From Solen grandis (Eukaryota; Mollusca; Bivalvia; Adapedonta; Solenidae), in the NCBI GenBank assembly GCA_021229015.1, contig CM037795.1, positions 19,840,378-19,904,377 on the forward strand: DNA of 64,000 nt, read 5' to 3'. The translations under genes and the position numbers were made by a program. Below are positions 1 through 64,000 of this stretch, in pieces (within the stretch, counting starts at the first letter, position 1; each line of letters opens with the position of its first letter). The notes beneath the pieces are model-generated. The model was not told the origin of the DNA, did no database searches, and saw only the letters and a list, made by a program, of their open reading frames with translations.

Positions 1-879
1 TCATAAAAACCTGGGGGAAGCGCTTCCCAACCCCCACAGTGCTGTAGGGAAAACCCCCCAAAATGGCAAGAAGAAAATCGGGGGCCTGGTGGGGGAAAAA
101 AAAGCTCTGTTTTGGGGGGTCCGGGGGTTTTAAGGGGAAAAAAGGGGGGGGTTGGGGCCTTCCTCCCGGGGGAAAAGCCGGTTTGGGGCAGCCAAAAACC
201 CGCCAATTCCCCCCCCCCCAAAAAGGGGAAAGGGGCCCATAGTTTTCTAAAAAACCCCTTTTCCTGGAAGGGAAATTTGTCCAAACCCCCGGGGGAAAGG
301 GGCGGCGAAAAACCAAAACTTCCCTTTGGGGGGCAGGACTTCAAAACCCGAAGCTAGACCCCGCCTGAGAAGTTTCAAGGCAGGCAGTTTTCCAAAAACA
401 TCGGGGGGGAAGAAAAGAAATATAGTTTTGCAAAAATTTGCAAAGGAATGTTCCCGCAGACCACAAAATTGGGAAAAAAAAGGCCCAGGAGCCCCCGCCC
501 CCGGAGTAAAAGGCCCCGATGCAATGCTGCAAAAAAAAAAGAGGGGGGGAAAATTGGGGGGGCGGGATATTACGAAATTTTTTTTCGCGTTTCCCGGGGC
601 TTTGGGGGGCCCCCCATTAAATTTTTTTTCCCCGGGGGGCTGGGAGTTCTTATCAAAACAGCCCCGGTCTGCCCCGGGGGGGGTCAAAAAATTTTTGGTT
701 TTGGCAAGTCCTTTTCCGGGGCCCCCAAAAACATCACGCCCCCAAAAACCCGAAGGTGTTTAACCAAAAAAGTCTGTCTTTTTTCGTTCACCCCCAAAAA
801 GGTTTTTTTATTCGCTTGTTTTTAAATTTTTTTAAAAAGGGAGGAAGAAAGGGGGAAAAGTTTAAAAAAAAAAATCAGG

Positions 880-3660
880 GGGGTACCAAAAACTGCACGC
901 GCCCCAAAAAAGTCAGGGGTTTTTTTTTTTTGGGGGTTTGGCCCCCGGGATCTCTACTCATGCCTTTTATAAAAACTTCGGGAAAAATTTTCCAAAAAAA
1001 CCCGCATGTCTTGGGGGAAAATTTTTTTGGGTTGCACCCCTAAAAAAACCACCCCCTTTTAGTAAAAAAGATGTCCCTTTCCCACTAGAAAAGCGTGGTT
1101 TTTTTTTTGGGGTGATCCTAAAAAAATTTATTTTAAAAGGGCCCAAAAGAGGGGAGGGGAAAACATCTTTGTAGTAAAAGGGGGGCAAATATTTGGAAAC
1201 CCGGGGGTTTTTTTCGAAAAAAAAAAAAAGGTCCCCAGTCGAAAATTTAGGGGGCCCACAAAAAATTTTTGGGCCCTTTTTTATTTTAAAAAAAAAAAGT
1301 TTTTTTGGTACCGTTGTTGCTTTTAATAAAAAAACATGTTCCTTTTAAAAATCTAACTAGGATGGGCTTAAGTTTTTATAAGGGGATGCATACCAAACAT
1401 TCGAATGACGCAATTTTTTTCAAGTTTTAGTCATTTTTTTTTTTCTTAGTTAAAAAAGGGGGAAAACCCTTTTTAAAAATTTAAAAGTAATTTAAAAGGG
1501 GGGTTGAAAAATTTTTTAAAATTTTCCTTTCGAAAAAATTTTGGGGGGTTGGGCCCCAAAAAGGGGCCTTTTTTTTTTCTTTTTAAAAATTTTGGGGGCC
1601 ATACCACACTTTTTAAAAGGGCCCCCTCAATTTTTTTGGGGGCCATACCCCCGTTTTACAGCCCCAACCCCCTGATTTTCTTTTTTTTCCAAAAAGCAAG
1701 GAATGCAAAAAGACAAGGGGGGTTTGATCCTTGTAAACCCTTTAAGTTCGGGGGGTCTCCCCACCCCGGAGTAGGGGAATGGTAATTTTAAAAAGGAAAA
1801 ATGAAAAAGGGGGAAATTTTTGGGAGACTCCCCTTTTTTTAAGATTTAAATATTGATAAAACAATTAAAATTGGTCGTGATTGCTTTTGGGGCCCCCTCT
1901 TTGTTCCCCTTTGGGGGGTTGTCGGGGAAAAATTTTTTGAATCTGGGGGGACTTTTCGTGTGTAGGGCCCCCATGTTTCAATCAGGGAAAAAAAAAAGTA
2001 TAGGGATGGGGGACTGTTTTATGGGAAAACCCGGTTGCCTACTTTTTTGGTTGGGGGGAAACCCCCAAACAGAAAAAAACGTTATTTTTCATCCAAAAAA
2101 AAAATGATTTGTTCGCCCTTTCCCCGAGTTTGGGTTGAAAATTTTCTTTGGGCCCCCCCCGAAAATTTGGGGGGAAAAGGGCCTATAACCTATTTTTTCC
2201 CCTTTCAAAATTTTTTTTTGGGGTTGGGATGTATTTTTCTTCCCAAAAGTTCCTTGGGAAAATTTTTTTCCCACCCGGGGAAGGGGGAAGGGGGTCACAA
2301 AAGGGGGGAAAAAAAAGTAGAAGTCAAAAAAGAGGGGATTTAAAGGGGAGGGTTTTTAAAATTGTACCCGGGGTTTTTCCCCCTTTCCCAAAATTTCCCC
2401 CGGTTTTTTCAGGGTTTTTTAACCCGGCTTTTCCCAAAAGGGGGGCAGGCATTATGGGGGTTTTTGGGGATTTGAGGGGTCTAGACACTTCTAAATTTAA
2501 AAAAGGGCCCCTTTTTAGGCCCCCTTAAAAATGTGTAGGGAAAAGGGTAACTAATACAATTGTATATGATTTTTTTTTTTGTTTTTTTAAAAAAAAATGG
2601 TAAACCCCAACAAGGGAAATTAAAAAGTGGGGGCATCCCCGAAAATGGAAAAAATAACCCCAAATTTTTTTTTTAAAAATTTTGTTCAAATGTAATTTTT
2701 TTTGCTTCTTAGTGGTGGGTTTTCCCCCTCTGAAAATGCTTTTTGATGGGGGGCCCTTTAGGACACACGTTTTATTTGTTAGCTTCCCCCTTTCGTTTCT
2801 TGGGTTTTTCGGTTTGGGGTTTTTCCCCAAAAACGAGACAGCCCCTTGTAACTCAAAATCATTTTTCCTCTGTGGCACGTCTAACTACGTCCCTTTTTTT
2901 TTTTTCCCCCGTCCGCCTGGCTTTTTTTGTAGGTACAGTTTTATTAAAATTTCCCTTTTTTGGACAAGCGGATGCAAAGGGGGGATTTTTTCCCTACACC
3001 CCGTGGGCCCCGGGGGGTTTTTTGGGGAATTAGAAAAAAATTTCCCCCGGGTTTATGAAACGGTAGAAAAACCCCTGCTGTTTGGGGTTTTTGAAGCTTT
3101 TTCGTAAAAGCCAAAAAAAATGCCCCTTTTTCCCGACGCGGTAGATGTCATTTTTTCTTTCTGTTTCTTCTGATCAGCTTGTAAATTTTATAGGGTTTTT
3201 TATTTGGGGGTTTCACCCAGAATTTTAAATGTATTTAAAGGGCATTCTGAAGGGGGCATCTGAATCAGTTTTTGGGGAAAAAGGGGGGCGGGTCAAAACC
3301 CCCACTTTTTGGCCCGAGATGGGGGGGCGGAGCTTAGATGTATAAAAAAGGGGTTTGTCATTTTCTTTTAACCCCAAAAGATGTCGAGTTGGGGGAAAAA
3401 AGCAGGGGATAAAAAAGCCACCTGAAAAAAAAGGCCCCGAGTGATATACGGGAATATTTTTCCATCGCCACGGTCCAAAAGAACTTCAAGAAAGTTTAAA
3501 ACGAAGGGCCCCGTGTACGATGTTATTTTTTAAAATTTAAAAAAAAACCCTTTGTTTTTTAAAATAAATTTTCAAGGGGGGGGGGAAAAACGTTATACAG
3601 AGAACACGGGCCCCAAGGGCAACGATCAAATTGTATCCCAAAAATTTAAAAACCCGACCA
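880..3660 (-). repeat. Corrupted left arm of a long inverted repeat
   Basis: This segment aligns, as reverse complement and in the same order, to about 16.3-18.83 kb. Anchors are: 948-960 with 18,757-18,769; the GGTACC-rich stretch 1195-1320 with 18,514-18,612; 1386-1413 with 18,414-18,441 (28 identical bases); a stem-loop relic at 1551-1568 with 18,279-18,294; a promoter stretch around 2078-2110 with 17,880-17,911; and the start of the RING gene around 3496-3525 with about 16,457-16,485. Between anchors the text is degraded into base runs, so arm length and identity cannot be measured. I could not follow the repeat convincingly beyond about 3.66 kb. Confidence 0.75.
1551..1568 (-). terminator. 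Left-arm relic of a histone-type stem-loop
   Basis: The text reads GGGCCCCAAAAAGGGGCC, lying just downstream (plus direction) of the relic TCCTTTCGAAAAAATTTTGG. Both have the order and spacing expected for the reverse complement of the stem-loop and second hairpin at 18,279-18,320. The individual bases are unreliable. Confidence 0.5.
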
Positions 3661-6600
3661 GAAATTTTGGGATCCCCCAAATTCCCTTGGGGGTTAAAAC
3701 CCAAAAATTTCAGGAGAAAAACCCGTTAAAAAAAAATAAAAAAAAGGATCCCCCAAAACAACCACAATTTGAGTTTCCCTTTTAGGGGCAAACCCCCTTT
3801 AAAAAGGGGACATGTCTTTAAAACCCTAAAAGGGGGGTGGAAGAAAAAAAAGAACGTTTGGATCGCACTGACTTGAAAACCCTTTCCAAATTTTAAACGA
3901 AGTATGGTAAAGTTTTGACAATTTTCCCGGGGCAGTATGTTTTGGCACGATAAATTTTTGGGGGGGGGGGGGAAAAGTAAACTAAAAAAAAGGGGGCGAT
4001 ACAGTGGAAAACCCCAGGGAAAATTTTATGGGGGCAATCTGAAAAATTTTTTCAAACCCCCCGAAACCCCCAAAAAATTGTTAGTTTGTGTGGCATTAGT
4101 AAAAACCCCCTTTTTGGTAAGAAGAAACAAAAGTTTTAAGCCCCCCTTTTATCCAAATATGTGATAAAAAAGTGGCCAAAAATTGAGAAAATGCGGGGGT
4201 TTTTTCAATCCCCACCTCTGACAGAAAAAAAAAAGTGATTCACATTTATCATCTTTAAAAACATTATAAAATTCCCCCAAAAACGGGCAGGGGGTTTTCC
4301 CCGGGGTCCCCCCCATTTTTGTGAAAAATGAAAAATAGGGTTTTTAAAAAAAAAAAGCTTTTTTGGGGCAAAAATTTGGCCCCTTTTTCGCCCCCGACAC
4401 TAAAGCCCAAAAGAAGGATTCTTTCCATGTGGCCCCTGGGGGAAACATTTCTAGTCAAAAATTTTTTTGATCGGGGACAAAGCGAAAACCGGGGAAAAAC
4501 TAAAAAAAAAAACCGGGAAAAAGGGGGTATGGAATTGAAGACCTGTGGTAAATTTTGGGTTTTGGGGGGACAAAGAAGGGAAAAATTTTTTCCTGGCAGT
4601 AAAAAAAAGAAAAAAATTTAAAGAAAGTTGTGGATGCAGAAATCAGGGTTTTACCCCAGTAAAAAGAACCCGGGGGGAACATGGGAAATTTTCCCCAAAA
4701 TTTTCCTTTTTATCTTCTTTGACTTTGAGTGCCGATTTGTTTGGGTGAACAATTTCCCAAATTTTTTTTTTTGCTCAGGTGCTTGGGAGACTTTTTTGGG
4801 GAATCCCTGGAAACCCGTGTCAGAAAGGGGAAAAATGTGGGTGAGCCAAGAAAAAAAATATTTTTTGGGGAAAAAAACCTTTGTCAAAATTTTTTGCATG
4901 GGGGTTTAAAAAACCCCCCACAAAGGAAAACCCCATGGTTTTCTCAAAATCAAAAAAGGGTTTCGATGCCCCCGTTTTTTGAGGGATTTTCTGAAAAATT
5001 TAAACAGTAAAAACCCAAAATTAAAAAAAAATGGAAGAAAAAAATTTTAATGGGGAAAACCCCCTTAAAAAGAGATTAAAAGCCCCCACTGATTTTTTTC
5101 AACAGGGCCTTTTTTCCCCATTTCCCCCACACGTTTGGTTTGGGCTGAGTGGCAAAAAAAGGGTTTTCCCAAAAATTTAACCCAAAAGGGGGAAAAAACC
5201 CCAAAATTTTGGAGATTTTTTCCCCCCCTACATTTTTACAGACCCCAAAAGAAAAAATGACAAGAGGAACGTTTCTAAAAGGTACAATGCAAAAAATGGG
5301 AAAAAAGGCTGTGTTTTTTTTTCCCCGTTTTGAAAGCAAAAGATTTAAAAACAGATTTGGAATCTTGAAAAAGGGGTTTTTTGGGGGGAGTTTAGGAAAA
5401 AAAAATTTTGGGCCCCGTGCCAAAAAAGATCCGTTCCTGGAAAACGACCACTCTACCCCAAAATGTCAACAAACCCCTTTGGGGTTTAAAAAATTTAAGG
5501 GCCCCCCAAAAACCCCTTTGGGTGTAATCTTTTTATGAGGGGAAAACCAAAAAAAATCGTTTCTCTTTTAAAAGGGGGTTGTTGGATTTAAAAAAATGTT
5601 TTATTTAGAAAAAAACACTTTTGCCCTGCATTTTAAAAGGAGGTGAAACAAATTGGGCCCTTTTACGTTTGGGGGGATTCCACAAAAGAACGAACCCCGT
5701 TTACGAATTTTTTGGGGGGGGGGGCCCACGGGGGGGCCCAAAAAAATTTTTAACCCAAAGGGGAAAACCCGTGTTAAAAAGGTTCCCCACTTCAAAAGGG
5801 GCCGTTATACAATCCCAAAAAACCTTTCGGTTAAAAGGGGCTTTTTTAAAAAAAGGTTACAACCGTTTTAAAGTGGGGGAAAGTGATTTTTATCAGAAAT
5901 GCAAAAAATTAAACCCCCGAAATTTCAGAGATTGGGAACCTTTTTTTTTCCCCTTTTTCCGGGGAACCCATTATCCCCGGGGGGTTTTTTTTTTTGGGGG
6001 GCAAAAACCCAAGGGGGTTCAATTGTACCATGGGGTGGATACAACCCAAGGAAAAAAAAAAAGTTGCTGACATTTGTTTTCCCGTAAACCATTTGTGGGA
6101 AAAAGAAAAAACATCCCCCTGGGACATCCCGCATCATAAATAAAAAAGATGTTTTATATAAAGAACTTTTGGGAAAGTAAAAGGGGGGCTCACAAATTTG
6201 GGTTTTTGCCCCCCCAAAACCGTGGTACCAGCCCCACCTATTCCCCCGTAACAAAAAAATGATTTTTTCACGGGGTCTTTTTGTGTGAGGAAGAGTGTAA
6301 AAAAAACCCCAAACCAAATCGTAAAAACCCCCGTTTTAGGGACCTGGACCCCTGGGGAAAAAAACTAAAACCCTTGGGGTTTTGGTTTTAATTGGAAAAC
6401 GTCTTCCACTTGGCAGGGGAAAACCCCCTGGAGTAAAGATGTGTATAAACAGTATATTTAAAAAATACTTGAAATTAAAAAAAGAAACCAAATGGTTACC
6501 CTAATTGGGGAAAAAAAGAAGTGATGAAGCCCGTTTTTAAAAAGAATTACTTTTGATAGGGGGTATTGGTTTAAAAAAAAGGAAAAAAAAAAAAAGGGGA

Positions 6601-9600
6601 AAAAAAACTTTGGGGCCAAAAAAATTTTGAACTGTTTTTTGGGGTAAGAAAGCACAAAAAAAATGTTAAAAAAAAGACGGGTATGGGGGCTAAGGTAAAA
6701 CCCGGGTTTTTTAAAACCCACTCCCCCCCCCGTCAAAGTCACTGTGCGTTTGCCCAGTTTTTCGTTTTTACAATTTTAGGGGTTGGGGGGAAATTTTCTC
6801 GGATAAAAAAAGAGGGGAACACGCCCCCTTCATCTTAAAACCCCCTGGTAGTTTCCCCTTCCCTTTTCGCCCCATGCTCGACTTAAAATTTTCACCCAGG
6901 GGGAAAAAACTTGGAGTTTTGGGTTTCTTATTTTGACAAAAAACAGTTGTATGACATCTATGGCCCCGACCGGGACAACTTTCCCAAATTTTAAGAGGGC
7001 CCCAAGGGGGGGGAAAGGGGGGGGAAAAAGGGAAGGTACCACATGGACCATTTTAAAAATTTGTTGGGATTGGGGGCCCCCAAAAAAAATATGGGTATAA
7101 AAATTTTTCGAGGGGAAAAAAGGGAAATTTGACACAAAATCCCCCGAAAAAAGGGGAACATTTTGGGTTTTCAATGTTTTCGAAAAATAAATTTTAAAAA
7201 TATGGCCCCACTGTGTACAAATCGCAAAAATTAAAAACAGTAAAACTTTTTTGAACCCCCCAATAAAGGCCCCAAAAAAATCGCAAAGTGTTTTAGTGAG
7301 CCCAGACCCAAGGGCGTTCCGCTCAGTGTTTTTCAAAACGCGTGGCCCCGGGGGAAAAATTTTTAAAAGGGGCATTTCCCCCTAGGGTTTTCCAACCGGG
7401 AAAAACCTTTTTGGGGGGTGTCGGGGTTTCATACCCCAAAGGTGGTTTGGGAAAATACGGGATTTACGATAAAAAACTTCCCCCAGTAGAAATCCCCAAA
7501 AGATGATCTACAGAAAAACTCGTTTAAAAACTAATAAAAACCCCTTTCTGCTTTTTTAAAAAGAGTTATTTTTTAAAGGGGACAGCGGTTTGGGGAAAAA
7601 AAGAAAAAATTTTACCAGACAAAAAGGGGGGGTTTTCCTTTTTTTTTAAAAACCCAATTTTGATATCTTTTGGGAGGGAAGAGGGCTTTTTTTTTCCCCC
7701 AAAAGTTTAAAAAAATGTGGTTTTTTAAAAAGGTTTTTTTCCTTTTTAAAAACCCTGCTAGAAACCCCGACCTCTGAGGGTTTGGGGACAAAATACATTG
7801 TTTTCCCGGGGAAAATTGATACAGGGGGAAAAAATGAACTGTTTTGATGAGCGTTGTATCTCGTTTTTTCGAAATTTAATACCGGAAAAGACCCCCCCCC
7901 ACCCCAAAAAAAAAATAAGTTCCTTTTTTCTGACCCAAAAACCCCATCATTGTAAACCCCAATTTTTAAACCCCTTTTTTGGGAAACAGTGCCCCCCCAA
8001 TTTTCAAAAAAACGAGGCCAAAACCCATTTTTCCCCCTTTTTTCCCCAAAATCCCGTTTTTAAAAATTAAAAAGGTTTTTTATTTGGGGGGGCGAACCCC
8101 TGGGGGCACCAAAAAAATAAGGGTATACGCAGAGTCTTGAAAAACGAAGGGGAAACCCCAAAAAATTTTGGGAAAAACTTCACTAAAAAGGAAAAAAAAA
8201 AAAACCCCCAAATTGGGGGAAACCATGGGTAGGGCTGTGTTGTAAACTGTGGTGTATTTGGGAAATTTTTAATTTGGGGAAAAGGGTTAAGACAACCCCC
8301 GGGGAATTTTTAAAAAAGTGTGGGGGCTTTAAATGCTTGGGAATACCCTAAATTTTCCCGGAAGGGTGATGTAAAAAGAAAGATGATTTTGGGGGTCCCC
8401 TAGTTTAAAAATTTTTTACTGATGTTTTTTAAGTGTTTTTTTGCTATGGGAAAAAAATAAAATTTTTTTCATGTCAATGCGGGTTTTTTTTCTTAAAACA
8501 TAGGGAAAATTTTTACTTTTTCAAATCCCATTTCTTTTTTATTAAAAGGGCCAATTTGGGTTTGGGAAAAAAATAAATTTTTTTAAAAAAAAAATTAGGG
8601 GGTTTTCAAAACCGATTTTTTTTTAGGGGGTTTTCCAAAAAAACATCGCTGGTTTTAAAAAAAAATGGCAAAATCCCCACCCCCCAGTTACAAGAACTTT
8701 TGGGTACAAAATTTATTCAGGGTTTCCCCGGGGGATTTAAGAGTTTTTTGAAAGATACAAACCTTTTCCAAAACCCCGTCATTTTTTGAAAAATGTTAGG
8801 AGAAAAAAAAAGAGGGAAAAAATTAAATTATGGTTCAAAAAAAAAGGGGGCCCCTTAAAAAAAGCCACTGTCTTTTTTCATCCCCCAAAAAAATGTTCCA
8901 ACCCCCAAGGCTTCGTTTCCATCGGGGGCAGATCAAAACCCTTGCAAACCCAAAAAAAAAACCCCATTTGGGGGATGGCGTAAACAAGATCCCCAAACCT
9001 TTTACCCCTCATGGATTTTTTTATTTTTTGGGTTTCCCCAAAAAAAAACCCCCCCGAATCTTTTAAAGGGAAAAAATGTGTTTCCTCGGTGGGAAAAAAG
9101 GTGAAAATCGAGGACCATCGTTACACTACGTTTAAAAAAGACAGGGGAAAATAAAACCCCCATCATCATTAAAGGGTAAAGTTACCATGGGAAAAAAAAC
9201 CCCCTACAGGGGATCAAAGCTCTAGAATTCCGGGGTTTTTTGGGGGAAAAAAAACCCCAAAAAAACGAAAAAATGGGGGGAATCAGGGTTAAAAGGTGGT
9301 GAAATGGTTTTCCTTTTTGGGGCCCCACTCTTTTTGAGAAAAAAGGGAAAAACCCCCCCAAAAAAGACGGCATTTTTTTGGGAAAACCCCAAAAAAAACA
9401 AAATTTTTAAAAAAGTTAATGTTTAAAAAATTTTGGGGGGACCCAAAAGGTTTCCTTGGGGGCACCCTTTTTTTGTACCCCGCCCCCCCATGGGGAAAAA
9501 GGAAACCCAAAAAAAGGTTTTTAAAAAAATTTTGGGCCCTTTGCAAGGGAAAAAAACCCCCCAAAAGAAAATACCCGCCAGGAAAAGGGGGCCCACAAAC

Positions 9601-12600
9601 CAAAAACCCCCAAAAAAGCCCCCAACCAAAAAAAAAGTCACCCGGAAAAACAAACAAGGGGAAAAAACAGGGGCATTGCCCCCATGACCGATTTGGGGAA
9701 AAAAATTAAAAAAAAAAAAAGCCCCCCGTAAAAAAAAGGAAAAACCAAAAAATGTCCCCCTTTTTGATTCGACGTGATTTTACATCAGGGACAACATCCC
9801 CAAAAAAACACCCCTTGTGGGGGCCCAATTTTTTTTTCCACTGACCTCATTTTCCCCCCGTTCTAATAGAAGTTTTTTTGAGGTCGGGTTGGGGTACCCC
9901 CAAGGGGTCAAAAAAAAGGGTTTTTTTCCCCCAAAAAAAAAAAGTTCCCCCCCACCCCAAATTTTTGACCTTTTTAATTCTTCAAGTGGGCGTTCCCCCC
10001 CTTTTTATCTCATCCAAGATTTTTTTTCCAAACCCAAATTTTTTCCCTTTTCCCCCCTTTTTTTACTTTTTTACTGCAGGGGGAAATTTTGGGGGGACTG
10101 AGTAGGTGGCAAATCCTTTTTCAAGGGCCCCTTTAACAGGGATAAATAAAAGAGACCCCAAAAATTTTTTCACATTTTCCCCATGAAGCTCAAAAAACCA
10201 CTCGTTTGCAAACATGGCAAAAGTTCTTTCTTTGGGGGGAGGCCTGCCCAAAAAATTTTTTAAAAAAGATTATTTAAGAAGCCCCCAAAAAAAAATTTGG
10301 GGGTTGGGGGTTTCTGAAAGGGTTTTCAAAACATTTTTAAAAAGGGGGGTGACCCCTGGGCGGGGGTCAGAAGCGTCGTTGCCCTTTTAAAGGACAACAC
10401 CCCCGACAGTTAACGACCAAGGGGAAAAAATTTAGTTTGAAAAAAAAAAAACATTTTTTAATCGAAAGGGGGTTTTCCCACCCCTGTTGGCATTGGCCCC
10501 TCTTGCCAAAACAATTATACCTCTGGTTTGAAAAACATTTGGAAAATATAAAAAAAATGGCCTATGTTCCCGTTCGGCTGTTTGGGGGAAAAAAATCGAG
10601 GGGAAAAAAAACAAAAAAAACCCCGGGGTTTTTCCCCCCCCCCCCAATGAGGGCAACTTTACATTACAGAAAGAAATGAAACAAGTTCTTGAAAAAATCA
10701 ATTGGCCCCCGTCAGGGAAAAAAAAAATAAAAAATTTTTGGGGGAAGGGGGTTCATCGCTTTTTGTTTTTCACATAAAAAGCACTCCCCAAAACCCTTTT
10801 TACCACAAAATGGGTGGAAAACAACAAGTACAAAAAACTGAAAAAAAAAGGAAAAAAACCCCCGACCTTTAAAAAAACAAAATTTTGACAGTGTTTTTCC
10901 AAAGGGGCCCTGCGGGGGAAAGGCTACCCCCTTTTTTAAAAATGCTGAAAGACCATCCTCCCTTAAGGGTTTGGGGAAAAAGGCCCTTTTAAAAATGATG
11001 GGAAAACCCCGGGGGTTTTTGGTTTTAAAAAATTATTGATTGGGGCCCCGATGTACTTCGACAGCGGAAAGGGGGGGAAAACCCCCAGGGGGGGAAAAAA
11101 AAATTTTTTGGGGGGTGAAGAGGCAAACCCCCCCAAAAAGTCGTGGGCAAAAAAAGCGATGGGAATTTTTTTTTCAAAAACCCGATGTGATGGGGAAAAA
11201 AAAGAAGAGGGGAGGGGTGAAATTTTTTGTTGTTTTGCCCACCCCCCACATCAAAGAAAAAGAAACCCATTAAAAAGGAAGGGAACCCCCCCGGGGGTAT
11301 TAGCCCCCTTTTGTCATGGGACGCCTACAAAAAAGGACACGTTAAATTGTCCCTGTAATGATATGATTAAAAATACGAGTTTTTGGGGGAATTCATGGGA
11401 AAAATTTTAAAAGGGAAAAAAAAAACGTTGAAATCTATCACTTTAGAGGAGGGGGGAGACTGGTTGGAAGTTTTAAAAAAAACCACACGTTTGGGATAAA
11501 AAAAATACGGGCAAAAAATTTTTTGACGTGAAGGGGGTTTTTGGGGGGGGATCGTCACCCTGGCAAGTGTTTCGCAAATAAAAAAAAAGTTGGGGGAAAA
11601 AAGGGGAAATTCCCCATAAAAACCCCCCCCTTTCCCCGGGGGGCTTGATGTGTTTTCAAAAAAATTGGGGGGGGTAATTTCCCCCCCCAAATTTTTCCCC
11701 AAATGGAAAACCCCCATCCAAGCCCCTTTTTTTCAAAATTCCCCCAAAAAAGGCCCAAAACCAAAACCCTTTGGGGGAAAAAAAAAAAGGGCCCCGGGGA
11801 ATTTTTTTTTCAAAGACTTTTAGAAATTTCTAACAACAAAAACCCTTCATTTCTTTTCCCCTTAAAAACCCCCAAAAAAAAACAAGTATTGTTTTAAAGG
11901 GGTTTTTTCGTACGCTTAAATAAAAAGTGGGGAAAAATTTTTTTCATACAAGGGCCCCCCATTTGTGGTTTTTTCGCAATATTTGGGGGATGGCTACAAT
12001 AAACGTTTTTTTTCGAAGCATCGGGGGGGACCCCTGCATCTGGGGGCTAGAGAAAATTTTGGGGGGAAGTACCAAAAAAATTGTTGGCAAACCCTAAAAA
12101 AAAAAGAAAAAACTGATTTGAAAGTGGGTTTTATTAGGGGCATTTAAAAAAACCCCAAAAAAAACATTTTCCAAAGGGTTCTACCCCAATGGACAGTGGA
12201 ATTGTTCAAAATGGTTCGCATCAACCCGGGAAAACATCCCTTGACCCCCCAAAAAAAAGAAACTTGGCTGGGAAAAAAATTCCGGATCCTTTTTTAAAAG
12301 GGGGGAAAATTTTAAAAAAAAAAAAGAGAGGGCTATTCGAAAAGGAAAAAAAAGGGTTTTTATCGGCCCAAAAGGGGTGTTGGCGGGAAAACTTTTCAGA
12401 AGGAAAGGGGGAATGGCTTGGTTTCCCAAAAAAATTTTTAAAAGTTTTTGGGGGCCAAAATCGGGATTTTTTTATAAAGGATAAAAAGTCTTTAAAAAGC
12501 AGGGGGCCGTCCGTTCCCGCAGTGTTCAGGGAGACAAAATTACAACAGGAAAAAGGGGGGGTACCAAAAAACAGAATCACTTTCTTGACAAAAAAATTTT

Positions 12601-15136
12601 GGGCATCTTTACCGTCATCGTGGGGGTTAGTGGGGAACCCCCGTCTCAAAAGCCAGAACGGAACTTTGATTGCTGGGTTTAATCTTCTAAAAAGGGTACA
12701 TTCTTCCAAAAACCCCCCCTTTAAAAAATTTTAAAAAAACATGAACTCTTTCACATCACCTCATCAGTGATAGTTTTTGATGGCATTTACCCCCAAAAAA
12801 CACACAAGCTGTTTTAAACCCCAAAAAGAAAAAAAAACCTTTTATGTCACAAAAAAAATTGGGAAAAATGGGCTCCCTTTGGAAAAGATCGTTCCCCCCA
12901 CAAGGCCCCCAAAAATTTAAGAGGGGGAAAAAGGGAAAAATTTTTTCTCGTGAATTTTAAAATTTCCGAACTGGGGGCAGCCCTTTTTACAATGAAAAGC
13001 GGGGGTGAATTAGAAGGCAAAAAATTTGGGGGGTACCCCTTTGAAATTTCCGGGGGGGCCCCCATGCGTTCCCCCCCAAAAATTCCCCATGACGAAAGGG
13101 CAAGGGTATTAAACAAGCCACAAAAAAAAAATTTTAAAACCCCAAAAAAAATCCCCAAATTTGGGGTTGATTTTTTCCCGGGGGGTCAAAACCCCTCAAG
13201 TTTAAAACCCGGGGGTGTGGATCAAAAAAATCCCCGGTTTTTGGGAACCTTTTTCCCTCTCCCCCCTTTGAAAAAAAGGGGGGGGGGAAGTACGAAATGT
13301 TTTTTTGGCAGAGACAACAGCAGATTCCGTACGGTGTGGGGGTCTTCCCAAAATGAACCATTTGTTTGTAATTTCCCACTGGGAGAACACACCCCTTTTT
13401 AGGGGGTGTCGAAACACCCCCCTTTTTTCGTTGTGGCCCCCCTTTTTTACCAAAAAAAAAAGGGAGGGTCTTTAATTTCCCCAAATGCAAAAATTTAATT
13501 TTTTTAAAAAAACCTAATCCTGTAAACAGATTTTTTAAAGAGATCAGTAAACAAATTTTAAACCCCGGGGACCAAGGGGGGGGAAAAAAATTCATTTCAC
13601 TTTACGGGGAAAATTTTTTGGTGAAACTTCATTTTTTTAAAAAAAAGGGGGCGATGATTCCCAAAAATTTCCCTGGTCAACCTCGAAAAATCGGAATTTT
13701 GGTTTTTGGGGTTTCCCTGTTTTTGGGGGAAAAAGGGGGCCCCCCAAAAATCTTCCCATTTTTGGGGAAAAACCCCCCCCTGAATCAGGACTACGACTTG
13801 AAAAAAAAAAGGGGTTTAAACAAGGGATAGGAGCCCTAAAAGATATTTTTTTCTGGCCAAAAAAGTAAAGACGTGATCAAGGGAAAGGGGGTTAAAAAAA
13901 TTGTTTAAAGATGTGGGAAAAAAAATCTGAGGGTATAAAGCTTGAGAATTCAAACCGCTCTTTCTGCTTCCGCACGTAAGGAACACAACAAAAAAAAAAA
14001 ACTCATACGCCTTTAATTTTTTTTTTAAACAAAGAAAAACCCCGGTTTGTGAGTGTAGCAAAATAAAAATTGAGGGACCTGCCCCCCACCATACACAATG
14101 AAAAGCCATGGAAAAATTTTTTTCCCTGTGTCAGCATGGCAATTTTTCTCCTTTTAATTTTTGAATTCCGTCAATAAAAAGTGGCGTATCAACCGAGTAC
14201 TTTACCGAAAGTAAAAGATAAAACCGTGGAAATCGGGCTGGCGAGGGGAAAAACATCCACAGTAAAAAAATTTCTTCCCCGCTTTTTTTTGCAGTTTTGA
14301 GTGCCCCAACAAAAAACGATCCCAATAAAGCGAACAAAAAGGTAGGGGGGGCCCCACTTTGGAAAATTTTGTGTTTTATTCTAGGGGCAGAAAATAACAC
14401 AGCTTCCCGGAAAAGGGGAGTCCGGGCCAGGGGGGGCAATAAGAGCAACAGTTGCGGAAAAAATGAAGGTTTTAAAAGAAGAGCACTATCCACCCGGTCG
14501 GTTCGGGAAATCGGCGTCTGCATTTAACCTGTGTTTGCAAGAAAAATCCCTTTCCCCCAAGGGGGAGAGATACGGCTGCGACTAACGAACCCCGCAGTTT
14601 TTTCCGTTTGGAGTAAGGAAAAAATCCTTTACTTAAGCTGGTTAAATTTTCGGACTTTGACCTTTTCCCCCCTAGTGGCCAAAAAATTAAACCAGTACGT
14701 AAACAGGGCAAAGTCCCAATTGCCGAGTGGGTAAAAACTTTCCCCTTTTTGGGGCCACGATCAAAGATCGAAGATCATTTATTTCGGGGACAAGCCCAAA
14801 CGTTCATTCGGGGCCGGGGAAAGAAAAACAGACTGAACGGTGATCTGGCAACCAAAACCCTTTCCCCTTTAACATTAAAAATTGTCTATTAGAATCAGTG
14901 TAACGGAAAGACGCCCCAAAATTCCCCGTTCCAGCCCCCTTTTTCCCACGGGAAAATTTTTGGGGAATCATCATGTCCCGCTTTCAAACCACGGGATCAC
15001 TGGGTTTAAACCCTCCTGAGCTGAAAAAGGGGCATTAAGCGGGTCACCGGGGGCATTGATTAAGCCAGATAAGGTCAAAAAGGGGAAACGCTGCATTAAA
15101 AAAGGGAAATTGGAACGGGCTTCTTTTTGGCAGCCC

Positions 15137-15137
15137 C

Positions 15138-15171
<34 letters not shown>

Positions 15172-15204
15172 ACCCCCCCCAAAAAAAACCCCCCCCCCCC
15201 CCCC
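15137..15204. repeat. Long C homopolymer tract
   Basis: About 60 C residues are interrupted by single A, T or short A runs. It lies in the low-fidelity block, so its length and possibly its existence are technical. Confidence 0.7.
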
Positions 15205-15600
15205 GAAAAAAGTGGGGCGAGAGTTTCTGAAATGATTAAAAAAGGGCGTAAAACAAGTGTGGAAAAAGGGACTAACTACAAAAATGGTCTACACCGTGAA
15301 AAATGATGCTTATCAGATTGGGCAAAAATAAAGGCAGGGTACGAACAAGAAAAACACCCCTTTGGAGCTTTTTAGTGCGAATGGGAGGACGAATTAAAAA
15401 AGATTGGGAAAAAGGAAACTTGTTCAATATTTTGGGGCTTCACCAATTTAGTCCCTTTAACCCCGGATTTTCTAAAAATAACTACCCAACAAACCGGCTT
15501 AAAAAATTACTTTGAAACCCCCAATTTTATAACCCCGGGGAAATTGGGGGGTTGGTTTTTAACGATAAATCGACTTTCTCTTTACGTTGGAAAAAACCCT

Positions 15601-15931
15601 CCTCGTGACATTCAACGTTTCTTGGAAAACATGGACCCATACTGGAACTATGAGACTTTAAGGTCAAAAAGTTTGTGGGGGCTTTTTTTTTTTTGCTTTG
15701 CTTTTCTTGTTCGAGGGGGGGATTTTAAAACGGGTGCTTAGAGCTAAATTCCGGACAGAGGATCAACCTCACTTCAATTTGAACGATTCCAATGTGGGAT
15801 GTTGGTTTTACCAGAACTTATTCAGACTGTACAAACGTGCAAGAAGGCAAGTGTGTATCAGCACCAACAAACATGCACAGCTAAACATCCACCAAAGTTT
15901 GGAGATGGTCGTGCGTGTTTTGAATTACTGA
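15601..15931 (+). CDS. C-terminal end of an unidentified protein
   Basis: This is the first readable coding sequence after the damaged block. The last 62 or so codons (about 15,746-15,928) are clean. They end in HQSLEMVVRVLNY, include RLYKRARRQVCISTNKHAQL, and are followed by TGA at 15,929-15,931. Further upstream the likely frame continues as RDIQRFLENMDPYWNYETL (about 15,604-15,660), displaced by a shift in the degraded stretch 15,670-15,730. I do not recognise the family. The gene is plus strand and convergent with the RING-like gene. Unlike its neighbours it has an ordinary AATAAA signal downstream. The start lies inside the damaged block and cannot be placed. Confidence 0.55.
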
Positions 15932-16059
15932 CGAATAGTTTAGACCCATTCTACTTTCATTAAAGTGTTATGTACTTGTTGTTCATAGTGTTTGCATTGT
16001 TCATATTGTTTGTTCATATTGTTTGTTCATATTTTTTTGTTGCAATGTTCATAGAGTTC

Positions 16060-16065
16060 AATAAA
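16060..16065 (+). terminator. Poly(A) signal AATAAA
   Basis: AATAAA lies 129 bases after the stop of the plus-strand gene ending at 15,931. The intervening 3' UTR contains repeated TTGTTCATATTGTTTG-like words (15,980-16,035). It contrasts with the four neighbouring genes, which have stem-loop ends. Confidence 0.6.
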
Positions 16066-16083
16066 AGGCTAAAACTGATTTGA

Positions 16084-16161
16084 TTTCTTGTTGTTTATCT
16101 TACACATTAACAATTGTGATATATTCCCTCTCGAATATAGTTGATGGCCCTGAAAAGGGCC
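16084..16161 (-). terminator. Histone-type 3' end of the RING-like gene
   Basis: On the minus strand GGCCCTTTTCAGGGCC (16,161-16,146) forms a 6-bp stem with a TTTC loop, 35 bases after the RING stop codon. It is preceded by an A-rich flank. A second dyad follows (ATATTC, GAGAGG, GAATAT), then ACAATTGT at 16,117-16,110. The flank after the stem is ATCAAC rather than ACCCA. In histone mRNAs such a stem-loop binds SLBP, and a purine-rich element downstream pairs with U7 snRNA. That machinery acting here is inference. Confidence 0.8.
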
Positions 16162-16196
16162 GTTTTTGGTTTTTTGTGATCCTGAATTACTCGGAG

Positions 16197-16457
16197 TCAC
16201 CCTACTAACTCTGAATAATCAGGGTCAAACCATATCCCATGATAGGCTGAGCGCACTGTAGGCCCATGTTTAGCGAAAACACAGGCAGGCCAGGCATACA
16301 CTTGATAGGGTGCCCTACAAAACGGGCACTTCTGAAGCCGTGCGAAGCATCTGACGCATACAATGTCCTGACATTGACACTGGTTTATGTGATATATATC
16401 CCCCTCCTCTCCTCTAACCACACCACACTTTTCGAACCAGAGTTTTTGTTCGGACAT
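16197..16457 (-). CDS. Small RING-like zinc-finger protein
   Basis: An 86-residue protein. Cysteines 27, 29, 34, 37, 44 and 47 lie in the pattern C-x-C-x4-C-x2-C-x6-C-x2-C, ending in CPFCRAPY, which resembles the second half of a RING domain. Only Cys11 and His23 are available for the first zinc site, so the finger is atypical. RING proteins are usually E3 ubiquitin ligases; that role is inference here. The ATG at 16,457 follows a TATATAAG box (minus strand, 16,497-16,490) by 33 bases. The gene shares a 243-bp divergent intergenic region with the gene at 16,701 and ends in a histone-type stem-loop. A corrupted copy of its start and Cys-rich region lies at about 3.5-3.66 kb. Confidence 0.75.
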   Translation of the reverse strand: MSEQKLWFEKCGVVRGEEGDIYHINQCQCQDIVCVRCFARLQKCPFCRAPYQVYAWPACVFAKHGPTVRSAYHGIWFDPDYSELVG

Positions 16458-16489
16458 TGTGATTTCATCCTTCTTTTTTTAAAAAAACA

Positions 16490-16700
16490 CTTATATAGTT
16501 ATGAAAAAAGTAGGTCAGTAGGTCAATCCACCCCAATGTCAAGGCCGAAGATAATGCTATCCAACTCAGGTCAAGGTTAAACTTGAATCATTGAATGGAA
16601 ATTACGTTCTCTGATTGGTGGTGCAAACAGAAGAAAGTAGGTCAATCCGTCTCAAGCTATAAAAGCACACTGCATCGTATCATAATCCCACTACCCAACC
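16490..16700. promoter_or_regulatory. Divergent promoter, copy 1
   Basis: Plus-strand elements are a CCAAT box in inverted form (ATTGG, 16,614-16,618) and TATAAAAG (16,658-16,665), 35 bases before the ATG at 16,701. The minus strand has TATATAAG at 16,497-16,490 for the RING-like gene. AGGTCA half-sites occur at 16,512, 16,520 (a direct repeat with 2-base spacing), 16,568 and 16,639. The whole stretch is repeated at 17,810-18,000. CCAAT plus TATA with a very short 5' UTR is also typical of histone gene promoters. Nuclear-receptor binding to the half-sites is only a possibility. Confidence 0.75.
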
Positions 16701-17189
16701 ATGGAAAGCTACGTAACTTCTGATCTCGTTAACAACGCCATACAGGCTGCTGATTTGTATGAGCTGACGACAGCTGCTAACCAGGCATCAGTGTCGTACA
16801 CTCCGACTCCGGTTGTACCAACCCAGCTACCAACCAAACGTATCAACCTCAGCCTCCCACCACACCAGCAGCACCAGTACAACCAACAACAACCAATGCA
16901 ACAACCAATACAACACCAACCGGCAGCGCAGCCCAGTAAATAATGTTGGCAATCTATTCTGAGGGAACTCAAAGAGGTGAACAACAACCTCATCAAATTG
17001 CAACAGAGAATGGTAGAAGTGGAATGCCGTATCAAATTGAAAACAGACAAGCTGGTGGTGCCTATCACTTTCATTCCAGAAAATGTGGAATCATCCAACA
17101 AACGTACGCTTGATGGTGGATCCCATTCTAAGAATGGACTTGGAGCCCATTGTAAAGACATACAAAATAGCAAAAAGAGTAAGAAGTAG
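16701..17189 (+). CDS. Unidentified protein with one in-frame stop
   Basis: The frame starts at ATG 16,701, 35 bases after the TATA box. It runs 80 codons to a TAA at 16,941-16,943, then stays open in the same frame for 81 more codons to TAG at 17,187-17,189. The first part is rich in Pro and Gln (residues 45-80, with HQQHQYNQQQPMQQPIQHQP). The second part begins with a likely coiled coil (RELKEVNNNLIKLQQRMVEV) and ends in a Lys/Ser-rich basic tail (NSKKSKK). The true last stop lies 18 bases before the stem-loop, the spacing seen in its neighbours, which suggests the second half is real coding sequence. The inner TAA may be readthrough, a nonsense mutation or a sequence error. I recognise no family. 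Confidence 0.65.
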
Positions 17190-17207
17190 AGAAAAAACAA
17201 AAACAAC

Positions 17208-17261
17208 GGCCCTTTTCAGGGCCAACCCAGATGTCTCGAAAGGACATTTTTTTACAATTGT
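17208..17261 (+). terminator. Histone-type 3' end, copy 2
   Basis: GGCCCTTTTCAGGGCC (17,208-17,223) has a 6-bp stem, TTTC loop, 5' flank AACAAC and 3' flank AACCCA. It is followed by the second dyad ATGTC, TCGAAAG, GACAT (17,231-17,247), whose loop is purine-rich, and ACAATTGT at 17,254-17,261. It matches the metazoan histone mRNA consensus closely. Confidence 0.9.
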
Positions 17262-17290
17262 CAAACCAAGTAAAAAAAGTATCAAACGAA

Positions 17291-17587
17291 ATGAATTCAT
17301 GCCATTCGTTTTCAGACTGTGCTATGGATAAGTCACATATAACTAACGACTGCATATCTGACATGGACAAAATAGAAGCCCTACACCAACGTGCGCTTAA
17401 AATACAAGCCCGATACCAACGTACGCTTAAAATAACAACAACACTCAGGAGTATCGTAGCCAAATTGAGTGAATGTTACTTTCATGAACTATACTACGAT
17501 GATATCTTAAATATCATTGAAGCACATTTCATCACCATAGAACATGTTGAATATCTGCTGAAGAAACTCATAGACAGTCATGAGTAA
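17291..17587 (+). CDS. Unidentified small protein, possible second cistron
   Basis: The open frame runs from ATG 17,231 (118 codons) to TGA 17,585-17,587. That first ATG lies inside the 3' processing module of the preceding gene, so I prefer Met at 17,291 (98 residues, starting MNSCHSFSDC). The protein is mostly charged and helical. It contains a short internal repeat (ALKIQARYQR, then TLKITTTLR) and ends with HVEYLLKKLIDSHE. No TATA or CCAAT box lies in the 100 bases upstream, unlike the two neighbouring genes. It would therefore need a transcript that escaped stem-loop cleavage, or an undetected promoter. It ends 25 bases before its own stem-loop. No family is recognised. Confidence 0.55.
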   Translation: MNSCHSFSDCAMDKSHITNDCISDMDKIEALHQRALKIQARYQRTLKITTTLRSIVAKLSECYFHELYYDDILNIIEAHFITIEHVEYLLKKLIDSHE

Positions 17588-17612
17588 CCACTACTCTGTG
17601 AGAAAAAAAAAC

Positions 17613-17666
17613 GGCCCTTATCAGGGCCAACCCAAATGTCTCGAAAAAGAATATACCTCAATTGTC
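17613..17666 (+). terminator. Histone-type 3' end, copy 3 (TATC loop)
   Basis: GGCCCTTATCAGGGCC (17,613-17,628) keeps the 6-bp stem, with loop TATC instead of TTTC. It is flanked by AAAAAC upstream and AACCCA downstream. The purine-rich stretch TCGAAAAAGA follows at 17,641-17,650, and CAATTGTC at 17,659-17,666. The second dyad seen in copies 2 and 4 is disrupted here. Confidence 0.85.
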
Positions 17667-17810
17667 ACCATTTTTTCTTTCAATTTCCCTTCAAAATTAT
17701 TTTTTTTCATTAAATTAAAAAAAATAAAAATGTTACAAAAAAAGTCATCACAACTACAAATTCGGCTTGAATTTTTTTTAAATTTTACAGCAATTCTGAT
17801 ATGTCAATAC
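17667..17810. other. AT-rich spacer
   Basis: An AT-rich stretch with T and A runs between the third stem-loop and the second promoter copy. I see no gene or motif in it. Confidence 0.5.
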
Positions 17811-18012
17811 AAAAGTAGGTCAATCCACCTCAGGTCAAGGCCAAAGGCAATGCTATCCAACTCAGGTCAAGGTTAAACTTCATGTTATTGTCATTGAATG
17901 AAAATAACGTTCTCTGATTGGTGTACGCTAACAGTAGAAAGTAGGTCAATCCACCTCAAGGCTATAAAAGCGCACCGCATCAAGCATTCGGTCATATTCT
18001 CGCTGCACAACC
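17811..18012 (+). promoter_or_regulatory. Promoter copy 2
   Basis: This is a near-duplicate of 16,500-16,700. Shared elements in the same order are GTAGGTCAATCCACC, AATGCTATCCAACTCAGGTC, AACGTTCTCTGATTGG (CCAAT box at 17,917-17,921), AAAGTAGGTCAATCC and TATAAAAG at 17,963-17,970. AGGTCA half-sites lie at 17,817, 17,832, 17,864 and 17,943. The ATG of the next gene follows TATA by 42 bases. The two copies differ by scattered substitutions and small indels, so the duplication is not recent. Confidence 0.8.
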
Positions 18013-18264
18013 ATGGATGAAATTCAGCAACTGATTGAATTTGTCAACGAATTGATGGGGTTGATCGAACGACAACGCAATGAGTGGAGACAACAGCAAG
18101 ACCATATTGCAGAATACCATGCGCTTTTGTCAGACATGGTACATCAGATGATGTTGAACAACAGATGACAACAGCAGATGTTACAAGATGAAAACGATGT
18201 CATCGTAATCAGTGACGATGTCACCGAAATCAAACACGATGTGGACAATGTCACCGAAATCTAA
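18013..18264 (+). CDS. Small coiled-coil protein with one in-frame stop
   Basis: ATG 18,013 (context ACAACCATGG, also present at the gene at 16,701) opens 51 codons to TGA at 18,166-18,168. The frame then stays open for 31 more codons to TAA 18,262-18,264, just 14 bases before the stem-loop. The first part is a Gln/Glu-rich, probably coiled-coil segment (IQQLIEFVNELMGLIERQRN). The part after the stop is strongly acidic and contains DVIVISDD, which fits the SUMO-interacting motif pattern (hydrophobic core followed by acidic residues). The biased composition after the stop suggests it was selected as protein. Readthrough, mutation or sequence error could explain the TGA. No family is recognised. 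Confidence 0.6.
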
Positions 18265-18278
18265 AGAAGAAACAAAAC

Positions 18279-18329
18279 GGCCCTTTTCAGGGCCAACCCA
18301 AATGTCTCGAAAGGACATTTTACAATTGT
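18279..18329 (+). terminator. Histone-type 3' end, copy 4
   Basis: GGCCCTTTTCAGGGCC (18,279-18,294) is flanked by ACAAAAC and AACCCA. A near-perfect dyad AAATGTC, TCGAAAG, GACATTT (18,300-18,320) and ACAATTGT (18,322-18,329) follow. A corrupted inverted copy is at 1500-1568. Confidence 0.9.
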
Positions 18330-18513
18330 CAATCCCCCTTTAACTTACATAACGTTAAGATGTGGTCCTCCTTTAACTAAGGAGAAATAAAACATGACGT
18401 CAACATGACAATATTGCGTCATTCGAATGTTTGGTATGCATACTCTATCCGATCTTAAGTCATCCTAGTTAGATCTAACAGGTAGGACATGTTTTTTATT
18501 ACATGCAACATCC

Positions 18514-18618
18514 GGTACCATAAATCTTTTTTTCGTATATACTCATAAATTTCTGTCGGTACCATAAATTTTCGACTCGGTACCATAAATATTTTTTTTC
18601 GATAAAACCCAGGGTACC
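18514..18618. repeat. Iterated GGTACCATAA motif
   Basis: GGTACCATA occurs at 18,514, 18,558, 18,579 and 18,613, three of them followed by AAT. The cluster is conserved in order, though damaged, in the left arm. It could be a binding-site array near the outer end of the element; no function can be assigned. Confidence 0.6.
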
Positions 18619-18756
18619 ATAGTGCCACCCTTCACTACTCATCTTCTTACTAGACATGCGTGGATTTTTGGGTGTGCATCCTAAAACAATCGATTTGAAC
18701 GGCCGAAACGAGGTAGGGGTATCGGTGTAAATTTCCCGAAGCTTTTATGTAAGGCC

Positions 18757-18862
18757 TGAGTAGAGATCCAGCGGAGGCCAATACGAAAAAAAATAACCGG
18801 AGCGGATCTCAGTAGAGATTATTGTCGCGCAATAATTGACGATCTCGGAGTTGAGATCATCT
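18757..18862. repeat. Cluster of dyads near the element's outer end
   Basis: GAGATCCAGCGG (18,763) pairs imperfectly with CCGGAGCGGATCTC; ATTATTG, TCGCG, CAATAAT forms a perfect hairpin; and GATCTC, GGAGTT, GAGATC forms another. The GATCTC word recurs four times. Such dyad clusters can mark replication origins or element termini; that is inference. Confidence 0.5.
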
Positions 18863-18869
18863 GTAACGG

Positions 18870-20579
18870 CACCGAGGTTGTCAGAGGTATCTTAGACAAA
18901 GTTAGACAAACCAAAAAAGCACGACAGCGGTAGGGTCGATAGCATCCAATTCCATTTTAACCGGACATGTTAACCAGTAAATAGTTTGTGTTTTAATTTG
19001 ACAGTTAAAAGTGCTAAATCTTTGAACCAGGAAGATCAAATATGATTGAATGTTTGTTGTTGTTTTTTTAAAATTTATTGGGTTTTTTTATTATTATTAT
19101 TATTATTATTACATGTATTTAATTGTTGAGGAGCTAATGATAAATCCTGCATATGATAATTGTTAAATGGACATTGTAGCATACAAGAACAGCAGGCGCA
19201 TATACCAGTAAGTACATTTACTGTTATATCAATTCCAAAATTAAAATTGATGAAAAATAGCAACTGACTTAATTTTGATGGAGTAACCATATTTTCATTA
19301 CTCAATCAAAAATGTGAAAACCCAATTCCTTGAATTGAAAAGTTGATGAGTAAATAGCCAATTGACCTCAAACCTTATCTGTAGCCCTGATTACTCAAAC
19401 TGTGTGAAATGAAATTTATCTCTCTGATAGAACTCAGTGTTTCATTAGTTAGCATGAAATAAATTTATACAAAGTGCAACCCTTTATTACGCGTATCTTT
19501 ATCTCGCGAATGCCAATATAGGAAACAACACACAATGTCTATTATAGGGCTATTTAGCTTTATATTGTCACTAGGGACACCTTCAGACTTGGACCTTTCC
19601 GTTCGATCCTCACGATTGAAACATTTATGGCCACACATGATGCCTATAAATACTGATTGTCAACATATACATCATATATTTTCGCTTTCGAAAATAGGCC
19701 TGTTACGCGATGTTAGAAGATTATCTTTTGTTTTGTGTTATTTTGTCTATCACATATGAACAACTACAACCAAAGTTCTCCAGTTGTGTGAATTCTACTC
19801 ACCTAATCCTTATGTAATGAAATATTTTAAGTATATGCCTTTTCTTAATCGAGAAATCTCTCAAACATATTTCATATTAATTGAAATTGCCGACACCACA
19901 ATGTATCTATCAGTATAGTAATTCCTCCAGGGGAACAAATATACCTTTATTATTTATTATTTATAAAATGAGCCAAGAGAAATGTATATATCTGATCAAC
20001 ATAGAAATTAACCTAAAACGATGGAATTCCATAACCTTATGTCATGCAAAAATAAATATGTAATTCTAAACATTTCTTCCTTCATACCGTGCTTTTTTTT
20101 TAAGGAAACTTTTTTTAACAGGCATTGTTGAAAGAAAATACAAAAGAAATTATGTATTATGTTTTAAATAATATTATACTGACAATTGTGTTTTGCAATA
20201 TCGCCTATTGTTATTAATTATGTTGTTTGTTACATATAAGGCATTATGTGCAATAAAACACTGAATTCAATGAATTACATATGTAGCCACTTCCAAGAGG
20301 AGAAAAAAATAATTTTACTAAATTATTTGAGGCTTAAATAATACCAGTGCTCCTTTATTGGATCTGTAAAATGGGATATAAGCAATTTAAAAAAAGTAAA
20401 TACAATGCATCCGCAATTCTGCAAACAGGCATTTAACCATCACCAAATGCTTCAGTTTGGGGTGAACTAGTAAATATCTTCTATCGTTCAAATGAAAATA
20501 ATGGGCCACTTAAATATTGGTTGTTAAATTTGACCCTAATACGGGTTACCATCCATTTAATTAGAAATAATATCTGGTC
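18870..20579. other. Intergenic DNA, no gene seen
   Basis: AT-rich sequence with a short ATT microsatellite (19,088-19,111). Short open frames show no family signal or codon bias. Base composition changes from the element side (more GC) to AT-rich host-like DNA near 18,960-19,020, which may be the element's outer junction. Confidence 0.5.
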
Positions 20580-20920
20580 CCCGGATTCCGCCAACCACAC
20601 TTAGCGCTTAGTAATACTTAAATACTTGGGAGTGAATTTCATTATTCTTGTTTCTCTTATAAAAATACCCAGGGTCAGATTCCACCAACAATTCGTAGCG
20701 CTAAGTAAATTAGGTAAAAACGTACTCCATCATTCCTTTTTTTATGAAGAATTCAAGTTCATAACTCAGTTAACATAAATATCTGCCTTAATAACTAATA
20801 CTATTTGTTAAGAAATGAACTATATTGATATTTTTATTAGAGAAACACAAATTATGAAGCTCGTCCCTAAGTATTTAAGTATTACTTAGCGCTAAGTATT
20901 GTTGGTGGAATTCGAGCCAG
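20580..20920. mobile_element. MITE-like element with ~50-bp inverted ends
   Basis: The left end (about 20,583-20,636, including CTTAGCGCTTAGTAATACTT) and the right end (about 20,863-20,917, including AAGTATTACTTAGCGCTAAG) are imperfect inverted repeats. Related end sequences (TTGTTGGTGGAA and its complement) occur inside at 20,685 and beyond at 21,034-21,055, which suggests nested insertions of one family. No open frame is present, so it is non-autonomous. Confidence 0.6.
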
Positions 20921-21094
20921 ATACTAGATTTCTTAACAAATGGTGTTATTTTTATAATTTATGTCATCCCAGTCACATGAAACAATAATAGTAGAATAAG
21001 TATCTGCCTGAGTTACTGGTGTAAGTATTACTTGTAAGTATTGTTGGTGGAAATTCTAGCTAGTATAACTACAGTATTTCAGTCATTTGGTTTT

Positions 21095-21240
21095 CTTGAG
21101 ACAGATATAGTGCTGCACACGCCGTAGACATGTGGCATGATACAACACCAAGTCACATTATCATGACGCCGGGCCAACCAGTCCTGGAACTACCCTTATC
21201 AGCTGAGCGCCAAGCAAAGAGAGCTATACCAGTGCCATGT
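21095..21240 (-). repeat. Dispersed repeat (inverted copy)
   Basis: Matches, in reverse orientation, the copy at about 33,549-33,720. Shared words include ATAGTGC, CATGTGGCATGA, GGCCAACCAGT or its variants, and GCGCCAAG...AGAG(C)TATACCA. A third, more diverged copy lies at about 32,755-32,930. It is short and has no coding capacity, so it is SINE- or MITE-like; the class is undetermined. Confidence 0.6.
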
Positions 21241-21376
21241 TGTTGTTTTTTGGGTTTTTTGTGTGTGTGTGTTTTTTTACAACTTTGGAAGGACATAACA
21301 ATGAAAAAATATTTATTTTTAGATTTATTTCCCCCTTTTGGGGGTGAACAGATGTGAATGCTTTTTGACAGTTTTT

Positions 21377-21471
21377 GTGTCACCTGCTGTAAGCAGAGAT
21401 AACACATAGGGATCACTTTTCCGTCTTCTGTCTGTCCGTCTGTCTTTCCGTCACGCTTCAGCAGGTGACAC
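21377..21471. mobile_element. 95-bp element with perfect 13-bp inverted ends
   Basis: GTGTCACCTGCTG (21,377-21,389) and CAGCAGGTGACAC (21,459-21,471) are perfect inverted repeats. They flank a short segment with a CCGTC/TGTC microsatellite. CACCTGCTGTAAG also occurs at about 35,571, hinting at another copy of one end. Confidence 0.5.
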
Positions 21472-21539
21472 ATGTGTTCCAAAGAAACGTAAAGAAAAAC
21501 AACGCCGACGAGATTTTTTGTTACAATACTAAACATTAC

Positions 21540-22430
21540 ATGATTAACACTCTTTTATTATACATGAAATAATTAGGAATATTTGAGTTGGAAAATAATA
21601 ATGTTGAAATACTTTGCTAAATATTCATGTATTACTTGGCGTTTAGTAATGAAAGCTGGAAGTGGGACCAGTATTTTTAAAGCATGGAATGCAATCATAT
21701 TTAATCATTACCATTAGATTATTTTCAATTGTTAAAATTTTAAATGAAAAACAAATCTTAATATTGTAAATAATACATCAATGCTAGGACTGTGTTAACT
21801 TCAGAATGAATTTAAATGTAAATTTTTGAGACAGGACTACTTGTATGTAGCAACAGCTTGGGTTACTTAAGCTGTTACAAAACACAACCACTACGGTGAG
21901 CGTTACTCTTCATTGTACGTTTTTGAATATTACAAAACATTAATTAGTTTGAATATTTCGGAATACATACATTGACAACGCCAAGTACATCCATCGGTAA
22001 AACATTATTTTCACATAGACTAGCCAAAAGTCTGATTATTTAAAATTTTTTTATTTCACTGAAGTGACCCCAGCCTGGCTAGTCTATTGGTTTCCCTCAA
22101 TGAATTTTCGGAATTAGCATAAGAAGTTGAAGACTAGTTATATATAGTTGGCCATATAAATTTAAGTTTAATATACTTAATATTTTACATTTCCATAAAT
22201 ATTAATATTCATATTCAATTACCAGTCAGTTATACAATTTTAAAAGCTTGTAGTACTTGTAATAAAAAAGGGAAAAGGGTAGATACAAATCTGTAAAAAA
22301 ATATGCCTGTACATATAGCTATTATTTGGGGGAAAAAAAGAGAAAAATGTTGGTCCAAAATCAATATTGATGTTGATAAAAAACTTCATCTTGTTCTAGT
22401 CATAAATTGTTCATGAAAGTAAAATGTATA
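21540..22430. other. Intergenic DNA, no gene seen
   Basis: AT-rich sequence without recognisable coding or structural features. The lower part may include the 3' untranslated tail of the adjoining minus-strand LINE. Confidence 0.5.
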
Positions 22431-22439
22431 AAATTTTGG

Positions 22440-24535
22440 TCTTATAGTAAAAAGTTTAACAAGGGTCTTAAAGGTTTCCATCTGTTTTCAAATTCAGTTC
22501 TTCTGTTGTTATTACATGCGATATTACATTCAATATAATATTGTTGAGCAATATTTTTTATAAACTTTTCAACATTAGGTCTTTGATTTGTATCTTTTAT
22601 TTTAAAAATAAAGTATTTGCCTAAAATAATTACTGTATTTACAACAGATTTGAAATATTTGTTTCCAAACATGATATCATTAATTTTAAAAAAAATTAGA
22701 AATTTGTGGACAGTGAGTATTTAATAAATTCCACAATTCTTTCCAAAATCTTTTACAAAAGGACAGTTATAAAAAAAGATGAATCAATGTCTCAGGTTAT
22801 TAATGACAAATGGAACACATTTCACTTTCTTTTATCTCCATTTTTTTCAACAAATAATTCGTACCTAAAATTCTATGGTTGATTCTACTTTGAAACCATT
22901 GCAGAGAAGTATCTTTGCAACATTTAAAAGGAATATTAAAATTTTGTAAAATATCTGAAGAAATTGTATTTCCATCAATAGTTGTGACCCATTTATCCAC
23001 TGATGTGGGGCATATTTTTAAGGTTCAAATTATCATAAATATTTCTACTTTCCTTTTTATTTTTAAGAAGTATTGATAAAGGTAAGGGTAAAAATGGTTC
23101 ATCTAATTTGTATAATGGTGAATCAATTTTTAGTTTTTTAATATAGCTCTTAATAGAGTTAATAATACTGACATATTCTAAAAAATTAGTTACATGCCCA
23201 TGTTTATCAACAAAGTCATCAAAGGTTATAAAAGAACCATCTTTAGTAAGGAGATCATTAATTGTAAGTTTAAATTTCTTTCTAGAAATTTCTTTCAATA
23301 AAAGCTTTGTCTCCAACCTTTATATTTATGTTTAGTAAGATATATTCTTCTGCTAACTCTTTTGGGTTAGTTGATTTTAGTGATGAAGTAAAATTATAGT
23401 ATGATAAGTATACATCTTTCCAAAATGGATTGTCGATAAGTGCTATTTTTTTTGTATACTCTGAACCAAATTTTAATTTATTATCTAAAAAACTCATTTA
23501 ATGTTTGTTCAATATACAAGCATTTGCTATTGTTAAATATCATTTTTCTGTCCATGTTGTTTTAAGAGAAATTATAAATTTATCCAAATTAATTCATCCT
23601 TAATCCCCCATTACTATAATCTCTATATGTAACTTCTCTTCTTTCTTATCTGGTTTTTCCATCCCATAGAAATTGGAAAAATAGTGTTTGTAAGGGAAAT
23701 TTATAATATCTTTGTCTGGATTTGGTAATGCTAATATAAGATGGGTTTTAAATTTTTAAAGTGCAAGGGATTTAATGACTGTAATTTTGCTTATTTGGGG
23801 TAAGGATTCTATGTGACCATCTTATAAATAAGTCCTTAATTTCTTCAATTTTTCATCATTTTTTAATTTAGTTATTTGTAAAGATCAGTAGGGAAGTTTA
23901 CACCAAGAAGTGTAAATTCTGTATCCCAACATATATTTATATCAGGTACAGGGTTGTAAGAACTGTTTTAATGCTGCCAATCCAAATTGCTTTAGTTTTA
24001 TCCACATTAACACAAAGGCCGGAGATATCAGCATAAAATTTTAAAACTTTAGTTGCAGTTAGAAGTGTTTTTCTGTGCCATCAAGAATCGGGGACGTATG
24101 ATCACCCATATTGAGAGATTTTATATTCCACATTACCACATCTTATGCCTTTAATATCTTTATTATCTCTTATAAGTGATGCCAACACCTCTGCACATAA
24201 TATGAAAATATAAGGTGAAATGGGATCGCCTTGGCGACAGCCTCTGTGTAAATAGAACCATTCTGAACAATGCCCATTAACAATACAGAAGGATTCTATG
24301 TTGTAATAAAAAGTGTTTATCCATTTTTTAAACAAGGGAACCAAAATTAAAAAAGTTTAAAACCTTATTGATAAAATTCCAAGAAATGAGTCAAACGCTT
24401 TTTCAAAATAAATTTAAATAGTATCTTTCCCTGGGATATTAAATTTTTCTGCATAGAACATTATATCATATATTAAACTTTAAATTTTCCCTATGTATCT
24501 GTTTGGTACAAAACCAGTCTGGTCAAGACCTTATT
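22440..24535 (-). pseudogene. Decayed non-LTR retrotransposon (LINE) ORF2
   Basis: Reading down from about 24,535 on the minus strand, broken pieces of a reverse transcriptase appear in order. They are TGFVPNRYIG (about 24,500), then GCRQGDPISPYIFILCAEVL (24,102-24,344). The catalytic YADD box follows, altered to QYGDH, with ILDGTEK, SGLCVNVDKTKAIWIG-like residues in a shifted frame, and C-terminal pieces (23,497 to 22,442) with NHRILGTNYLLKKM. Frameshifts, stops and the altered catalytic box make it non-functional. The 5' part (endonuclease, ORF1) is absent, the usual 5' truncation of LINEs. Clade is probably L1/Tx1-like, but I am not certain. Confidence 0.8.
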
Positions 24536-24563
24536 GTACTTTATAGATGTTATATTGTGTTGA

Positions 24564-24833
24564 TTAGGGATGTAATCGATTATTAAGATATCGAAATATC
24601 AACGAATGCCATTTTAAATTTTAAGTAGATTCCGTTCTGAAATATCGAATACCAAAAATTTTTTTACCAGCCAAATTACTTACTGCCAAATTTAATCAGA
24701 AAATTGAGTTCATGGAAATAAACATCTTCTCCCTAGATGGCAGGTGAATAGATATATTATAGTTTCAATACATTGTTGATTCCTATATTTCGATATATCG
24801 ATATGAATTTATTTTAATCTTTGACATCCCTAA
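24564..24833. mobile_element. MITE-like element, possibly hAT-derived
   Basis: The ends TTAGGGATGT (24,564-24,573) and ACATCCCTAA (24,824-24,833) are inverted repeats. Subterminal ATCGAT/ATATCGAAATAT words also appear inverted at both ends. Size (about 270 bp) and the TAGGGATGTAATCGATT-type end resemble hAT MITEs. It abuts the 5' end of the LINE remnant. Confidence 0.55.
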
Positions 24834-24981
24834 ATGGTAATTCAGAATTGTTTTTGTGAGCATTATGTATGTTATGTACATATTAGAAAAATTTAAAAAA
24901 TTAAAAAAAAAAAAGTTTAATATACTTTTTTTTTTAGTCAAGTTACTAGTATCACCATTATTTTCTGCGGGTTTTATGATA

Positions 24982-25081
24982 NNNNNNNNNNNNNNNNNNN
25001 NNNNNNNNNNNNNNNNNNNNNNNNNNNNNNNNNNNNNNNNNNNNNNNNNNNNNNNNNNNNNNNNNNNNNNNNNNNNNNNNN
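24982..25081. other. Assembly gap (100 N)
   Basis: Exactly 100 N, the conventional size for a gap of unknown length. The right edge falls in a high-copy tandem-monomer repeat, which probably caused the break. Confidence 0.95.
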
Positions 25082-25092
25082 ATATTTTTGGA

Positions 25093-25295
25093 AAAAAAAA
25101 AAATTTCTTCTCAAAAACCACAAGGTCTGGAGTTTAGAATTTGGTATGTAACATGGGCTAATAGACCTCTACCCAGTTTGTTCAAATCATGACCCTGGGG
25201 TCAAAATTGGCTCTGCCCCAGGGGTCACTTGATTTTACATAGCCTAATGATATCAGGTGAGCGATCCAGGGCCATCATGGCCCTCTTGTTTGTCT
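25093..25295 (+). repeat. Fragment of CTCAGGTGAGCG repeat family
   Basis: Contains the monomer words AAAACCACAAGG, CAAATCATGACCCTGGGGTC and CAGGGGTCACTTGATTTTAC, and ends in AGGTGAGCGATCCAGGGCCA. The same order occurs at 38,160-38,420 and 38,770-40,050. No coding capacity. Confidence 0.75.
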
Positions 25296-25530
25296 GTAAC
25301 TTGCACAATGGGCAATATTTTTTCTTATTCATTAGCTCATTGTTTTTCTATTTTTCACAATATGTCTTTTTGACTCTTAGCTTAATATTCTTTACAACAG
25401 TTGTTTTCTTTTGTAAGTTATTGGACCTTAAGTCCCTTCCAAAGTTCATTTTAACGACTAATTTATCCATCGTAGTCAGAAACAGCAACCAAACACCATA
25501 TATTAACTAGCAAAAATCGATTTTAAAATT

Positions 25531-26077
25531 GTCCCAACCATAACGGTAGCTGTCTGCATTGCGTAAGTCTTAAAAAACAGAGTTTTAATAAAGAGAGTAA
25601 AATAAAATATCTTTTTCTGTTGCAGAATTAATGAATGTAACATAATCTAAGCTTTAAACAAGCATGTGGCTTGTAGTTTTGAGTTTGCAAATTGTCTTTC
25701 TGAATAAACATTAATTTTAAGAATTACAATAAAAAGGAACAATATTCAACATACCATTATTCTGACTGACCTGTGTCACTTAAACAACTATAAAACAACT
25801 AAATAAACGACTGATTTAATTTTAAAAGAATCGTTAAATGAATGTCAGAGGGGAGGAATTTAACCGTTATGGTTGGGACAGAACCGTTATGGTTGGGACA
25901 TTACGTTTTCTTCCTCTTAGGGCTTTCCCATAGATTGGCTGAAAGATCTCTTGAAATGCAAAAGTTCTGATAGGCATCAAGGAAAATAAAACAGGGCTTG
26001 TGAGAAGTGCAAAGCATAACTGTAAGGTAAAGGTTACCAATAAACATAAGGAGCGTGTTAACCGTTATGGTTGGGAC
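25531..26077. mobile_element. Element with inverted 17-bp ends, motif repeated inside
   Basis: GTCCCAACCATAACGGT at 25,531-25,547 is the exact inverse of ACCGTTATGGTTGGGAC at 25,863-25,879, 25,883-25,899 and 26,061-26,077. The outer pair would delimit a 547-bp non-autonomous element, with two extra direct copies of the end inside. No transposase is visible. Confidence 0.55.
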
Positions 26078-28224
26078 ATATTTTTTATAGTAGCAAATGA
26101 TACAACCAAGCAGTGTGACATGCAAACTAATCAAAGCAAATGATCAAAATTTGAAGCTACATCTTACCTGCACCATTTTCAGTCTTGTTTGATTAAGTAA
26201 ACCTATTATTTGCTTATTTCTGATTTACCTTTATATTGGTGACTTCAAAATTTAGATTTTGGAGACATCTTGACCTTTTTTTCAAATATGTCATCAATAT
26301 GTAACTTTTAACTATTGATAAAAATCAGTTGGTGATTTTACTAAATATATGGATACATATGATACATCCATGTTAAAACCCATCCAAAAAACAATTTATT
26401 TTTATTTATTCAAAAATTAAAAAAGGTAATGAAGTGCATGTCACACAAAAAACAGCGATTTTCAACTTCTTTGCATTTTTCAATCTGCTATAACTTTCGA
26501 ACCAAACATCCGATTAACCTGAAATTTTCACCACAATACCATCACAATCATATCTTTCAGAAAACATTAATTTCAAAGTTGCTTTATTATTTTCCTTGGT
26601 GATATTTATGTTTTATTCTTGGAGACACAAAAATGAACCCTTATTTGCACTTGGCCATATTTACATGTAGTCAATATATGTAGTCAATTGCATATTTACA
26701 GGATGAATGATCAAGCATTAAAAAAAAATGCAAATGTATACATGTACAAAGGAATTGTGTGTTATACCAAGAACATGACCAAAATTACATCTTAATACTT
26801 TAACCAAGCTCATGCATATAAATTACCAACATACAAAATTTATATCTGACAAAAGCTTTTGAATTGAGAAACAATCTACTATACCATGAATAATGGTGCA
26901 TTGTAAATATATATATGTATGTGTATATGTATACCTGTGTTGTAACCTTATTATATATTATAATATACTTCTGATATGCTTGTGTAAGTATAGAAAAGTC
27001 CATTATTATTTATTTATTATTATTTTTTTAAATTAAAATTTGACTGCTATATTTAATGCCCTTGTCAATATGAAAACACTATATCATTTGAAATATCAGA
27101 GTAAAACATACCTTGCCATTTCTGTCCTTTTCTCTCTATCCAGCTCATTTTCTTGTGTATCACTTACTACACGGATACACACACTGCTGTTACAAAAAAA
27201 TACCCAACAGTTGAACAGAATACTGTAAATTATAAAATATATCCACAAACTATCCTCATATTTTGTGATTGCAGACATTTATTCATCATAATTTTCAGTT
27301 TACCATGTGCTTATGGTCCTTGTAATTTTCACACGATGATAAAAATCAGTAAAGGTGCCAGTTTAATTGTCGGATACTTAATAACACATTGTTTTTCATT
27401 TGCATAATGTTTTGTAGAAATAACAGAGATGTCTATACCTGGATATATCTAAATTTAATGTAGCTTCATGGAATTATATAAAGTACTCACCTGTTCTATC
27501 CTGTATTTTTGTTTCTTTCTTTATTTTGGGACTCGCCCTTATGTTTCGTTTCGATAAGGGAGGTAACCACTGAGTTACTCGATTGTATCATGATCGATTT
27601 ATTTTGTTTAACTGTTTGTAGTATCATACTGCTAATGTTGTTTGATATGGTGTATTTTTCTTTCTGTTTGTAACTTCCTCTTATGTTTCATTTCGATAAG
27701 AGAAGTTATACGAAATATTACGACATTGTTTCGATACTGATATTTATATATATTTATATGATGTCTTATGTGATTTGCATGTTACATGATCTCTTACACT
27801 GCTTTCACTTTTCGTTTGTTCATCTCCGTCATGTTTTTTACAATTTATGTAATATGTTTTGCCGCATGGGTCGTACAACCTTCTGGCTTATGCTGAATAA
27901 AACTAAAATTTAAAATAACCATATGATTATTTCAGGGTTGAAGTATAAATTTAATGAGTGGAATTTTGTCTGCTGTGTAAAAAGAAGGAAGAAATGAAGA
28001 GAGAGGGAGAGAATATGTGGGTCTTCCCGTGACACTGGATCATAGATGAAAATATCTAAACAACATGCATAGATTAACTTCATCTTTAATATAAGAATCT
28101 TCCTGAAAAATTTGATTTACTTTATTAATGAGAGAGAGAGAGATATCTATCAACAGTGAGATGGTGTTCCCTCATATCACAGTACTAACAACATGAATGG
28201 GAATAAAATATCAGTGAATTCTTA
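26078..28224. other. Intergenic/upstream DNA of RFC2
   Basis: AT-rich with short microsatellites (TATATG around 26,905-26,930; GA at 28,130-28,145). Two imperfect copies of a hairpin word (CCCTTATGTTTCGTTTCGAT and CTCTTATGTTTCATTTCGAT) lie at 27,536 and 27,680. The first RFC2 exon might be here, but I could not identify it. Confidence 0.4.
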
Positions 28225-28435
28225 TCTGAAATTTATTTCTGTATGTCGCTGATATTCCACTTTTGTACCATAATGTGAAAACAGTTTATTTCTTTCAGCC
28301 TTTTTAATAACGTTTTAAAACATGTTATTGTTCGCCATGTTTGTCCTACATAAAAAATCCCATGATTCCCTGGTGTCTCGTTTTTTCTTAAAAAAAGGAC
28401 TCCTGGCTCCGCTTACAGATGTGTGAGGATAAAAT
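28225..28435 (+). repeat. Dispersed repeat, copy A
   Basis: About 200 bp is closely shared, in the same orientation, with 62,938-63,140. Shared words include TTTATTTCTGTATGTC, TTTGTACCATAATGTGAAAA, TTCAGCCTTT and CTGGCTCC. Non-coding. Confidence 0.75.
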
Positions 28436-28499
28436 GAATAAATTAAGAAAAAATAAAATTTGAGAGTAAAAGAGTGCAAGTAGTTGTTAGCTCTAAAAC

Positions 28500-28745
28500 T
28501 AATAAAATTAAGAGCTTTGTGTTTTCTAAGGGGAGATGAAACTGTTCATCTACCAGCATGAGGAGCTGAGACTCACAGGAACGTTTTACTCTGAAGCTGT
28601 GTTGGAGCTCATAGAACATGCTATTTTTGGTAAGATGTTCTGAGATGGAGGATGCAACAATGTGTTCATACAACAGTGTGTTCTGTCTGATGCAATCTCT
28701 GATGAATGATAAGTTTTTACTTTGTTTCGGTTTAACTTTTATGAA
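28500..28745 (-). pseudogene. Short reverse transcriptase fragment
   Basis: The minus-strand frame reads LYEHIVASSISEHLTKNSMF and then FYELQHSFRVKRSCESQLL. This resembles the region before the palm motif in CR1/jockey-type LINE reverse transcriptases, where a phrase of the type QHGFR(K)KRSCESQL is common. Only some 80 residues are left, immediately upstream of an RFC2 exon, so it is a dead insertion. Confidence 0.65.
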
Positions 28746-28828
28746 TGACAATTCAAATTGATTTGAACATTTCAGAATTTTCTATAATTAATTAATTTGA
28801 TCATACTATTTTCATTTATGGTTACCAG

Positions 28829-31800
28829 GGTAGAGAAATATCGACCTGTTAAACTGTCAGATATTGTGGGCAATGAGCAGACGATCTCCAGGTTGGAAGT
28901 GTTCGCAAGAGAAGGAAACGTACCAAATGTTATTATTGCAGTAAGTATTCACAGATGACTGTTATAATAGCATTATACACAATACATCTTTTTGTAAATC
29001 CTTATCAAACAATACATGGAAAAGTCAGGGTGGGGGCACAATTATCTTGTATAAAAAAGAAAGTAACAATGTTCTCTTATTGGTATTATGGATTCAGGAG
29101 GAAACTGGCTATGATCTTATAAATTCAGTGTTCACTACAAAATCTTAAATGCATTTATGAACATAACCAGTTGCAAGATTTTCAGTGTTTTGAAACTTCC
29201 CTTACTTCCTGTATCTAAACCGTATTTATCAACAGGGACCTCCAGGTACTGGCAAAACCACCAGCATTTTGTGTTTGGCTCGTGCTATGCTTGGAGCTGC
29301 TTATAAAGATGGGGTACTGGAACTTAATGCTTCAAATGACAGGTTGGTTTGACAAACTTAACTTATCCAAGTCTGTTTTATTCTTCGCCACTGAATAGTG
29401 AATTTGTAAATTTGACACCTTTTAAAATTTGAAATTGTCATCTTAATAGATGAAAAGAATGAAAATATACCGGTAAAACACACAAAAAAAGAATCAGTTA
29501 CAGGCTTTGGGTTATGAATTATGAGCAATTAAATAATTCAATATTTATTGGTAGTAGCTTCAAATGCTGCTAAATGTTACATGTAGTGGGGTTTAAAATC
29601 TTTACAGTTGATTGGGGGAGGGGGGCATTAATTGTTATGCTACCCAAAAGGTGAGCCAGATCAATTGGGGGAAAAGTATTCAAAGTGACATATACAATAA
29701 TCATAAAAACTGCAGAAAGTCTAATATTGTGAACGTAATGTACTACAGATGTCTAGAGTGGGGAAATTGGAATTCTGTTTCAGGGGTATAGATGTAGTTC
29801 GGAACAAAATCAAGATGTTTGCTCAACAGAAAGTCACAGTACCACCAGGAAGACATAAAATAATTATTCTGGATGAGGCAGATAGGTAACTCTCTCTCTC
29901 TCTCTCTCTCTCTTTTCTTCAGGCCTCAGTATTTTAAAAGTTTATTGATTGAAGAAATTTTGATATTATATTACTCTGATATATCCTCTTGCATGCACTT
30001 GATAATGTTATTTTTTCTTTTGACATAAATAATTTTTATATTTAAAAATTGTATGCATTTACATGTGTGTATCTAAATATCCACATTTATAGATGCAAGT
30101 GTTTATAAAAGTACTTGCATGTCTGACTGGTTCCCGGTATTTCAGCATGACAGATGGTGCCCAACAGGCTCTAAGAAGAACTATGGAGATTTACTCAAAG
30201 ACAACCAGATTTGCGCTGGCCTGCAATGCTTCAGATAAAATCATAGGTACCTTTAACTTTGTTTCATCCTTTAGTGTATAATATACATTGAAAACAAGTA
30301 GAGATGTTTTTGCTATTTTTGTGTGCGTGTGTTAAATGAGATTTTCTGGGGTAATTTTCTATATCGTCGGAGGTCCTAACTGTGCCCCTGTCCTAACTCC
30401 GCCACCTTCCTTTTTTATATTGTAGTCTCGCTAGATTTTGTTACACGCGTATGCGACTGTGAGATTTTTTTTACTATGTTTCTGTAAATAAACTCAGATG
30501 ATTTTTGTACGAAATTTTGATTCAAACTGATAAATATTACAAATTTTATCTCGCACCACTCTTTTTATGTGTTTTTTCTTAATACAAAATGATTTCCTCG
30601 CAGAATGGTCCTTTTTCACTCAATTTTTTAAAATAAAAGTATCTCGGAAATTCCATCTGCTGTGTTTACATATTTATAAATGGAAGTCATATGGTACACT
30701 TCGCAACTGCTATGACGTCACCTAGGGGGCGGAGTTAGGACCACACAAAATGATGGCATAATATTTGACTCATAATGCATTAATGTTATTTTCAAGTCAA
30801 TAATTGTGTATAAAAGAATTTTTTGGGGGGGTATCCATGTGAATTTGATAGAATTAATTGGTACGTCAACAGTTTTTATTCTATGTATTTATGTTGCATT
30901 TCCTAATTAAATCTTAGAGGGGCGCAGTTTGGGCACTCGAGGATATACATGTACAATTTTTTCTTCCCTTTCTTGATATATCTTCATATAAATGAAAGAC
31001 CAGTCATTAACAAACTCTTTTTACATTAAATTTTGAAGGTCTGTATAAATCAGTGTTCATTATACCCCTGCTGCACTTTGTGATTTAAATTTTAACTTTA
31101 GTATCAAAAGTCCAAATAATAAAATTCATTTGAAAATTGATGCTTAAATTTACATGGAGCCATATTTTGGATCAATGTGATCAAGGGAGGTATTGTGGAA
31201 CATCGGTCATTGTTAACAAAATGGGATGGGCGATTAGCATTGATTGCAACTTTGGAATTTTTTTTAACAGACAGAATGATGTTTCTGTGACAGGTTTAGT
31301 TGACACACTTTTCACACTAAATATAAAATAATTTGTTGTTCATAAGCAATAGTATATAATAATTTATTAGATTGAGGAAAAAAAATAAAAAAATTTTTTT
31401 CACAGAACCTATTCAGTCCCGATGTGCAGTATTGAGGTATGCCAAGCTAACAGACGCACAGGTACTGAAGCGCCTTCTGGAAGTGTGTGAGGCAGAGAAA
31501 GTCAGCTACACAGATGATGGGATTGAGGCAATAGTCTTCACTGCTCAGGGCGACATGAGACAGGTGGGTTTAGGGTCAATGGCTTGTATCTTAATGATGC
31601 CAGTCTTGTCAAAATGTTTATTCAGTATTCAGAATTTTAGAGTTTCCAATTTCGAGAGTTTTATTCTATTTGAAGTTTTCAAGGAGAAAAATGGGACTTT
31701 AACCCTTTCCCTCATAGAGGAAACCATGAAAAGACCTATGCGAACAACATAAAACCAGATCAGCCTGCGAGTAACTCGCAGGCTGATCAGGTTTTATGCT

Positions 31801-34800
31801 GTTCACTGCTCCTCAGTGGTCTGGAAATGAGGATTTTGTAATTAAATTTGGTAAAGTTTAACTGTGGTTTTCTGCTGATCAGGCTTTATATGGTACCTAC
31901 TGAGTGCGTCAAAATGAGTCTATATGAGGGAAAGGGTTAAAGTTCCACTGTGCTTCTCTTATGTGATTGCCTTTTTATTCAGGTAAGCCTGTAACTCAAC
32001 CACTAACCAATTCAACCAGTGTTGGGAATCAGACAGAACATTTACTATATCTCATTAAAATGTGTATATCTTTTGCTAGAAATAATATACTTAAAATTTG
32101 TGTTAGCATCCTTCCAATCCGACTCAGCCTTTAATGAATTATACCATGAGAAACAAATTACTAGAAACTCAGAAACCTACATTTTGAGTGTGATTTCAAT
32201 ATTGATCGTCTCTGTCGTAGGCATTACTGATCAACTTTCCATTATAATTTAAAATTGGGCCAATACTAATTTCAACCATTCAAAATTGTCAGCTGCTAAT
32301 AAGTGCTTCATTTAAGATGGTGGTTAATAAAACACTTGGCTGCCACACAAATTTTTGAACAAAAAATGAGGACTGCTTGTAGGTGGTTTACACTGCCATA
32401 AGTCACTGATATTGTCAGATTTTAGCAGACTACACTGTTCAGCTATATTGTCAATATGTTTATTAGTTTTAATATGTTCGTATATAAATGGATGTTGATA
32501 AATCTGTGATGTGAAACTCTTTGGTGAGACATGTTTTGATTATATATTGGTTTACAGGCACTCAACAATCTGCAGTCAACTGTACAAGGTTTTGAACATG
32601 TTAACAGTGAAAATGTATTTAAGGTAAGAATGGATTGAGCTGTAAAGCATTAAGAACAAGATTTTATATGAATTTGAGATCAGGCTCTAATTACACCGAC
32701 AATACTTAGTACTACGTAATACTTCAGTAAGATAGAAACACGTTCCACTATTTTTGTGGGGCTGAGACTGGTATATCTCTTCTGCTTGGTGCTCAGCATA
32801 GAAGGGTTGTTCCTGGACTGGTTAGCCTGGTCACAAGATACTGGGACTCGTATCATGCCGCTTGTCTACTGCATATCTCAGTGAGGAAACTCTATATATC
32901 TGTCTCCTGTAGACACAGTTATCAGATGATGTAAATACTGTTGGTGGGTGTAGCCATCAAACTGGAAATCTATCAGAAAATAAGGGTGTGTGTGATATTG
33001 TCAGGTTTGTGATGAGCCGCACCCCCTCCTGGTGAAGGACATGATACAGCACTGTGTGGTGGGCAACATTGACGAGGCCTACAAGGTCATGGCCTATCTT
33101 TGGAAACTGGGCTACTCTCCAGAGGATATCATTGGCATTGTCTTCCGAGTGACCAAAACTCACGACATGCCAGAATACCTGAAGTTGGAGTTTATTAAGG
33201 TAGGGGGAGATAATTTGTATCATAATTTCAAACTCTTTGAACTCTCTTTGTCACACTGTAGACAGGCAGAAGTTAACTGTCAGATTTACACAAACTGAAA
33301 GATATTCTGACTAGAAGCTTACCAGCTGCTTCTTACAGGGTAATATAGAATTGGACACTGCTAATTCTTATTTCTCATGTTTTTTAAAAGAAGAGTCCTC
33401 AAAATTAAAAATGAACGTGACATTACTGCTGTCTTGTATTATTTTTCCACAAAATGAATATTCTATATGTAAAACAAGCTTTTGTAACTTTGTTTTACAA
33501 AGATTTCTTTCCCTTGCTTGGACAAAACAAAGTTATAAAAAAAAAAAATGGTATAGCTCCCTTACTTGGCGCTTAGCATATAAAGCTAGTTTTAGAACTG
33601 GCTGGCCTGTTAATAGGATAAAGTGACCGGTGTGTGGTGTCATGCCACATGTCTATGGCGTGATACTGCATGCAGTGTGGCTGCACTATATCAGTCTCAA
33701 GGAGACATTGTCTCCAAATAGTGGGATGCTAAATCCAACAAACCAAACATTTCTTGATTATTATTAATTAGGATAAAGTTATAACTCGAGAAGCTGGAGT
33801 TGATGTCTGAAAATAGAATTCTGAACTTAAAAACCTCCAGTACTCCCATTAATCCATTGTCAAGGATGAATCTTAATCAGCATATTGTTTTAATGAAACA
33901 TTGTAAAAGTCTTTTGTTGGCTTTTAAGAATTTACAGAATTATTGTTAGAAAATCTTGTCCTGTTAAAAGATGATATAGATGGTAAATGTTAACTCCTTT
34001 CTTCTCTTTATGATGTTGGTGCTATACTGGGATCATGCATGTCATGTTGCATTCTGTCCACCTCAACGTAACTTTGATCCTCATATAGATTGTCAGGCTT
34101 CAGACCCAGATCAGACAACTCCTGGTAGAGCACTGTGTTCAGGATCTTCTCTGCTTCTTTATATACTGGTGTAGCTCGAGCTACACTGCCTGCACAGAAA
34201 AGAAATAATCCTCTGTGTAATATACAGTTTTAAGTTCAGTAAATTGATATTCATGAAGTCATAAAAATGTACATGATTATTCATGAGGTCTCAAGTGCAA
34301 GTTATGGTATTCCAGTGGAACTGGAACAGGTTTTCAGTGTCGAAAACCTAGCTGGAGATTATGGTCACTGTTATAGAAATAGAAAAAAGATTTCAAAGTT
34401 TGAAGTAAGACAAAATGGTTTTGTACCTTAGATAGTTTTAAGGTGTTGTGGATATACATGTAGTATATATATATATATATATATTGAGATGTATATTGTA
34501 GTCAAACCTGCCTTAAGTGGGCAGTCAAGGCAATACGAAAAATGGCCACCTAACCCAGATGACCTATTAATTGAGACATAATCGGTTAAGTACAGGTGGC
34601 ATTGATACAAGTTGAAGTGGGATTATTGTGTGTACCCTCAGACTGTGTAGTCTGGCCATGTGTTGAATGTAGTGTATAATGTTACAGGAGATTGGTTACA
34701 CCCACATGAGGATAGCGGAAGGGTTGCAGTCCCTGCTCCAGATGTCAGGCCTTCTGGCTCGACTGTGTAAAAAGTCCGCCCAGCCTAACATCCTGGCATC

Positions 34801-34804
34801 TTGA
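28829..34804 (+). CDS. Replication factor C subunit 2 (clamp loader), first exon missing
   Basis: Eight exons: 28,829-28,940; 29,236-29,342; 29,784-29,885; 30,146-30,246; 31,406-31,563; 32,558-32,623; 33,005-33,199; 34,688-34,804 (TGA 34,802-34,804). All have AG acceptors and GT donors and consistent phases, giving 318 residues plus a split Trp. In order they show [17 protein letters not shown], the Walker A motif GPPGTGKTT, the Walker B motif LDEAD, the RFC SRC motif in [10 protein letters not shown], sensor-2 region [12 protein letters not shown] and the C-terminal oligomerisation helices. RFC2 is an AAA+ subunit of RFC, which loads PCNA onto primer ends in the nucleus, and also serves in checkpoint-type loaders. 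Human RFC2 has 354 residues, so about 35 N-terminal residues on an upstream exon are missing. Nothing suggests inactivation. Confidence 0.95.
29886..29912 (+). repeat. (CT)n microsatellite at a splice donor
   Basis: A CT dinucleotide run begins immediately after the donor of the third visible RFC2 exon (GTAACTCTCTCT). Confidence 0.8.
30390..30741. mobile_element. MITE-like element in an RFC2 intron
   Basis: GTCCTAACTCCGCC (30,390-30,403) and GGCGGAGTTAGGAC (30,728-30,741) are perfect 14-bp inverted repeats, and GTCCTAACT is repeated just outside at 30,373. The 352-bp interior has no open frame. Confidence 0.5.
31697..31942. mobile_element. 246-bp MITE with perfect 20-bp ends in an RFC2 intron
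   Basis: CTTTAACCCTTTCCCTCATA (31,697-31,716) is matched exactly in inverse at 31,923-31,942. An internal perfect hairpin with 14-bp arms GATCAGCCTGCGAG / CTCGCAGGCTGATC lies at 31,758-31,788. No coding capacity. Confidence 0.85.
32755..32930 (+). repeat. Dispersed repeat, diverged copy
   Basis: Shares order and words with 33,549-33,720 (GGTATAnCTC, GCTTnGnGCTnAGCAT, CTGGnCTGGTTnGCCTG, CATGCC, GTCTAnnGC, GAGACAnnnnnTC). It sits in an RFC2 intron just before the 33,005 exon. TACTTAGTACTACGTAATAC at about 32,700 resembles the MITE ends at 20.6-20.9 kb. Confidence 0.5.
33549..33722 (+). repeat. Dispersed repeat, best-preserved copy
   Basis: Runs from TGGTATAGCTCCCTTACTTG to ATTGTCTCCAAA, in the last RFC2 intron. 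The reverse-complement copy is at 21,095-21,240. Non-coding, SINE- or MITE-like. Confidence 0.65.
34463..34485. repeat. (TA)n microsatellite
   Basis: An AT dinucleotide run in the last RFC2 intron. Confidence 0.85.
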
Positions 34805-35194
34805 GGCATGGCATTTTCATGAAAGATTGACATGGATAAACAGATGATGGTGATACAAAACATTTGTGACAATGAAGCAGGAAAATCACAGTGCTAACTT
34901 TGTTTTGTTTTGTTATGAGATAGATTACAAAAATTTGTCAAAAAGGGGACCACACCTCTAGGACTATAGTAAAAAGTGATGAGGTTTTCCTTGTCATTGG
35001 AATTATTTTAAAGTTCCTGAGTGTTGTCAGATAGACATTAGTGTATATGCAGTTGTGAAGAAACAGTATTCCAAAGAGCAATCACTAGTATATCTGAAAC
35101 ACATTACTCTTGGTGTATCTCATTAAATTGTTAATGGAGCAAGGTACTTCTATTGTCAGCAATATGTATCAATTTATTTATACATTTGAACATT
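34805..35194 (+). other. RFC2 3' flank
   Basis: Presumed 3' untranslated region and downstream DNA. I see no AATAAA; the variant ATTAAA at 35,122-35,127 is a possible poly(A) signal. Confidence 0.4.
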
Positions 35195-36068
35195 TACAGT
35201 GGGGCTTGCGTTCATGTTGGCATATTTTTCGTGTATCGTGTGTGTATTGGTTTTTAAGTGTTTCGTGTATCTGTAACGTGTTTCGTGTATCGTGTAACGT
35301 GTATCGTGTTTCGTTTATCGCATCGTTCCTTCCGTGTGAATCGTTCCGCACGATATATTTTGAGTTCAACGCTTCCTTAAAAGCCAGCATTAGAATTTCA
35401 GCTTTTCAAAATCAGTTAAGTGGTTACTCACCGCATGGCAACATTTTACTGTAGATTACTTACGTTGTCTGTTACAATTTAAGTCTTATATCGATTCATG
35501 TTTAATAAAAATAATGTGTTAACTACGTAGAGTGGTCTCCCCTGTATTGTGTACGAAGGGAGATCACTTCACCTGCTGTAAGATAGCCAATTAAATCGTA
35601 TTATGCGGTTACCAATGACGCTTGGCGCGAATAAATAATTGTTCAAAGCATAGGATCGTTATAGATCTAATAAATTCAATGTGTAACAACAATTATTTGT
35701 AATTTCGACACGATTTAGAACATGTGACTTCCTATTATAGAACATTCGTTGTTTTTTTTCGTGTGTGTGTGTATGTGTTAGTTTTAATGATGGTTTTATT
35801 TATAAATTGATTAATTGCCTTGTTCACTTGGGCGAAAAAAACCGAGTAAATCGATTTACCTCGCTACCGTGCCTATCTGCAATCGTTCGGTTCGTGCGGT
35901 CCGTGTATCGTGCATCGTGTATCGTGCATCAAACGTGTATATGCATCGTTCGTTTATCGTTCGTTCGTTCGTTTATCGTGTAACGTGCGTGTATCGTGCG
36001 GTTCGTTTGCGTTTATCGTGCGTGTATCGTGCGGTTCGTTTGCCAACATGAACGAAAGCCCCACTGTA
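35195..36068. mobile_element. 874-bp element with ~28-bp inverted ends and CGTGTATCG arrays
   Basis: The left end (35,195-35,222, starting TACAGTGGGGCTTGCGTTCA) and the right end (36,041-36,068, ending GAAAGCCCCACTGTA) are inverted repeats with few mismatches. Inside, next to each end, are arrays of variants of CGTGTATCGTG and CGTTCGTTTATCG. The CAGTGGGGC terminus is of hAT-like form, but no convincing target-site duplication is visible. An inner hairpin GTGGTCTCCC / GGGAGATCAC lies near 35,531-35,568. No transposase is encoded. Confidence 0.7.
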
Positions 36069-36960
36069 TTAAGTCCACAAAATTTTGTAAATATATCTTT
36101 TCTTTTTAAAGAAAAACATTAAAGTCCATTGCACATATTACTACAAATATTTGAAACACTTTATGATGATGAATTATGTGTCATTTTTCAACAATCATGT
36201 CACATCTAGTTTTTTGCATTATTTTTGCTCTGGCAGTATTTGCTCATAAGAGATAAAGCATCTGATGTACTTGATGTTCAAATCATATTTAGATGGGACC
36301 GTGTCCAAAGGAAATGTAACTTCTGTGATTACATTTGTATCATCTGCCAGAGAGAACTGTCATTATCTGTAAAGTTGTTATTTATGTGCTTAATATTAAA
36401 GATTTACAGTAAACTTGTGTTATGTATTTTCTAGTATCAAGTAATTTAACACTTACAAGGTGTGTCCAAAAAGTTTGTGGATGTTAAGAAAAATAGCCTC
36501 TTAATAATCATGCCTCATTTATTACGTTTTATATTCATTATTTGCATATCTTTGGGCAAAATTCCGATAGAATATCTGAAACAGTGAATGGAATATACTA
36601 AGTTTTTGTCCATATATCGGGCATATTTAAACATTGTCATAAAAACCTGATTATTAATGGTAAGACAGTACAATCAACGTTACTTGTCTACTTCTTCTAA
36701 AACTAAATAAATTACATGTATTGTCAAAACTTGAAAATTTTAATGTATTTGCTTAACTGATTCAATAATATTGGTTGTTTTGCTTAGCCCATGTGTAATT
36801 GTTTTACTGTAGCATCATGACATGCACTGAAACATCTGATATCAAATTGTATGTATTATTGGACGAAACATTTGAGGACACCATGTAGATGATACAGGTA
36901 GCAACTGGACAGTCACAGGTTTGTTTTACCTAGTGTGTAAGTTGTACAATTATTGTTATT
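36069..36960. other. Intergenic DNA, no gene seen
   Basis: AT-rich, non-repetitive as far as I can see. GGTGTGTCCAAAAAGTTTGT at 36,460 and the related GTGTCCACTTACTTTTTGGA at about 37,868 may be inverted ends of one larger insertion containing the intervening repeats. Confidence 0.35.
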
Positions 36961-37547
36961 AGTCCCCTACCGGTGTTCACACCGGAGGGGACTATAGGTT
37001 TTCCCTCCGTCCGTCCGTCCGTCTGTCCGTCCGCTCAAATCTGGATCGCGATAACTTAATAACTAAGCAAGCTAACTTGATGAAACTTGGTTTATGACTA
37101 GATGCCAATGTGTAGATTATACAGTCGATTTATTTTTGTTCTTCGACTAAAATTGTGGTTGTTATGGTAACGGAAATAGTGACAATATGGCAAAAAATGA
37201 GATCCTGCGATAACTAAGCAAGCTAACTTGATGAAACTTGGTATATGACTAGATGGCAATGTGTAGATTATGCACGTCATTTTATTTTTGTTCTTCGACT
37301 AAAATTGTGGTTGCTATGGTAACGGAAATAGTGACAATATGGCAAAAAATGGGATCCCGCGATAACTAAGCAAGCTAACTTGATGAAACTTGGTATATGA
37401 CTAGATGGCAATGTGTAGATTATGCACGTCATTTTATTTTTGTTCTTCGACTAAAATTGTGGTTGCTATGGTAACAGAAATAGTGAAAATATGGCAAAAA
37501 ATGGGATTGATTACCATATTGAGTCAAGGTGGAGCCGGTAGGGGACT
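36961..37547. mobile_element. Element with inverted ends, (CGTC)n and ~165-bp tandem units
   Basis: AGTCCCCTACCGG (36,961-36,973) and CCGGTAGGGGACT (37,535-37,547) are perfect inverted ends. After the left end come an inner hairpin (CCGGTGTTCACACCGG), a CCGT/CTGT microsatellite (36,997-37,033) and three tandem units carrying AACTAAGCAAGCTAACTTGA and GTTCTTCGACTAAAATTGTG. The small open frame inside is a by-product of the tandem units. Confidence 0.75.
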
Positions 37548-37639
37548 TTATGTGTTGCATACAACACCAGTTACTTGTTCAAACTGAAATCATCAAAATA
37601 AGGATAATAACAGGTCAGGTTGACCAATGATAAAATGAA

Positions 37640-37865
37640 TGCTGGCGTCAGACCTTCATAAAAGTCGCTAAAAGTACTTGATCCATGTTGAATTCTGGTT
37701 GCCATGGCAATGGAAAGAAAAAAAAATAATGAAAACTTCAGAAATCATCTCCCTAAAAACTACTGGCCATATTTCAAAATGTTTTAGTACAGATGTTCCT
37801 TGGGTAACCCTATACTCAGGTGAGCGATCCAGGGCCTTAATGACCCTCTTGTTTGTTCTGGTGCA
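37640..37865 (+). repeat. Fragment of CTCAGGTGAGCG repeat family
   Basis: Ends in CTCAGGTGAGCGATCCAGGG followed by CCTTAATGACCCTCTTGTTT. It is a 5'-truncated copy of the family seen at 25.1, 37.9 and 38.5 kb. Confidence 0.7.
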
Positions 37866-37939
37866 GGTGTCCACTTACTTTTTGGATACACCTCGTATCT
37901 GAGGAAATAATTTAAATGCCTAAGTAATTTCCGCTGTTC

Positions 37940-38460
37940 TTTTTAACTCACTTGAGCACAATATGCTCATGGTGAGCTATTGTGATCGCTTTTTATCCAG
38001 CGTCTGTGCCTGTGTCTAGCATCAACAATTTTCCAAAACCACTGGGCCAAATTTGACAAACCTTGCCTGTGATGTTCCTTGCATAAAGCTCTACCAAAGT
38101 TGTGCAAATGGTTCCGTGGTCAATTGCATATAGGTTACAGGAGGTAACAATAGATTTTAAAAGAGAAATCTTAATTCTCTGAAACCACAAGTCTTAGATA
38201 TTTAGTGTATGGCATTGTCTTAGTGGACCTACAAAGTTTGTTCAAATCATGACCCTGGGGTCACTTGATTTTACATAGACTTACTTAGGAAAAACTAGAA
38301 AAATCTTCTTAGAAACTGCAAGGCCTAGAGTTATGAGATTTAGTGTGTAACATGGCCTCGTGGACCCCTACCAAGTTTTTTCAAAATTGGCCCCACCCTA
38401 GGGTCACTTGATTTTACATAGACTTATATAGGAAAGTAATTTTGCGAATCACTTTTTTTT
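37940..38460 (+). repeat. Tandem-monomer repeat family, short copy
   Basis: Starts with TAACTCACTTGAGCACAATA and includes GTGAGCTATTGTGATCGC, then two monomers with the CCCTGGGGTCACTTGATTTT word. Small minus-strand frames here are artefacts of the repeat. Confidence 0.7.
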
Positions 38461-38514
38461 TATATAGGCTAATTAGAGCTATGAACTTAAAAATTTGGAT
38501 GGCATGTACAGTTT

Positions 38515-40060
38515 TTTTAGCTCACATGAGCACAATGTGCTCAAGGTGAGCTTTTCTGATCGCCTTTTGTCCGGCGTCCGTCGTCCGTGCGTGCGTGCGT
38601 GCGTCCGGCGTCAACAATTGCTTCAAACAACATCTCCTCCTAAACGGCTTGGCCAATTTGAAAAATATTTTGCAGGAATGTTCCTTGGATGAAGCTCTAC
38701 TAAAGTTGTATAAATGGTTCTGGTCCATCGCATAATTAGGTCACAGGAGCTAAAAATAGATTTTAAAAATGAAAATTTAAAAAATCTTCTTCTCTGAAAC
38801 CACAAGGCCTAGCCTTTTGATTTTTGGTATGTAGCATGATCTTATGACTCTCTACCAGGATTGTACAAATTATGACCCTGGGGTCAAAATTGGCCCCGCC
38901 CCAGGGGTCACTTGATTTCACATAGGCTAATATAGGAAAAAATTGAAAAAATCTTCTTCTCCGAAACCACAAGGCCTAGCTTTTTGATTTTTGGTATGTA
39001 GCATCATCTTATGGGCCACTACCAAGATTGTACAAATCATAGCCCTATGGTGATAAATGACCCCACACCAGGGGTCACTTGTTTTACATAGAGTTATATA
39101 GGAAAATCTTAAAAAATCTTCTTCCGAACAAAGGCCTAGCTTGATTTTGGTATAGCATCATCTTATGGGCCACTACCAAGATTGTACAAATCATAGCCCT
39201 ATGGTGATAAATGACCCCGCACCAGGGGTCACTTGTTTTACATAGAGTTATATAGGAAAATCTTAAAAAATCTTCTTCTATGAATCCATAAGGCCTAGAG
39301 CTTAGATATTTGGTATTAAGCATCATCTTATGGGCCACTACCAAGATTGTACAAATCATAGCCCTATGGTGATAAATGACCCCGCACCAGGGGTCACTTG
39401 TTTTACATAGAGTTATATAGGAAAATCTTAAAAAATCTTCTTCCATGAATGCATAAGGCCTAGAGCTTAGATATTTGGTATGAAGCATCATCTTATGGGC
39501 CACTACCAAGATTGTACAAATCATAGCCCTATGGTGATAAATGACCCCGCACCAGGGGTCACTTGTTTTACACAGTTATATAGGAAAATCTTAAAAAATC
39601 TTCTTCTATGAATCCATAAGGCCTAGAGCTTAGATATTTGGTATGAGCATCATCTTATGGGCCACTACCAAGATTGTACAAATCATAGCCATGGTGATAA
39701 ATACCCCCACCAGGGTCACTTGTTTTACAAGTTAATAGGAAAATCTTAAAAAATCTTCTTCTATGAATCAATAAGGCCTAGAGCTAAGATTTTTGGTATG
39801 TAGTAGCATCTAATGGTTCATTACAAAGATTTTCAAAGTCTTGGCCCTACGGTGATAAATGACCCTGCGCCCAAGTCTTCTCTGAAACCATATGGCCCAT
39901 TGCTTAGATATTTGGTGTGTAGTATTGTCAGGGGTAAAATGTTTTAGATTAAGTTATATCAGAATCCTTGTCTGTTTAAAAACCTTGATATCAGTTGAAG
40001 CAATGGTACTCAGGTGAGCGATTCAGGGCCATCATGGCCCTCTTGTTGTGGAATTTAGAT
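38515..40060 (+). repeat. Tandem-monomer repeat family, long copy
   Basis: The left end reads TTAGCTCACATGAGCACAAT, then a CGTCC/GTGCGTGCGTGC microsatellite (38,573-38,610), then about eight monomers of roughly 155-180 bp. Monomer words are AAAATCTTCTTC, AAGGCCTAG, ATTTTTGGTATGTAGCATCA, GATTGTACAAATCA and CCAGGGGTCACTTG. The right end is CAGGTGAGCGATTCAGGGCC. A shorter second end lies at 40,115-40,165. The minus-strand open frame of 146 codons at 39,084-39,524 simply reads through three monomers. Confidence 0.8.
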
Positions 40061-40163
40061 ACTTCTGCATGGTTAGTGTAATCAGTACGACTCCTAATAC
40101 TATAATAGGCATGAAGGCTATGTTTCTCAGGTTGGGGGTTCAGGGCCATCTTGGCCCTCTTGT

Positions 40164-41040
40164 TAGCTCAACTATTCGAAGAATATGAGAGCTATTGTAG
40201 TCGCCCTTGTGTTGGCATCGGCGTTGGTGTTGCAGCTTTTGGTTAAAGTTTTGCATGCAAGTTACTATCAACCTTATATCTCAATAACCATTTATGGTAT
40301 TGACTTAAAAGTTTATGAATATGTTTAGGGGCATCAGACAACCAAGGTAGATAACTCTTGGCTGAATTTAATGACCCCTTTTTAACTTAGAAATTTTGGT
40401 TAAAGTTTTGCATGCAATATAAATTTGGTTAAAGTTTTGCGTGCAAGCTACTATCTAATTTGTATCTCAATAAACATTCATGTATTGACTTGAAAGTTTA
40501 TGAATATGTTTAGGGGCATCAGACAACCAAGGTAGGTAACTCTTGATGGAATATATTACAAATTATGGCCCCTTTTCAACTTAGAAATTTTGGTAAAAGT
40601 TTTGCATGCATAATACTTTCATGCTAATATCTCAGTATCCAGGCATGCAATTGATTTGAAACATTTTTTTTAAATACGTTTAGGGGTATTATACTATCAA
40701 GGTTGATAATGTTTGATGGAATATAAAACAAGTTATGGCCCCCTTTTTAACTTAGAAATTTTGGTTAAAGTTTGCATGCAGGGTATTTTCATGCTTATAT
40801 CTCAGAGTCCAGGCATGGGATTGATTTGAAACATCTTTAATATGTTTAGGGGTATCATACTATAAAGGAAGATAACACTTGATGGAATATATTAAAAATT
40901 ATTGCCCCCTTTTAACATGGATTTTTGGTTTAAGTTTTGCATGAACAGTGTTATTATGCTTATGTCACAGTAACTAGGCATGGGATTGATTTTAGACTTC
41001 ATAAAAATATTAAGGGGTATCAGACTATCAAAGTATTATA
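40164..41040 (+). repeat. Second tandem-monomer repeat family
   Basis: Starts TTAGCTCAACTATTCGAAGA, continues with GAGCTATTGTAGTCGCCC and then about five diverging units of 150-220 bp. Shared words are TTTTGGTTAAAGTTTTGCAT, ATATCTCAATAACC or variants, GTTTAGGGGCATCAGACAAC and CTTGATGGAATAT. It directly abuts the previous family. Non-coding. Confidence 0.75.
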
Positions 41041-41106
41041 TATCATTTTTGACTATGTACATGGTATGTGAAGGGCAAAAATTGAAATAGATTTCATTTG
41101 ATTTAC

Positions 41107-41210
41107 CAACAAGCATTTCAAATTTGTCGAGCGTGCTGTCCTCTGACAGCTCATGTTTTTTATATCCTTGCCACTTAGTGGATGTAGCATAGTGTTTACC
41201 CTTTTCTGTC
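41107..41210 (-). CDS. Candidate orphan exon
   Basis: On the minus strand, TTTTTCAG precedes an open segment encoding RTEKGKHYATSTKWQGYKKH, then ELSEDSTLDKFEMLV, and GTAAAT follows as a donor. The residue composition looks protein-like and lacks the repeats around it. I find no partner exons. It may be a retrotransposed or transposon-derived fragment, or chance. Confidence 0.25.
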
Positions 41211-41940
41211 CTGAAAAACAATAATTTACGAAATGCAATAGAGTTACAGCCCTTGGATATTCAACTATCTTTATCATGTGGGTGAATCAGAATGTTTCTT
41301 TTAATACTTTCAAGATTTTGGGACATTAAACCATAACTAATAAAAAGCCCTCATCACAGACTGCATGTGTGTTATATCAGGTGGAAGTAGTTTTTCAGGA
41401 TTTCAAATTAATAAAATTCTGGGATATGAAAATCAAGAGTTAGACAGCTATGGTATACAGTTAATTTATTTGACATTTATTGGAGACAATTCTGGCAGAA
41501 CAAAACCCTTGTGAACAGACCAAAACATTCCCACATAAAGTGAAGCAATGGTAGTGAATCATTTAAACAAGTTAGCCACCATTCTCCCATGCCATGCAAA
41601 CTTCAACTGTCCACTGGAAAAGAAATGTGGTTGAAGGTTATATCTATACAAAAATAGTCCCACACATATTTGATTTTTTTTTTAACTCAAAAAAGTTTTT
41701 AAATAGAAAATATTTTAGTTTATGAAAACACAAAGACAGTAAGTTAAATAATGCTTAAACCATATCAATACATTAACATTTACTGCTGACAAATAAAAAG
41801 TCATGAAGCATTAACATAAAAAATTGCTTTAATATTTTTGTTTTATATAATTACACAGACACTATAAAGTGAGAAAATTTAGAACTGCTTTTCCTCCAGA
41901 AGTAAAAATAATATCACAATTAACCCGTCATACAAATTTT

Positions 41941-42130
41941 AACCCTTAACCTCAAATGGCAAAATGGAGGAGACCCAGAACAGATCATGGTCTATTTGTT
42001 CACAGAATATTTTAACATTGATTCTAGTCTCTGTGGCAAAGAAAACTCCATTGTTTCATGCACCAGATAGTTATTAAATTTATATTAATCAAGTCGTAAA
42101 ATTATACATGATATTTATGAGGTATAGGGT
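41941..42130 (+). repeat. Member of an AATATTCATGA-end repeat family
   Basis: Begins AACCCTTAACCTCAAATGG, contains CAGAACAGATCATGG and TGTGGCAAAGAAAACTCCAT, and ends with AATCAAGTCGTAAAATTATA and ATTTATGAGGTATAGGGTTA. The same order is found at 44,041-44,255 and 52,310-52,500, inverted at 57,184-57,305, with partial copies at 33,980-34,300. Confidence 0.6.
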
Positions 42131-42227
42131 TAAGAATGGATTTTTTTCCGCATTCCGCATTTTACAAAAAAATTTTGTCATAAGAAAATACCAATCAAAA
42201 CTAGAACTGTCGCCTAATGGCTTACTA

Positions 42228-43156
42228 ATACCCCCCCGCAAGTGTTTTTGTCAAACATGGCTTTGGAGCATGAAATCAGAATTCTTGTATGCAACACTCC
42301 ATCTTAATACGTATATAGAGGACATATGTGCCAACTACATGGAAATCTAGTGATCCTTTGTAACACATACCTATGGATATACCTATGTCTATGGATAAAT
42401 ATCATTAAGATTCACTGAAATCTATCAATGGAAGAAAATTGTAAAACAAATACCATCAAAGGGACATATCTTTAAAACAGGGGGGAATGGGGGGGGGGGG
42501 GGTAACCCAATGTTATATAGAAAAAGCGCTTCTACAATGTCTAAGGATGAATGGCAGCAAGTTTCATCAAAATCCTTCCAGTAGTTTAGGAGGAGTAGTC
42601 TGCAGAAAATTGTAAAGCAAAAATCATCAAAGGGGCATAACTATAATAAAGGGAGGTAATCCAATGTTATATAATAACCGCTTTACAATGTCTAAGGATA
42701 TGCAGCAAGTTTCATCAAAATCCTTCCAGTAGTTTAGAAGGAGTAGTCCGCAGAAGTTTGTAATGCAAAAATCATCAAAGGGGCATAAATTGGTAAATAG
42801 GGGAGGTAACCAAATGATATATAGATAACGCGCTGATACAATGTCTAAGGATCATTGACAGCAAGTTTCATTAAAATCCTTCCAGTAGTTTAGGTGGAGT
42901 AGTCCGCAGAAGTTTGTAATGCAAAAATCATCAAAGGGGCATAACTTGGTAAATAGGGGAGGTAACTCAATGCTATATAGATAACGCGCTAATACAATGT
43001 CTAAGGATCATTGCCAGCAAGTTTCATCAAAATCCTTCCAGAAGTTTAGGAGGAGTAGTCCGCAGAATTTTGTGTCTACAGACGGACGGACGGACGGACG
43101 GACGGACAACCTGATTCCAGTATACCCCCCCCTAACTTCGTTGCGGGGGGGTATAA
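42228..43156. mobile_element. Element with inverted ends, (GACG)n and ~155-bp tandem units
   Basis: ATACCCCCCCGCAA near 42,229 and TTGCGGGGGGGTAT near 43,142-43,155 form the inverted ends. Between them are four to five tandem units with GTTTCATCAAAATCCTTCCA and GTAGTCCGCAGAA, then a (GACG)n run at 43,081-43,106. The layout mirrors 36,961-37,547, in the opposite orientation, with unrelated monomers. Confidence 0.75.
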
Positions 43157-43696
43157 AAACACTGGTCAAGACAGGTCAACTTAACAATTACTGTTGCCTT
43201 TCACTCTTGCCATGCAAAATTTGCACAGATATGCTGATGTAATTGTGATATTATTTTTAGTATGGAATGACAAACAAATACATCACAGAAAAAAGTAGTT
43301 AAAACCAACATTCCCATCAGTACTTTGATTATACATATATATGTTCTTGACATGTATATATTGTCAACACACAAAGGGTATTTAATACTCCCTCACATAA
43401 ATAGAAGCTGACATAGTACCTTACAATGAATACTGGTAATGTTAAAACACTGATCCAGTTTCAGAAATATTGCAGCATTCAGTTTTAAGTATCACTTTAA
43501 ATCTGTAGCTACCTTCTTGATCATTTAAGTATTACCTATACCTCATTTAAATGTGTCACACTCTCTTAACTTTCAATTTGAGGCATGTTATGATCTATAA
43601 ATTTTGTAAACTGACTTAACTGACAGATAAATACTGAGAGATAAACAGCAGAAATGTATCATTACAGAAACACTTTCTCCCCCTCTGTCAAACTCA

Positions 43697-43720
43697 CTCG
43701 CTCTCTCTCTCTCTCTCTCT
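43697..43720. repeat. (CT)n microsatellite
   Basis: A CT dinucleotide run within AT-rich intergenic DNA. Confidence 0.85.
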
Positions 43721-44040
43721 ATCTTTGGTTATTGATTGTGTGCAGGAATGTGACATTGAAAATCACAGCAATTTTTAAAAATCAAAGTTAAAAAAAAAAT
43801 TTAAAAAAAAATGTGAAAATGAAATCAGTATTCGTGATCTATAAACGTAAAATATAAATAGTAGGTATAATGGTAGCACATTGGGCTACAGTCACTAAAA
43901 ACGTGTAGTTCAATTCATTAATATATGTACTCAGACCCAAGCTTTAGACTTAAGACTTAAGTGCAAATATCCATAATCTATCAACTAAATCTATCAATAT
44001 CCAACTATATTTCTCAAAATTTAAAGGGTATAAAAACAAG

Positions 44041-44255
44041 TTTTTTGTTCATGAATTATTTATTAACACTTTCCTTCATACAAGCTCATTTTGACACATT
44101 AGCAAACAGATCAGACCCTGATCAGACAGCTCCTTTGTTTGTTCATACAATATTGAAGCTAAGGTTCAACAGAGTCTGCATGGCAAAGAAAAATCAATAG
44201 TCAGTTAATATTCATCAAGTCATAAGTTTGTACATGAATATTTATGAGGTTAATG
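44041..44255 (+). repeat. Member of an AATATTCATGA-end repeat family
   Basis: Contains CAGATCAGACCCTGATCAGA, GCATGGCAAAGAAAAATC, and the end TTAATATTCATCAAGTCATA with ACATGAATATTTATGAGG. About 215 bp, no coding capacity. Confidence 0.6.
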
Positions 44256-47200
44256 ATTAAAATAAAAATTGAATATTTCAGAAACCATGGCCTAAATCTT
44301 AATTATAGTTCCAGGAGATTGATTGGTCCCAGTATTTTCGAGCTCAAATATGGGCATTAGCTTAAATGCTGATTTAAACACGATATTTGAGATTGAGTCT
44401 GAAGCACTTCCTTAGACCTTGGAGCCAGACAGGTGAGCAACAGAAAAAAAGTAAGACTTTAGAACTTGACACAGTACTCAAGACTGACCACTCCTTCATC
44501 TGTGATACCTGCATCCCTCCTGACATTTAACATTTAGATACAAAAGAATTAAATCATAGAGTTAAAAGTTTGGCTGCCAAAGTTTCATCTGTTTTTATTT
44601 CACACAGTCTAGTAAGCTTTCATATATATATGCTCTATTTTCACCATGTGATTCTAGACTAGAACTTTGTACTGTCAATATAAAGCTATGCTGTGGGATA
44701 AAAAAATCTAATCTATGATAAAGTGAAGCACCCACTAAATGTCATCAATACCCTCATGACACAGCTATATTGTACGTAACATCCAATCTCCCATAGAGCT
44801 ATACTGGTTTTCATATAATTTTTTTTTTTTTTTTTCAAATGCGACCCTGAATGTATCAAACCTTACCAAAAGTCCAATTACTTTTTCTGGTGCTAAGGAC
44901 AAGGTTCACTGGTGTAGCTGCACTTAAAGGGATTGGACTCAGGTTCATATGCCAGGTTCGATTAAAGTTACTAACAGGCCTAATCATTTGCAGATTATGG
45001 GTGAAGCAGATCATTAAATTTGCAGTAGAAAATACATGTTTAATAATAATGGTTATTGTTCTTTTTTTATTACCATAACATTTTAATAGCTGATTTTGCA
45101 TCTGTAAACCAAACCATATAGAAGTAACATTCATCTCATATTTAAAGAGTAAATGATGATTTTGATTACTGGTAAAAAAAAATTTGTATGGGCCCATCCA
45201 AACTCTAAGAAATCCTGTGTCAAATCTTTATTCCAAGACAGCCCCTACACCACAAAGTGAAGCATGCTTATAAAACATCCTCTTAACAGTGACAATGGTC
45301 TATAAAAAGATAACTCAGTAAGTATCAACAAAAAAAAACACATCCACTGACTTCTGCCGAGAACAGCCATGAGATCACTGGTAATTTAACATTTAACTAC
45401 TCTATACTAAACAACAAGCACCTAGCATAACAAATCTAACCATCTGGTTAAAGTTTTCTTTATATATAATTTCATTTTCATCAATCACCCAGCTCTCCTG
45501 TACTGGTTCAGCTTGCATGCCTTCATAGCAATGACATTATATATTAATACAGGCTTAAACAAAACCCACAATTATATGAATGTGAATTACAACTGATTTA
45601 TTTTTTTAAAGTCTTTATTAACAAAATGTTCAAAACTCGGTCCTTCATTTTCTGTTTATATAAGTTTCATTTTATTTTTTTCTTAATTATGAGTAAAACA
45701 AAAGTGCTTAAAATTTATTAAAACTACACAGTAAACAAGCATTCACCGGTTGAATTCATAACTGAATAATCTACACTCCATGATTATTCTGAGGTAAGAT
45801 AAAATAGAAATAAAATAGGTCACGTATGTGAGAGGGTGCAGTGGTCGCCCATCCTGACACGGGTTTTCTCTGGGTTCTTCAGTTCCCTCCCACAATGATG
45901 ACCACAAACACCACCACCAGAGCCATCAAGAGTGATTAATATAAGTTGTGATAACTTGTTTTGTAATCGATATAAAATAAATCAAGTTTAAACAATACTT
46001 TAATGTAGCCAACCTAAAGCAACAGACCATAAAATATAATTTTTATTCATACACTTGTGTTTATCAAAAAACGAAGTTTAATTAGTAAGTAAGTTAACGT
46101 CTGCAAGTTGTTTCTTTAAATATTTACGATGCTAAAAAAATTCTTGCAATAAGTTTTCCTTTTAGCAAAACCAATAAGTAATTAATTCTCACTAAAATAT
46201 GCTGACATAAAAAATCATGCATTGATGCATAAATTGATTATACATATGTACAACTAAAGGCACCCACCTCCAAAGCAAGTACAGTATTCATATAACCTTT
46301 ACACAAATCAAAGAAAAACATCAAAAATTATGTATAGATCATCTTCAGTTCCCAATACATGATTATCCTGACAGACATCTTTATGTAATGAATTTTGAAG
46401 AAAAAGAATTGTTAGTGATTTTAATGGTGGCTTTTTTCATTTAAAAAGAAAAATAGTGCTTTGAGAGCATACAGCACTAAAGACTTATGTTTAGCTACCA
46501 GAAAAAAAAAAGTTCATTTTAACATACATGTATTACAATTATGTATGAATAAAATCACGTATTGATTACAGTTTAAACTAGACTGTAAATTACTTAAAAT
46601 GATCAATCTACCTAATAGTATATGTATGCACATATTTTGGTCACACTTTTAATATGTACTAATATTTATTTCAATAACAATGAACACTTACTGTACAAGG
46701 TGTTAAGACAACATACAAAAGTAACGGAACATATCTATGTTACAATAATCATTCATTACAACCTCTCAGGCTCTCAATCTCTCTCACACCACAATTTTTT
46801 TTTTTTATCAAAATGCAACACAAACAACTGGAATTCAAATAGTGAACATCATTAGGTGAACAAATTATAGCAAGGTTATCAGTCTTCACTTAAAACAGCA
46901 AAAACCCTTAGACGTGAGAAATCACTTGTAAGTATTAACAGCATATCACCCATTTAGTTAAATAAAACAGTGTTTGAAAAAAATCAGTTCTACTTATATC
47001 AGAATGTAGTACAAAGGGAATCCAACCCTTCTGATGTTAAAATGTGGATGGCTGCAGAAAAGATAGACTAGAAAATGAAAATATAAAGTCTGCCAAAACA
47101 GGTTTATAATAAGAAAGAAATATCCTGCATTTTATAAGTTGTTGAGACTTGCACGCAAATAAACAGATTGACATAAAGAAAGCTTTCTGACATACTAAAA

Positions 47201-47540
47201 CATATACAGGAAATATAACCCTACCATAGAAAGCGTTGTATTAGATACACATTATAACAATTTGGTGAACTTTGAACTTCTCTCATGCAATGAGAAATTA
47301 TATTAAACTGCTCCTGGGACATCAAGATGTCTGTAGACTTCCAATTTTAATGTACCGTGAATTATTTTATCTGGACTTTATATGAAATGAAAAAGTGGAA
47401 AGTTTTTATCTTTTTATAACCAATAACCCATCAAGAAAACACACAATTTTGAAGAAATGTGCACATAATACAGGAACTACATGATTAATTAAATATAACA
47501 TTGTAGAACGGGGGAAAAAAAGAAAAATACAACCCTGTTA
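44256..47540. other. Intergenic DNA, no gene seen
   Basis: AT-rich sequence with scattered A and T runs. About 45,820-45,920 (GGTGCAGTGGTCGCCCATCC) resembles a SINE fragment, and a T-run lies at 44,818-44,836. Open frames are short and without codon bias. Confidence 0.45.
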
Positions 47541-47589
47541 AAAATTGAGAACTGAGCCGAGATCAAACATCACAGCAATATTTAAGTCA

Positions 47590-47880
47590 AATACCAGTAA
47601 TGCACAGACAAATTGGTACCAAACTGGTCGAAGTAAAGACAAATTGGTCCCATACCAGACAAGTATAGACAAAAAAAGGCCAAAGCAAACATATGGACAA
47701 AATGGTCCCATACAAGTCAAGTATAGACAAATAAGTCCCATACCTGTCCAGCATAAACAATTTAAACAAAAATCGAATGTTTCCAATCAATATAGATAGG
47801 TTAAACCCATACTAATCATAATTGGACAAAAAAGGTCACTTACTGGTCATGTAGAGACAGAATGGCCCCAAAATGAAGCC
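47590..47880. repeat. Degenerate tandem repeat, ~44 bp
   Basis: Successive units carry variants of GACAAATTGGTCCCATAC and AGTCAAGTATA over about 280 bp. The overlapping open frames on both strands arise from the repeat. Confidence 0.65.
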
Positions 47881-48612
47881 CAGAATAATTTATACAGCAA
47901 ATGCAAGTTCACTGGCACTAACAATAGCATTGGTGTACTCTCTGTAACTACAATCTTCAACCAACCCTGATTTAAAACCAAGCTGCTATGAGAATAATAG
48001 TATTCCTGAACAAAGGTATCTTCAGTGTAAGGGACCATTAATTGAACTCTTTATCTTCTGTGAATCAAAGTTGATCTGCACATACAAAAATGTACACTCT
48101 TTCTAATAAAGACAAATTAATGAAGCCTTTTGGCAAATATCAACAATTTACATGCTAGGAATGGATTTTTTTTTTCTATATTTGTACTTTTCAGCTTTGT
48201 TCTGTGCACAGTAATATTATAAAGATAAATATTTTGTAGACTTTAGATACCACATACTTTTTTTTAATAAGCTTAACTGCTCAAACAAGAAAAATAACTG
48301 AATACTTTAACAGAAAAATGTACAAAATAATTAATTAATGGTATATCCATTAACTGTTTCTGGCTATGGAATATTTACTTGCAATGTACTGGTAAAAATA
48401 TCTGACTAGGAATTATTTGATATATAAATGGATTTATGATTTTAAGTTACACATGTAAGAAAAAAACTATAATTACTGGATCAAATATTCATGAAAAGAA
48501 TTTCAAATACAAAAAGACATGCAATATCTTAATCATTGGCATAGCAGATAAAGTAAATGTACATACTATATGTATGAAATTAAAAAAAAAAAAGAGCAAG
48601 CAATTTTATGAT

Positions 48613-48618
48613 TTTATT
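48613..48618 (-). terminator. Possible poly(A) signal of the CCDC74-like gene
   Basis: AATAAA on the minus strand, about 150 bases after the stop codon. Another AATAAA overlaps the stop codon itself at 48,765-48,770. Confidence 0.4.
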
Positions 48619-48765
48619 CTCATGAAATATTTCATTAAAAGATATAATTTATAAATATTTTGTTGAAACTTTTTGCCAATGATTTTGTATACAAAAATCT
48701 GAAAACATGCATGTACAATGTACATCAAGTCAGACGGACGGCAGACAACATCTAACAGTATGTGT

Positions 48766-51700
48766 TTATTGCAGTACTTCCTTTTTCAACCGTGCCTTCT
48801 GCAGTATCTGAGTCCGCTTCTTCCTCTCAATTGCCTTGTTACTAACTGTCTGCTTCAACGCAGGTAGGTTAACGGAATCACGCTGTATATATGCTATTTC
48901 TGGCCTGTAACATAAATTCATGGTACAATTAAAACAACAGCTTTCACCAAAAACACAAAATTTTCATCTCTTCGCCTATGTCCTCTATTCATTTTGAAAG
49001 CCTTGACTCAGTTGCAAACGAAAAAATGTACAGTGTAGACCCATTCTTTTGTGAGCCATTTTATGTAAATGCAGGGGAGAAATTTCAAAAAGGTTTTTGA
49101 ATCCACTGATTACTACATGTGATTTTGGTATACAATGCAGGCAAATATTAATCATTAGATATATCAAACAATAACCAAACAACACAAAATACTGCATATC
49201 TTTAAACAATTAAAGTCACTCTTTACCAAATAATTCAGCAAAACTTGCAATATGGCTGAAATATTTATACAGTGACTTTCATTGCTTACTGAATGATTTC
49301 CCTCATGAAAATTTACACACTTAATGTACATCCTTATTTATCATTATTCATAAGTCATCATTAGCCAGTGCTTAGGGCTGTTTCGTGGCAGCACATATGC
49401 AGAAATCAGAATACTTGTGTACATTGATTTCTGCTCAAGAAGAAGTGGTCTTGATACTAAAATAACTGTTTATAACACCATAAAACCAACAGATATAAAT
49501 TCCCAATGAAGAAAAAATATCAAATTGAATACAGCTTAAGAAAACTTCAAATTGATTGATTTTTTTCAAAACATAAATACCAAGAGTATAAATAATCTTA
49601 AATTATAAATGAAAAAACCACATACATGGTAGCACCTACTTCGGACCAGTACAATACCTTAGCACCAGAAAAACCTTGTAAATCCTTGCTTCCTATAGGC
49701 TTTGAACCCAAAACCTTCAGATCCATGGTAGCACACATGAATGCTGATCAAAATGATTGTGGGTTCGAACCCATAGGTATCAAGAGCAACATAAGAACAT
49801 ATGGCAATATTGCTGGGATACATTGACCCAAGTATGGCTTACAACAATTAAAGAAGTAAAACATGCAGCATTAAGCAAACAATGTTGCGTGTGAAGAAGC
49901 TGAACATAGCAGGGTGATTTTCCCAAAAGCACAAACGATACAAAACCAAAATAGCTAAACATGTATTGTGTAGCCAGCCTGTGTGGAGAAGCCAGTCCAG
50001 TTGATTTGTGTCAAAGCTACGTTAGTACTTTCCTTTAAAAAATCTATACTTGGTGTAGGATGGATAGGGACTCTCTGGCTGGTCTTCAAAATTTTGAGTT
50101 GAGAAAAACCTCAGTTTGAGATTAATTCAATGCAGGCCAGGTAACATAGGATGATAATTATCTGGGCTGGAGTAACCGTTTCTGATTTTCGAACAATTTA
50201 TTTAATTTTCAAAGTTGAGATATTCTCTGGTATATGTAAAAACACCAAAAGAAATTCAAAGTTCGTTGCTATAATATTTTGTAATATATTTAAAAATTTA
50301 AGTTATGACTGCTGATTCTTAGAAGAAATGCAAACAAATCTTATCTTTAACAGGAATATACAGCCTTCCATGGTACGGATTTATTTTTTTATTTTTTTAT
50401 TTTTAATTTTTGCTATGTCTACATGCTATTGTTAGTTTTGGTGTGAGTCCAAGAATTTAGTTTCATATGGTAATATAGGAAACCTACAAGAAAATACCAA
50501 CATCTATGTTTTCTTTTATTTTTTTTTTATTACTATAAGTCAATATATTGTTGCTGATAATCCCGAATTTACCATTTCATTTACGATTTTTTTCAGTTGT
50601 TATGCTGGATATATCAGAAAGCGTGTTCAACTCTGAAACGGACTCAGAAATGTAAAAAAGAAACTTTGAATAAACTTATTTACATCATCTTGATTGGGAA
50701 AAAAGTTTTTACAACTAATACATCACAACAAATCCCGGGATACGTCTATAGTAATTTGTGTCTGAGAAGCAATGAAAAATCCTTGTCTGAAACTATGTTC
50801 AAGCAAACAACCTTCAGATCTGCTCCACTGGATCACAGTTGAGGAGGAGATATCTAGTGTTTCTTATGTACACAGTCTCAATAGGTTAGGACTTCATTTT
50901 CATACCAAAGTAACAACAGTTATAGCCCCAATAATCCAAACAGACTGTGAATTAATCTATTAGACCCTTACACATCTCATGTAATGATTAGTTCATGAAA
51001 CTTTTACCAAACCTATGATTCTCAGAGAAAGTAAAAAAAAAAACTATGATGAAGTTAAAAAACTCGTACCATTATGTGGAATGAGAAAAAATAGTAATCA
51101 AGAAATCATTGCCCAATGTTTTTCTATGTTGCTGAATTTGTTGTTTTCTATTGATTTTGAAAAAAAGAATAACTACATGTAATATCTACACTGAAAAGTT
51201 GTAAATGTGCATCTTTTGTCTCTTAAATCACAACTAAAATATGGTCAACTTTTTTTTCTCATGGTGCAGTACAATAGTAATACAATGTACTAATCAATAT
51301 TAAACTACCCATAAAATGTCATTTCGATAAATATATTCCTTTGTTAATGCTCCTCATTTCAAATTTTGTAAGAATATTTCAGTCTGCATGTAGGATGTAG
51401 AATAGGTAGGAATTTTTGTTCATAAATTTTGTAACACTGCTTACTTTAAGTATCTTATACAACATTTTCTTTTAAAATGTTACAGGCTTATTTTTTCTTC
51501 TTGTTTATATATAGTCATTCAGGCAACCCCCTCTGAAAACTTCTTAAAAACAAAACTGTTTTTTTTTACTTCAACTGGGAAACAAGCTTATAATAAATCC
51601 CTCTCCAGGGTTCCATGGCTGGACCAGTACCAAACTTTTCACCTGGGAAGGTCGTCATAAAGTCCTGTCTTTAATGGGATTCAAAACTACAACCTCTGGA

Positions 51701-54700
51701 TCCCCAATGATTTACCTTTCCTCTACACCATGACCCCCTTTACATTTCTTTGAATTCTGCAATTTTTCCAAAATTGCTATTTACCCCACAGTTTTTCTCT
51801 TCTCATTCTTAGGAAAACGGTGCTTTTACTCCCCAAAATACGGAAATAAGGCCACTTCCTCATCATCAGAAAAAAAAACCTATGTAATTAGTAAGAAATT
51901 AATGGTCAATACACTACAGGAATGTATTCTGTCCAGGGATGCAAACATGATAAGTACATCTGTTTGCGAAGGAAGTTGCCTGATATAGTCAATAGTTAAA
52001 CTATATCTATTTTACAGAGATATAGAGCAAATAAATTGCATTTCACTGATGCTGACGATGGCAGATGTGGGAGGAAACTAGAGTACCTAGGAAAACCTAC
52101 ATGTTCAAACAAGCAACCATGTACCCTGTCACATACAACCAACCTGGGATAGAATCAAGATTACAATTAGGTGAAAAGCCAGTGTGTTTAATAACTATGC
52201 TATACAAGAACCCTATAAATTCTGAAGGTCATGGGCAAAATTTGAGAATGTTAAAAGTATCTGTAGCAAGGGGCAAAGTATGTCAGTAAATGGTATTCAT
52301 TAAGAGTTTCACCCTTGACCTCATGAACACATGTGTTGCCAATTTGGAAAACAGCTCTGGTTCACTCTTAAAATACATGTATTAGAGAGATTCTACACAA
52401 ACTCCATGGAAAAAAAAATCCTGTTTCATATACCATTCAGTAAATTAATATTCATCAAGTCATAATATTGTACATGAATATTCATGAGGTAAAGGGTTAA
52501 AACTGTTAAGACAAACTTTGTAAAGGTAATGGAGACACTGTTGATAACAATGGTAAAGTAAATCCTCATTTCTCTTTTCCTTAAACCAAAAAAAAAGAAC
52601 AAATTGCTAAAAGAATACAGAAAATGGTTAAACTGATCAGAAGATGCAATAAGTTTCAATTAAAGGGCTAAAACATTGGACATATTTACTGGATGTCAGT
52701 TTGTTATTATCGGTAAGTAACATTATATTGTCATGCATGTAAAAGGGAGTTGTCAAGCTAAAGGAACTGTAAGACTATGACAGTGCACCTTGATATTTTT
52801 CCTCTTTTGACTTTTTTCTTTTGTTTTGTTATTTGCAAATAAGCTTATTTTAAAATGAAGTTAAGAAAAGTAAATTTTACTGAAATGTTTTAAAATTTTA
52901 CTACAAAATTCTACTCTAAAATTTGTTAATAAATTCTAGAAAGAGCCTTTATATGCTATTAAAGTGTTCACTTGATCTTTTTCTGAAATTGTGACTACAG
53001 AATTTTTTTATAAAATTTGACTTAAAAAAAAAAAAAAAATGGTGCAGTCTACAGTAAGGAGTGGATTTTAGCGCAGAACTTACTCAATGATTTGTGATTC
53101 AATATCGATAGTAGCCCTGTTTAAATAGACAAGTGTCAATATTGTAAGAAACTAATACTATCACTGAAGATGGTGAAAACAAAAGCTGCAAGAGAATTAG
53201 AATCAGTTATTTGAAAATATAATAAAAAGCTCAGCGTTTTTTGCACAACCAAACTATTTCTGAACATTTTGATTATGCAATGCACCAACGAAATATATAT
53301 CACTAATTTCCTATCACACTATACCATTTCTTGGCCTGTTTTAAAACAAAACATGTGTATTTAAAACATGGATGCCAATTTCATTCAAATGACTAATGAT
53401 TAAAAAAAAAGATGAAAATGTCTACAAACAACATGTATTACACATACAGTTTTCTGGATTGGTTTTTAAACGGGAGTTTGGGGAGGGATTTGTCTTTCCC
53501 CTCGCCCTCCTTCTGGTCCTCCTCAGCCACGTAGGCTTTGGCAAGAAGATAGGCATCCGGTGTCCACTTGTGGGAGTACAGGACGTCCTTCAGGTCCGAC
53601 TTCAGCCGGTCCAGCTGCCGGGAAACAGAAGAATGATGCTGGATTAAACAACTGAATGAAAAGATGTACAGTAACACCAATATCAGTGGTCACCTCTGTA
53701 TAACAGCCAACCTGTAAATAAAGGATGGTGACTAGATTCTTGGCAATGTATTCAAGAACTTAAGATTCTGAATTAGAGCCATCTTCATATAAATCCAGGC
53801 CAGGCCTTGTTTCTCGGAGGTACTGATTTCAGACTCAAATTTGAGTATCATGCTCAAATCATTATTGCAACTAATGGGCATAGTTTGAGCCTGACTTGAG
53901 CACTAATACTGTGCCAGTTTTCAGCTTTCCTTGAATGGCCTTTGTTTACAGTTTTTCTTCTTCTACACTCCCCTAAAAAAATGTATATTCTGACCTTTAA
54001 TGAGAGCAAACAGTTATGGCAAAGCGACTGGTGAATTTATTCATACAGTACACAATTAATGGTGTAAATATTCAGTGGTAATGCAGTATGAAAATGATAG
54101 GTACACTACCTATCTGTACTGACTAGTGCAAATTGGTTGGAGTAGTGCCCCTTGTAAAATTATCTATAATAATGCCACAAAGAGATAATATGGGTATATA
54201 TTTTGGTTAAACAAAGAAAAAAAAAAACATACTTGAGTATGCAATGCTTTGTTACCCAATATAATACGGACTGGCTTATCGCAATATTTTAGAAGAAATA
54301 CCCAGACTTATACACAATATGTAAATGCATATTCAGCAGATAGGTAATGATCAAAATGTTGACTATCACTATTTTTTCATACCTCATGCAACTGCTGCTC
54401 GTTGATGTGCTGCAGATGACGAATGATAGCCTCACATTCGGCCAGTGAGGGCTGGCGCCCCCCAGGCTGGTTAAACAGGTTCACACCCGATGTAATCTGC
54501 TCCGCCAGTGAGTCGGCGTTACCCTGAGATAGCTGGTACTTGAGTGTCTCTATAGTGTGTGCCCTGTAATACAGATGGGTGACTTGATAAAGCAATATGA
54601 CTACCATATAATCCCATTAAATGTGCTTTGCATATTTCATGCCACAACTGATACCATATCATCTGGGTTCTGTATTGTTGTATAAGCCATATTGTTAGCC

Positions 54701-57700
54701 ATGTGAGATTTTCCTCTTCTTGTTTTTTTTTATTATAATTTTTTTTTATGTTAAGATCACATAAAAATCATATCATGGATTTTGTTTTCTATTTTTCTGG
54801 CTTCTTGTGATAGTTACACTCTTCCACTTTCCCTATTTCTGGATTAAGAAGATAGTAAAGATTCACTGTTTATCTATTTTAATAACTTTACCCCTTCACT
54901 GCCTTACCCGGAGTGCTGCTTGGGGTAAAATATGTTTCCTATACACCTTTACCTCTTCACTGCCTTACCCGGAGTGCTGCTTGGGGTAAAATATGTTTCC
55001 TATACACCTTTACCTCTTCACTGCCTTACCCGGAGTGCTGCTTGGGGTAAAATATGTTTCCTATACACCTTTACCTCTTCACTGCCTTACCCGGGGTGCT
55101 ACTTGGGGTAAAATATGTTTCCTATACACCTTTACCCCTTCACTGCCTTACCCGGAGTGCTACTTGGGGTAAAATATGTTTCCTATACACCTTTACCTCT
55201 TCACTGCCTTACCCAGAGTGCTGCTTGGGGTAAAATATGTTTCCTATACACCTTTACCCCTTCACTGCCTTACCTGGAGTGCTGCTTGGGGTAAAATATG
55301 TTTCCTATACACCTTTACCCCGAGCACCCCTAGTATTTTGCACCTGGGAAGGTGATAAAAGTTTCTTGATACGCTTGGGAATCAAACCAACAACCTGCAG
55401 ATACACAGTCATATACAACACACAGGACCATAATGATCTTAGCTACAGATCTAACCAAAGTTTTATGTTTTTTATTATCCACCTTCCTTATTGGGGATAA
55501 ATAGTATAAGTATCGAACAGGGAGAAGGATACTAAAATATTTACACTTTATTACCCACTATGCTGATCAGAATATTTATGTTGTAATATTTGATATACAT
55601 ATGAAAAACTTTACTAGGTTTACTTTTTTTTCATTGGGCTAAAAGAGGATTTTATTTGTAAAATATGGCACTACATGGTGAAAGTGATATTTTTTTGGTG
55701 AGAGGAAAACAGCCTTTGAAAGTAAATTTCATACAAAAAAAAAATCACTTCTTTCATATCAGCCAACCATTAAAGTGTCACTCACTGTTTTTTCTTGATA
55801 TCCTCATTCTGTTCAATGACCTGACTGAGGTAGGTGTTGCGGTTTCGTGACTCCCGCAGCGCGTGCTTCAGCTCCTTTATCTCCTCCTCCAGGAAGATTA
55901 TCTTCAGCTCATCCAGCTTGTCCTCTGTAATCATCATCATACTGTGACCTACTGTCCTCTGTAATCATCATCATACTCTGACCTACTGTCCTCTGTAATC
56001 ATCATACTGTGACCTACTGTCCTCTATAATCACCATCATACTGTGACCTACTGTCCTCTATAATCACCATCATACTGTGACCTACTGTCCTCTATAATCA
56101 CCATCATACTGTGACCTACTGTCCTCTGTAATCATCATCATACTGTGACCTACTGTCCTCTATAATCACCATCCTACTGTGACTTACTGTCCTCTGTAAT
56201 CATCCTACTGTGACCTACTGTCCTCTGTAATCATCATCATACTGTGACCTACTGTCCTCTGTAATCACCATCATACTGTGACCTACTGTCCTCTGTAATC
56301 ACCATCATACTGTGACCTACTGTCCTCTGTAATCATCCTCATACTGTGACCTACTGTCCTCTGTAATCATCATCATACTGTGACCTACTGTCCTCTGTAA
56401 TCACCATCATACTGTGACCTACTGTCCTCTGTAATCACCATCATACTCTGACCTACCATCCTCTGTAATCACCATCATACTGTGACCAACCATCCTCTGT
56501 AATCATCATCATACTGTGACCTACCATCCTCTGTAATCACCATCATACTGTGACCTACTGTCCTCTGTAATCACCATCATACTGTGACCTACCATCCTCT
56601 GTAATCACCATCATACTGTTTCCTACCATCCTCTGTAATCACCATCATACTGTGACCTACCATCCTCTGTAATCACCATCATACTGTTTCCTACCATCCT
56701 CTGTAATCACCATCATACTGTTTCCTACCATCCTCTGTAATCACCATCATACTGTGACCTACCATCCTCTGTAATCACCATCATACTGTGACCTACTATC
56801 CTCTGTTATCATCATCATACTGTGACCTACCATCCTCTGAAATCATTATCATACTGTGACCTACACTCTGTAAAATATATAGTATCATTAACTAACAGAT
56901 TGAAAATTACAGCAAAACTGATATTCCAAGGAGAGATATCCCAGCATCATGTCTATTTAAAGGTCCAGTCCCAGTCCTGTCCCCATGTTCTCAAAATTAC
57001 TTGAGTGTGATGTCAGACTCAAACTCAAATATCAGACACAAATTTACACTGAATTTTGTGTTCATATTTTGTGTGAGCATAAAATTGTAGTTAGTATGGT
57101 TTCTGTTTCCTAAAAAATAGGGCCTGGTTCAGACGATATTCAGATGCTTATTTCACAACAGAAACAAGCAAGGAAAACTGATTTATGCTTAACCCTTTAC
57201 TTCATGAATATTCATGTACAAATTATTGATAAGAAGATTATTTACTGATTGACTTTTTTATGTTTAATTGTATATGAAACAATGGATTTTTCTTTACCAT
57301 GCAGAATTTGTAGGATATAATCTACAGTATTGTAAGAACAAACTGACAAGACCTTGATCTTCTGTCAAGACAGGTGTGTCGGTATATGAGGTATTGTATT
57401 AGTATACTTAATACAGTATTTACAAATCATGTATAGGGCTAAATAGTTAATATAATTATCTCAAAAGAATTATCTTTAAAAAAGAGAGAAAAAGTATGAA
57501 ACTGTATTTACCAATATGTTATTAATATCACTTACAGAATGTAGCTATACATTGTTGATATTTTTTATTTTTACATACATTTTTCCTATTTTCAAAGTAA
57601 TATCACATTGTGTCTGTTTACAAAGTAAAATATAACTCTTGATATGCAACTGCCATGCACCTCTCAGAATTTGCATATAAACAATTGAGAGATGATAGGT

Positions 57701-60700
57701 CACCAATGTACATGTAAATCTCACTCTGATTCCATAATGTTCTTAGGATTATTCTTGTTAAATGTGTATTGCAATATGGAGTAATTATACAAAGTTATGT
57801 AGCTATATCATGTGTTTTTGTTTTGGTTTTTTTCCCTCATATTTAAGATTACCAATTTCAAGAGTAGCTGTAACAACATTCTATATAGAAAAAAATGTTT
57901 TCCACATAATTGATTTTTCATTCTTAAAAGTTAATACATAAAACTAAAAGGGAAAAATAATTAATGTACATGTATATATATCTTAAAATAAAAACATTAT
58001 CCTTTCATAATATATCTAACTACTTTGAATTGAATTTTGATACTTTGCTCAAGCTATACTTTCACATGTTATTTACTCAATTATGTAATCAATTTCTGTT
58101 ATATTTTTCTTTTTATCTAATTTATTAGCACCTAGTGCTTGCATTGAAAAAAGACAGGAGCCTACAACATAGCGACTGTTTATAGATACACATACACCGA
58201 TTAATATATACATAATATACACTGTTCTAGCAGCAACGTGTGCCCCCAGGGGCTTACTAGGGTGGGGCATGTGCAGAATAAAACACTGTGGACATACAAT
58301 CCCTACCTCAGACTGAAGTTAATGTTACCATGAACATAGTGTCAGGGTGCTGGAAATGTTTCTGATGGTCATGACTGATAATGATATCTAATACTTTTTT
58401 TGTAATATAAGTATTTATAAATGACCATGACATTCAACACTGACTGATGATGATAATTATAGTGATGATAAGTTTTTGTGACATTCAAACTCAGTGCATG
58501 TTAGTCGATTTACTACTGCATGATAGTCTAGCAGCCATATAACCTAGCAACTGTGTAACCTAGCAACCAGTCATGTGAGGTACAAACCTCGCGATGAACT
58601 CTCGAGGGTCTTTGAAAAATTGTAGTAAGTTCCCGAATGAATCGAGAGAGATGAAGACTCTGAAAAGCAATACTTACGAGAGTCAAGCATAAATTTACAG
58701 ATTTATTTAATCTATGATTTAATATCATGGGGAAAAATATATTCAATTATAAACAGATAATACTTTCTGTATGACACTTATTTACGTGATTCTGGTAATT
58801 GTGCTGTTGAATTAATTTGAGAAATAAAAAGTACAATGTAAAAGAAAAAGCAGAAAGACGAAACAGATCTCCTTTTTATATGTTTAGAATTTCAACTAAT
58901 ACAAAAGAAGATTAATAGATACTTTAAATATCTTTGCAGTGGTTTAAATCTTCAAATTTAAAATTAGTAACCCTTGGGACTATGTTCTTAGAATTTGAAT
59001 GATCAAAGAAAGAAATGTACTGGCCCCCTTAAAACAGAACACTGGTAACAGAAAAACAAACAATCACGTTATGATTAATTCTAAAATGAATTGAAAATAC
59101 TTATCCGAAATGGTTTTTGAAAGTTTTACTAGATCATTGGTAAGTATCATAATTGTGTATTTAACTAGAATATTTTATGAACTGCTGGGAACATAGTCAG
59201 TGAAAATGAAAAGGCCTGGCAAGCATTTTGTTTGTAACTGGCCAAAGGGCTCAAATTAATTTCAACAATACATATCTGAATACAATATGTTGTAGATACT
59301 GGGTTTAACATATTGGAATATATATGTGTAAAAACATAATACCCTTGATAATAAAGCAAATACAATAATACTGCACAGCATCTGATATTTCGGACATGAT
59401 ATTCACATCACTAAATAGACTATCCAGAAAAACACATTAGGGAAAATGGGTGGGGGTATTCTAAGTAAGCCTTTTGAGCATTTATTCTTCACAAAATCAA
59501 AAATAAAAGAGCAGTCAAAAAGCTGTCAACTTGGTTAAAACAAAAGCCATTTGCAAGGACAACATTACGGGAAAGGTAATGACTGCATGATATTGATTAG
59601 CAATAACAGAACATCAAACCTTTTTCTAACAGCGCTTTAGGTTCTTTGCCAGCCTTGCTATTTCTACTACTAGCGCTGGTGTTTCCTACCCCGGACTGTT
59701 GCTGTTGTTGCTGCTGCAGCTGCTGTTGCTTCTGACTCATTACAATCTTAAACTGTAAATCTGGGGAAAAAATGAAGATTTCATCATGAAAAAAAATGAG
59801 TCTTCAAACCCCTTTACAGAGAGGCCAATCATATTTTTTTATGATACAATTTTCATAAAAAAGAAAAGGTAGAATTACACTTACATATTGTAGACTATCA
59901 CAAATGGTGCATAATTGGCAAATATCTGCTGTAAAATAACAAAAAAAAAACCACTGAAAATGTTGATCAAATTATGCCATTTAGTATATTGTATGGATGT
60001 TGTTGTTTTTACATTATGTATTGGCGATTATTCCAGAAGACGATCCAAAATTGGAGATAACTAAAATAATGCACTAGCAATTCATTAATAGAGACATACA
60101 GAGGGTCTATGGAATATGTAAGAAAAGTGATGAAGAAATGTAGAATATACAAAGCAAGTACTTTTGTAAATAACTGAATGATCTTAGTAAAAGATACTTT
60201 TTTATTTCATGCATTGTAGTAATAATGTTGTCAACTAGTACATACAAACTGCATCTCTTCACAAATCTGTAACATATATTTTTGTTTTTCTGTCTGAGGA
60301 ATATACACTACTTTTGGAAGAAGTATGGGCCTTTAACAAACATATAATAAAAAATAAGATAAATAAATAGATAAAGTATTAATAACAAAATAACACCTAT
60401 AAACATGAAAATCAGTTGATGGGATTGTAAATAAATGTTTACTATAGATATAAAAACTGCATAAAAACATTTTTCTCTGCATTAACCATGTTTCTATTAA
60501 ATTTGGAGAGACACCCTGTATGACCTATCCAGATATTTTATTATTACCAATAAAATGTGTTTTAGAAGTCACATGATACAAATCACCACGGCACATTTGA
60601 TCAATAATCATACTCTTGGCAATTTTCATTTCTGTATGTCATTAATTACTGACTTTTTCTTTCTGCCATTTTAATTTTCTTTTCTAAACTTTGCAATATC

Positions 60701-62883
60701 TGTAGTTCTTTATTTATGCTATAAGTTACTTATGATAATCTTACAATTTATCGAAAAGTATGAAATTTCACTCAGAAAACAAAGTTATTTAACAAAGTAA
60801 AATGTGTATTGAAATGATAATAAAGTTAAAATATATGTTCAATAAAGAAAATAAAGGAGAAAGATTTAATATCAACTAATAGACACTGATATACCTTCAC
60901 ACTTTGTTTTGATTATTGGTCAAATTCAAAATGGTGGCTGCACACAATCAGCTGAGATAGCGTTTTTTGGGGGTTTTTTAACAAAATTTTCATCCGGATT
61001 TCTTGATTTATTACTTGAACTTCCCTTTACGTATATGTAACAAAACTGCAGACATTTACAATGTAAATAGTACTTAATATAAATTTGTGGTATGCCATGA
61101 TACATATCGCAGTACAAGCCTGCATATTGCAATATACTGCCCTACCAGATATGATATTAGTTTTGGACTAGAACCACAGATAAGAATTTGCTGGCCCATC
61201 CCTTTTTCTCAGTGGCCCACTCAAATTATCAGTTTTACATACCATAAAGTGCCATATACATTTTTTTTTTACTTTTTATGTGCACAACAATTCATTTTTT
61301 TTTTCCCCAAAACTTTACCCCACCCACTAAAGAAGCATGGTTCATGATAATTGTATACTTTGAATGGGCTTGCAACAAACAAACTATAAGGTGATGGCAG
61401 TGCAGACTATTGGTTGTAATATCATCAAGATGTTGTTCTTTGCATTTGCCCTCAGGCATACTGTGCATGGTGCTGCGGTTTTTGACAGAGAACGCCTTGA
61501 AGGCCCAGCGCTTCTGACTTTGGTTCTCATGGACTTTTTCTGTCAGGTTGGCCCTCTCTTAGCACCTCCAGCCAAGTGCACCTACACACAGAGACAAATG
61601 CTACTCTAGTTCATTTCTAATAGACCCCCTGGTTCTTAAACATGCCCAGTGTATAGCACCGATACACACGAAGCCCCTTAACAACTTTCTAGATGAATTA
61701 TCCACTATGAAATGATTTCTGTAATCCCTGTAGAAATGGTTTCTTTCTACATTTACATCCCATATATTTTATATGTATGTTGTGTGAGTGTACTAGAGGC
61801 AGGGTTACCTTTGTTCTCCTTCTTGAGACTGTCAATCTCCTCATGCAGAGACCTGAGCACCTCCTGATGCTGCTGTTTCAGGAAGAGGATGCTGCGCTCC
61901 AGATGATGGATACGCTGGGCAGGATTCAGCTCTGACAGGTCCACCATCCTTTCTTCCTCCTCACCATTCTTGTCTGGCACAGTCTATATCACACAGGTGA
62001 TCAGGTTTTTATTTCACAAAAACATATAAGTACATAGATTATACTACCAAGACTCTTTGTCCTTTTTATCAGGGCCTTTTCATAGGCATCTTCCTTTCTG
62101 AAAATTTCATTAATGCAATGTTTCTAAAAATTACTATGTACCCCAGTGTTTTTCTTCCTCAGAATTGAGGAATGTAAAGGCCTATTCACTTTCATCAGAA
62201 AAATAGCCTTTCATATCAGAACAAACATAATTCATTAAAATAAAAGCTCCTGTAAAGCTATAAAAGGCATAACTATTCTATGTAAAGTATGAATGCTGAC
62301 TTTTATCGGATAACATGTACATAAATAAGAATATTTGCTTGCCTGCAATTTGTCTTTAGTGAATGGTTTAGGATATCCTCCTCGGTTCAAGGTGTTCACT
62401 CTCGACCATTGTGGTAAAGTCCTGGCAAAACAAAGAAAATGTTAAACACACATATTGGATGTCATTTATAGCGTATCTAAAGAGTCCTCTAGCACTGTAT
62501 GATGTTTCTAAGGTTTACATAGTTTTAAGGTGTATTTTTACATTATTAATAATTTGCAAGAAGTAATGATTATTATGTAAAAATAATACTTATTTTTAAC
62601 ACAATCAACTTAAAATCTGTAACATATTTTCATGTCATTTTCTTTAAAGAGATGGACACTTATTTTAATATCTGTAATTTTATATATATAAAAAAAATTG
62701 AAAATTGTATGTCTTTGTTCTCTAACTAAGGAAGGAAAGAATGAATAATGGAAAGAAAGAAAAATAAAAAAGAACATACCCTAATGGAGGTAATTGATTC
62801 ATAGAAGTAAGATCTGATATCTTTTCCTGAACCACTCCTTGCTTAAGCATCCTGTAACTATCTCGCCATGGCAAAAACACTGG
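48766..62883 (-). CDS. CCDC74/CCDC92-family coiled-coil protein, 5' end missing
   Basis: Eight minus-strand exons: 62,883-62,780; 62,421-62,343; 61,983-61,809; 59,760-59,620; 55,924-55,786; 54,563-54,383; 53,614-53,448; 48,904-48,766 (TAA 48,768-48,766). They total 1,125 bases in one consistent frame, 374 residues. The diagnostic block is LNPAQRIHHLERSILFLKQQ followed by HQEVLRSLHEEIDSLKKENK and DLQFKIVMSQKQQ, the CCDC74/92 N-terminal coiled coil. A Gln-run, a second coiled coil (EDKLDELKIIFLEEEIKELK), LAECEAIIRHLQHINEQQLH, and a tail NLPALKQTVSNKAIERKKR close to the human CCDC74 tail follow. The family is linked to microtubules and cilia; molecular function is not established here. The exon at 62,343-62,421 uses a GC donor. 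No start exon was found. Confidence 0.9.
48905..53447. other. Last intron of the CCDC74-like gene
   Basis: AT-rich intron of about 4.5 kb with SINE-like fragments (49.6 and 51.6 kb) and a copy of the AATATTCATGA-end repeat at 52,310-52,500. No nested gene seen. Confidence 0.6.
49625..49800 (+). repeat. SINE-like fragment with B-box word
   Basis: Contains GGGTTCGAACCC (about 49,761), the form of a tRNA-type RNA polymerase III B box, and a flanking copy of GGCTTTGAACCCAAAACC. Related AACC/CTGGATCC words occur at 51,605-51,720. It lies in the last intron of the CCDC74-like gene. Confidence 0.4.
54886..55325. repeat. 61-bp minisatellite, about seven copies
   Basis: Units begin CTTTACCCCTTCACTGCCTT and include GGAGTGCTGCTTGGGGTAAA and ATATGTTTCCTATACAC. 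They differ by single bases. Each contains a short TTACCC / GGGGTAA dyad. Intronic; the ORFs over it are repeat artefacts. Confidence 0.9.
55915..56872. repeat. 34-bp minisatellite carrying copies of a splice acceptor
   Basis: About 28 units of TCCTCTGTAATCACCATCAT plus ACTGTGACCTACTG (plus strand). The array begins at the boundary of exon 55,924-55,786. Read on the minus strand, most units contain GATTACAGAGGAC, the real acceptor plus the first exon bases (GATTACAG then AGGAC). Variants replace CTACTG with CTACCA or TGACC with TTTCC. Confidence 0.9.
56880..59619. other. Intron of the CCDC74-like gene
   Basis: AT-rich. Contains an inverted copy of the AATATTCATGA-end repeat (57,184-57,305) and AGACTCAAACTCAAATAT-type words at 57,014 that recur at about 53,840 and 44,340, suggesting another dispersed family. 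No gene seen. Confidence 0.5.
59761..61808. other. Intron of the CCDC74-like gene, no nested gene seen
   Basis: AT-rich. The small open frame at 61,364-61,609 has no family signal and I do not support it as a gene. Confidence 0.5.
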
Positions 62884-62937
62884 CTAAAATAAAACAAAAA
62901 TAAGCTAGCTGAAATTAAAAATATCATTGAAGTCATA

Positions 62938-63140
62938 CCTGCAATTTATTTCTGTATGTCACTGTTATTCCATCTTTGTACCATAATGTGAAAACAATTT
63001 CTTTTTTTCAGCCTTTCTAATAACGTATTAAAAACCTGTTATTGTTTGCCATGTTTTGTCTACATAGAAATCACATGATTCTCTGGTATCGTGGTATTTC
63101 TTTAAAAAAGACTGCTGGCTCCACCTACAGGTGTCCTTAA
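62938..63140 (+). repeat. Dispersed repeat, copy B
   Basis: A direct-orientation copy of 28,225-28,435, upstream of the first visible exon of the CCDC74-like gene. Non-coding. Confidence 0.75.
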
Positions 63141-63391
63141 GTGACCAAAACAATCATCATTCATAAAACAATGCAGCAGATGAAGATCCAGCATTTGTCA
63201 AGTCTGTAAATTCATTATTTATACGATAAAATGTTTTGTTTTGTTTTTTTGTTGGACATGGGATAATAAGCATAAGCGTAATAGTTGAAAATCAGTATAC
63301 TGCAAGAAAATTACGTTTTTCTTAACATTTACGGAGACGTATTGCTTTTTGTTTATTTCAATAAAAAGTATAACTCCCTGTTTATAAAACA

Positions 63392-63497
63392 ATGTCACTA
63401 GGTGGCGATCGGCAAAGTCTTTACGAACAAAATGATATTACCGCGATACCAGAGAACCCGCGATACCACCGGAAACCATCCTACAATTATCCTCAAG
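63392..63497 (+). CDS. Candidate first exon of a divergent gene
   Basis: An ATG opens 35 codons starting MSLGGDRQSLYEQNDITAIP and ending HRKPSYNYPQ, followed by GTATGC as a possible donor. This stretch has more GC and less biased composition than the AT-rich surroundings, in which the frame soon becomes low-quality. It lies about 500 bp from the CCDC74-like exon, in a head-to-head arrangement. No family is recognised. Confidence 0.3.
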
Positions 63498-64000
63498 TAT
63501 GCAGTTCTGACGCATCTAAGAAAAATATCATGGTCTTTTTTTATTTAACACAAACAAGAAATATAATTTTCCTTTGTATGGCAAAACTAAGTCAATTATT
63601 CAGCCTTACATTGTTTTCAAGTGGCTGACATCGTTTTTTTTTCAACGAAAAATCACAAGTGAGCATGTCTGTATAATTCAGTGAGGCTGACTTGAGAGTA
63701 CAATGAAACGACGCATCAGATTGGTTTTTCATTTAATCATTGTAGCATGTTTTTAAAAATTGAATTTTCGTGTCAGAAATAATATACGAGGAAATGTTGG
63801 TTGCACAGATTTTTTTTATTTCATTATTTCACTAAAAATATGCCAGATGAGAAAAAAGTACTTATTGAAAAGGAGGTTTTGCAGGTGTGTTGTATAAAGT
63901 ACACTAAATAATAGCCCTGCATCAATAACTCGCCACATTTTGGCTTTCTAATGCTAAAAGGGATGTTGACAAACAAAACTTGTAAGAATGATGTCACACG
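63498..64000. other. Intergenic or intronic DNA to window end
   Basis: AT-rich, no recognisable feature. Confidence 0.4.

Follow-up and report, generated by a model that had tools for sequence, protein, structure and literature searches.

To our knowledge, histone-type stem-loop ends are found in animals on histone mRNAs only. The replication-dependent histone 3′ end consists of a six-base stem, a four-base loop, an A/C-rich 5′ flank, an ACCCA-type 3′ flank and a downstream purine element. The genes described here share all of these features (the ACCCA-type flank in three of them), as well as small ORFs, a short stop-to-stem distance (13–49 nt) and a TATA box near the start (genes A, B and D). 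A third motif, CAATTGT, occurs alike in these genes and in the host's own histone genes. They differ from replication-dependent histone genes in that their carriers are non-histone genes of a mobile element and in an extra predicted hairpin in genes A, B and D. Their carrier shares with Maverick/Polinton (and adintovirus-like) elements a length of ∼18 kb, long terminal inverted repeats, an rve integrase, an adenovirus-type cysteine protease and a high copy number, together with what may be a type-B polymerase motif and a Walker-A ATPase fragment; a chromodomain is also present. What sets it apart from these elements is a group of six small genes whose 3′ ends are of the histone type; among the entries listed in the literature searches, none reports such ends in elements of this kind.

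The window (the whole 64-kb stretch of Solen grandis DNA that was analysed) contains a copy of this high-copy, virus-like mobile DNA element of the Maverick/Polinton type. Its main landmarks are as follows.

∼17.9 kb between the terminal inverted repeat ends: Maverick/Polinton-type carrier
918..1582, minus strand: left terminal inverted repeat, approximate at its outer end and lying in smeared sequence; ∼70% identical to the right arm, with which it pairs
15376..15963, plus strand: C-terminal remains of a cysteine protease gene of the adenovirus type; the window copy has a broken frame
16060..16065, plus strand: AATAAA, ∼100 nt past the stop of the protease gene, where a stem-loop is absent
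18263..18798, plus strand: right terminal inverted repeat, approximate at its outer end

Bases 1–15.7 kb of the window are smeared (neighbour-equal fraction of 0.554 versus 0.306), which presumably explains why six-frame Pfam scans of 1–15.9 kb gave no matches. A clean left arm of the terminal repeat is present in copies L071, L072 and L074, three of the six left-end stretches tested. The integrase was identified in one copy, L044 (rve family, PF00665, 34.8 bits versus a cut-off of 32.6), with a chromodomain in the neighbouring frame (27.2 versus 25.1). The same copy contains YFDTDS at 2300–2704, in a region without a Pfam match, as an apparent type-B polymerase motif, and a Walker-A-like stretch at 3477–3809 that may be a fragment of an FtsK-like packaging ATPase. 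The C-terminal residues of the window's protease remains are identical to those of an open 178-aa protein in copy L004. The L004 protein matches Peptidase_C5 (PF00770) below the cut-off (E 0.0016, 18.6 bits; cut-off 21.3), and a relative, P0002, lies above it. Columns of H, D, Q and C are invariant across the 15 aligned proteins, and we assume that these residues are catalytic. In the 1.32-Gb genome, two of the element's proteins, one of them that of gene C, each give 150 scored matches. A pattern search of 9.9 kb from the core of one copy, including the integrase and the polymerase motif, found no stem-loop. At the outer right end of the element, one hairpin falls short of significance (z −1.65).

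Four genes with histone-type 3′ ends occupy the right end of the element.

16110..16116, minus strand: CAATTGT motif of gene A, 29 nt past the stem
16126..16134, minus strand: HDE-like purine element of gene A, TCGAGAGGG
16146–16161, minus strand: stem-loop of gene A, GGCCCTTTTCAGGGCC; RF00032 35.7 bits; exact in 14 of 20 copies
16197..16457, minus strand: gene A, 86 aa, weakly RING-like
16490..16497, minus strand: TATA-like box of gene A
16658..16665, plus strand: box of gene B, TATAAAAG, with an inverted CCAAT at 16614
16701..17189, plus strand: gene B, 163 codons including the stop; in-frame stop at codon 81 in the window copy
17208–17223, plus strand: stem-loop of gene B, GGCCCTTTTCAGGGCC; RF00032 31.0 bits; exact in 18 of 20 copies
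17236..17261, plus strand: 3′ module of gene B, with purine element TCGAAAGG (17236–17243) and CAATTGT (17255–17261)
17231..17587, plus strand: gene C, 118 aa when started at the first ATG; the ATG at 17293 is also possible
17613–17628, plus strand: stem-loop of gene C with a TATC loop, GGCCCTTATCAGGGCC; RF00032 29.6 bits; exact in 20 of 20 copies
17641..17665, plus strand: 3′ module of gene C, with purine element TCGAAAAA (17641–17648) and CAATTGT (17659–17665)
17963..17970, plus strand: box of gene D, TATAAAAG, with an inverted CCAAT at 17917
18013..18264, plus strand: gene D, 84 codons including the stop; in-frame stop at codon 52 in the window copy
18279–18294, plus strand: stem-loop of gene D, GGCCCTTTTCAGGGCC, located within the right terminal repeat; RF00032 31.0 bits; exact in 10 of 20 copies
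18307..18329, plus strand: 3′ module of gene D, with purine element TCGAAAGG (18307–18314) and CAATTGT (18323–18329)

A preliminary description of this DNA reported four small genes, on both strands, that end in a histone-type stem-loop 14–35 nt past the stop, and the stem-loops are confirmed at these exact sites (A, 35 nt; B, 18 nt; C, 25 nt; D, 14 nt). The distances are counted from the distal stop because genes B and D each contain one in-frame stop in the window copy. Natural read-through of these stops was rejected because open copies exist: gene B is open to the distal stop in 14 of the 20 copies examined (the window's copy lies outside those 14), and in 9 of the 20 gene D is uninterrupted up to one terminal stop. 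Of 150 scored copies of gene A, 149 lack an in-frame stop. Genes B and D have a common promoter (CCAAT plus TATAAAAG) and 3′ module flanking unrelated ORFs, as if the two were one cassette, and gene C lacks a recognisable promoter.

The encoded proteins are non-histone, as had been proposed, with no histone family in the Pfam matches of A, both B pieces, C and the first D piece. The best Pfam RING model for gene A (E 0.0017) falls below the cut-off, and its best PDB sequence match is an IAP RING (E 0.021); the PDB matches of the pieces are weak overall. Single-sequence fold modelling gave poor models for both A (pLDDT 38) and C (pLDDT 56), the latter predicted to be helical with low confidence. 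PHROGs matches are also weak, the best being to an unnamed family (gene B first piece, E 0.002). A search for relatives of protein A in the protein database found none. The preliminary description suspected a viral or bivalve link; no relatives of A, C or the protease fragment emerged among viral contigs, in which no protease-like contig was confirmed and the exact module pattern was absent. A general stem-loop pattern occurred in two phage-like contigs, one of which scored 24.8 bits and the other nothing, and these were taken as chance.

A covariance search with RF00032, proposed in the preliminary description, yielded matches at all four loci (29.6–35.7 bits), with E values of 5e-8 to 9e-6 in a scan of 2.8 kb. 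Only the gene A stem-loop passes the gathering score of 34; the host histone H1 end scores 31.1 bits with the same model and is likewise below it. The window contains six perfect hairpins of the 6-4-6 type whose stem has five or more G/C, and four of them are the stem-loops of genes A–D. A looser hairpin pattern occurs four times in the window versus none in 100 simulated 64-kb sequences (first-order Markov). An origin by chance or assembly artefact, which the smearing of bases 1–15.7 kb might suggest, has virtually no probability against these simulations and the position of the four stem-loops at 16–18.3 kb in clean sequence; it is ruled out by the other copies, 19 in number, in which the stem-loops recur exactly (A, 13; B, 17; C, 19; D, 9).

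Two further genes, E and F, at the left end bring the total to six and thereby correct the preliminary count. Both are smeared in the window and were recognised through clean copies.

1552–1567, minus strand: stem-loop of gene E, smeared, with three mismatches; the clean equivalent is at 2905–2920, minus strand, of copy L072
2507–2522, plus strand: stem-loop of gene F, smeared; GGTCCTTTTCAGGACC in clean copies

In clean copies, gene E encodes 111–112 aa and its stop-to-stem distance is 13 nt (L072) or 49 nt (L071 and L074). L070 and L072 have an open gene F, which is broken in L071 and L074; the gene F region of the window aligns to L072 with a local score of 168 versus a maximum of 69 in 100 shuffles. 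The E and F stem-loops of L072 score 31.0 and 30.7 bits with RF00032. Across the six genes, which occupy both strands, the signal is placed directly past the stops.

The decisive control came from the histone genes of the host itself. In a histone array unit (L043), the stem-loops of H2B, H2A, H1, H3 and H4 are located 26–36 nt past the stop. The purine core, of the GAAA type in the host histones, starts at +12/13 after the stem in the five host genes and at +13/14 in the six element genes, and the CAATTGT-like motif starts at +28 to +32 and +28 to +31, respectively. Among 13 aligned 3′ ends, A(A/G)TTGT is found in all 13 and a GAAA or GAGA core in 12. The element module (stem-loop, purine element and CAATTGT) thus matches the 3′ ends of host H1, H2A, H2B, H3 and H4 in kind and spacing. 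This match, the Maverick identity of the carrier and the six-gene set are additions to the preliminary description.

The same comparison bears on whether the hairpin is a DNA signal or another RNA signal, for transposition, packaging or transcription termination, and merely resembles the histone stem-loop. Two of the six hairpins are positioned at the inner margins of the terminal repeats, as such a role might predict, but four lie outside the repeats, all six follow the orientation of their gene, and the purine element and CAATTGT, common to the host histones at equal spacing, would be superfluous for a bare hairpin. A DNA-only role was rejected on this evidence, and we regard the wider class of such signals as very unlikely. 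A second hairpin is predicted over the purine element in genes A, B and D and is broken in gene C; where predicted, it could hide the purine element from U7. The GAAAGG element and CAATTGTC are candidate targets for pairing with host U7. A search for the host U7 RNA itself gave a best RF00066 match with E 0.1, a threshold at which 12 of 14 prokaryote control genomes also match, and this candidate was rejected as chance.

Conservation of the stem-loops was assessed across 20 copies. Variation per site is 0.0225 in the stem-loops versus 0.039 in promoters and intergenic DNA, but among 2000 randomly drawn site sets 72 are as conserved, and among 2000 randomly drawn block sets 170; the A (0.053) and D (0.035) stem-loops are no more conserved than their surroundings. 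Constraint on the stem-loops across these young copies is weak. Decay is expected for any copy after insertion, so weak present constraint is no argument against past use. In gene F, the stem GGTCCT/AGGACC has a C-G pair replaced by T-A, with both sides changed and pairing kept, as in the host H1 stem. All 72 cells of the stem alignment pair, and the covariation score is reached by 3 of 500 shuffles, although one pair altered on both sides is reached by 156 of 500. These data bear on passive hitch-hiking, in which one host histone 3′ end, captured by an ancestor of the element, was duplicated together with its promoter and the stem-loops are useless now. The modules of B, C, D and E are indeed near copies, and the weak constraint, with A and D decaying like their surroundings, fits such a history. 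However, the six modules occur on both strands and each follows the stop of its own, distinct ORF, the gene F pair is altered on both sides, and the flanks of A, C and F have diverged yet the stem and CAATTGT are kept; we consider hitch-hiking improbable.

Of the 23 isolated RF00032 matches in the genome, 14 belong to copies of this element, and no histone gene occurs in the 3.0–3.1 kb read around any of the 23. Two further non-histone families in the genome, one GDSL-like and one Cys-rich, carry the stem-loop signal.

The preferred reading, which we consider likely, is that host SLBP/U7 processing serves a set of six small accessory genes of the element, two of them placed at its left end and four at its right. 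Host SLBP would bind the stem-loop in the pre-mRNAs of the six genes, and the host U7 snRNP/CPSF73 complex would cleave ∼5 nt past the stem, leaving mRNAs without poly(A). Their translation would then fall mostly within S phase, the period in which the element can replicate its DNA. From the preliminary interpretation, a full histone 3′-end signal on the element is well supported at the sequence level, and the poly(A)-less, S-phase-coupled mRNAs are what we infer from it. A variant worth considering, to which we give a minor share of the probability, is that the genes have dual ends, histone-type in S phase and polyadenylated otherwise. Human H2A.X is a precedent, its dual processing being treated in PMC7807067. 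The element genes share with H2A.X-type genes a stem-loop plus HDE and a possible downstream poly(A) signal; H2A.X is a histone and they are not. AATAAA occurs at 17723 and 18386, 95 and 92 nt past the C and D stem-loops, but none is present on the correct strand close behind the A or B stem-loops.

With host SLBP/U7 processing as the preferred reading, the element would probably possess a six-gene non-histone regulon on the host histone mRNA pathway, a view we favour with some reserve, in which accessory proteins (a RING-like one among them) would be made from poly(A)-less mRNAs during host DNA replication. Together with the GDSL-like and Cys-rich families, a wider class of non-histone stem-loop mRNAs may exist; such transcripts would tend to escape poly(A)-selected RNA-seq. 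If this is true, the rule that stem-loop mRNAs of animals are histone mRNAs only would be broken. If processed in this way, the genes of the element and of the two families would represent naturally occurring non-histone clients of both SLBP and U7, would offer a DNA element a means of timing its genes to S phase and would provide natural tests of what the machinery needs.

Histone-type stem-loops had been described at the 3' ends of four small non-histone genes, A (minus strand) and B, C and D (plus strand), and all four were borne out in place. A covariance scan of the window with the Rfam histone 3' UTR stem-loop model (RF00032) matched each of them, with scores of 35.7 bits for A (16.1 kb, minus strand), 31.0 bits for B, 29.6 bits for C and 31.0 bits for D. 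One of the four passes the gathering score of the model, and a real host histone H1 end scores 31.1 bits. These stem-loops are far stronger than the RF00032 match listed in PMC7786107, which scores 14.7 bits and lies within coding sequence of a coronavirus. No further RF00032 match was obtained in the window at E up to 1, and a looser hairpin form occurs four times in the window versus never in 100 simulated 64-kb sequences. The stems lie 35, 18, 25 and 14 nt past the stop codons of A, B, C and D, respectively; the window copies of B and D contain one in-frame stop apiece. Gene A is RING-like, and the product of the distal part of gene D (18169-18261) includes DVIVISDD, which we take to resemble a SUMO-interaction motif. 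Elsewhere in the window, a 63-nt palindrome (31742-31804) is 92% self-complementary and carries a weak mir-1253 match (35.6 bits versus a gathering score of 103).

The element 3' ends look like host histone ends beyond the hairpin itself, and this likeness, read from sequence, is the strongest evidence. GGCCCTTTTCAGGGCC is among the histone stem-loop sequences sought in human transcripts (PMC7807067), a stem-loop palindrome is reported for every histone mRNA in the bivalve Lucina pectinata (PMC6210712), and the stem-loop and HDE are described as hallmarks of replication-dependent histones (PMC5011920). The tandem host histone array (L043) encodes H2B, H2A, H1, H3 and H4, and all five genes end in a stem-loop followed by a GAAA-type element and a CAATTGT-like motif. 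Counted from the stem, the purine core begins at 12-13 nt in the five histones versus 13-14 nt in the six element genes, and the CAATTGT-like motif at 28-32 nt versus 28-31 nt. A second measurement of positions, spacings and stop-to-stem distances gave no cause to revise the assessment. The parts coincide across 13 aligned 3' ends from histones, element genes and two other families, with the purine core present in 12. All 72 stem cells are paired, and host H1 and gene F of the element have one of the six pairs changed on both sides. The stem covariation score was reached by 3 of 500 shuffles and one such doubly changed pair by 156 of 500; a control slid by +3 gave a higher covariation score, yet only 46% of its cells are paired. 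The three-part pattern, an insensitive one with three matches in the window and four in L043, was absent from 100 simulated 64-kb sequences and from the window past 18.9 kb.

Self-comparison of the window revealed an inverted repeat (18263-18798 against 1582-918), which delimits an element of ~17.9 kb with genes A-D at its right end. Window positions 1-15700 are smeared into homopolymers (neighbour-equal fraction 0.554 versus 0.306), so the genes there are unreadable, and no Pfam family was found in that 1-15.7 kb; stretches from other element copies are mostly clean. A search of the genome (1.32 Gb, 811 contigs) yielded at least 150 scored matches to protein C among 572 candidates and at least 150 to protein A among 593, both counts being lower bounds; an in-frame stop is given for 38 of the 150 protein C matches, and 149 of those to protein A are without a stop. 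L044, a clean piece from one of the copies, encodes an rve integrase (34.8 bits versus a cut-off of 32.6) and a chromodomain, together with YFDTDS, presumably a polymerase motif, and what we take by eye to be a Walker-A stretch; no Pfam match was obtained on the opposite strand. L004, which comes from the same copy as L044, contains an uninterrupted frame of 178 aa whose protein is related to adenovirus endoprotease (PF00770 match below cut-off, E 0.0016). Of 41 candidates, 39 are relatives of this protease with E no higher than 0.001, and in an alignment with 14 of them the H, D, Q and C columns are invariant. One relative, P0027, is catalogued with a Candidatus Thiodiazotropha taylori MAG and may be host DNA inside a symbiont bin. 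According to PMC4028283, Polintons measure 15-20 kb and encode pPolB, an RVE integrase, an FtsK-like ATPase and a cysteine protease. The repeats, integrase and protease identify the carrier, at the sequence level, as a Maverick/Polinton. The Maverick row of a table in a bivalve genome paper (PMC8905726) reads 1.69 and 1.93, taken as per cent.

Two further genes, E and F, were recognised at the left end from clean copies. The terminal repeat is visible in three of six left-end stretches inspected (L071, L072 and L074), where gene E (minus strand, 111-112 aa) ends before a stem-loop inside the repeat, with a stop-to-stem distance of 13 nt (L072) or 49 nt (L071, L074). Gene F (plus strand) encodes 80 aa in L070 and 71 aa in L072, and its stop lies 19 nt ahead of GGTCCTTTTCAGGACC in both. 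Its stem-loop is also present in L071 and in a seventh left-end stretch (L063) and differs by one base in L074; neither L071 nor L074 has an intact reading frame for F. L069 and L073 have the stem-loops of neither gene. The counterparts in the window are as follows.

Window 1552-1567: stem-loop of gene E, smeared
Window 2507-2522: stem-loop of gene F, smeared

A pattern search of the 9.9-kb L044 found no stem-loop, and in the window an AATAAA lies at 16060, ~100 nt past the stop of the protease gene.

TATA boxes lie ~40-50 nt upstream of the A, B and D start codons, and inverted CCAAT boxes upstream of those of B and D. Promoter and 3' end seem to travel as one cassette, since B and D share both modules but not their coding sequence. 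A second hairpin spans the purine element.

Window 16103-16145, 17224-17261 and 18295-18329: second hairpin over the purine element

It pairs at 7 of 7 positions in A, B and D and at 3 of 7 in C. The arms of A differ from those of B and D with pairing still complete, and C combines an arm of the A kind with one of the B/D kind.

Genome-wide, RF00032 gave 52 matches at E up to 0.001, with 75 of 260318 first-look candidates scored; one of 14 control genomes gives a signal and none a match above cut-off. The matches comprise 23 in the C3 array, six in the C1 cluster and 23 isolated ones, and sequence was inspected for all isolated matches and for one unit and parts of others of the C3 array. The isolated matches belong to the element (14, L059 weakly, over 259 bases), a GDSL-like family (six) and a Cys-rich family (two), with L056 outside these; no histone lies beside them in the stretches inspected.

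L051 1604-2035, minus strand: example of the GDSL/SGNH-like family
L003 1132-1521 and L006 1132-1521: Cys-rich non-histone ORF, 114 aa, ending in GGCCCTTTTAAGGGCC

The GDSL/SGNH-like small genes with a histone-type stem-loop (L046, L049, L050, L051, L060 and L062) carry CAATTGT or CAGTTGT downstream of it. L051, the copy scanned for this, matched Pfam Lipase_GDSL_2 below cut-off (E 0.0014), and tblastn found no protein of this Maverick in the flanks of two copies. The L003 stem-loop has the top RF00032 score among the genome matches listed (40.1 bits).

Among 20 element copies found via protein C, window copy included, the exact stem-loop is kept in 14 for A, 18 for B, 20 for C and 10 for D. 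The pooled stem-loop rate is 0.0225, versus 0.039 for promoter and intergenic DNA and 0.047 for the spacers between stop and stem; sampling tests of this conservation are weak (72/2000 and 170/2000), and the stem-loops of A and D are no more conserved than their surroundings. The pattern is consistent with decay of the copies once they have inserted and falls short of strong proof that the stem-loops are used.

Among the matches listed from the open-licence literature, no report was found of Mavericks, or of other DNA viruses, with histone-type ends. In the proposed mechanism, host SLBP would bind the hairpin and the U7 snRNP the purine element, and CPSF73 would cleave ~5 nt past the stem. The resulting mRNAs would be without poly(A) and would be used in S phase.
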